From Bacteroidales bacterium (GTDB lineage Bacteria; Bacteroidota; Bacteroidia; Bacteroidales; WCHB1-69): a stretch of 33,156 nt of DNA. The position numbers and the translations under genes were made by a program. This document shows positions 1-33,156 of the stretch, piece after piece. The notes under the pieces were generated by a model. The model searched no databases, had not been told where the DNA came from, and saw nothing but the letters and a program-made list of their open reading frames with translations. The stretch is taken from assembly GCA_017961265.1 (NCBI GenBank), contig JAGCXN010000028.1:141874-175029 (forward strand). Direction: 5' to 3'. Each line of letters begins with the position of its first letter. The stretch's first letter is position 1.

Positions 1-1001
1 GCAACATTGCCACCCATGTTGTACAAGCCATAATCGTTGGGCCAGTATGAGTTGACGGGAGCTGGTATATCAGAAGCGTCATTGAGGTAGCCAGCGACAC
101 CCATCAGATCACCACGACCGCGGCGGGTATTGGCCACAAAGTCACCATAATATTTCTTGTCATCCGTACGGGTGTAGTGGCCGTTCCACGGATAAAGCTT
201 TCTTTCAAGAATACGTTCGTTCAGCGTGTTGCCGATGAGGGCATAGGCGGCATATTCCCATTCAGCCTCGGTGGGGAGGCGGTATTTCGGAAGGAGGATA
301 CCGTCTTCCATCTTCACGTTGCGGTAGTCGCCGGTGGAGATGTTCTGGAGTCGGTTATCGGTCTCCATTTCGTAAGTCTCGTATGTGAGATAGGCATCAG
401 TGCTGAAGTAGAGTTCCGGTGACGGATCGGGGTTCCAATCGATGAAGCCCATATCCACAAGAATCTGCTCGTTCACACGGTCAGTACGCCATGCAGCATA
501 ATTGGTGGCCTGCAGCCAGCTGACACCGACAACGGGATAATGGTTGTATGCAGGGTATTTGAAATAATATTCAACTTGGGTTTCGGCGAAGGAGAGTTTC
601 TCGCGCCAGACGTTTTCATCCGGATAGGCATTGTCATAAACGGTCTTCAGGTCGGCCGGGATGAACACTCTTTCGAGCCAGTGAAGGTATTCGCGGTAAT
701 CGAGGTTGCTGATTTCGGTTTCATCCATATAGAAGGAGGAGACGGTGACGCGGTGAGGATTGTTATCCCAGTCGTACATCACATCCTGTTCCATGCGTCC
801 GAAGACAAAGGTACCGCCTTCAATGAGCACAAGACCAGGACCGGTCGCCTGTTCCACAAAAGGATATACTTCAAAACCGCCGTTTTCCGCATTGTTATAC
901 TCCCAACCAGTGGTATGGGAATACTCTTTCTTGCAGGAGCTGAACAAAAGTGCAACAGCGGCAATCAGCATCAAACCTGAAAATCTTCCAATCTTATTCA
1001 T
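1..1001 (-). CDS. porK: PorK/GldK-type T9SS lipoprotein (3' end beyond window)
   Basis: Reading leftwards from the ATG at 1001, the frame stays open to the window edge, giving 333 complete codons. The product starts with a lipoprotein signal: a hydrophobic stretch followed by LLFSSC, with the lipidated cysteine at residue 23. Next come a GGFEV segment and a sulfatase-modifying-factor-like (SUMF/FGE fold) domain, seen in IEGGTFVFGRME, PVVGVSWLQATNYAAW and RLPTEAEWEYAAYA. This arrangement is typical of PorK/GldK, which with PorN/GldN forms the periplasmic ring of the type IX secretion system under the outer membrane. The gene lies 60 bases downstream of porP on the same strand, matching the usual porP-K-L-M-N order, so porL probably follows to the left. 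The SUMF fold here is structural; no catalytic role is implied. Confidence 0.9.
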   Translation of the reverse strand, partial: MNKIGRFSGLMLIAAVALLFSSCKKEYSHTTGWEYNNAENGGFEVYPFVEQATGPGLVLIEGGTFVFGRMEQDVMYDWDNNPHRVTVSSFYMDETEISNLDYREYLHWLERVFIPADLKTVYDNAYPDENVWREKLSFAETQVEYYFKYPAYNHYPVVGVSWLQATNYAAWRTDRVNEQILVDMGFIDWNPDPSPELYFSTDAYLTYETYEMETDNRLQNISTGDYRNVKMEDGILLPKYRLPTEAEWEYAAYALIGNTLNERILERKLYPWNGHYTRTDDKKYYGDFVANTRRGRGDLMGVAGYLNDASDIPAPVNSYWPNDYGLYNMGGNV

Positions 1002-1061
1002 TTTCTTTGATTTTAATCTAGAGGTAAACGATGTTTTTTCAATATTATTATATAGTAACGT

Positions 1062-2051
1062 TTAGAAAGTCGGGCAGTTGAGGTCTTTTTTCACGACACG
1101 GCGTTCCGGACATGGGAAAAGGAACTGCAGTGACACTTCGTGGCCGCCACCGGAGAGGTTGGCGAGTTTGGAGACGGTGAGGTCATAAGAGTATGCCAGA
1201 CGGATCATTTCGTGCTGCAGACCGAACATGAAGATAACGGCATCAGGATTACGGAAGCTCTGACGATACCAGATACCCACTACAAACGGGTAGTAGTTGA
1301 CGTACAGACCATAGTTCAACTGATGGAACTGCATCTGGTGCTGATAGATAATGTTCGGGCTGATGGAAACATCTCCGAAAGAACGGCTTTTGCGGCTACG
1401 ACGTTTTAAATCGAAATAGCCACCTACGTGTGCGGTCCACTTGACGGGCAGACGGCTCACTGAGATGAAGCCCTCATAGGGACGTGTGATATGGTTGACA
1501 GCCAGACCAAAATAAAAATTCTTGGTATATCCGATAAAACCGGCCGAGAAGTCAGCCACACCCTTCGATTGTTTCTTCGGGGCAACTTCGTTCGTCTCAT
1601 ATACAAAACCATACTTCGGGTCAATCATATCGCCAAAAGTAAGACGGTTCCAATCCAAACTTTTCTGCTGGTAAGTCGCCTGCAACGCGAAACGCATATT
1701 AAATTTACGGGAAATTTTCAACTTGTATGAATAAATGAAACTCGCTGCATATGTGTTAATTACTCCTTGCCCTTGGTGATCGCCCATGAAAAGCACTCCG
1801 ATACCGCCTGCAATTTTATCGAAATGCTGATCATACGAAGCCGAATAGGTGATGTACGTACCATGGACATTGGGCCACTGGTCACGAAAATGGGCCGTGA
1901 TACGCGGACAAATATTGGAACCCGCAAAAGCAGGGTTGAGGTACAGCGGATTTGCGTAAAACTGTGAAAAGTGCGGATCCTGCGCCGACAGCCGGAAACT
2001 CCCGACTACGAGCAGTATGAGTCCACACAAACAGGCGATTCGTTTATTCAT
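1062..2051 (-). CDS. porP: PorP/SprF family T9SS outer-membrane protein
   Basis: The product is 329 residues. It has a signal peptide (MNKRIACLCGLILLVVGSF, cleaved around SAQ) followed directly by the family signature QDPHFSQFYANPLYLNPAFAG. The rest alternates like an outer-membrane beta-barrel. PorP/SprF proteins are outer-membrane components of the type IX secretion system and are thought to link the PorK/N ring or motor to the outer membrane or to surface proteins. The gene is the first of a minus-strand unit with porK 60 bases downstream, and it is divergent from porU. The start at 2051 places the signal peptide correctly and lies downstream of a Bacteroidota-type -7 motif at 2087-2094. 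Confidence 0.92.
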   Translation of the reverse strand: MNKRIACLCGLILLVVGSFRLSAQDPHFSQFYANPLYLNPAFAGSNICPRITAHFRDQWPNVHGTYITYSASYDQHFDKIAGGIGVLFMGDHQGQGVINTYAASFIYSYKLKISRKFNMRFALQATYQQKSLDWNRLTFGDMIDPKYGFVYETNEVAPKKQSKGVADFSAGFIGYTKNFYFGLAVNHITRPYEGFISVSRLPVKWTAHVGGYFDLKRRSRKSRSFGDVSISPNIIYQHQMQFHQLNYGLYVNYYPFVVGIWYRQSFRNPDAVIFMFGLQHEMIRLAYSYDLTVSKLANLSGGGHEVSLQFLFPCPERRVVKKDLNCPTF

Positions 2052-2086
2052 AGTTGCAGGTTTAAGTCCTAATTTAACACAGGGTG

Positions 2087-2094
2087 CAAAAATA
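2087..2094 (-). promoter_or_regulatory. Putative porP promoter, -7 element
   Basis: The minus strand reads TATTTTTG, an exact match to the Bacteroidota -7 consensus TAnnTTTG, 36 bases before the porP start codon. I see no clear TTG at the -33 position, so the assignment rests on the -7 box and its location. Confidence 0.5.
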
Positions 2095-2216
2095 ACATTT
2101 TATGGCTATTTTTTACGGATGTTTTTATAAAAAGTTATCAACATCTTTCATTTTCTGCAATTTTGCCCCTGCAAATTCGTTTAGTTTTGGTTTTTATACA
2201 TTTCTTCAAACGAAAT

Positions 2217-5200
2217 ATGAAAAAAAAATCTTGGGTCATTCTATCATTTTTTTTATTGATATCATCACAATATATTGATATTCAAGCACAAAATATCAAA
2301 AAAAATATTTCTTTTGCGTGGAAAGATCCCTTACGCTACGAACAATCTGACGGCACTACACTCCGTCTTTTATACTTCGACGGCGCCGTTTCCACCCCTG
2401 ATTATGAAACGCTTCCTCTTTATTTTGAACGATTTGAGACAGATGCTTTTTACGAAGAATACAGAGTATCACTTTCCAATATACAATCTGCCCGTCTGAC
2501 AGAGGAGGAGTCCGCAATGATCCCCGCCGGGTTTAACGCAAGCGACTTTTCCGCCACAGTCCACACAGCAGTTGACCGGAAAAAGAATTACACTACTATT
2601 TCCATACTGCCTATCCGAAAAGTGGGCTCCAGTTACGAAAAACTTTTGAGTGTCAGCGTTTCCATAACTCCAATACCTTCATCTAAAAAAGCGGTGAAGA
2701 CGCATATTTATGCCACCAACTCGGTGCTTCGGAGCGGCAACTGGTACAAGATTTCCGTCACAAAAACGGGAGTGCACAAAGTCACCTACGCAGACCTCAC
2801 CTCTTTAGGAATGTCGTTCAGCGGGCTTGCTTCAGACCGTATCGCCCTATTCGGAAACGGCGGGGCCATGCTGCCTGAAGCCAACGGTGCCGACCGCTAT
2901 GACGACCTTCAGGAACTGCCTATCGAGATGCACGACGGCGGTGATGGCATTTTCAATGAAGGGGATTATTTCCTATTCTATGCAGAAGGACCACACGGAT
3001 GGAAATACAACGCTGTGGATCAACGATTTTCACACACATTCAACCTGTACGACCATGCCGCCTACTACTTTATCAATGCCGATGAGGGCATCGGGACCAA
3101 ACGGCGCATTCAGGTGACAGACAACAGCACCCTCGTCCCGACCAATACTGCTTCCACCTATACTCACTACGGTTTCTATGAAACCGATCAATGGTGCATC
3201 GGTGAAGCTGGAAGGGGCTGGTACGGAGACCGCTATGATGTCACTACTTCTTACACTTACACATTACCATTACCGACGGCCATCGCAGGAGCCGGACGAC
3301 TCTCTGTGGACGTGGCCGCAACCTCCGCCAGCTACTCCTCTTTTGCTATATCTGTTAACGGAAACTCTCTCGGTTCTATTTCTGTCGGGGCTCTCAGCAG
3401 TGATTACTACGCCCTGACAGCCAACCGCAATTTCACACTCACTCCAACTGGCGGAAATACTTCCGTTACAATCACATACAGCAAACCAAACTCCTCGTCT
3501 TCCGGCTACCTCAATTATCTGGAGTGGCAGTTCCCGTGCCATCTCCGTCTTGAAAGCTGGCAGACCTCCTTCTGCCGCCCCGAAAGCGTAGGTACAAACG
3601 CCGTCACGCAGTTTCAAGTCGCCAATATGACCTCTGCTGCCAAAGTATGGGATGTAACCCAGATCACCAGCGTCAGCCAGATGGCAGGAACCCTTTCTGG
3701 GAGCACTTTCTCCTTCAATGCCCCTACCAGCGAACTGTGCAAATTCATCGCTTTTACAGACAATCAATGCTATGCCGTCACGCCAGTCGGACGGGTGAAC
3801 AACCAGGATCTCCATAGTTCCAGCCAAGCGGATATGATCATCGTGGCTCACCCCAACTTTATGACACAGGCGGAACGTCTGGCGGAATTTCGCCGTACGA
3901 ACGACGGGCTGTCGGTCAAAATCGTAACTCTGCAACAAATTTACAATGAGTTCTCCAGCGGTGGGCAGGACATCACGGCCATCCGCGACTATATGAAGAT
4001 GATTTATGAGAAATCACAAGGCAGTCAACCGCACTACCTGCTATTGTTCGGACGCCCGTCGTACGACTACCGTGGCATTGAGGGAACCTGCCAGCTTTAC
4101 GTACCCAATTACCAATCGAACAGTATTTTGAATGAAAAATACCTCCGTTCTAACGACGACTATTTCGGAATTTTGGACGACAATGATGGCGAAGGATGCA
4201 TAGGGATGGTTGATGTTGCTGTGGGCCGTTTCCCCGTTTCCACTGAAGCGCAGGCCAAAATTGCCGTGGACAAGACTATACAGTATGCTTCCCGTGACAT
4301 CTTGGGCAACGGCACTTCCTACTGCAATTTCGGAAGCTGGAAAAACATCGCCGCCTTTGTCGGGGATGACGAGGATGGCACCACCCATGTAACAGCTGCG
4401 GATCTTGCCGCCACTACAGCCGAAAATGCGAACCCCGACATCAATTTAGAAAAGATATATCTCGATGCCTATGAGCAAGTCACTTACTCTTCTTCTGCCC
4501 GATATCCGGAAGTGACAAAGGCCATCAACAATAGAATGAAGGCGGGATGCCTGCTATTTGCCTATTTTGGGCACGGGGGCAAGAACGGTTGGGCACATGA
4601 GCGCATCATTGAATTAACCGACATCAGCAAGTGGTCAAACCAATACAACCAGCCTTGGATGGTGACGCTGACGTGCGAGCTCGGCTGGTACGACCGCGCC
4701 CTTGTGTCTCCGGCAGAGCTGGCATTTCTCAATGCCAATGGAGGTGCAGCCGGCCTGATCACCACTTCCCGTGTGGCCTACACCTATAGTAACCAAGCAT
4801 ACGGGCAGAACTTTTTCGCACAAGTGTTTAATCGTGAGGACCACAAACCCATCACCATTGGCGAGGCCAATCGCATCACCAAGAACCTTAACGATGGAGC
4901 CAATGACTCCAAAAACATGATCTATGTGATGGGCGATCCCGCCATGCGTCTCGCAATCCCGCTCTACAATGTGGTCACAGATTCCATCAACGGGATTGCT
5001 GTAACAGACAACTTGGACACGCTCCGCGCCCTTTCACGCGTCACGGTTTCCGGACATATTGAAGACAACTCCGGCAACTTCCTACCTGACTTCAACGGCA
5101 GCCTCTACCCCTCCGTTTACGACAAGAAGACAACCGAACACACCTTACAAAACGATCCTGGCAGCAATTATTTCGAATTCCAAGTCCAAAAGAACATCCT

Positions 5201-6035
5201 TTTCAAAGGAAATGTGACGGTGAAGGACGGACGCTTCTCCTTCTCTTTTATTCTGCCGAAGGACATCAATTATGTTTATGGCAATGGCAAAATCAGCTAT
5301 TATGCCCATAGCAACCATGCCGAGGCCAACGGCTCCTTCCACGAAGCTATCATCGGCGGCATGAGCGACACCCCTATCAGCGACAGCAAAGGCCCTGAAA
5401 TAGAGCTTTATATGAACGACGAAAATTTCGTCAACGGTGGTACGGTGAACACTGCCCCCACCCTGCTGGTGAAATTGAAGGATGACTATGGTATCAACAC
5501 TACAGGCAACGGCATCGGACACGACCTTGTGGCCATCATTGACGGTAAGGAACAAACGGTGCTGAACAACTACTACGAGGCGGAGCGCGACAGTTTCAAC
5601 TGCGGCACCGTGCGATATCCCTACGAAAAGCTGGCGACCGGTTCCCACACGGTAAAAGTACGCGCATGGGACATCCTCAACAACGCCTCCGAAAGCGAAC
5701 TGGAATTTGTGGTCGTGAACGATGAAGGCCCCGTGCTCGACCACGTGCTCAACTATCCCAACCCCTTCACTACCAATACCTCCTTCTTCTTTGAACATAA
5801 CCTGCCTGGCACCGAACTCGACATCCTCATCACCATTTATACCATTTCGGGAAAGGTGGTGAAAACCATCAACACACAGCAGGTGACGGAAGGGTTCCGT
5901 AGCCGCCCGATCCCGTGGGACGGCCGCGACGACTTCGGCGACCGCCTCGGACGCGGCACCTACCTCTACCGCCTCAAGGTGCGCACCCCCGACGGAAAGC
6001 AGGCCGAAAAGTTTGAAAAAATTGTTATCCTATAA
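2217..6035 (+). CDS. porU: PorU, T9SS C25-family sortase-like peptidase
   Basis: The product is 1272 residues from the ATG at 2217. That start puts a signal peptide (MKKKSWVILSFFLLISS, ending near IQAQ) at the N-terminus; the in-frame ATG at 2163 would add 18 residues ahead of it. The central part is a gingipain-type C25 peptidase domain with the catalytic pair visible: His786 in YFGHGGKNGW and Cys820 in MVTLTCELGWYDR. The C-terminus carries a FlgD-like/CTD beta-fold (LNYPNPFTTNTSF, then YTISGKVVKTI and GTYLYRLKV). PorU is the surface peptidase that removes the C-terminal sorting domain of T9SS cargo and attaches the cargo to anionic lipopolysaccharide, working with PorV, PorQ and PorZ. porV follows after 63 bases, as in other Bacteroidota, supporting a porUV unit. 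The length is normal for the family. Confidence 0.95.
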   Translation: MKKKSWVILSFFLLISSQYIDIQAQNIKKNISFAWKDPLRYEQSDGTTLRLLYFDGAVSTPDYETLPLYFERFETDAFYEEYRVSLSNIQSARLTEEESAMIPAGFNASDFSATVHTAVDRKKNYTTISILPIRKVGSSYEKLLSVSVSITPIPSSKKAVKTHIYATNSVLRSGNWYKISVTKTGVHKVTYADLTSLGMSFSGLASDRIALFGNGGAMLPEANGADRYDDLQELPIEMHDGGDGIFNEGDYFLFYAEGPHGWKYNAVDQRFSHTFNLYDHAAYYFINADEGIGTKRRIQVTDNSTLVPTNTASTYTHYGFYETDQWCIGEAGRGWYGDRYDVTTSYTYTLPLPTAIAGAGRLSVDVAATSASYSSFAISVNGNSLGSISVGALSSDYYALTANRNFTLTPTGGNTSVTITYSKPNSSSSGYLNYLEWQFPCHLRLESWQTSFCRPESVGTNAVTQFQVANMTSAAKVWDVTQITSVSQMAGTLSGSTFSFNAPTSELCKFIAFTDNQCYAVTPVGRVNNQDLHSSSQADMIIVAHPNFMTQAERLAEFRRTNDGLSVKIVTLQQIYNEFSSGGQDITAIRDYMKMIYEKSQGSQPHYLLLFGRPSYDYRGIEGTCQLYVPNYQSNSILNEKYLRSNDDYFGILDDNDGEGCIGMVDVAVGRFPVSTEAQAKIAVDKTIQYASRDILGNGTSYCNFGSWKNIAAFVGDDEDGTTHVTAADLAATTAENANPDINLEKIYLDAYEQVTYSSSARYPEVTKAINNRMKAGCLLFAYFGHGGKNGWAHERIIELTDISKWSNQYNQPWMVTLTCELGWYDRALVSPAELAFLNANGGAAGLITTSRVAYTYSNQAYGQNFFAQVFNREDHKPITIGEANRITKNLNDGANDSKNMIYVMGDPAMRLAIPLYNVVTDSINGIAVTDNLDTLRALSRVTVSGHIEDNSGNFLPDFNGSLYPSVYDKKTTEHTLQNDPGSNYFEFQVQKNILFKGNVTVKDGRFSFSFILPKDINYVYGNGKISYYAHSNHAEANGSFHEAIIGGMSDTPISDSKGPEIELYMNDENFVNGGTVNTAPTLLVKLKDDYGINTTGNGIGHDLVAIIDGKEQTVLNNYYEAERDSFNCGTVRYPYEKLATGSHTVKVRAWDILNNASESELEFVVVNDEGPVLDHVLNYPNPFTTNTSFFFEHNLPGTELDILITIYTISGKVVKTINTQQVTEGFRSRPIPWDGRDDFGDRLGRGTYLYRLKVRTPDGKQAEKFEKIVIL

Positions 6036-6098
6036 AATAATGGTATTGTTTTTGCGTTAAGCATAGATGTTTTATTTTGAACCAAAATTTATTTTTGA

Positions 6099-7349
6099 AT
6101 GAAAAAAATACTCTGCCTGATGCTCCTTGCCGCCTTCGGCTGCACGGCTGCATATTCTCAAGCTATCGGCAATCACAACTATCTTGGACAAGAATTGAAC
6201 ACCATCACCACGGCCGTGCCGTTTTTGCAAGTCGCCCCTGACTCACGCTCCGGCGCCATGGGTGATATGGGTGTCGCCACTTCCGCCGATGCGAATTCCC
6301 AACACCACAACCCCTCCAAATACGTCTTCAATAAAAACAAGTTCGGCATTTCCATCTCCTATAGCCCATGGCTCCGCAAGTTAGTGAACGACATCAACCT
6401 GCTCTACCTCGGCACTTATTGGAAGATCACCGACAACGACGCTCTCTCCTTCTCACTTCGCTATTTTTCACTGGGTGACATCCAGTTTACCGACATGTAT
6501 GGCGCACCTATGGGAACTCAGAAGCCCAACGAATTCGCCATTGATCTCGGTTACAGCCGCAAACTGATTGACCAGCTCTCCATCGCCATCACCCCACGCT
6601 TCATCTATTCTAACCTCACCGCCGGACAATATGTGGAAGGTCAGGAGACCAACGCCGGTTTGGCCGGTGCCGCCGACGTGTCCATGTTCTATGAGCAGGA
6701 TTTCGAGCTTGGCAACAGTAAGATGAACAGCACCCTTCGTGCCGGCTTCAACATCTCCAACATTGGTAACAAGATTTCTTATTCTTCCGGAACCCTCCGC
6801 CGTGACTTTCTCCCCACCAATCTGAAACTCGGCGTAAGCTATGCCATTGATTTCGACGACTATAATACTTTGATGGCGGGTGTTGAGGTCAACAAATTGC
6901 TGGTACCCACCCCGCCGGAATACCAACTTGACAGCAACGGTCGTATCCTTTACGACGCTGCCAACAATCCTATCATTGCCCGTGGAAAGAATCCCGATGT
7001 ATCTGTGGCACAAGGTATCTTTCAATCCTTCGCCGATGCTCCGGGCGGTGCGTTGGAGGAATTCCGTGAAGTCAACTGGTCGGTAGGCTTAGAGTACAGC
7101 TACCGCAAATTATTATTCGTGCGTGCCGGCTACTTTTTCGAACATCCCACGAAGGGCAACCGCCAGTTCATTACCGTTGGTGCGGGTATCCACTACAGCA
7201 TCTTCGGCTTGGATCTGGCCTACCTTTTCACAGTTGACCAACACCATCCGCTTGAAAACACCCTTCGTTTCACCCTCACCTTCGACTTCGCCTCCTTCAA
7301 GAAGGACGACATCCGGAACCAAGGTAAGGAACAGATGGGACGGAAATAG
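6099..7349 (+). CDS. porV: PorV (LptO), T9SS outer-membrane shuttle protein
   Basis: The product is 416 residues. It has a signal peptide (MKKILCLMLLAAFGCTAAYSQ), then the family block TTAVPFLQVAPDSRSGAMG and AMGDMGVATSADANSQHHNPSKY. The remainder is FadL-like barrel sequence ending in the beta-signal-like LRFTLTFDF. PorV binds the C-terminal signal of cargo as it leaves the Sov/SprA channel and delivers it to the PorU-containing attachment complex. It follows porU by 63 bases on the same strand and is probably co-transcribed with it. The stop codon runs straight into a repeat-rich gap before ispF. Length and motifs are ordinary for the family, and I see no damage. Confidence 0.95.
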   Translation: MKKILCLMLLAAFGCTAAYSQAIGNHNYLGQELNTITTAVPFLQVAPDSRSGAMGDMGVATSADANSQHHNPSKYVFNKNKFGISISYSPWLRKLVNDINLLYLGTYWKITDNDALSFSLRYFSLGDIQFTDMYGAPMGTQKPNEFAIDLGYSRKLIDQLSIAITPRFIYSNLTAGQYVEGQETNAGLAGAADVSMFYEQDFELGNSKMNSTLRAGFNISNIGNKISYSSGTLRRDFLPTNLKLGVSYAIDFDDYNTLMAGVEVNKLLVPTPPEYQLDSNGRILYDAANNPIIARGKNPDVSVAQGIFQSFADAPGGALEEFREVNWSVGLEYSYRKLLFVRAGYFFEHPTKGNRQFITVGAGIHYSIFGLDLAYLFTVDQHHPLENTLRFTLTFDFASFKKDDIRNQGKEQMGRK

Positions 7350-7390
7350 GGTATTAGGGTACAGGGTATAGTGAATAGGGTATAGTAAAA
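7346..7390. repeat. Degenerate 7-base-period tract after porV
   Basis: After the porV stop codon the sequence steps in sevens with the pattern AGGGTAH: agggtac, agggtat, agtgaat, agggtat, agtaaaa. Similar degenerate heptamer tracts occur in other gaps of this window (10679, 16037, 17669, 32921). Confidence 0.6.
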
Positions 7391-7407
7391 AAAATAATAC
7401 CTTAATA

Positions 7408-7481
7408 AACCCCGAAGGGGTGACAGATTATAGCCGGACGTGAACCGTCCGGTAATATAAACGGGTATGAAATGCCCGTTT
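7408..7481. repeat. Three-hairpin palindromic element upstream of ispF
   Basis: Three perfect hairpins lie in a row. The first is CCCC-gaa-GGGG at 7410-7420. The second is CCGGACG-tgaac-CGTCCGG at 7434-7452. The third is AAACGGG paired with CCCGTTT at 7459-7481. The first hairpin with its flanks (aaccccgaaggggtga) resembles a palindromic intergenic sequence that I recall as common in Bacteroidales genomes. The element ends 21 bases before the ispF start codon, so it would be transcribed if ispF is read from the porV side. Confidence 0.65.
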
Positions 7482-7502
7482 ATTGATAAAATATAAAATT
7501 GT

Positions 7503-7985
7503 ATGGACAATTTCAGGGTCGGTTTCGGTTACGATTCGCACCGTTTGGCGGAAGGGCTGCCGCTCGTTCTGGGCGGGGTGCGGATACCGTCTGACCGCGG
7601 CTGCGTAGCCCACTCCGATGGCGACGCCGTGATCCACGCCCTCTGCGATGCACTGCTCGGGGCCGCCGCCCTCGATGACATCGGCACCCACTTCCCCGAC
7701 ACAGACCCCGCATACAAAGGCATCGACAGCACCCTCCTACTGCAAAAGACCGTAGAGCTGCTCCGTTCGGAGGGCTGGCGGGTGAACAACGCCGATATCA
7801 CCATCATTCTTGAAAAACCGAAATTAGCCGACTACAAGCCGCTGATGCGTGCCCGTTTGTCCGAATTGATGGGCGTGCCGGTCACCGCTGTCTGCGTGAA
7901 GGCGAAAACCAACGAAAAAATGGGGTTCGTCGGGGCGGGCGAAGGTGTGGCCGTCACCGTTGCCGTTTCACTGACGAACTTGTAA
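7503..7985 (+). CDS. ispF: 2-C-methyl-D-erythritol 2,4-cyclodiphosphate synthase
   Basis: The product is 160 residues, the normal IspF length. The metal-binding residues are in place: Asp11 and His13 in GYDSHRL and His45 in SDGDAVIHALCDALLGA. The family blocks DIGTHFPDTDPAYKGIDS, EKPKLADYKPLM and VKAKTNEKMGFVGAGEG follow. IspF converts 4-diphosphocytidyl-2-C-methylerythritol 2-phosphate to the 2,4-cyclodiphosphate with release of CMP, the fifth step of the non-mevalonate isoprenoid pathway in the cytoplasm. It sits between porV and porQ, which are envelope secretion genes, so its position probably reflects shared transcription rather than shared function. The start at 7503 keeps the conserved N-terminal strand complete. 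Confidence 0.97.
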   Translation: MDNFRVGFGYDSHRLAEGLPLVLGGVRIPSDRGCVAHSDGDAVIHALCDALLGAAALDDIGTHFPDTDPAYKGIDSTLLLQKTVELLRSEGWRVNNADITIILEKPKLADYKPLMRARLSELMGVPVTAVCVKAKTNEKMGFVGAGEGVAVTVAVSLTNL

Positions 7986-8018
7986 CTTGATAAACTTGTA
8001 ACTTGACAAACCTGTAAC
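7979..8018. repeat. 16-base tandem repeat between ispF and porQ
   Basis: The unit cttgtaacttgataaa is followed by cttgtaacttgacaaa and a partial cctgtaacc. The last copy runs to within two bases of the porQ start codon. The partial unit aaacctgtaacc resembles the aaacctgcaact found directly before the porP and mraY start codons. Confidence 0.6.
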
Positions 8019-8020
8019 CG

Positions 8021-9124
8021 ATGCGCCGCCGAATTTATACAATATTATTATTGTGGTTGATCATCCCTATGATGGGTTGGTCGCAGGTGGGCGGCAAATA
8101 CATCTATAATTTTCTGAATTTCAACACGTCCAGCCGGCAGGCGGCTTTGGGTGGCACCTTACTGGCTGTTTACGATGACGATCCGTCGCTGATTCTGTAC
8201 AATCCGTCGCTGATCGGGCAAAGGCACCATACGGCATTAGAGGTGAGTGCGGTGGACTATTTCTCCAATGCAGCCTACGGGTCGGCGATGTATTCCCACA
8301 CGTTCAATAAGGTCGGCTGCTTCGCCTTTGGGATGCAGTTCGTCAACTATGGCAAATTTACGATGACCGACGAAAGCGGCTACGACCAAGGGTACTTCCA
8401 CGCCGGCGACTACGCGGCCACCGTGGCGTGGGGACGGCAGCTCGACAGCAATTTCACCATCGGGGCCGACTTGAAACTCATCTATTCGGCATACGAGTCG
8501 TACCAGTCGTTCGGCATAGCGGTGGATGTGGCGGCCTCCTACGTAAACCAGAAGAAACGGCTGGCACTTTCGTTGCTCGCCCGCAACATCGGCTCCCCTA
8601 TCGTCAACTACGTGCCGGGGCAGTTCGAGAAAATCCCGTTTGACTTGCAGCTTGCTTTTTCACAGCGATTCAAGTTCATCCCTGTACGGTACCACATCTC
8701 CCTCCATCATCTTTACCGCTGGGATATGCGGTATGTGGGCGAAAAAGATCCGCTCCTGGAGTATGATGTAATGACGGAAAGTCCGATTTACCCATCGAAG
8801 GCAGCGCAGTTTTTCGACAACATGTTCCGCCACCTTACCATCGGCATTGAAATCATCCCCGTGAAATACCTGTCGTTGTACGTTTCCTACAACCACAACC
8901 GTCGGCAGGAGATGTACATCCCGCAAAAACGCACTTTGGCGGGGATTTCCTACGGTTTTATGATTGACATCCACTCCATCCGTATCGGTTTCTCCCGCTC
9001 GCACTACGCCGCTGGCGCCACCCCCAACTTCTTCAATTTTTCGGTCAACATTAACGAACTTGCCAAAATTTCCTCCGAAAAAAAGGCAAGGAAACTGAAG
9101 AAAGAGGCGATTCCTGCCAGTTAA
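8021..9124 (+). CDS. porQ: PorQ, T9SS outer-membrane attachment-complex protein
   Basis: The product is 367 residues. It has a signal peptide (MRRRIYTILLLWLIIPMMG, ending near WSQ), then the PorQ block YIYNFLNFNTSSRQAALGG and LLAVYDDDPSLILYNPSLI. The rest is an outer-membrane beta-barrel ending in a short charged tail rich in lysine. PorQ belongs to the PorU-PorV-PorQ-PorZ attachment complex and holds PorZ at the cell surface. The gene starts 35 bases after the ispF stop and shares its strand with porU, porV and ispF. No terminator hairpin is visible after it; AT-rich sequence follows up to the tRNA gene. Confidence 0.9.
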   Translation: MRRRIYTILLLWLIIPMMGWSQVGGKYIYNFLNFNTSSRQAALGGTLLAVYDDDPSLILYNPSLIGQRHHTALEVSAVDYFSNAAYGSAMYSHTFNKVGCFAFGMQFVNYGKFTMTDESGYDQGYFHAGDYAATVAWGRQLDSNFTIGADLKLIYSAYESYQSFGIAVDVAASYVNQKKRLALSLLARNIGSPIVNYVPGQFEKIPFDLQLAFSQRFKFIPVRYHISLHHLYRWDMRYVGEKDPLLEYDVMTESPIYPSKAAQFFDNMFRHLTIGIEIIPVKYLSLYVSYNHNRRQEMYIPQKRTLAGISYGFMIDIHSIRIGFSRSHYAAGATPNFFNFSVNINELAKISSEKKARKLKKEAIPAS

Positions 9125-9267
9125 TTTGCAGAAATTACTATTTTTTTGAAAATTATTTATCTGTTTATCAATAAATTAAAAAAATAAAATAAAAAAAGTG
9201 ATTTTTTTTACAATATGCACAATAATCAATTTATGACTACGTTTTGATAGTCGCTTTTTTGCAACGA

Positions 9268-9338
9268 TGGGCGTTGGTGTAATGGCAACACTACAGATTC
9301 TGGTCCTGTCATTGAAGGTTCGAGTCCTTCACGCCCAA
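9268..9338 (+). tRNA. tRNA-Gln (anticodon CTG)
   Basis: A complete cloverleaf can be drawn. The acceptor is TGGGCGT with ACGCCCA (9268-9274 with 9331-9337), and the D-stem is GTGT with ACAC. The anticodon arm at 9293-9309 has loop TTCTGGT and anticodon CTG at 9300-9302. The T-arm is GAAGG-TTCGAGT-CCTTC and the discriminator is A at 9338. The T1-A72 pair is typical of glutamine tRNAs. CCA is not encoded directly after the discriminator. The bottom pair of the anticodon stem is an A-C mismatch (9297 with 9305). Confidence 0.92.
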
Positions 9339-9344
9339 CACCAG

Positions 9345-9374
9345 AAAAAAGACCTTGGAAACAGGGTCTTTTTT
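9345..9374 (+). terminator. Intrinsic terminator after tRNA-Gln
   Basis: AAAAAAGACC pairs with GGTCTTTTTT, and the stem continues inward through TTG with CAG around a gaaa loop. The 3' arm ends in six T. It begins seven bases after the tRNA discriminator. Confidence 0.85.
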
Positions 9375-9413
9375 ATTTTGTCCAATCGTGAAAATTAAAT
9401 TGAAAAAGGGTGG

Positions 9414-9443
9414 TTGATTTATTAAAAAAACAATGTAAATTTG
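9414..9443 (+). promoter_or_regulatory. Bacteroidota-type promoter for the TPR gene
   Basis: TTG at 9414-9416, a 19-base spacer and TAAATTTG at 9436-9443 match the Bacteroidota promoter pattern (TTTG/TTG, N19-21, TAnnTTTG). Transcription should begin near 9450, so the in-frame ATG at 9441 cannot be the start. This fixes the start codon at 9471. Confidence 0.8.
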
Positions 9444-9470
9444 CGGCCTCAAAATTTAATACGTAAAAAA

Positions 9471-10178
9471 ATGGCAAATACTGAAAAATTAGGCACTAAG
9501 CAAGAAATCGAAGGTCAGGAAAATGAGAAAAAATGGCTTGCTTTTTACAAAAACAATGAAAAAGTCATCTATGGCGTGCTTCTGGGCATCCTCATCGTTG
9601 TTATTCTAATCATCGCACTTTATCGTTTCGTTATTGTTCCGAGAAACCAGAAGGCTGCTGAAGCCATCATGGCACCGATCGAACAATTCAACCTTGGGCT
9701 GGGCACGGGTGACTCTCTCGCTTTCGCCACCGCTCTTGATGGCAACGAAGAGTCTGACGGATTCCTCACCATTATCGACGATTACGGCAGCACCAAGGCC
9801 GCCAATACTGCAAAATATTATGCCGCCCTTTGCTACCTCAACCAGCACAACACCGATGAAGCTCTTGAGATGCTTCTGAAATACAAGAAAAAAGACAACA
9901 ACCTTTGGTATTCCGCCCAAATGCTGATTGGTGACCTTTATGACGAGCAGGGTGATGTGGAGAATGCCAAAAAATATTACAAGCACGCCATCAAGGGCAA
10001 CACCGAACTGGTAGCTCCCACCGCCGCCTTCAAACTCGGCATGCTGTACGAGCGTGAAGAGAACTGGGCAGAAGCCTACGACAACTACAAATTTATCGAA
10101 GACAAATTCTACCAGAGATATACTGAAATGGGCGTAGCCAAATACCTTGAACGTGCCAAAATCAAAGCTGGAAAATAA
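9471..10178 (+). CDS. Membrane-anchored tetratricopeptide-repeat protein
   Basis: The product is 235 residues from 9471. A charged N-terminal segment of about 25 residues precedes one membrane helix (VIYGVLLGILIVVILIIALYR). After it comes a mostly helical periplasmic domain with TPR-like repeats, seen in AKYYAALCYLNQHNTDEALEML, AQMLIGDLYDEQGDVENAKKYY and AFKLGMLYEREENWAEAYDNY. The architecture matches the YfgM-like TPR family, whose E. coli member is an accessory factor at the Sec translocon. That specific role here is an inference. Its TAA stop overlaps the ribH ATG by one base (TAATG), so the two genes are probably translationally coupled. Confidence 0.85.
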   Translation: MANTEKLGTKQEIEGQENEKKWLAFYKNNEKVIYGVLLGILIVVILIIALYRFVIVPRNQKAAEAIMAPIEQFNLGLGTGDSLAFATALDGNEESDGFLTIIDDYGSTKAANTAKYYAALCYLNQHNTDEALEMLLKYKKKDNNLWYSAQMLIGDLYDEQGDVENAKKYYKHAIKGNTELVAPTAAFKLGMLYEREENWAEAYDNYKFIEDKFYQRYTEMGVAKYLERAKIKAGK

Positions 10179-10678
10179 TGAAGAAGAAGGAGAATCTTTC
10201 CGATATTTCCATACTTAAAAACTCCAATAATGCCAATTGCAAAATTGGCATTATTGTCAGTATGTGGAACGAAGAAGTTACCGCTGCTCTCGAAAAAGGC
10301 GCAGTGGACACGCTTCTGGAAGGCGGCGTATCCAAAAGCAACCTGCTGGTTTTTCATGTACCAGGCAGTTTTGAACTGCCTTCCGCAGCGGCAATGCTGC
10401 TGGAAGCTAACGAGAATGTCGATGCTGTCATCTGCCTCGGTTGCATCATTCAAGGGGAAACGCGCCATTTCGAATTCATTGCCCAAGCGGTGGCAAACGG
10501 AATTGCAAAGGTGGGTATTGAATACACGGTGCCCGTCATCTTCGGTGTGCTGACCTGCAACACGGCGGAGCAGGCCACCGATCGCTCCGGCGGTAAGCAT
10601 GGCAACAAGGGTGTCGAAGCAGCTGCCACTTGCCTCCAGATGCTCCAAACACAGAGAGAAATGCATAACCGTAAGTAG
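10178..10678 (+). CDS. ribH: 6,7-dimethyl-8-ribityllumazine synthase
   Basis: The product is 166 residues, the normal length. The family blocks are visible: IGIIVSMWNEEVTAAL, VPGSFELPSAA, and VICLGCIIQGETRHFEFIAQAV with the catalytic histidine at residue 97, followed by VPVIFGVLTCNTAEQA and GGKHGNKGVEAA. The enzyme condenses 5-amino-6-ribitylamino-uracil with 3,4-dihydroxy-2-butanone 4-phosphate, the penultimate step of riboflavin synthesis, usually as a 60-subunit shell. Its ATG overlaps the stop of the TPR gene. No other riboflavin genes are in the window, and I see no FMN riboswitch upstream, as expected for a gene inside a transcript. Confidence 0.97.
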   Translation: MKKKENLSDISILKNSNNANCKIGIIVSMWNEEVTAALEKGAVDTLLEGGVSKSNLLVFHVPGSFELPSAAAMLLEANENVDAVICLGCIIQGETRHFEFIAQAVANGIAKVGIEYTVPVIFGVLTCNTAEQATDRSGGKHGNKGVEAAATCLQMLQTQREMHNRK

Positions 10679-10796
10679 TATAAAGTAAAAAGTATAAAGT
10701 AATAGGTTTCCACGCACAATCCCTTCTTCATTCCAACCTATCACCTATTACCTTTTACTTATTACCTATTACTTATCACCTTTTACCAATAATAGG
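10679..10796. repeat. Opposed 7-base-period tracts forming a hairpin, ribH-fmt gap
   Basis: The left part steps as agtataa, agtaaaa, agtataa, agtaata. The right part steps as acctatc, acctatt, acctttt, acttatt, acctatt, acttatc, acctttt, the opposite orientation. AAGTAATAGGT at 10697-10707 is the exact reverse complement of ACCTATTACTT at 10764-10774, so the transcript can fold into a hairpin between the two genes. Confidence 0.7.
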
Positions 10797-10800
10797 ATAA

Positions 10801-11757
10801 ATGAAAGTAGTTTTTATGGGCACGCCGGAATTTGCGGTGGCCACTTTAGATGCAATCTGTAAAGCAGGGAACGACGTCGCTGCGGTGGTTACTGTTCCTG
10901 ACAAGCCTGCGGGACGAGGTTTACAGCTTCGTCCGTCGGCAGTGAAGGAGTATGCCGTAACCCACAACCTGCAGGTTCTACAGCCCGAAAAGCTGAAATC
11001 GGAAGATTTTCTGGCACGACTCCGCGAAATCAACGCTGACGTCTTTGTCGTTGTTGCGTTCCGAATGCTTCCGGAAGTGGTCTATGCTATGCCAAAGCAC
11101 GGCACATTCAACGTCCATGCATCGTTACTGCCGAACTACCGCGGTGCCGCCCCCATCCACCATGCGGTGATGAACGGAGAGACCAAATCGGGCGTCACCA
11201 CCTTCTTCCTTGACCGGCAGATTGATACCGGCGACATCATCGACAGCATCGAGGTCCCCATCCGCCCCGACGAGACGACGGGTGAGCTGTACGACGAACT
11301 GATGCAAAAGGGGGCAGAACTCGCCGTACGCACCTTACAAAGCATCAGTGACGGCACCGTCACCACACGCCCACAGCCCCAATTGCCCGCTGACCAGCTC
11401 AAACCTGCCCCGAAAATCTTCAAGGAGGACACCTTTATCGACTGGAACCAGCCCTCCTCCGTCATATATAATAAGATTAGAGGACTGTGCCCCAGCCCGT
11501 GCGCATGCACCCGCATCCGCAACAAAAAAGGGAACGAGGAACAAATCAAAATATTTGAAACACAAATTCTTTCTTCTGGAAAGACAATGCAGAAAGCAGG
11601 ATTCATCCGTATCCTTTTGCCCGATATTTTTGCAATTTCTACAGCAGATGGAGAAATTTCCATCAAAAAATTACAACTTCAAGGAAAGTCACGCCTTGAT
11701 ATTGAAGCGTTTTTGCGTGGATTCCACCCTGAAAACTACGACTTGGAACTTTTTTAG
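10801..11757 (+). CDS. fmt: Methionyl-tRNA formyltransferase
   Basis: The product is 318 residues, the normal length. The N-terminal formyltransferase domain has the catalytic triad: Asn104 and His106 in FNVHASLLPNYRGAAPIHHA, and Asp142 in LDRQIDTGDI. The C-terminal OB-like domain follows, with SSVIYNKIRGLCPSPCACTR and a final IEAFLRGFHPENYDLELF. The enzyme transfers a formyl group from 10-formyltetrahydrofolate to initiator methionyl-tRNA in the cytoplasm. The gene follows ribH across the opposed heptamer repeats. No def gene is adjacent. The start at 10801 is the only one that keeps the conserved first strand (MKVVFMGTPEFA). Confidence 0.97.
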   Translation: MKVVFMGTPEFAVATLDAICKAGNDVAAVVTVPDKPAGRGLQLRPSAVKEYAVTHNLQVLQPEKLKSEDFLARLREINADVFVVVAFRMLPEVVYAMPKHGTFNVHASLLPNYRGAAPIHHAVMNGETKSGVTTFFLDRQIDTGDIIDSIEVPIRPDETTGELYDELMQKGAELAVRTLQSISDGTVTTRPQPQLPADQLKPAPKIFKEDTFIDWNQPSSVIYNKIRGLCPSPCACTRIRNKKGNEEQIKIFETQILSSGKTMQKAGFIRILLPDIFAISTADGEISIKKLQLQGKSRLDIEAFLRGFHPENYDLELF

Positions 11758-11842
11758 TTTTTTGTAAAACATTTATAATCAATTATATATAAATTTGTTA
11801 CAAAATTTCTTCATTTTTTTTTAAAAAAGTGAAGAAAAACGC

Positions 11843-11872
11843 TTGCAATTATCAAAAATACTGCTACTTTTG
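11843..11872 (+). promoter_or_regulatory. Bacteroidota-type promoter for the HU gene
   Basis: TTG at 11843-11845, a 19-base spacer and TACTTTTG at 11865-11872 match the Bacteroidota consensus. The expected transcript start leaves a short AT-rich leader before the ATG at 11914. A second possible -7 motif, TAAATTTG at 11790-11797, has no TTG at the right distance. Confidence 0.8.
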
Positions 11873-11913
11873 CGCGTTAAAGTTAATTAATTAACCACTT
11901 AAATTTTTTACAA

Positions 11914-12180
11914 ATGAATAAAGCACAATTAATTGATGCCATCGCTGAAAAAGCCGGCCTTCAGAAAGTTGAAGCTAAGAGAGCCCTCGAAGCTTATGTA
12001 GAAGCAACCACCGAAGCCCTTAAGGGTGGTGACAAAGTTTCTCTCGTTGGTTTCGGTACTCTGTCCGTTAACGAGCGTGCTGCCAGAAAAGGCCGCAACC
12101 CGCAGACCAAGAAGGAAATGATGATTCCCGCAAAGAAAGTCGTGAAATTCAAAGCCGGCGCTGACCTCACTAACCTCTAA
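11914..12180 (+). CDS. HU-family DNA-binding protein
   Basis: The product is 88 residues, close to the 90 typical of HU. It starts [25 protein letters not shown] and contains the DNA-binding-arm signature [23 protein letters not shown] dimers bend and compact DNA and take part in nucleoid structure, replication and recombination. The gene has its own promoter and its own terminator, so it is probably monocistronic, as expected for an abundant protein. Confidence 0.96.
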
Positions 12181-12202
12181 TAGTGTGTGTTTTGTCAAAA
12201 AG

Positions 12203-12226
12203 AGCCCCAGAAATGGGGCTTTTTTT
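12203..12226 (+). terminator. Intrinsic terminator after the HU gene
   Basis: AGCCCC pairs with GGGGCT around the loop agaaat, followed directly by six T. It lies 23 bases past the HU stop codon. Confidence 0.88.
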
Positions 12227-12282
12227 ATTGTTAAACCAAATATATGGGCCAATCTAAGCACACCCTCCTATCCAGACCAATA

Positions 12283-12972
12283 ATGAATGAACTGACGATT
12301 GAACAAAAGAAAAAACTGATCCCTTATTTGCGCACTTTCATCACAGAGGAACGCGACGCACGCATTATAGAAGTACTTCAAAACCGCACACGCCACTTTA
12401 CCGTTGTGCTGGAGGACCTGTACCAGACACAGAATATCAGCGCGGTGATGCGCACCTGCGAATGTTACGGCGTCCAAGACGTGCACATTATCGAAAAGGA
12501 GAACGAGTTCATCATCCACGATGCCATCTCAATGGGCGCGAACAAGTGGCTGACACTCCATAATTACAAAAATGAGCCAGGCAATGTGGCCAAATGCGCC
12601 GATTACCTTCATTCGAAGGGATACAAGCTCATCGCCACCCTGCCCGCCGAAAACAGCGTCTTTGTGGACGACCTGCCCGTGGACGAAAAGACGGCCTTCT
12701 TCTTCGGCACCGAGCTGACGGGACTCTCGGAAGAAGCCGTAGCCGTATGCGACGGGGCCGTCAAAATTCCTATGTACGGATTTACCGAAAGTTTCAACAT
12801 TTCAAATTCTGTCGCCATCCTCACCTCCAACCGGATTGAACGGCTGCACCGCTCCGGCACGGAATGGCGGCTCACCTCCGACGAGCACGCCGAGCTCTAT
12901 TTTGAATGGCTTTGCAAATCCATCCGCAATATTGACCTGATCTTAAAGCGGAAATTAGAGGAAGGGGAATAG
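12283..12972 (+). CDS. SpoU/TrmH-family RNA 2'-O-ribose methyltransferase
   Basis: The product is 229 residues from the ATG at 12283; an in-frame ATG at 12244 would add 13 unconserved residues. The three SPOUT knot motifs are present: NISAVMRTCECYGVQDVHII, FFFGTELTGLSEEAVAVCD, and VKIPMYGFTESFNISNSVAIL. The N-terminal extension resembles TrmH, which methylates G18 of tRNA with S-adenosylmethionine. The family also includes rRNA methyltransferases, so the exact target is inferred. The gene follows the HU terminator without a recognisable promoter and ends 14 bases before the stop of ftsW on the other strand, with no terminator visible between the converging genes. Confidence 0.85.
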   Translation: MNELTIEQKKKLIPYLRTFITEERDARIIEVLQNRTRHFTVVLEDLYQTQNISAVMRTCECYGVQDVHIIEKENEFIIHDAISMGANKWLTLHNYKNEPGNVAKCADYLHSKGYKLIATLPAENSVFVDDLPVDEKTAFFFGTELTGLSEEAVAVCDGAVKIPMYGFTESFNISNSVAILTSNRIERLHRSGTEWRLTSDEHAELYFEWLCKSIRNIDLILKRKLEEGE

Positions 12973-12986
12973 CTGCCTTACTCGCC

Positions 12987-14135
12987 TCAGACCAACAGCT
13001 CTTCGTCCTCGCCATCGGTCTGGTCCACCACCTGTTTGGCCATGTTCATGAGTGTCCCCAAGGCAAAGCAGGTGAAGAAGAGCGAGACACTTCCGCGGCT
13101 GATGAGCGGCAGTGTCTGTCCCGTGGCGGGAATAACACCCGTATTGGCCCCAATATGGATCAGCGCCTGCATCAGGATTAACATCCCGACACCTGTGGCG
13201 TAGTAACGGATGAAGTTACCCCGCGCCTTCCGTGCCACAAACAGCGCCTGATAAAACAGTATTACGTAGATAATTAGAACGGCAAGCCCTGTGGCGAACG
13301 TAAACTCTTCGCAAATCAATGCGAAAATGAAATCATTCTCGCCTTCTGCCATATTCTTCTTGATCAGGCCTTTTCCCGGTCCCGACGGGTTGACGATGGA
13401 GCGCGAGATAGCCGCTTTCGAAAGCGTCATTTGTCGCCCATAGGCCTTGGAGTCACACTTGCCGTGCAGCCAATACTGGATACGGCTGTCAAGGGTGGTG
13501 GAACGATCTTCCTTTCCTTGTTCCACCATCACCTCATTTTGATTTCGGTAGTGTCCGATGGCAAGGTAGATTCCACCCAGTGCTCCACACAGCAGAAACG
13601 TGTAAATCAAGTGCTTGACTTTCACCCCCGCCACGAACATCACCGTCATTCCCGTAATGAAAAGAATGATGGCAGTGGAAATGTTGCGCAGAGCGATTAG
13701 TCCGACAAACAACATCAGCCACCCGATTCCCCAGATGGTTTGGTACTTGTCGATTTCCTTTCCCTTGTTTGTATGTTTTGCAAAAAAGATGCACAAATAA
13801 AAAATAAGGCAAAGGGAGACAATATAAAATGTCTGAATCAAATGTCCCCCGATAGAAATACTTCGACCGCCTGCGCCACGCCGCATGATAAGCGTGAGTA
13901 CCAGTAAAACGAACGCGACCCCAAGGAAAAGGATGGAGGAGCGGTTATACTTTTTGTAGCTCACCTTGGAGAAGGCAAAGATTGCACCAAGTCCTGCCGC
14001 TTGTTGGAGAAGTGGCAGCAATAGCTCGCCTGTCAGGCTATACGAGGTGAGTACCGACACAATGGACAGCAGGATCACCATCAGCCAGATGCCGTGGTAG
14101 TATTTCAACCGGTTGCGCAAGGTCGTGATTTCCAT
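12987..14135 (-). CDS. ftsW: FtsW, SEDS-family peptidoglycan glycosyltransferase
   Basis: The product is 382 residues with about ten membrane helices. It contains the SEDS signatures NPSGPGKGLIKKN, ENDFIFALICEE (carrying the conserved Asp of the catalytic region) and NTGVIPATGQTLPLIS. FtsW polymerises lipid II at the division site together with the transpeptidase FtsI. It is the last dcw gene here, following the MurD remnant with a one-base gap. The usual next genes (murG, murC, ftsQ, ftsA, ftsZ) are absent, and trmH on the opposite strand comes next. One oddity is that the segment after TGQTLPLIS reads RGSVSLFF, where a double glycine is usual (family form SxGGTS). Confidence 0.93.
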   Translation of the reverse strand: MEITTLRNRLKYYHGIWLMVILLSIVSVLTSYSLTGELLLPLLQQAAGLGAIFAFSKVSYKKYNRSSILFLGVAFVLLVLTLIMRRGAGGRSISIGGHLIQTFYIVSLCLIFYLCIFFAKHTNKGKEIDKYQTIWGIGWLMLFVGLIALRNISTAIILFITGMTVMFVAGVKVKHLIYTFLLCGALGGIYLAIGHYRNQNEVMVEQGKEDRSTTLDSRIQYWLHGKCDSKAYGRQMTLSKAAISRSIVNPSGPGKGLIKKNMAEGENDFIFALICEEFTFATGLAVLIIYVILFYQALFVARKARGNFIRYYATGVGMLILMQALIHIGANTGVIPATGQTLPLISRGSVSLFFTCFALGTLMNMAKQVVDQTDGEDEELLV

Positions 14136-14136
14136 A

Positions 14137-14700
14137 TTACAACTGTGCTACAGCGTCTTTGAATGAGCTGCCTCTTTTCTCAATGCTATCACCCTGCTCG
14201 ACAGAAGTGCCGGGGCAATACAGCACTGCGTGGTTGATACCGGCGGAATAAAAAGCCGTACGCACCGCCGACTCCATATCCGTGGCATGTTCCGTCAGCA
14301 CGCCCATCCCCTCGAGGATTGTCCGCGACGGCGAAGTCTCACTACCGACAAAAACGACGGAAGTGATTTTCGTGCTGATGAACTGCATCAGTTCCGCAAA
14401 AAGGCCGCCGGCTTCACCCCACTGTTCGAATGAAGTGATCCACACCGCTTTCTTCTGCAGGTTGGAAAGAGCCATATAAACTCCGTTCACGTTGACGGAA
14501 GCAGCATCATTAATAAAGTCGATGCCGCGGATGTTCTTCACGAACTCCATCTTGTGTTCGGGCGTACCAAAACCGTTGGCAACCATCGCTGCCATCTGCG
14601 TACGGCGGCTGTTCAACAACCCCTGTAAGTCCCTGATTTCGGAACCGCCTATTTCAAAACCAATTCCGTATTCTCCTTTAACACTGGTGATCTTTTTCAT
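14137..14700 (-). CDS. MurD C-terminal remnant lacking the ATPase domain
   Basis: This is a 187-residue protein in the slot where dcw clusters carry murD (about 450 residues). From residue 46 it aligns by eye with the MurD C-terminal domain: PEHKMEFVKNIRGIDFIND, VNVNGVYMALSNL, KAVWIT, then DMESAVRTAFYSAG and a final KRGSSFKDAVAQL. Residues 1-45 may correspond to the end of the central domain. The UDP-binding N-terminal domain and the GTNGK P-loop are missing. The DSKATN motif reads DAASVN, so its lysine is lost, and SPACASFDLF is replaced by CPGTSVEQGD. It cannot act as a UDP-MurNAc-Ala:D-Glu ligase alone. The frame is intact, with ATG 24 bases after mraY and a stop one base before ftsW, so it is not simple decay. 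It may have a retained structural role. Confidence 0.8.
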   Translation of the reverse strand: MKKITSVKGEYGIGFEIGGSEIRDLQGLLNSRRTQMAAMVANGFGTPEHKMEFVKNIRGIDFINDAASVNVNGVYMALSNLQKKAVWITSFEQWGEAGGLFAELMQFISTKITSVVFVGSETSPSRTILEGMGVLTEHATDMESAVRTAFYSAGINHAVLYCPGTSVEQGDSIEKRGSSFKDAVAQL

Positions 14701-14724
14701 ATTTTTACGTTCAATAAAGGTTAA

Positions 14725-16032
14725 TTATCTGATTTTTAATGTTATGATTGCCAGAACGACACAAATGATGCTCAACACAATCATCCGTTGCGTGATGGTG
14801 GATTCGTGCAAGACAGATTTTCCCTTACGCGAGAAAATAACGGGCTGGTCGGCAACCGCCTGCTTCTGATAGTGGTGATGAAGCGGGGTCATAATGAAAA
14901 CTCGCTTACCTTGTCCGGTTTTCTTTTTCGTATATTTGAAATAGGCCCTCTGGATCAGCACCGAACAAGCTTCAATGAGGAAAATGCCGCACAGAAGCGG
15001 AATCAGCAACTCCTTGCGGATAATAATGCACGACACCGCAATAATGCCACCCAAGGTGAGACTGCCCACATCACCCATAAAAACTTTGGCCGGATAACAG
15101 TTCCACCAATAGAAGCCGATGAGGGCACCGACCAATGCCGAAACAAATACCACCAGCTCACTAATATTGGGGATGTACATGATATTAAGGTAATCAGCGA
15201 ACACGACGTTGCCCGACACGTAAGCCAATACAGCGATACCCACCGCAATAGGTGCGGAGACACCCGTTACAAGGCCATCCATACCATCGGTGAGGTTTGC
15301 TCCGTTCGAGACTGCCGTCAGAATAAATACGATGATCGGGATGTAAAACAAGAATGACCATTTGCCGTCTTCATCACCCATCCAGCGGGTGAACCACGCA
15401 TAATTGAACTCATGGTTCTTCACAAAAGGAATAGTCGTTTTGGTAGAGTGGAATGACGGAGTGACCGGCTGCTTCGCGGGCGCAATGTTCGCATCGGTCT
15501 TGCTGATGGTAAACATCTCGTCCGCCGTCGTCACCTGCTTCGGAAGGGAGTAGTTTTCCTTGATGCCCACTGCAGGATGGAAGTACATCACCACACCTAC
15601 GACAACACCCAGCACCACCTGTCCCAACAACTTTGTTTTTTCCGAAATGCCGTCCTTATTGTGCTTCACACATTTGATGTAGTCATCGGCGAAACCGAGA
15701 GCGCCGAGCCACAAGGTAGTGAAGATCATCAGCAGGACATAAATGTTGTCGAGTTTGTTGAACAGCAGCACCGGAATCAACAAGGAGACGATGATAAGAA
15801 TGCCTCCCATCTTGGGAGTGGAAGCCTTGTTTTCCTGTCCCGGAAGACCGAGGTCTCGTTCCTGCTCGCCACGCGTTTTCTTGCGCAAAATTTCAATCAC
15901 ACGGGGACCTGCCAGCAACGTGATCAAAAACGACAGTGCCAATGCGCACACTGCACGGAACGAAATGTAATGGAACAACCCCGCACCGGGGAAATTCAAT
16001 CCATGAAGCCAATCAAAAAGGTAATATAACAT
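14725..16032 (-). CDS. mraY: Phospho-N-acetylmuramoyl-pentapeptide-transferase
   Basis: The product is 435 residues with about ten membrane helices. The catalytic aspartates are in FADDYIKC and NLTDGMDGLVTG, and the histidine motif is MTPLHHHYQ. The family block near the N-terminus reads GQENKASTPKMGGI. Compared with proteobacterial MraY (about 360 residues) there is a soluble insert of about 70 residues (IKENYSLPKQ to NHEFNYAWF), which I recall as usual in Bacteroidota. MraY moves phospho-MurNAc-pentapeptide from UDP to undecaprenyl phosphate at the inner membrane, forming lipid I. It follows murE after a 154-base gap filled with heptamer-period sequence. Its start codon is preceded by AAACCTGCAACT, also found before porP. 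Confidence 0.96.
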   Translation of the reverse strand: MLYYLFDWLHGLNFPGAGLFHYISFRAVCALALSFLITLLAGPRVIEILRKKTRGEQERDLGLPGQENKASTPKMGGILIIVSLLIPVLLFNKLDNIYVLLMIFTTLWLGALGFADDYIKCVKHNKDGISEKTKLLGQVVLGVVVGVVMYFHPAVGIKENYSLPKQVTTADEMFTISKTDANIAPAKQPVTPSFHSTKTTIPFVKNHEFNYAWFTRWMGDEDGKWSFLFYIPIIVFILTAVSNGANLTDGMDGLVTGVSAPIAVGIAVLAYVSGNVVFADYLNIMYIPNISELVVFVSALVGALIGFYWWNCYPAKVFMGDVGSLTLGGIIAVSCIIIRKELLIPLLCGIFLIEACSVLIQRAYFKYTKKKTGQGKRVFIMTPLHHHYQKQAVADQPVIFSRKGKSVLHESTITQRMIVLSIICVVLAIITLKIR

Positions 16033-16036
16033 AGTT

Positions 16037-16186
16037 GCAGGTTTATCAAGTTAAAAGTTGAGAGTTAAAAGGTTTGAAGGTAGAAGGTGATAGGTGATAA
16101 GGATAAAGAGGGTCTGTGCAAAGGCTACCTCCTACTTTATACTTCATATTTTTCCGTTTTCAATTTTCCGTTTTCAGTTTTCAATT
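16037..16186. repeat. Two 7-base-period tracts between murE and mraY
   Basis: On the plus strand the first part steps agttaaa, agttgag, agttaaa, aggtttg, aaggtag, aaggtga, taggtga. The second part, from about 16130, is pyrimidine-rich and steps gttttca, attttcc, gttttca, gttttca, attttat. The murE-mraY transcript must cross this stretch. No promoter or terminator is evident in it. Confidence 0.65.
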
Positions 16187-17659
16187 TTATAGTTGCCAGT
16201 CGTTGCGCACCTCCTCCATATCGTCGAAATGGTGTTTGGTGCCTTGTACGTCTTGGTATTTTTCGTGTCCTTTGCCGGCAATGAGGATGACCCCGTGGTC
16301 GCGCATGAGCATACAGGCGGTACGGATGGCTTCTCGACGATTTTCGATAATCAAGGTGTTGGGACGGAAGTCAGCGGGGATGCCCGGCTCCATATCTTTG
16401 AGGATTTGCGCCGGTTCCTCGAAGCGGGGGTTGTCGGACGTGAGGATGACACGGTCGCTGTACTCGCAAGCGATGGCGGCCATCTCGGGACGTTTGGTCT
16501 TGTCGCGGTTGCCGCCGCAGCCCACTACAGTCAGCACCTCCTCCCCTTTTCGGGTGATATTGCGGATGGTGGACAACACGTTTTTGAGAGCGTCGGGGGT
16601 GTGGGCGTAATCGACGATGGCGACGCCACCCTGGCCGTTGCGGATCACCTCGAAGCGGCCGTCCGCCGTGCCCAAGGCGCTCATCTTCACCAGCACCTCT
16701 TCCGAGGGCATCCCCAGAAGCACCGCCGCCGCATAGATGGCTGTCAGGTTGTAGGCATTAAACCGCCCCGACAAACGGAAGAACGACTCCACCCCGTTGA
16801 TCTGCAAGTGCAAACCTTCGAAACTATTTTCAATAAGGCGCGTTTTGAAATCGGCAGGCGACTGCAACGAGTAGGTTTTCACCGTCGCTTTGGTGTTCTG
16901 TACCATCACCATGCCGTTTTTGTCGTCAATGTTGGTGAGAGCGAAAGCGGTAGTGGGAAGTGCGTCGAAAAATCCCTTTTTTGCCTGAATATAGTTGGCG
17001 AAAGTCTTGTGGAAATCCAGATGGTCGTGGGTGATGTTGCTGAAGATGCCGCCCGCAAACGTCAGCCCTTCAATACGGTGCTGACACACGGAGTGGGAAC
17101 TGACCTCCATAAAGCAGTATTCGCAACCCGCTTCCACCATACGGGCAAGCAGAGCGTTCAGTTCCAACGCATCGGGTGTGGTGTGCGTGGCCGCCACCTC
17201 CTCGTCACCAATGCGGTTCACAATAGTGGAGAGCAATCCCGCCCTATATCCGAGGGCAGTGAACAAACGGTGCAACAACGTCACCGTGGTGGTTTTCCCG
17301 TTAGTGCCGGTGATACCGACCAGCTTCAATTTGCGGCTCGGATGGTCGAAATAGGCGTCGGCAATCCGTCCCAAAGCCACGGAGCTGTCGTTGACACGGA
17401 TGTAACAGACATTATCGGAAAGCGCGGAAGGCAGATCCTCACAGAGCACCGCACCCGCACCTGCCTCCACCGCTTGCGGAATATAGAGGTGACCGTCGGT
17501 CTGGGTGCCGCGCTGGGCCACATATAACGTGGTAACGCCCTCTTTTTCAGAGCGCTTTATCTTACGTGAATCAAATTCAATCTGTCCAATTCCAATTTCC
17601 GGACAGCCTTTGATTTCGCAATAGTCAATACTGCTTAATAATGTAGCTAAAGTTTTCAC
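16187..17659 (-). CDS. murE: UDP-MurNAc-tripeptide synthetase (meso-DAP type)
   Basis: The product is 490 residues, the normal length. The ATP-binding loop is GITGTNGKTTTVTL at residues 115-128. Substrate motifs follow: TTPDALELNALLA, MEVSSHSVCQHRIEGL and FSNITHDHLDFHKTF. The amino-acid-selecting motif is TSDNPRFEEP; the DNPR form points to meso-diaminopimelate rather than lysine. The C-terminus has ILIAGKGHEKYQ. MurE adds the third residue to UDP-MurNAc-Ala-Glu in the cytoplasm. It lies between ftsI and mraY, separated from both by heptamer-repeat gaps. Because the next ligase gene, murD, is only a remnant, the D-Glu-adding step that supplies MurE must be encoded elsewhere. Confidence 0.97.
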   Translation of the reverse strand: MKTLATLLSSIDYCEIKGCPEIGIGQIEFDSRKIKRSEKEGVTTLYVAQRGTQTDGHLYIPQAVEAGAGAVLCEDLPSALSDNVCYIRVNDSSVALGRIADAYFDHPSRKLKLVGITGTNGKTTTVTLLHRLFTALGYRAGLLSTIVNRIGDEEVAATHTTPDALELNALLARMVEAGCEYCFMEVSSHSVCQHRIEGLTFAGGIFSNITHDHLDFHKTFANYIQAKKGFFDALPTTAFALTNIDDKNGMVMVQNTKATVKTYSLQSPADFKTRLIENSFEGLHLQINGVESFFRLSGRFNAYNLTAIYAAAVLLGMPSEEVLVKMSALGTADGRFEVIRNGQGGVAIVDYAHTPDALKNVLSTIRNITRKGEEVLTVVGCGGNRDKTKRPEMAAIACEYSDRVILTSDNPRFEEPAQILKDMEPGIPADFRPNTLIIENRREAIRTACMLMRDHGVILIAGKGHEKYQDVQGTKHHFDDMEEVRNDWQL

Positions 17660-17668
17660 GTATCAATT

Positions 17669-17760
17669 TAGGTTATAGGGGTTGGGGTTATAGGAGTTAG
17701 GAATTAGGAAGTAGGTAATAGGTAGGAGGTAGGAGGTAAAAAGTAAAAGGTAAAGGGTGG
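17669..17760. repeat. Long 7-base-period tract between ftsI and murE
   Basis: On the plus strand this steps regularly in sevens: gttatag, gagttag, gaattag, gaagtag, gtaatag, gtaggag, gtaggag, gtaaaaa, gtaaaag, gtaaagg, gtgggtg. Position 1 (G) is nearly invariant and positions 6-7 are usually AG. It is the longest and most regular such tract in the window, with about eleven units in phase. Confidence 0.8.
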
Positions 17761-17789
17761 GTGAACAACAAAGGGATGGGTGGGTGCCG

Positions 17790-20057
17790 CTAAGGGCTTA
17801 GGGTGAGGGTGACGGTATTACTTTCTTTGCTATAGGATTGGCTTGTGACATTTCCTTTCCCGCTGATTTGGGCTCGGTGGCCATATTTCCGTACTTCAGC
17901 GATAGCGTCAGCTGCACTAAGGCCAATAACATTAGGCACGCTGTCCTTCACCGAGACGGTATAGCTGGTGAACAATGCCTCGTCCTCCCGCGAGGTGATG
18001 CAGTAGTCGGCCTGTTCATCTGGCATAATACCAGCTTTCCAGTGTTGCACAGCCGCCTTCAAGGTCTGCCAACGCACGGGGCGTCTGGCGACAAGGTGCT
18101 TCTCGCTCCGGTCAATCTCCTTCGCGGGATAGACAATCTGATGGGCGATGTTAGAGAACAGGCGCGCCGCCTCACCGCTGCCGTAACGTTTCTTCACATC
18201 AAACAGATAGACAATGCAGGTATATTTCGGATTGTCGGCGGGGAAGTATCCGCAGAAGGAGATGGCATTGCGGCTATAATCATATCGGCCAAGTGTCTGA
18301 TCATAGATATCACGCGTGCCCGTCTTGCCGGCCATGGGAAGATTTTCATCGTGGCATGAGTAAGCGGTACCTCCCTTTTCCATCACTACGGCACGGAGGA
18401 ACTCCTGTGCAATCTGGATAGTCTGCGGAGAGGCGATCCGTTCCTTCAGCACCACCGTCGGATACTCCACCGTCTCCTTGCCAAGGGTAGTGGAACGGAC
18501 AAAGCGGGGCTGCATCATTTTTCCTCCGTTAGCGACAGCATTGTAATAGACTAATGTCTGCAACGGCTGCATACAGAAACCAGCGCCGAAATAGTAACCA
18601 TATTGTTCTGTAAAGTTGCGTGTGTTGGGATGCATATTCACCGGTTCCAGTTTCCCGATTTGGGCGGAGAAGCCGATAGTCACAAACATGGAGTCAAGCT
18701 TTCGTGCATAGTCCGCATACGACGGGAAAGCATCACGCATCATCAGGGCCACGCCAATGTTGGACGAATGCTTGATAATTTCCCGCACGGAGACATCGCG
18801 GATGAGGCCACGCGAATGGGAGTCCTTGTATGAGTAGCTGCGTTTCCCGACATGGAAGGTATAGTCACCCCGGACGTATTTGCGGGTAGTGTCCCCGTGC
18901 AATTGCTCCAGATAAGCCAGCAGTGAAGCAAGTTTGAAAGTGGAGCCCGGCTCTGCGGACTCCGCCACCATTGCGTTATTGCGGGTTTCAAGATACACTG
19001 TGTCATCCCCATCGACAAAACGGGTGAAGTTCGACATCGCCTTGATATCTCCCGTCGCCGTTTCCATCACCACAGCGCAAGCCCATTTCGGCTTGGTCTC
19101 CAGCGCCTTTTCCAATAACTCTTTATGGACGATCTTCTGGATTTCCGTACTAATGGTCGTATAGACGGCACCGCCGTTCACAGGCGGGTTCTCCGATTCC
19201 AACGGTATGGATATACCATTGATATACAACCGTTTCTTTTGTCCTGGAATACCCGTAAGGACTTTATTAAATTCCGGATTCCCGTCAATACCGTTCCCTT
19301 TGCTCATATTGCCGAGAATACGCTGAGCCAGCTTCCCGTATGGGTGCACGCGCACTAAAAGTTCAGAGCTCCCTTCATTCAGGATATCGGCGAAATAGAG
19401 CTTTTTCAACTTCTTGGCCTCCATCTGTTGGGGCGAAAATCCGTAGCGGGCGCGGACGGCAGCTGCTGTATCTATGGTGCGGGAAAAAAGCGGCAAACTT
19501 TTGATGAAAGCCAAATCCTTGGCTAACACCATTTTATTTTCGCGAATCACCTGTTCCTCACTGAAGATGGTGACATACCGCTGATCCTTGAGCGCCCGCG
19601 TAAATTTAGCACGGTAATCGTCCACGCTGTACTCAGGATAACGGTCAGAAAACTGGTTATAAAAACTGACTGCAAGGTCGTAAATGAGGGTGTCAAGGTA
19701 GGGCTCATTCTCATTGAAGTAGCGGTAATTCTTGTTGTACGACATTCCATCCACACCTATAGGATAGACGCGCACATTGGACACCAGCGGCATGTTACTG
19801 TCATCGAAGATGATGCCGCGCGGGGGATTGACGAAGGACTCCACCACACAATTCTCCCGCATTTCGGGGGGCAGCGTGTCAAACTGCTCTCTTGAATAGA
19901 CGGGATAAATGTCCGTGGAGCCGCTATATTTCTTCTGTTGAAAGCAAGCGAGGTAAATCATACCAGCCAGACACAGCAGGATGAACGCCGCGCAGAATGC
20001 GATGACGATCCTCTGCCTCTTGATGAAATTGTCTTGCCGTTGTTTCTTCTTACTCAT
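17790..20057 (-). CDS. ftsI: FtsI (PBP3-type) division transpeptidase with PASTA domain
   Basis: The product is 755 residues. A short cytoplasmic tail and one membrane helix (about residues 16-38) lead into the pedestal domain. The transpeptidase domain has all three motifs: S372-T-F-K375, S431-S-N433 and K578-T-G580. A C-terminal PASTA-like repeat begins at VPNVIGLSAADAIAEVRKYG. FtsI cross-links septal peptidoglycan in the periplasm, activated by FtsL/FtsB-like proteins and paired with FtsW. Its ATG overlaps the end of the ftsL-like gene by eight bases, so translation is probably coupled. The C-terminal extension makes it longer than E. coli FtsI (588 residues). Confidence 0.96.
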   Translation of the reverse strand: MSKKKQRQDNFIKRQRIVIAFCAAFILLCLAGMIYLACFQQKKYSGSTDIYPVYSREQFDTLPPEMRENCVVESFVNPPRGIIFDDSNMPLVSNVRVYPIGVDGMSYNKNYRYFNENEPYLDTLIYDLAVSFYNQFSDRYPEYSVDDYRAKFTRALKDQRYVTIFSEEQVIRENKMVLAKDLAFIKSLPLFSRTIDTAAAVRARYGFSPQQMEAKKLKKLYFADILNEGSSELLVRVHPYGKLAQRILGNMSKGNGIDGNPEFNKVLTGIPGQKKRLYINGISIPLESENPPVNGGAVYTTISTEIQKIVHKELLEKALETKPKWACAVVMETATGDIKAMSNFTRFVDGDDTVYLETRNNAMVAESAEPGSTFKLASLLAYLEQLHGDTTRKYVRGDYTFHVGKRSYSYKDSHSRGLIRDVSVREIIKHSSNIGVALMMRDAFPSYADYARKLDSMFVTIGFSAQIGKLEPVNMHPNTRNFTEQYGYYFGAGFCMQPLQTLVYYNAVANGGKMMQPRFVRSTTLGKETVEYPTVVLKERIASPQTIQIAQEFLRAVVMEKGGTAYSCHDENLPMAGKTGTRDIYDQTLGRYDYSRNAISFCGYFPADNPKYTCIVYLFDVKKRYGSGEAARLFSNIAHQIVYPAKEIDRSEKHLVARRPVRWQTLKAAVQHWKAGIMPDEQADYCITSREDEALFTSYTVSVKDSVPNVIGLSAADAIAEVRKYGHRAQISGKGNVTSQSYSKESNTVTLTLSP

Positions 20058-20412
20058 TGCCTACCTCAATTTTATAATAGCCGTTGGCGTTGGTCGGTAC
20101 AAAGCCCATGTCGGCAGCCTCCTGACGCAGACGCTCCTCGTCTTCAGTATAAATCACCTCATTCCGGATTTTGAACTCCACCACCGTGCTGTCGTAGCGG
20201 TCTTGCAACTGCTTGTTCCTTTTCTCCTTGTTGTTGATGGAATGTTCGTTCCACAGGGCAACCAACACGATAATAATCACGGCAGCAGCCCACACGCCCC
20301 ATTTTTCGATGGAGCGCAAAAGATGGATACCGGAAAAGGTTTCACGGATGAAGGTCCGTAGCCTTCCCGGCTTTTTTTTCTTCTTGGGGTCAATGTCCTG
20401 ATTCTGGTACAC
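20050..20412 (-). CDS. ftsL: FtsL-like cell division protein
   Basis: The product is 120 residues. A lysine-rich cytoplasmic segment (about residues 1-36) precedes one membrane helix (about 38-54, WGVWAAAVIIIVLVALW) and a charged coiled-coil-like region. It ends with the Bacteroidota FtsL-like tail EERLRQEAADMGFVPTNANG. FtsL-type proteins link FtsQ and FtsB to the FtsW-FtsI synthase and help activate it. Sequence conservation in this family is low. The assignment relies on the topology, the tail motif, and the position between rsmH (54 bases upstream) and ftsI (8-base overlap). Confidence 0.85.
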   Translation of the reverse strand: MYQNQDIDPKKKKKPGRLRTFIRETFSGIHLLRSIEKWGVWAAAVIIIVLVALWNEHSINNKEKRNKQLQDRYDSTVVEFKIRNEVIYTEDEERLRQEAADMGFVPTNANGYYKIEVGNE

Positions 20413-20466
20413 TTTGTGGGGTTAAAGGTTAATGGTTATCGCGGTTTTAATGGGGTCAAGATAGGG

Positions 20467-21360
20467 TCAGCGTCGGGCTGCAATCCGCAGTTTGGCGCTT
20501 CGGGCGCGGGGGTTCGCGCCGATTTCCTCGTCGTCAGGGACGACGGCCTTGCGGGTGATGAGTTCGAAAGGGGTGAGCGGATTCCCATAGAAATCCTTTT
20601 CGATATTTCCCTCGAAATTCCCGGCCTTCATAAAGTTTTTGACGAGGCGGTCTTCGAGCGAGTGGTAAGAGATGACGGCGAGCCGTCCGCCGGGTTTCAG
20701 CACCTCAGCGGCCTGGGTCAGGAAGCTGCGGAGCACCTCCATCTCATCGTTGACTTCGATGCGAAGAGCCTGGAACACCTGCGACAAGGTCTTGTTCTCC
20801 TTGCCGTGCGGCAGGAGCGGTGCAAGCACGTTGACGAGGTCGGTGGTAGTGCGGATGGGCGTTTCGCGGCACTCCTCGATGCGGGCGGCAATTTGGCGGG
20901 CGTTGGCCAGCTCACCGTATTTATAAAAAAGGTCGGCGAGCGCCGCAACGGGATAACGGTTCACCACCTCAGCGGCGGTAAGGCCACGGCTGCTGTTCAT
21001 CCGCATGTCGAGATCGCCCTCGAAACGGTGCGAAAAGCCGCGTGCGGGGGTGTCGAACTGGTGCGACGAAACACCGAGGTCGGCCAGAATGCCGTCGGTG
21101 GGACATCCATTATAATATTGTATGAATTTCTTGAGATTACTGAAATTCGACGGGACAAACTGGAAGCGCGGGTCCTGGGGTACGTTGGCTACCGCATCGG
21201 GGTCCTGGTCGAAAGCAATAAGGCGACCCTTCGGACTGAGTTTCTGCAAAATCAGTGCAGAGTGGCCACCACCGCCAAAAGTAACATCAACATAGATTCC
21301 ATCGGGATTGGTCACCATCCCTTCAACGGAAGGATGAAGAAGAACGGGATTATGATACAT
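20467..21360 (-). CDS. rsmH: 16S rRNA (cytosine-1402-N4)-methyltransferase
   Basis: The product is 297 residues from the ATG at 21360, beginning MYHNPVLLHPSVEGM. The SAM-binding motif is YVDVTFGGGGHSALIL. Further blocks are ILADLGVSSHQFD, GFSHRFEGDLDMRMN, RIEECRETPIRTTTDL, LSQVFQALRIEVNDEME and AVISYHSLEDRLVKNFM. RsmH methylates C1402 in the 30S decoding centre. I chose 21360 over the in-frame ATG at 21393 because GGAGG lies six bases upstream of it, the only clear Shine-Dalgarno in the window, and because family members begin with a similar YHxPVLL segment. The gene overlaps the mraZ stop by eleven bases. Confidence 0.96.
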   Translation of the reverse strand: MYHNPVLLHPSVEGMVTNPDGIYVDVTFGGGGHSALILQKLSPKGRLIAFDQDPDAVANVPQDPRFQFVPSNFSNLKKFIQYYNGCPTDGILADLGVSSHQFDTPARGFSHRFEGDLDMRMNSSRGLTAAEVVNRYPVAALADLFYKYGELANARQIAARIEECRETPIRTTTDLVNVLAPLLPHGKENKTLSQVFQALRIEVNDEMEVLRSFLTQAAEVLKPGGRLAVISYHSLEDRLVKNFMKAGNFEGNIEKDFYGNPLTPFELITRKAVVPDDEEIGANPRARSAKLRIAARR

Positions 21361-21838
21361 CGCCGCCCTCCTTTCCTTGCTTTTGGAACTCACCCGAATG
21401 CATCTGCGCGTTGATGACAGCGAAGTCCTCCGGTGTCACCGAGTCACACATATTGTTGAAGTCGTTCTTGTTCCAGATTTCAATTTGCCCGTTGTCCAGA
21501 ACCAAAACCGCATCGCCTGCGATACCGTACTGATCCATCAGGTTCTTGGGCAGTACAATACGATTTTGCGAATCTGCTTCGATATAGGCGCTGTTGCGCA
21601 AAAGAATATTACGGTACAATTTGACCTGCAGATTGTTGCGATCCAAGGAATCCAAAAAATCCGATTGCTTCTGGTAGGCGGTCTGGGTCCAAAGCATGAT
21701 GTGCTTGCCAAAACCGACGGTGGCCCAAAATGACTGGCGATCCTCCTCTGGCAACTCCTTAATCAGAGCAGCAGGCAGCTTCAACCGCCCGTACTTCTCA
21801 ATGGAGACCTCAAACCAACGATATTTAAAACCAGTCAT
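21350..21838 (-). CDS. mraZ: MraZ, transcriptional regulator of the dcw cluster
   Basis: The product is 162 residues from the ATG at 21838. It contains two AbrB-like MraZ repeats: EVSIEKYGRLKLPAALIKEL near the N-terminus and YIEADSQNRIVLPKNLMDQYG in the second half. MraZ forms ring-shaped oligomers that bind repeats upstream of the dcw cluster; in E. coli it represses the cluster. An in-frame ATG at 21868 lies beside the likely transcript start, so I prefer 21838. The gene heads the minus-strand cluster and overlaps rsmH at its 3' end. I could not find clear direct-repeat operators of the proteobacterial type upstream. Confidence 0.93.
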   Translation of the reverse strand: MTGFKYRWFEVSIEKYGRLKLPAALIKELPEEDRQSFWATVGFGKHIMLWTQTAYQKQSDFLDSLDRNNLQVKLYRNILLRNSAYIEADSQNRIVLPKNLMDQYGIAGDAVLVLDNGQIEIWNKNDFNNMCDSVTPEDFAVINAQMHSGEFQKQGKEGGDVS

Positions 21839-21865
21839 AATTTTTCTTTGCGCCAAAAAAGCGTA

Positions 21866-21873
21866 CAAAAGTA
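21866..21873 (-). promoter_or_regulatory. Putative dcw-cluster promoter, -7 element
   Basis: The minus strand reads TACTTTTG, an exact TAnnTTTG match, 27 bases before the mraZ ATG. The -33 region is AT-rich without a clear TTG. As the first gene of the cluster, mraZ needs a promoter here. Confidence 0.6.
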
Positions 21874-22233
21874 CACTTTTATTTTATAAACATTCCATAA
21901 ATAATAAAAATTTTATGATTTTTGTTGAAAATTATATCTAACTGATTGATTATAAGTGTGGAAAAAATTGGAATAAAAAAATTTATATTATCTACTTATA
22001 AACATTAAACTATTGATAATTAATGAAAACAAGGATAAAATAGTCTGTTTCTACACCTATCATTAAATCAATTATTTATGGATTTTTGAAGAAAATACTG
22101 TATTTTTTTGGAAAAAAATGGAAGATTTTGGGCGCATTTGGACGCAAAAGGAGGGAACAGACTCTCGCAGAACCCGCAGACTACTGCAGATGTGATTTTG
22201 AGATTAAAAGAAGGATTTCTAAAAATAATAAAG
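21874..22233. other. AT-rich divergent intergenic region, mraZ to addB-like gene
   Basis: About 430 bases separate the divergent mraZ and addB-like start codons. Apart from the two promoter motifs at its ends, I see no hairpin with a T-tract, no tRNA and no convincing repeat. Two overlapping open frames in the right half (from 22086 and 22108) look accidental, because the promoter of the downstream gene lies inside them. Confidence 0.5.
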
Positions 22234-22241
22234 TACTTTTG
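22234..22241 (+). promoter_or_regulatory. Putative promoter of the addB-like gene, -7 element
   Basis: TACTTTTG matches TAnnTTTG exactly and lies 22 bases before the ATG at 22264. No clear TTG is seen at the -33 distance. The motif supports 22264 as the start and argues against the upstream in-frame ATG at 22108. Confidence 0.6.
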
Positions 22242-22263
22242 CACCCAATTAAAACAATCGGTC

Positions 22264-25110
22264 ATGAGCTTCCTTTCTGAACTTGCTGCGAAGATTATCA
22301 ATCCTCAAATTATTGATTACAAAAATATTGCTGTAGTCCTTCCCAACAAAAGGGCGCAAAAGGCGCTGGATATCGAGATGGCACATGCAGCTCGCAGAAG
22401 CATTTTCCCGCCCGTGGTTTTCAGCATCGACGAACTCGTCGGTAACTTGTCGGGATTGGAGGTACTGCCCATGAGCGAACTTCTCATTGAACTTTACGGC
22501 GTTTATGAAGAGGTTGCCGACTTACATCATATACAAACTGATGATTTTCAAAAGTTTATATCATGGGGCACCAATCTTATCGGTGACTTTAACGACATCG
22601 ACCGGCAGCTGGCCGATGCACATGAGGTTTTTTCCTACCTGAAAGACTTCAAAGATATCGGCATCGAAATCGAAAGCAGCGGACAACCCACGGCAGGCCA
22701 ACGGCGGTATTTGGAATTTTATGGAATGTTGTACGAACTGTACGCCAGATTTGGCGAAAGTCTCCGCAAGAAAGGGAAAGCCTATCCCGGCCTCATTTAT
22801 CGCACCGCCGCCGAAAACATATCAGAACTTTCTGAAAAACAAAATTTTACAACATACTATTTTGCCGGGCTGAACGCCATGACACCAGCGGAATCTCGAA
22901 TCATCCACCATTTTTATCAGGATGGAAAAGTGCAGTTTTTCTTCGATTTCGACCCGTTTTACCTTGAATACACAGCCCAAATCAGAGAGGAACTTGCCAA
23001 AACATTCCAAATTGAGGCCAAGGACATCCGTTCTATCACCAACCATTTTGCCGCTGCGCCGAAATCCGTCCGCACCTATGGTGTCAGTAAGACCATGAAC
23101 CAGATATACGAAGCCGTGGACATCCTGAACCGCATTGAGGCGGAAGATCCTAACGCGCTGAACCATACCGCCGTCGTCTTCGCTGATGAGAGCCTGATTG
23201 TGCCGTTCGTCCACGCCTACGACCCTTCCAAGTGCAACATCAGCAAGAAGTATCCGGTCCGTGCCACCGCCGCCTACCGGCTGCTACAGATCCTGCTTAC
23301 CATGGCACGAAACTTCCAGCGTTTCCAGAACCAAGGGGAGAGCAATGGCACAGTGACTTCCGACAACGTCGCCCACTACCATGAGGATGTGCTGTCGCTG
23401 TACCGTGATCCGTTGGTGGCGGCGGCTTTCGTCCCTGATGAAGTGGAACACCAACTGCTTATTCGTTCTCTTGTGGGCAGCAACCAACTCTTTTTTTCGC
23501 GCCGTACCCTCAACGGGCAACTGCCCGACAGCTGCCCCGATGTAACTGGCAGCGGCAACCGCCTCATCGAAGCTATCGCCGCTTACTTCCGGCTCGTAGC
23601 CGACCGCTTACCGGACAACTATTCCGCCGACAGACACCTCCTCCGCCTTTTCGCCGGTGCGATGGACGCCGCCGCCGAAGTCCTGTCCCGTTTCCCTAAT
23701 GCTGGCGCCGTAGAAGTGCGTACAGTGGAGTTCTTCATTAACGAAAAAATTGACCTGCTGGACTTCTCCTTCAAAGGAGACCGTTCGTCGGGCGTACAAG
23801 TAATGGGGCTTCTTGAAACCCGCACCCTCGACTTCGACCATGTGGTGATGCTGTCGGTAAACGAAGGAATATTACCCTCTGGAAATACAGACAACTCCTT
23901 GATTCTTTATGAAATAAAGAAAAAATTCCATCTTTCCACCTACGAACAGAACGACACTATTTATGGCTATCATTTCTTCCATTTGCTGCAACGTGCCAAA
24001 GACATCCACCTCATTTACAACGCCGATTCGTCGGACGAGGTGGCAGAAGAGAGCCGTTTCATCAAACAGATTGCCTTTAAAAAGAAGAAAATGAAACTGG
24101 ACACCCTCGTTTTCGAGCAAGTGGTGCGGCAACCGCAGTCGTCCAGTATCGGCGGGGTCACACCTCCCCTTTCCGTCGCCAATACGGAACAAACGAAAAA
24201 GAAGCTCCAGCATTTTCATTTTTCCGCCTCATCATTAAGCACTTACATCAATTGTCCATTACAATTTTACCTAAAGTTCGTCGCAAACATCCTGCCAGAA
24301 GATTCCATTGACGAAAATGTGGATCAGAGCATTATCGGGCTGGTGATACACAAAGCGCTGGAAGAGCTCGGAAAGGCCATCATCGGACATCCTGGAACTC
24401 CGGCAGTGCAATTTGTGGACGAGTGGACGAACAAAATCGGAAGTGACTACATCCTTGACCTTTTCAACAGCTATGACGAAGTACGGGGACAGGACCTGTC
24501 TCGTGGACGTCTCTATCTTGCGACGGAGGTGGTCCGCAAGACGTTGGCGGCATATCTTCCGCTCTTGCGAGATGAGCTGGCTTCCGGACAAACGCAAATC
24601 ATCGGGTGCGAGCGACGTTTTTCCTGCCGGTTGGACGTGGGGGGAGCTTCTGTCGCACTCAAAGGTTTCGCAGACCGAATCGACCTTCACGGCGGCAAAG
24701 TCTCCATCCTTGACTACAAAAGCGGCGAATCACACTCCACCAGCTTCCGTAACATCGCCGAACTCTTCACCGATACGGACAAGAAACATATTTTCCAGCT
24801 GTTCTTCTATATGCTGCTATACAAACATCGCGACAAGGAGGAATTCCCATCCCATCTTTTCCCTGAAACGGAACTTGAAGCCGGCATCGTCTATTTGCGG
24901 GACTCGCTGAAAGGAGAAAACGCCACCCATTATGCCGAATGGAAGAAAGGGAAGGACGAAGAACCTGCCACGCCCGAACAACTCGCGGAAGAGTTCGAAC
25001 AACAGTTGAAAATCCGGATAAAGGACCTTTTAGAAAACGACTCCTTTTCTCAAACCGAAAATATAAAACATTGTGAATATTGCGATTACAAGCTTATCTG
25101 TCAAAGATAA
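22264..25110 (+). CDS. AddB-like protein with Fe-S PD-(D/E)XK nuclease domain
   Basis: The product is 948 residues from the ATG at 22264. The N-terminal two thirds resemble a helicase-like region of the AddB type (IAVVLPNKRAQKALDIEM, VQVMGLLETRTLDFDHVVML). The C-terminus is a PD-(D/E)XK nuclease with FADRIDLHGG and Asp817-Tyr-Lys819-Ser-Gly as catalytic residues. It is framed by an iron-sulfur cluster motif: Cys664 in YINCPLQF, then Cys937, Cys940 and Cys946 in the final HCEYCDYKLIC. In AddAB this four-cysteine cluster staples the nuclease domain, and AddB contributes to end resection and Chi recognition in double-strand-break repair. I see no obvious Walker A motif, so the helicase part may be inactive. 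An addA partner is not adjacent. Confidence 0.88.
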   Translation: MSFLSELAAKIINPQIIDYKNIAVVLPNKRAQKALDIEMAHAARRSIFPPVVFSIDELVGNLSGLEVLPMSELLIELYGVYEEVADLHHIQTDDFQKFISWGTNLIGDFNDIDRQLADAHEVFSYLKDFKDIGIEIESSGQPTAGQRRYLEFYGMLYELYARFGESLRKKGKAYPGLIYRTAAENISELSEKQNFTTYYFAGLNAMTPAESRIIHHFYQDGKVQFFFDFDPFYLEYTAQIREELAKTFQIEAKDIRSITNHFAAAPKSVRTYGVSKTMNQIYEAVDILNRIEAEDPNALNHTAVVFADESLIVPFVHAYDPSKCNISKKYPVRATAAYRLLQILLTMARNFQRFQNQGESNGTVTSDNVAHYHEDVLSLYRDPLVAAAFVPDEVEHQLLIRSLVGSNQLFFSRRTLNGQLPDSCPDVTGSGNRLIEAIAAYFRLVADRLPDNYSADRHLLRLFAGAMDAAAEVLSRFPNAGAVEVRTVEFFINEKIDLLDFSFKGDRSSGVQVMGLLETRTLDFDHVVMLSVNEGILPSGNTDNSLILYEIKKKFHLSTYEQNDTIYGYHFFHLLQRAKDIHLIYNADSSDEVAEESRFIKQIAFKKKKMKLDTLVFEQVVRQPQSSSIGGVTPPLSVANTEQTKKKLQHFHFSASSLSTYINCPLQFYLKFVANILPEDSIDENVDQSIIGLVIHKALEELGKAIIGHPGTPAVQFVDEWTNKIGSDYILDLFNSYDEVRGQDLSRGRLYLATEVVRKTLAAYLPLLRDELASGQTQIIGCERRFSCRLDVGGASVALKGFADRIDLHGGKVSILDYKSGESHSTSFRNIAELFTDTDKKHIFQLFFYMLLYKHRDKEEFPSHLFPETELEAGIVYLRDSLKGENATHYAEWKKGKDEEPATPEQLAEEFEQQLKIRIKDLLENDSFSQTENIKHCEYCDYKLICQR

Positions 25111-25174
25111 CCAGACCGTTCCCGTTTGTGGAATTGTTTTTTCAAAAGATTCATCTTCTTCCAATAATTTATCG

Positions 25175-25182
25175 TATTTTTG
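25175..25182 (+). promoter_or_regulatory. Putative promoter, -7 element, secreted-protein gene
   Basis: TATTTTTG matches TAnnTTTG exactly, 26 bases before the ATG at 25209. A matching TTG further upstream is not clear. Confidence 0.55.
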
Positions 25183-25208
25183 CAGCCTGTTTTTAAAAGA
25201 ATATCAAA

Positions 25209-25928
25209 ATGAAAAAAATCATTTCTCTCATACTGTTCATGGCTGTAGCAGCCGTCTATGCCCAGAGTTTTCAAATCACCTATAACGGCGAAGTCGTAAC
25301 CGGTGCAATCAATTTTGTCGCTGAACAAGCTGACGATGACAACGAGTTGATTGTCACTATCACCAACACTTCCGACCAGCCTGACAGCATATTTCTGACA
25401 AGAAGAGTGACTTCTGAAGTGTCCGGATCCTACAACATCTTCTGTATCGGTGGACAATGTTACGATGCCAGCATCAATGCTTCCTCGTCACCTATGATTC
25501 TCCAACCTGGAGAAAACTCTGACGGAAGCGGTTTCCATTTCCTTTACAATCCTTGCGGAAATGAAGGCACCACATCGGTTGACTATACTTTCATTTCAGG
25601 AGATTTCTCCACTACCCTCACAGTCAACTATACCTATACCTCAACTGGCATCAACAATAGTGATCTCCATGTAAACAGCCTCACTGCCTACCCGAATCCT
25701 GCCACTACCAGCGTAACCGTTGCCTACGATCTTTCAGGTTTCCGCGCCAATAGTGACGCCCGTCTGGTTATCACCAACCTTGTGGGCAGCAAAGTGGCTG
25801 TCCGTTCTCTCAACGGCACCTCAGGCAAAGTCAGCTTGGACCTCAGCGGTCTGGACGCTGGCATCTACTTCTATTCAGTAGAAGCCAACGGACAATCTAT
25901 TTCCACACGGAAATTAATCGTCAAGTAA
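25209..25928 (+). CDS. Small secreted protein with T9SS type A sorting domain
   Basis: The product is 239 residues. It has a signal peptide (MKKIISLILFMAVAAVYAQ) and a beta-rich, Ig-like region (about residues 20-150) with a CIGGQC pair and a later single cysteine. A C-terminal type A sorting domain of about 80 residues follows: LTAYPNPATTSVTVAYDL, then LVITNLVGSKVAVRSL and LDAGIYFYSVEANGQS, ending in RKLIVK. This domain directs export through the type IX system whose PorU/V/Q components are encoded at the left of the window. PorU would be expected to cleave it off. The function of the mature part is unknown. An acyl-CoA ligase gene follows after 23 bases on the same strand. Confidence 0.88.
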   Translation: MKKIISLILFMAVAAVYAQSFQITYNGEVVTGAINFVAEQADDDNELIVTITNTSDQPDSIFLTRRVTSEVSGSYNIFCIGGQCYDASINASSSPMILQPGENSDGSGFHFLYNPCGNEGTTSVDYTFISGDFSTTLTVNYTYTSTGINNSDLHVNSLTAYPNPATTSVTVAYDLSGFRANSDARLVITNLVGSKVAVRSLNGTSGKVSLDLSGLDAGIYFYSVEANGQSISTRKLIVK

Positions 25929-25951
25929 TTTCTTTCTAATTTCTTTTCGGA

Positions 25952-27718
25952 ATGGAAGTAACCCGTATATTCGACATTCTTCCACATTACGCCATTCATC
26001 TGCAAAGGGATGATGCTCTTTGTGGTAAGGAAAATGGCGTTTGGAAGCATTACAGCACTACACAGTACGTCAATATTGTCAACAATATCAGCTATGGACT
26101 GATGCAGCTTGGCGTAAAGAAGGGTGATAAGATCGCCTCCATTAGTGCCGGACGGCCCGAATGGAACTTTCTGGACATGGCCATCATACAGCTAGGTGCC
26201 ATTCACGTGCCCATCTACCCCACTATCAGCGAGAATGACTACAAGTTCATCCTGCATCATGCTGATGTGAAGATGGTTTTCGTCTCCGGCTGGGACATTC
26301 TCCGCAAAATTGAGAACCTCATCGCCGAGATTCCGAACCTGAAGGATAACGTCTATACCTTCCGAAACCTCCGTGGCTATCACCACCTGAACGAGGTTAT
26401 CGAAATCGGTGCGGCCAATCCAAGTCCTCAGTACCTCAAGGAGATACGGGAACGCATCTCCCCCGATGACGTGATGACCATGATTTACACATCGGGGACT
26501 ACGGGCACGATGAAGGGGGTGCAGCTCACCCACCGTAACATCATCAACAACTTCAAGGCCATTCTACCGATTGTGCCCGTGCATCCGCAAACCCGCGTGC
26601 TGAGCTACCTGCCGCTGTGCCACATTTACGAACGCATGATGAACTACGCGTGGCAGTACCTCGGCATCCCCATTTATTACGCCGAAAGCCTCGGCACTAT
26701 CGCCGACAACCTGCGCGAAATCAAGCCCACCATCTTCACGACGGTGCCGCGTCTGCTGGAAAAATTCTACGACCGCATCATCGCTACGGGGCGCAAGATG
26801 CCCAAACTGAAGAAGAAACTCTTTTTCTGGGCCGACGAGGTGGCCAGCAACTACGAGCTGGAGCCGGAGCAGAGCAAACGTTACCGTCGCCAGCTGAAAC
26901 GCGCCCGCTCGCTTGTATTGAACAAATGGTACGAAGCCCTCGGCGGTCGGCTGGAGGTGATCGTTTCCGGTGGCGCCGCCATGCAGACGCGCCTCTGCCG
27001 CATCTTCTGGGCGATGGGTATCACCGTGCTCGAAGGTTACGGCATGACCGAAACTTCGCCCGTCATCGCGGTCGGCAGTTTTTTCAAAAAAGGGTTCAAA
27101 TTCGGCACGGTGGGGCAGCCACTGCCTGGCATCGAGGTCAAGATTGCCGAGGACGGCGAAATCCTCACCCGCGGTCACTGCGTGATGGCCGGCTACTACA
27201 AAGCCGACGATATCACCCGCGAGACCATTGACGAGGATGGGTGGCTCCATACAGGCGACATCGGGGCGTTCGAACCCGAAGGGCAGCTGTGCATCACCGG
27301 ACGGAAGAAGGAGATGTTCAAGACAGCCTTCGGCAAGTACGTCGTCCCCACGCTCGTGGAAGGCAAATTCCTCGAAGACTCGCTCATCGACAATATCATG
27401 GTTCTCGGCGAGAACAAGAAGTTTGCGGCAGCGCTCATCGTCCCCAACTTCTCGGACCTCCGCTCGTGGTGCACCCGCAAAGGCATCCATTACACCACCA
27501 ACGAGGAGATGATCAAGCATCCCGATGTTTTGAAAAAATACAAAAAGATCCAAGACCGCTGCAACGCCCAGCTCGGTGAGACGGAGCGTGTGATGCGGTT
27601 CGCACTCATCGACTATGAGTGGGGCGTGCCGACGGGCGAACTCACCGCCACCCTCAAGCTGCGGCGCAAATTCATTTCGGAGAAGTTCGCCGACAAGATT
27701 GAGAAGTTGTTTGAATAA
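25952..27718 (+). CDS. Long-chain fatty acid-CoA ligase (AMP-forming)
   Basis: The product is 588 residues. The adenylate-forming family motifs are in order: P-loop TSGTTGTMKGVQLTHRN from residue 180, LPLCHIYERM, GGAAMQTRLCRIFWAMG, EGYGMTETSPV, GWLHTGDIG and GRKKEMFKTAFGKYVVP. The enzyme activates long-chain fatty acids to acyl-AMP and then acyl-CoA. The form with YERM and a long C-terminal part resembles FAA1/FadD15-type ligases common in Bacteroidota. It lies 23 bases after the sorting-domain protein and 18 bases before ftcD, so the three may share a transcript, although no functional link is evident. No fatty-acid oxidation genes are adjacent. Confidence 0.92.
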   Translation: MEVTRIFDILPHYAIHLQRDDALCGKENGVWKHYSTTQYVNIVNNISYGLMQLGVKKGDKIASISAGRPEWNFLDMAIIQLGAIHVPIYPTISENDYKFILHHADVKMVFVSGWDILRKIENLIAEIPNLKDNVYTFRNLRGYHHLNEVIEIGAANPSPQYLKEIRERISPDDVMTMIYTSGTTGTMKGVQLTHRNIINNFKAILPIVPVHPQTRVLSYLPLCHIYERMMNYAWQYLGIPIYYAESLGTIADNLREIKPTIFTTVPRLLEKFYDRIIATGRKMPKLKKKLFFWADEVASNYELEPEQSKRYRRQLKRARSLVLNKWYEALGGRLEVIVSGGAAMQTRLCRIFWAMGITVLEGYGMTETSPVIAVGSFFKKGFKFGTVGQPLPGIEVKIAEDGEILTRGHCVMAGYYKADDITRETIDEDGWLHTGDIGAFEPEGQLCITGRKKEMFKTAFGKYVVPTLVEGKFLEDSLIDNIMVLGENKKFAAALIVPNFSDLRSWCTRKGIHYTTNEEMIKHPDVLKKYKKIQDRCNAQLGETERVMRFALIDYEWGVPTGELTATLKLRRKFISEKFADKIEKLFE

Positions 27719-27736
27719 TATAAAAGAATCATCATA

Positions 27737-29431
27737 ATGAAACAGTTAATCGAATGTGTACCGAATTTTAGCGAGGGGCGGAACCTCGAAGTCATCAAAC
27801 AAATCACTAACGAGATAGAAACCGTTGAAGGCATCAAGCTGCTGGATGTGGATCCGGGTGCCTCTACCAACCGTACGGTCGTCACCTTCGTGGGCGAGCC
27901 GGCTGACGTGTTAGAAGCCGCTTTCCGCGGTATCCGCAAGGCACAGGAACTCATCGACATGCGCAACCACCACGGCGACCACCCGCGTTTCGGCGCCACC
28001 GACGTGTGCCCGCTCGTGCCCGTCGCCGGTATCACGATGGAAGAGACGGCCGAATACGCCCGCAAGCTGGCGGAACGCGTTGGCAAGGAGCTTTCCATCC
28101 CCGTCTTTTGCTACGAAAATTCCGCTTTCAAGCCGGAACGTCGCAACCTCGCCAACTGCCGTCAGGGTGAGTATGAAGCCTTGAAGGAGCGTATTGTCAC
28201 CAAGGAGTGGAAGCCCGACTTCGGCCCCAACAAGTTCACAGAAAGCGTGGCCAAGAGCGGTGCCAGTGCCATCGGTGCCCGCGACTTCCTCATTGCCGTG
28301 AACTACAACCTCAACACCACCTCCACCCGCCGTGCCAACGCCATCGCTTTCGACGTGCGCGAAAAGGGCCGTCCGAAGCGCGAAGGCAACCCCATCACCG
28401 GCAAGATCGTCAAGGATGCCAACGGCAATTCCGTGATGATTCCCGGCACCCTGAAGGGCACGAAGGCCATCGGCTGGTTCATCAAGGAATACGGCATCGC
28501 CCAGGTTTCGATGAACATCACCAGCATCCGCGAAACCCCGCTGCACGTCGCTTTCGAGGAGGTGTGCAAGAAGGCTGCCGCCCGTGGCATCCGCGTCACC
28601 GGAACCGAAATCGTCGGCCTCGTGCCGAAGTCCGTACTCATCGACGCCGCCGACTACTACCTCGCCAAGCAGCAACGTTCCCTCGGTATCGACGAAGCCG
28701 AAAAGATGAAAATCGCCATCAAGTCGATGGGTTTGGACGACCTCAAGCCGTTCAATCCGGAAGAAAAAGTCATTGAATACATGATTGCCGACAAGACCGC
28801 CAACCGTCTGGTCGATATGACCTGTGAGGGTTTTGCCAACGAGACGGCTTCGGAAAGTCCGGCTCCTGGCGGCGGTTCCATCGCTGCCTATATGGGTTCG
28901 CTCGGTGCCGCCCTCGGCACGATGGTAGCCAACCTCTCCTCCCACAAACCCGGCTGGGACGCCAAGTGGCGCTACTTCTCCGATGTGGCCGAAAAGGGCC
29001 AACGTCTGAAAGACGAGCTCATCCATCTGGTGGACGAGGACACCAACGCCTTCAACAAGATCATGAACGCCTTTGGTTTGCCGAAGGGTACGGACGAGGA
29101 GAAAGCCGCCCGCAAGAGAGCCATCCAGGAGGCTACCAAGTATGCCACAGAGGTGCCGTTCCGCACGGTGCAGCGTTCCTTCGAGGTGTTTGAAATCTGC
29201 GAGCTGATGATTAAGAAAGGCAATCCGAACTCCGTCACCGACGGCGCAGTGGGTGTGCTTTGTGCGGAGGCCGCCGTCACGGGCGCCTACCTCAACGTCA
29301 AAATCAACGCTTCCTCATTGGACGACAAGGAATTTGCCAACAAGATTGTGGCCGAAGCCCACGACTACGTGGTCCGCGCCAACCGCATCAAGAGCCGCCT
29401 GATCAAACTAGTTGACAAACAGCTGTCGTAA
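27737..29431 (+). CDS. ftcD: Glutamate formiminotransferase / formimidoyltetrahydrofolate cyclodeaminase
   Basis: The product is 564 residues, the size of the bifunctional enzyme. The N-terminal formiminotransferase begins MKQLIECVPNFSEGRN, with the catalytic His82 in HHGDHPRFGATDVCPLVP and the folate/product region ARDFLIAVNYNLNT. The C-terminal cyclodeaminase domain (from about residue 350) has SESPAPGGGSIAAYMGSLGAALG. The protein moves the formimino group from formiminoglutamate (histidine degradation) to tetrahydrofolate, then releases ammonia to give methenyltetrahydrofolate. The other histidine-degradation genes (hutH, hutU, hutI) are not within the window. The gene is followed by a strong terminator. 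Confidence 0.96.
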   Translation: MKQLIECVPNFSEGRNLEVIKQITNEIETVEGIKLLDVDPGASTNRTVVTFVGEPADVLEAAFRGIRKAQELIDMRNHHGDHPRFGATDVCPLVPVAGITMEETAEYARKLAERVGKELSIPVFCYENSAFKPERRNLANCRQGEYEALKERIVTKEWKPDFGPNKFTESVAKSGASAIGARDFLIAVNYNLNTTSTRRANAIAFDVREKGRPKREGNPITGKIVKDANGNSVMIPGTLKGTKAIGWFIKEYGIAQVSMNITSIRETPLHVAFEEVCKKAAARGIRVTGTEIVGLVPKSVLIDAADYYLAKQQRSLGIDEAEKMKIAIKSMGLDDLKPFNPEEKVIEYMIADKTANRLVDMTCEGFANETASESPAPGGGSIAAYMGSLGAALGTMVANLSSHKPGWDAKWRYFSDVAEKGQRLKDELIHLVDEDTNAFNKIMNAFGLPKGTDEEKAARKRAIQEATKYATEVPFRTVQRSFEVFEICELMIKKGNPNSVTDGAVGVLCAEAAVTGAYLNVKINASSLDDKEFANKIVAEAHDYVVRANRIKSRLIKLVDKQLS

Positions 29432-29461
29432 GGCACAGAAATAACCATACATTACTAATAA

Positions 29462-29500
29462 AAAGGAGGCCATCTGACAGGTGGTCTCCTTTATATTTTT
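29462..29500 (+). terminator. Intrinsic terminator after ftcD
   Basis: AAAGGAG pairs with CTCCTTT and the stem continues with a G-T pair and CCA with TGG (29462-29472 with 29482-29492). A T-rich run follows. It lies about 30 bases after the ftcD stop codon. Confidence 0.85.
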
Positions 29501-29555
29501 GGGTGATGCTGTCAAAAACGAAAGATATCACACGCCTGTGGATATGCGATGCACC

Positions 29556-29585
29556 TGTAGAGACGTTTCATGAAACGTCTCTACA
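29556..29585. repeat. Perfect 30-base palindrome (GTAGAGACG type)
   Basis: Both arms are 15 bases (tgtagagacgtttca and its exact reverse complement) with no loop. GTAGAGACG palindromes of this kind are, from memory, dispersed repeats in Bacteroidota and cyanobacterial genomes. This copy starts a cluster of related sequence that ends near the Rpn-family gene. Confidence 0.85.
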
Positions 29586-29657
29586 ACGGTATGTGGCATT
29601 TCGTGCCTGTTGGAGACGTGATATGCGAAGGCGCGAAATGTGGAAGCGTGATGAATG

Positions 29658-29679
29658 GAGACGCGATGAATCGCGTCTC
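29658..29679. repeat. Second GAGACG-type palindrome
   Basis: GAGACGCGAT and ATCGCGTCTC are exact reverse complements separated by two bases. The outer sequence tctacaacg also appears after the first palindrome (29556-29585). Between the two copies lie degenerate fragments such as ggagacgtgatatgcg at about 29611, so the whole 29550-29690 stretch looks like a decayed repeat array. Confidence 0.8.
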
Positions 29680-29713
29680 TACAACGAACGATAGCGGGCG
29701 GGATGACGGAAAA

Positions 29714-30679
29714 TCATTCCTTCGCCAACGTCGACACCTCTTCCTCGGTAAGGCCGGAAATTTCCGCGATTAGAGAAGGGGCAAGACCTTTGGCGAGCAT
29801 GTTCTTGGCGAGGAGGCGGCGGGCTTCTTCAATTCCTTCTTCACGACCTTCTTCTCTGCCTTCATTACGGCCTTCTTCACGACCTTCTTCCCGACCCTGC
29901 TCTATGCCCGCCTTCAGTGATTTTTGCTGGGCGCAGCGGATGGCATCCTGCACATCGGCATATTCTAAAACGCTCTTTTTGTACTCTTTCTTTTCCATAG
30001 CGGTGAGTTTTGAATATTTGCCATCCTCGAACAGCCCACTGAAAATATCGTCCTCCTGCGGAAGGTCCTGCTCGTCCATTCTTCCCATATTCTTCAACAC
30101 GAAGGCCCATTTGTGCCGGAGGTCAGGGAAAACCATATCCTTGAGCTGACCGGGGTTCAGCGCGGCAAATTTACGCAATTCCAAAAAACAAAAGAAAGTT
30201 TTTTGTGAAAAAATTTTGTTTTTTTCATCCTTTAGCTGCACAATATGGAAGAAATCATCGCTCCCTGTGAACCATTCAGGTACATAATCCATTATACTAA
30301 AAGAAATTACCATCGGAATGTCGTATTCCAAATCTCCACGTTCTATATTCTGACTGATGACTCGGCAGTTATAGGTAATGATCCTGTTGGCGAAGAAAGT
30401 CTGCTCCCCGCGCTGCATCTCCACGATGACATGCTTTCCGTCGTTTGTGAGACCGTAAATGTCGAACGAAACACGTTTGGTATCCTCTGTTTCCCCCAAC
30501 AGCTCGGTCGGCAGGAAGGTGATGCTGCTCACCCCTTCCATCTTGTCTGGCAGGTAGGCCTTGAGCAATGCCAGCAGCCGTGCCGCCCCCATCCGGTCAC
30601 TGCAGAACAGTTTCTTGAAACCGAAGTCCGTCAACGGGTTGATGTAAAAGGAGTGTTTTTCAGATTTTCTATTCTTCAT
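29714..30679 (-). CDS. Rpn/PD-(D/E)XK-family nuclease (transposase-like)
   Basis: The product is 321 residues from the ATG at 30679; an in-frame ATG at 30733 lies upstream of the promoter. It begins FYINPLTDFGFKKLFCSD, the typical opening of the PD-(D/E)XK transposase-like family that includes Rpn recombination-promoting nucleases. The nuclease core shows FDIYGLTNDGKHVIVEMQRGEQ, with the Asp and the E-x-Q catalytic pattern. The C-terminal part has a tandem tetrapeptide run (REEGREEGRNEGREEG), characteristic of this family, then a helical tail. Such proteins cut DNA and have been linked to recombination and to phage defence. True transposition is not established. The gene sits next to the GAGACG palindromes and is probably mobile or accessory. 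Confidence 0.88.
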   Translation of the reverse strand: MKNRKSEKHSFYINPLTDFGFKKLFCSDRMGAARLLALLKAYLPDKMEGVSSITFLPTELLGETEDTKRVSFDIYGLTNDGKHVIVEMQRGEQTFFANRIITYNCRVISQNIERGDLEYDIPMVISFSIMDYVPEWFTGSDDFFHIVQLKDEKNKIFSQKTFFCFLELRKFAALNPGQLKDMVFPDLRHKWAFVLKNMGRMDEQDLPQEDDIFSGLFEDGKYSKLTAMEKKEYKKSVLEYADVQDAIRCAQQKSLKAGIEQGREEGREEGRNEGREEGREEGIEEARRLLAKNMLAKGLAPSLIAEISGLTEEEVSTLAKE

Positions 30680-30702
30680 AATGAGTGTTGTTTTTCTGTC
30701 CG

Positions 30703-30733
30703 CAAAGATACAACACCCGAAATGCTTTTTCAA
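30703..30733 (-). promoter_or_regulatory. Bacteroidota-type promoter for the Rpn-family gene
   Basis: On the minus strand, TTG (30731-30733), a 20-base spacer and TATCTTTG (30703-30710) fit the Bacteroidota consensus. The -7 box lies 23 bases before the ATG at 30679, which supports that start. Confidence 0.8.
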
Positions 30734-31081
30734 GAGGCATTTTATGCTATTTTCCTGAAAAACAGATATTTAAAAAGATTCAAATTCATGACAAGAAGTG
30801 ACAAGATTTCGGTTGGGAACCCACAAATTAGTCAAAAAACTGGTTTTTGGAGGTGGTGGCGAACCGAAGCGGAAAATTCGGAATTTTTAGGAGGAAATCG
30901 GGGCCGTTGCGAGATTGATGGGCACACCAAGAGAGAACTGTTGGTGCAGATGAACGATGGCTTCGCAGAAGCGGTGATCAACGACATTGTGGTGAGGTAG
31001 GAGAATTCCCCGCAAATCCTGCTTTTTTTTCAAAAAATCTGCCATTTTTTTCAAAAATGTGCATCTTGTTAATATTTTTTG

Positions 31082-31089
31082 TATTTTTG
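31082..31089 (+). promoter_or_regulatory. Putative promoter, -7 element, of the structured RNA unit
   Basis: TATTTTTG followed by caacc matches TAnnTTTG and the usual base context. The -33 region is AT-rich, with a TTG at 31066 that is too close. No coding start lies within 400 bases downstream except short accidental frames. Confidence 0.5.
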
Positions 31090-31094
31090 CAACC

Positions 31095-31484
31095 TCTTAC
31101 ACTTCGTAATCTAACACAGCTCATAACCTGCCAGTAACGTTCTATAAATCATTGTAACATAAGCGTTTTTTGCTTATTCCTTGTTCTGAAATCTAGCAGT
31201 TTCATTAACCACGGGGAAGCCAAAAAATGCTCACTTGCAATCATGGGCTATGCGCCTATTGTGCAACGTGGGCTTTCCTATTGTGGTTAAGGTATGCTAG
31301 AGCCTCAGAACAGATAGGTGAAAAGGTCCCACGTTTTTTTGTTACCAAATCACGTTTTTTTATGACATATTGCTGTCGGGACCGCAGCGATACAGGTTAT
31401 TGTATGCGCCAAAACCACACGCATCCCTTTCAGCAACCGATCGGACACTACAGGCAACAGGCCTGTGGTCGTGCCGATTTTTTT
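31095..31484 (+). ncRNA. Candidate structured non-coding RNA, about 390 bases (6S-like rod inside)
   Basis: This stretch has no convincing gene but shows strong nested complementarity. TGTTCTGA (31182) pairs with TCAGAACA (31305), CTAGCA (31193) with TGCTAG (31295), and TTAACCAC (31205) with GTGGTTAA (31283). GGAA-GCC (31215) pairs with GGC-TTCC (31271) with one bulge, and TTGCA (31235) with TGCAA (31262). Together they make an imperfect rod of about 131 bases with internal loops, the general shape of 6S RNA. Outside it, ATAACCTG (31123) is the exact complement of CAGGTTAT (31393), and a small hairpin ATAAGC/GCTTAT lies at 31159-31177. A -7 motif precedes the unit and a strong terminator ends it. 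I see no tmRNA or RNase P signature. A long regulatory leader for the next gene is the main alternative. Confidence 0.55.
31440..31484 (+). terminator. Strong intrinsic terminator before the FISUMP gene
   Basis: ATCGG pairs with CCGAT at the base (31440-31444 with 31474-31478) and ACAGGC with GCCTGT at the top (31450-31455 with 31461-31466), around the loop aacag. Seven T follow directly. The hairpin ends 38 bases before the ATG at 31522. Confidence 0.85.
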
Positions 31485-31521
31485 ATGCATATATATATTA
31501 ATTAATTACAATATAATAATT

Positions 31522-32853
31522 ATGAAAAAATCCGTAAAAAAAACTTGTGGCAGTCATAGGATGAGACAATGGTTCGTCCTGACCGCTTTGATAATTGCCA
31601 GCCTGTTCACGGCACAGGCACAAACGGGATTCGTTGTGGCCGGCAACGGCGACTTCTCCATAGGCCAGCCTTTCGCCATCCCCGTAGTGGTGGTTGAAGC
31701 CTCCTCCGCCCCGGGCGTGCAACAAGCCTACGTGGTGACCGCCGACTATGAGGGAGACCGCTGCGAAGGCTATGCCTACAACGAGTACGGCTTCTCTGTA
31801 GATGCCACCGCTCCCGCCGAAAACATGTACCTCACCAACTATGACCCTGACGTGCGCAACTTCTTCGGCTACGACAGCATCACCCACCTCACACTCAACA
31901 TACACCTGACACAACAAACAAAAGATACCGTCATCTTCCTCGCCGACTACGACGACCCGCGCTTCAGAACCGCCTCCGGCGACCAAGAAGTGACCTACTC
32001 AACGGCGGAGTTCGGCTGCGACAGTGTGGTGACATTGCGTATCTACCGACTCGGCAGCATCGCCGACGAGACCCGCACCGCCAACCCCGGCCAGTATGAA
32101 GTGGAAGTGGCAATGGCCGCCATCCCCGAAATCGTGCCCGCCGACTTCTTCACGGCTGGCGGTACACTGACCCCCGCCCACACAGCTCCCTACGTTGACA
32201 ACTATCCGACCGGAGCCACCACCCCCGTGGTGTGGATCGCCACCATCGCCGACTCCTCGGCCTCCTTCACCAACTACGTCATTATCAATGAGCCCGACTG
32301 CGAGAGCCTCCATCCCGAAGACGGCAGCGGCAACACCTACGACGTGGTGCGCCTCATCCACGACTGCTGGCTGAAGACCAACCTGAGGACCGAACAGTAC
32401 GCCGACCACACCGACATTCCGGATGTACACCAATACCCCGGCACCGATCCCGCCATCTACGGATACCTTTATACCTATAACGCTGCCACGGGTCACTACC
32501 CGCTGCGCGATCCCGACACCCTGCAAGGCGCCTGCCCTACCGGCTGGCATATCCCCAGCTATGAGAAAGTGGCGGAACTGATGCAATACTATGAATCCGA
32601 AGATTTGATGTCGCAGACCAACTGGCTGAACCCAGGAACCGACATTAGCGGCTTCACCATGCAGCCCGGCGGCTACTACACCCCCATGGGCCACGTTCCC
32701 TATCAGGATCTGCTGGTCAGAGCCTACTTCTGGACCTTCACCCCCGGCAGCAGCATCTACCACGCCTGCGAGTTCGGCTCTGCCTGCGGTACCATGGAGC
32801 TGACCCCAGCACTTGAAACCATGGGCTACAGCGTGCGCTGTCTCAAAGACTAA
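31522..32853 (+). CDS. Secreted FISUMP-domain protein
   Basis: The product is 443 residues from the ATG at 31522. The N-terminus is a signal peptide with a long charged start (MKKSVKKTCGSHRMRQW, then a hydrophobic stretch ending SLFTAQAQ). The middle (about residues 35-250) is beta-rich repeat-like sequence without a family I recognise. The C-terminal 180 residues form a FISUMP domain (Fibrobacter succinogenes major paralogous domain): GNTYDVVRLIHDCWLKTNLR, YGYLYTYNAA, GACPTGWHIPSYEKVAELM, and a closing GYSVRCLKD. Proteins with this domain are secreted or surface-exposed in Bacteroidota and Fibrobacterota; their function is unknown. No type A sorting domain is present at the C-terminus. No TAnnTTTG promoter lies between the preceding terminator and this start. 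Confidence 0.85.
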   Translation: MKKSVKKTCGSHRMRQWFVLTALIIASLFTAQAQTGFVVAGNGDFSIGQPFAIPVVVVEASSAPGVQQAYVVTADYEGDRCEGYAYNEYGFSVDATAPAENMYLTNYDPDVRNFFGYDSITHLTLNIHLTQQTKDTVIFLADYDDPRFRTASGDQEVTYSTAEFGCDSVVTLRIYRLGSIADETRTANPGQYEVEVAMAAIPEIVPADFFTAGGTLTPAHTAPYVDNYPTGATTPVVWIATIADSSASFTNYVIINEPDCESLHPEDGSGNTYDVVRLIHDCWLKTNLRTEQYADHTDIPDVHQYPGTDPAIYGYLYTYNAATGHYPLRDPDTLQGACPTGWHIPSYEKVAELMQYYESEDLMSQTNWLNPGTDISGFTMQPGGYYTPMGHVPYQDLLVRAYFWTFTPGSSIYHACEFGSACGTMELTPALETMGYSVRCLKD

Positions 32854-32858
32854 CCCAT

Positions 32859-32920
32859 AAAGGCGGTTGAGTCCTGCGGTTTTTTCAGGGCTTTTATTGC
32901 TGTGGGATTCCCGCCTTTTT
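32859..32920 (+). terminator. Intrinsic terminator after the FISUMP gene
   Basis: AAAGGCGG (32859-32866) is the exact complement of CCGCCTTT (32911-32918), and the T-run extends to 32920. The inner region can form a second small stem (CCTG with CAGG). It starts six bases past the stop codon. Confidence 0.75.
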
Positions 32921-32967
32921 AAATTGAAAATTGAAAACTGAAAAGTGAGAAGTGAATAAGTAAAGAC
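32921..32967. repeat. 7-base-period tract after the FISUMP gene
   Basis: The sequence steps aattgaa, aattgaa, aactgaa, aagtgag, aagtgaa, taagtaa. It is the same kind of degenerate heptamer tract seen in the other gaps of this window. Confidence 0.65.
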
Positions 32968-33019
32968 CGCATGCTGCGTCTCCGAATAGTGAAACAAAGT
33001 GAACAAAAATAACAATAAA

Positions 33020-33156
33020 ATGAAAAGACAGATTATCTCCTTGCTTGCCCTTGTGTTTTTAGCGCTGATGACAGCCTTCCCACAAGCCCCCACACCGCTG
33101 ACCTACCAGTCGGTGGTGCGTAACGCACAGAACCAGCTGGTCATTAACAAGACCGG
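33020..33156 (+). CDS. Secreted protein, N-terminal fragment (runs off window)
   Basis: The ATG at 33020 opens a frame that continues past the window edge (45 complete codons seen). It encodes a signal peptide (MKRQIISLLALVFLALMTA) followed by PLTYQSVVRNAQNQLVINKT. The segment resembles the FxYQAVVRNxxG-type beginning of many large secreted or surface proteins of Bacteroidales, some with FISUMP or collagen-like regions further on. It lies about 100 bases after the FISUMP terminator on the same strand. The rest of the gene is needed to say more. Confidence 0.75.
   Translation, partial: MKRQIISLLALVFLALMTAFPQAPTPLTYQSVVRNAQNQLVINKT

Follow-up and report, generated by a model that had tools for sequence, protein, structure and literature searches.

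A MurD C-terminal domain kept as its own gene beside mraY in Bacteroidales, with a predicted MurD2-MurL takeover and a candidate internal start in murD

Introduction

The locus described here raises the question of why a bacterium should carry, in the place of murD in its dcw cluster, a gene for the last domain of MurD only, and of what then performs MurD catalysis. It lies in a 33,156-nucleotide stretch of a Bacteroidales bacterium assembly, referred to below as the window. An earlier note on this DNA had proposed that the catalytic MurD is encoded elsewhere and that the short protein was either retained and repurposed or is an early relic. The reading that we favour, with a probability of roughly 60%, is that murD of this order would specify both MurD and a separately translated C-terminal product, MurD-C, and that MurD-C was kept alone after a takeover by a MurD2-MurL route, probably as an adaptor near MraY. 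Comparisons with the window's family and with the order added three points to the earlier note, namely that the truncation recurs across the order, that it begins at an internal Met, and that this Met is start-like in full-length murD.

Results

The gene, murD-C (14137-14700, minus strand), was read from ATG to TAA as 187 amino acids plus stop, with mraY (14725-16032, minus strand) on one side and ftsW (12987-14135, minus strand) on the other, both assigned from the ORF list and the comparison of family loci. The end of mraY and the murD-C start are separated by 24 bases, and the murD-C stop and the ftsW ATG by 1 base. Upstream of mraY, murE (16187-17659, minus strand) was assigned from its ORF and a profile match, and the remaining ORFs of the cluster (17790-21868, minus strand) presumably encode PBP2/FtsI-like, FtsL-like, RsmH (MraW) and MraZ proteins. 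The dcw cluster stops at ftsW, facing a convergent RNA-methyltransferase-like gene (window 12244-14135); a murG-like gene and murC stand together on a different contig (L004), and window 1062-7349 holds what we take to be type IX secretion-like genes (PorP/SprF-like, PorU-like and PorV-like).

Residues 38-185 of the window protein were aligned by the TIGR01087 murD profile to model positions 295-440 of 441 (E 2.3e-21), and the score of 76.4 bits, set against a curated whole-protein cut-off of 212 bits, leaves the protein outside the equivalog definition of MurD. The Pfam Mur_ligase_C match was also sub-threshold (25.7 vs 28.4 bits). In a PDB sequence search MurD chains aligned to the window protein from about their residue 290-310 onward; alone it matched PDB 3lk7 with E 1.2e-7, and a profile (A3) built from 28 short and 6 full-length rows matched 3lk7 residues 295-444 with E 1.2e-25, which places the protein as a homologue of one domain of solved MurDs. 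Its N-terminal tail (residues 1-37; 14590-14700, minus strand) occupies the place of the MurD central domain end in rewritten sequence, with R32 corresponding to the conserved Arg318 of the full-length reference. The C-terminal domain (residues 38-187; 14140-14589, minus strand) has retained core residues and lost ligand residues: the former DSKATN motif reads DAASVN (14491-14508, minus strand), its Asp retained and its Lys (E. coli K319) gone, and the SPACAS stretch reads CPGTSV. Neither a P-loop nor a central ATPase domain is encoded in the murD-C ORF. The earlier note had described an uninterrupted gene of 187 codons flanked by mraY and ftsW, reduced to the MurD C-terminal domain, with the P-loop gone, the DSKATN motif altered and the contact stretch after SPACAS rewritten, and on each of these points it was right. 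The protein ends in AVAQL (14140-14154, minus strand; alignment A1), and A(V/I)AQL or SVAQL closes 16 of the 17 family rows of that alignment. MurD-C is like MurD in its homologous C-terminal domain and its dcw slot, and unlike it in missing the N-terminal and central (ATPase) domains and in having lost the residues of E. coli K319 and K348 and the SPACAS serine; by itself it cannot be a ligase.

Conservation of the short gene was examined in the window's family. The slot held a short open frame in 34 of 36 family genomes, full-length MurD in one (genus code g15) and no match in one, and a murD-C homologue was present in all 28 family loci fetched. The 33 family loci are recorded as Bacteroidales, Bacteroidetes, Lentimicrobiaceae or Porphyromonadaceae bacterium, many of them from the rumen or other animal guts, and six (L082, L083, L085, L086, L087 and L090) contain full-length murD. 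The slot gene had mraY directly upstream in 31/31 family loci checked and in 32 of the 34 short loci outside the family main group, the other two having fewer than 62 bases of upstream sequence. The homologue in every family locus fetched and the constant mraY neighbour in the family make this feature more than a chance occurrence. At most 1.5 kb downstream, ftsW was present in 26/31 family loci; for the other five it was not found in the sequence read. In L071 and L074 ftsW is absent within 6 kb of the short gene, which still follows mraY, and in L064 the short gene follows mraY with ftsW 5.3 kb away.

Ratios of dN/dS (Nei-Gojobori) for the short gene were 0.036-0.17 in 7 usable of 10 pairs, three pairs (win-L088, L084-L091 and L071-L069) having been excluded for saturated dS. 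For murE, mraY and ftsW the same pairs gave 0.003-0.10, and the short gene lay above all three in 5/7, dS varying among the genes of one pair. The short gene is under purifying selection. Both checks that the earlier note had proposed here, the slot comparison in related genomes and the dN/dS of the short gene, speak for its suggestion of a retained and repurposed gene; open frames in all relatives read, together with these ratios, contradict its other suggestion of an early relic.

Selection of this kind was matched by the residues that the short proteins keep. In the window's family group, from which 29 short proteins were compared, the K348 equivalent was retained in 0% and the K319 lysine in 14%, and conservation of 90-100% was found at R318, H334, E337, G344, F347, D350, N357, W372, I373, A427, V428, P445, R459, G460, F463 and L470 (reference numbering). 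The HN-motif His was absent from 14/14 further short proteins (13 of them from other families, the last from G018 of genus g7), 36% of which retained the D-Glu lysine (K348 equivalent). Ligand contacts were lost from the short proteins and scaffold residues stayed.

Ligases were then inventoried in the window's own assembly (1.89 Mb, 47 contigs, 76.8% complete), where profile matches were read as MurC, MurE, MurF, MurF-Alr, Mpl and FolC. A search of this 76.8% complete assembly returned no match for full-length MurD, MurD2, a MurL-like protein or MurI. The possibility that MurD is split, its N-terminal half being encoded at another place in the genome, was considered and rejected, as the six PF08245 matches include no ORF confined to the first two domains. 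Since a MurL match was found in every family genome that is at least 90% complete and at most 5% contaminated (53/53), the lack of MurD2 and MurL in the window's assembly is probably an assembly gap, a reading that comes from the family. The earlier note's proposal of a catalytic MurD elsewhere in the genome consequently stands for most relatives, which encode a complete ligase elsewhere, and rests on them, because the window's own assembly lacks full-length MurD, MurD2, MurL and MurI.

A ligase above the murD cut-off was present in 89/104 family genomes. As a rule this is a second gene that lies away from the cluster; the exception is G102, whose listed match is the slot gene. Four of the 15 genomes without it are at least 90% complete (G005, G010, G028 and G120, the match in G120 reaching a contig end). 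Within the window's genus the ligase was above cut-off in 8/13 genomes, two of the five without it being rather complete (G005, 93%; G010, 95%), and a MurL match was present in 12/13, the exception being the window's own. The second ligase spans all three domains, with TIGR01087 scores of about 287-347 bits over the whole model in the family copies. When aligned to E. coli MurD it carries Glu, Arg and Ile at the positions of D182, K348 and K319 in 28/28 rows (27 genes), which is the residue pattern of MurD2 (Glu at D182, Arg at K348 and no Lys at K319). A complete murD with GTNGK and DSKATN motifs, which the earlier note had expected elsewhere, is not what the relatives hold: their replacement reads GTKGKST and DSI(S/A)T and is of the MurD2 (L-Glu) type. 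According to PMC8788868, a double exchange at the D182 and K348 equivalents switches Xanthomonas MurD2 from L-Glu to D-Glu, and E. coli MurD K319T accepts L-Glu.

MurL-like proteins were found in 94/104 family genomes, and MurI above cut-off in 0/104, with three weak matches. Against NF041275, most complete MurL-like proteins scored about 200-285 bits; the cut-off of this model, 700 bits, was set for Xanthomonadales and was passed by 0/393 order genomes and 0/104 family genomes. The MurL-like gene adjoins the second ligase in G018, G026 and all ten order loci L166-L175, and murL lies apart from murD2 in 12 family loci (L176-L187). From the MurD2 residues of the second ligase and the adjacent MurL match, addition of L-Glu followed by MurL epimerisation is predicted, so that MurD catalysis in the relatives would be provided by a MurD2-type ligase together with a MurL-like epimerase.

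Several further arrangements of these genes were observed. In genus g10 of the family a single 749-aa ORF joins a MurD2-type ligase to MurB, with NCBIfam matches for both (L137:1688-3934). Frames of 885-949 aa that hold MurL and MurD C-terminal matches together (G181:C12, G284:C6, G373:C16, G439:C11 and G209:C329) point to a MurL-MurD2 fusion. The MurL match of one 93% complete genome (G005:C21:1880-3007) has three in-frame stops, from decay or sequencing error. In L185 (G003) murL adjoins what we take to be a homologue of the window's acyl-CoA-synthetase-like gene (25952-27718); the window neighbour of that gene, at the place of the L185 murL, is presumably a formiminotransferase-like gene.

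The comparison was extended to 393 genomes of the order, in which MurL-like proteins were found in 122 and MurI above cut-off in 241. Strong MurL and strong MurI, the latter by a line that we set at E 1e-25, occurred together in 0 genomes, and weak MurI-like matches in 6/122 MurL genomes. A short slot frame was found in 31/83 MurL and 0/86 MurI genomes measured (Fisher p 7.9e-12, the genomes not being independent of one another). Raw counts were 34/86 and 1/87, from which contig-end cases were removed (G209, G197 and G478 with MurL; G363 with MurI); G154, also contig-cut, falls in neither group, and G049, with neither MurL nor MurI, was excluded from the comparison. The slot frame is known in 187 of the 393 genomes. 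These are a non-random sample, made up of genomes among the matches listed, those first checked, and 70 selected in the main because they had two matches or scored weakly; where no locus was read, the top-scoring match was counted as the slot gene.

Full and short forms both occur in families f3, f5, f12, f26, f34, f49 and f94 and in the window's own, and within one genus code in f5, f34 and f49. A tree built from 88 C-terminal domains requires 8-9 changes between the full and the short form, well-supported branches alone forcing 4, and on it the MurD2 type forms a single clade with support 100/100; repeats (L025, L092 and L096), near copies (L101, L120 and L008) and contig ends (L151, L156 and L159) were left out. 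A simple story of replacement and truncation is countered by three findings. All 21 full-length slot MurDs read in MurL genomes retain ligase motifs, with small variations, despite the absence of MurI; the two genomes of f77 (L190 and L191) have mraY with no murD or dcw neighbour in the sequence read, the only apparent complete loss; and G049 (L140, f15; 98% complete) has a very divergent short slot gene and neither a MurL nor a MurI match. One short slot gene (L188:2763-3569, G342) encodes 269 aa, with a long insert in its C-terminal half.

The point of truncation was determined in 34 short genes outside the family main group (14 and a further 20, one of which, that of G478, ends at a contig edge). 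Counted from the first Met, the product has 181-182 aa in 25/34. The start coincides exactly with Met289 of the reference in 28/34 (14/14 and 14/20) and lies at most two residues from it in 32/34. In full-length murD, Met289 (in MTLEELALQGKHN) is present in 33/35 genes of a first set and, among 80 further genes retrieved as a second set for the openness test described below, in 53/57 from MurI genomes and 23/23 from MurL genomes, 109/115 in total.

Openness of the mRNA was scored as z against codon permutations in which protein and codon usage were held constant. Reference positions 280-289 were the ten least structured of 419 in the first 35 genes. In these genes the mean z was +1.16 at 289 and close to +1.0 from 281 to 285; apart from 275 and 295, none of the remaining probed positions exceeded +0.2. 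In the second set, the 57 MurI genes gave +0.46 at Met289, with a mean of -0.31 (sd 0.22, maximum +0.18) over 64 other positions, and the 23 MurL genes gave +1.00, with a mean of -0.26 (sd 0.43, maximum +0.83) over the other positions. The codon signal in MurI genes is modest, and the A-richness upstream is not unique in that set, another position standing at +0.62; because all the genes are related, p-values overstate their independence. No openness signal was seen at the same domain boundary in murD2 (26 genes) or murE (35 genes), and mraY (31 genes), serving as positive control, peaked at +1.30 some eleven residues short of its end, at the start of the next gene. Mean z was -0.41 in the six genes without Met289 vs +0.85 in the 109 with it; four of the six are slightly positive (one has an ATG two codons upstream), and two strongly negative genes drive the mean.

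At single wobble positions of 108 genes, A was above expectation before the ATG at -22, -19, -16, -13 and -4 and after it at +5 (0.57 observed vs 0.26 expected) and +8 (0.48 vs 0.26), and below expectation at +3 (0.56 vs 0.67) and -1 (0.19 vs 0.28). Frequent A at -3 (0.78) and -12 (0.77) is mostly imposed by the protein, and -6 is mostly T. Bacteroidetes starts, as described in PMC6847099, use no Shine-Dalgarno sequence, are tuned by mRNA structure and favour A at -3, -6 and -14 to -11; at Met289 A is common at -3 and -12, mostly through the demands of the protein, and -6 departs from the description. The context of the internal ATG is start-like beyond the demands of the protein by openness in both gene sets, and mixed at single positions.

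Discussion

In the sequence of events that we propose, dcw murD of Bacteroidales would hold an in-frame internal start at a conserved Met 182 codons from the gene end, from which a free C-terminal domain would be made in addition to the ligase. In lineages without MurI that acquired MurL-MurD2, by which L-Glu would be ligated first and epimerised afterwards, the ligase portion of dcw murD would have become dispensable. It may have been deleted repeatedly, in most cases precisely as far as the internal start, so that MurD-C remained as an independent gene. MurD-C would then have given up its ATP and glutamate contacts, its fold residues being held by purifying selection. Its constant mraY neighbour and lost ligand sites favour an adaptor role, most likely a non-catalytic one for peptidoglycan proteins encoded next to it, MraY first. 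The candidate role among MraY, MurE and FtsW that the earlier note put forward would have to fit genera in which ftsW does not lie close to the gene. The broader proposition, that murD is a two-product gene whose C-terminal domain is needed near MraY and that the MurD2-MurL swap exposed MurD-C some eight times or more, we regard as evenly balanced between true and false.

The alternative that comes closest to this account of the cut point also takes MurD-C to be functional and dispenses with a prior internal start: truncations would have used the nearest conserved Met, and the codon signal would have another cause, e.g. a translation pause. Met289 does lie near the boundary of domains 2 and 3 and is followed in full-length MurD by a conserved run, LALQGKHN, with which it could be co-conserved; 17 residues further on there is another conserved Met (306), and the start context is partly fixed by the protein. 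The signal, however, sits at synonymous sites and is start-like in kind (openness; wobble A ahead of the ATG as well as at +5 and +8), and it is absent at the same boundary of murD2 and murE; we give this account a minor though appreciable chance. That the open stretch in murD serves instead as an internal promoter for ftsW and the genes that follow is very improbable. The stretch before ftsW is AT-rich, and the Bacteroides promoter -7 motif is TANNTTTG; this motif was nevertheless not enriched upstream (3 occurrences in 16.2 kb vs 37 in 131 kb), and a promoter would account neither for A at +5 and +8 nor for truncation at the Met.

Other alternatives concern what the short protein does. As a paralogue of the ligase's own C-terminal domain that persists alongside MurD2, MurD-C might be a helper subunit that binds MurD or MurD2 and alters its activity or stability, yet MurD2 has all three domains and motifs of its own, and the short gene stays with mraY, not with murD2; this role seems to us rather unlikely. 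A slowly dying remnant of MurD could be expected from the lost ligand residues, from dN/dS above that of the three neighbours in 5/7 usable pairs and from f77, which has no murD beside mraY. The selection data contradict it, dN/dS being well below 1 and many core residues 90-100% conserved, as do the open frame found in this slot throughout the family and the recurrence of this fragment in independent lineages, and we attach very little credence to it. Least credible is that the ORF merely couples translation from mraY to ftsW and that its protein is irrelevant. The spacing is indeed tight, with 1-2 bases from the stop to the next ATG in the window and in several relatives; conservation at the amino-acid level and purifying selection are against this reading, which we rated lower still because the gene is kept where ftsW is not near (the five of 31 family loci with no ftsW in the sequence read, and L071 and L074, where none lies within 6 kb).

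The adaptor reading with an internal start in murD may be set beside known systems. In some bacterial genes an in-frame internal start gives rise to an N-terminally shortened isoform; we know of no such case for a Mur ligase. Like these genes, murD would combine two nested products in one gene, and it has a start-like context at the internal ATG; unlike them, its short product became a separate gene several times. The ligase system of the relatives resembles the MurD2-MurL system of Xanthomonas, as described in PMC8788868 and PMC5808125, in the Glu and Arg of MurD2 with no K319 Lys, in a MurL-like gene that is adjacent in 10/10 order loci, and in having no MurI above cut-off. It differs from that system in its Bacteroidales host, in MurL scores far under the Xanthomonadales cut-off, in an activity that is predicted from sequence, and in murL and murD2 genes that are mostly apart in the window's family. 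These two papers place MurD2-MurL in Gamma- and Alphaproteobacteria and actinobacteria, one of them adding distant homologues in a fungus, cyanobacteria and an amoeba, and a text search for 'Bacteroid' in their available text found the word in neither. A literature search with most subscription journals outside its coverage returned nothing on a MurD isoform or domain, a second MurD, Bacteroides internal starts, or MurL/MurD2 in such a setting.

If the proposed reading is true, a much-studied enzyme and antibiotic target gains a second, separately translated product. The short genes would amount to natural experiments in which evolution removed the enzyme and kept the C-terminal product, which suggests a non-enzymatic job for this part of the enzyme and makes links of the cytoplasmic Mur enzymes to MraY and the division genes testable. 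The predicted MurD2-MurL route would be extended to much of a gut order, with roughly one in three of the Bacteroidales genomes sampled, and its presence there would bear on drugs aimed at MurI or MurD.
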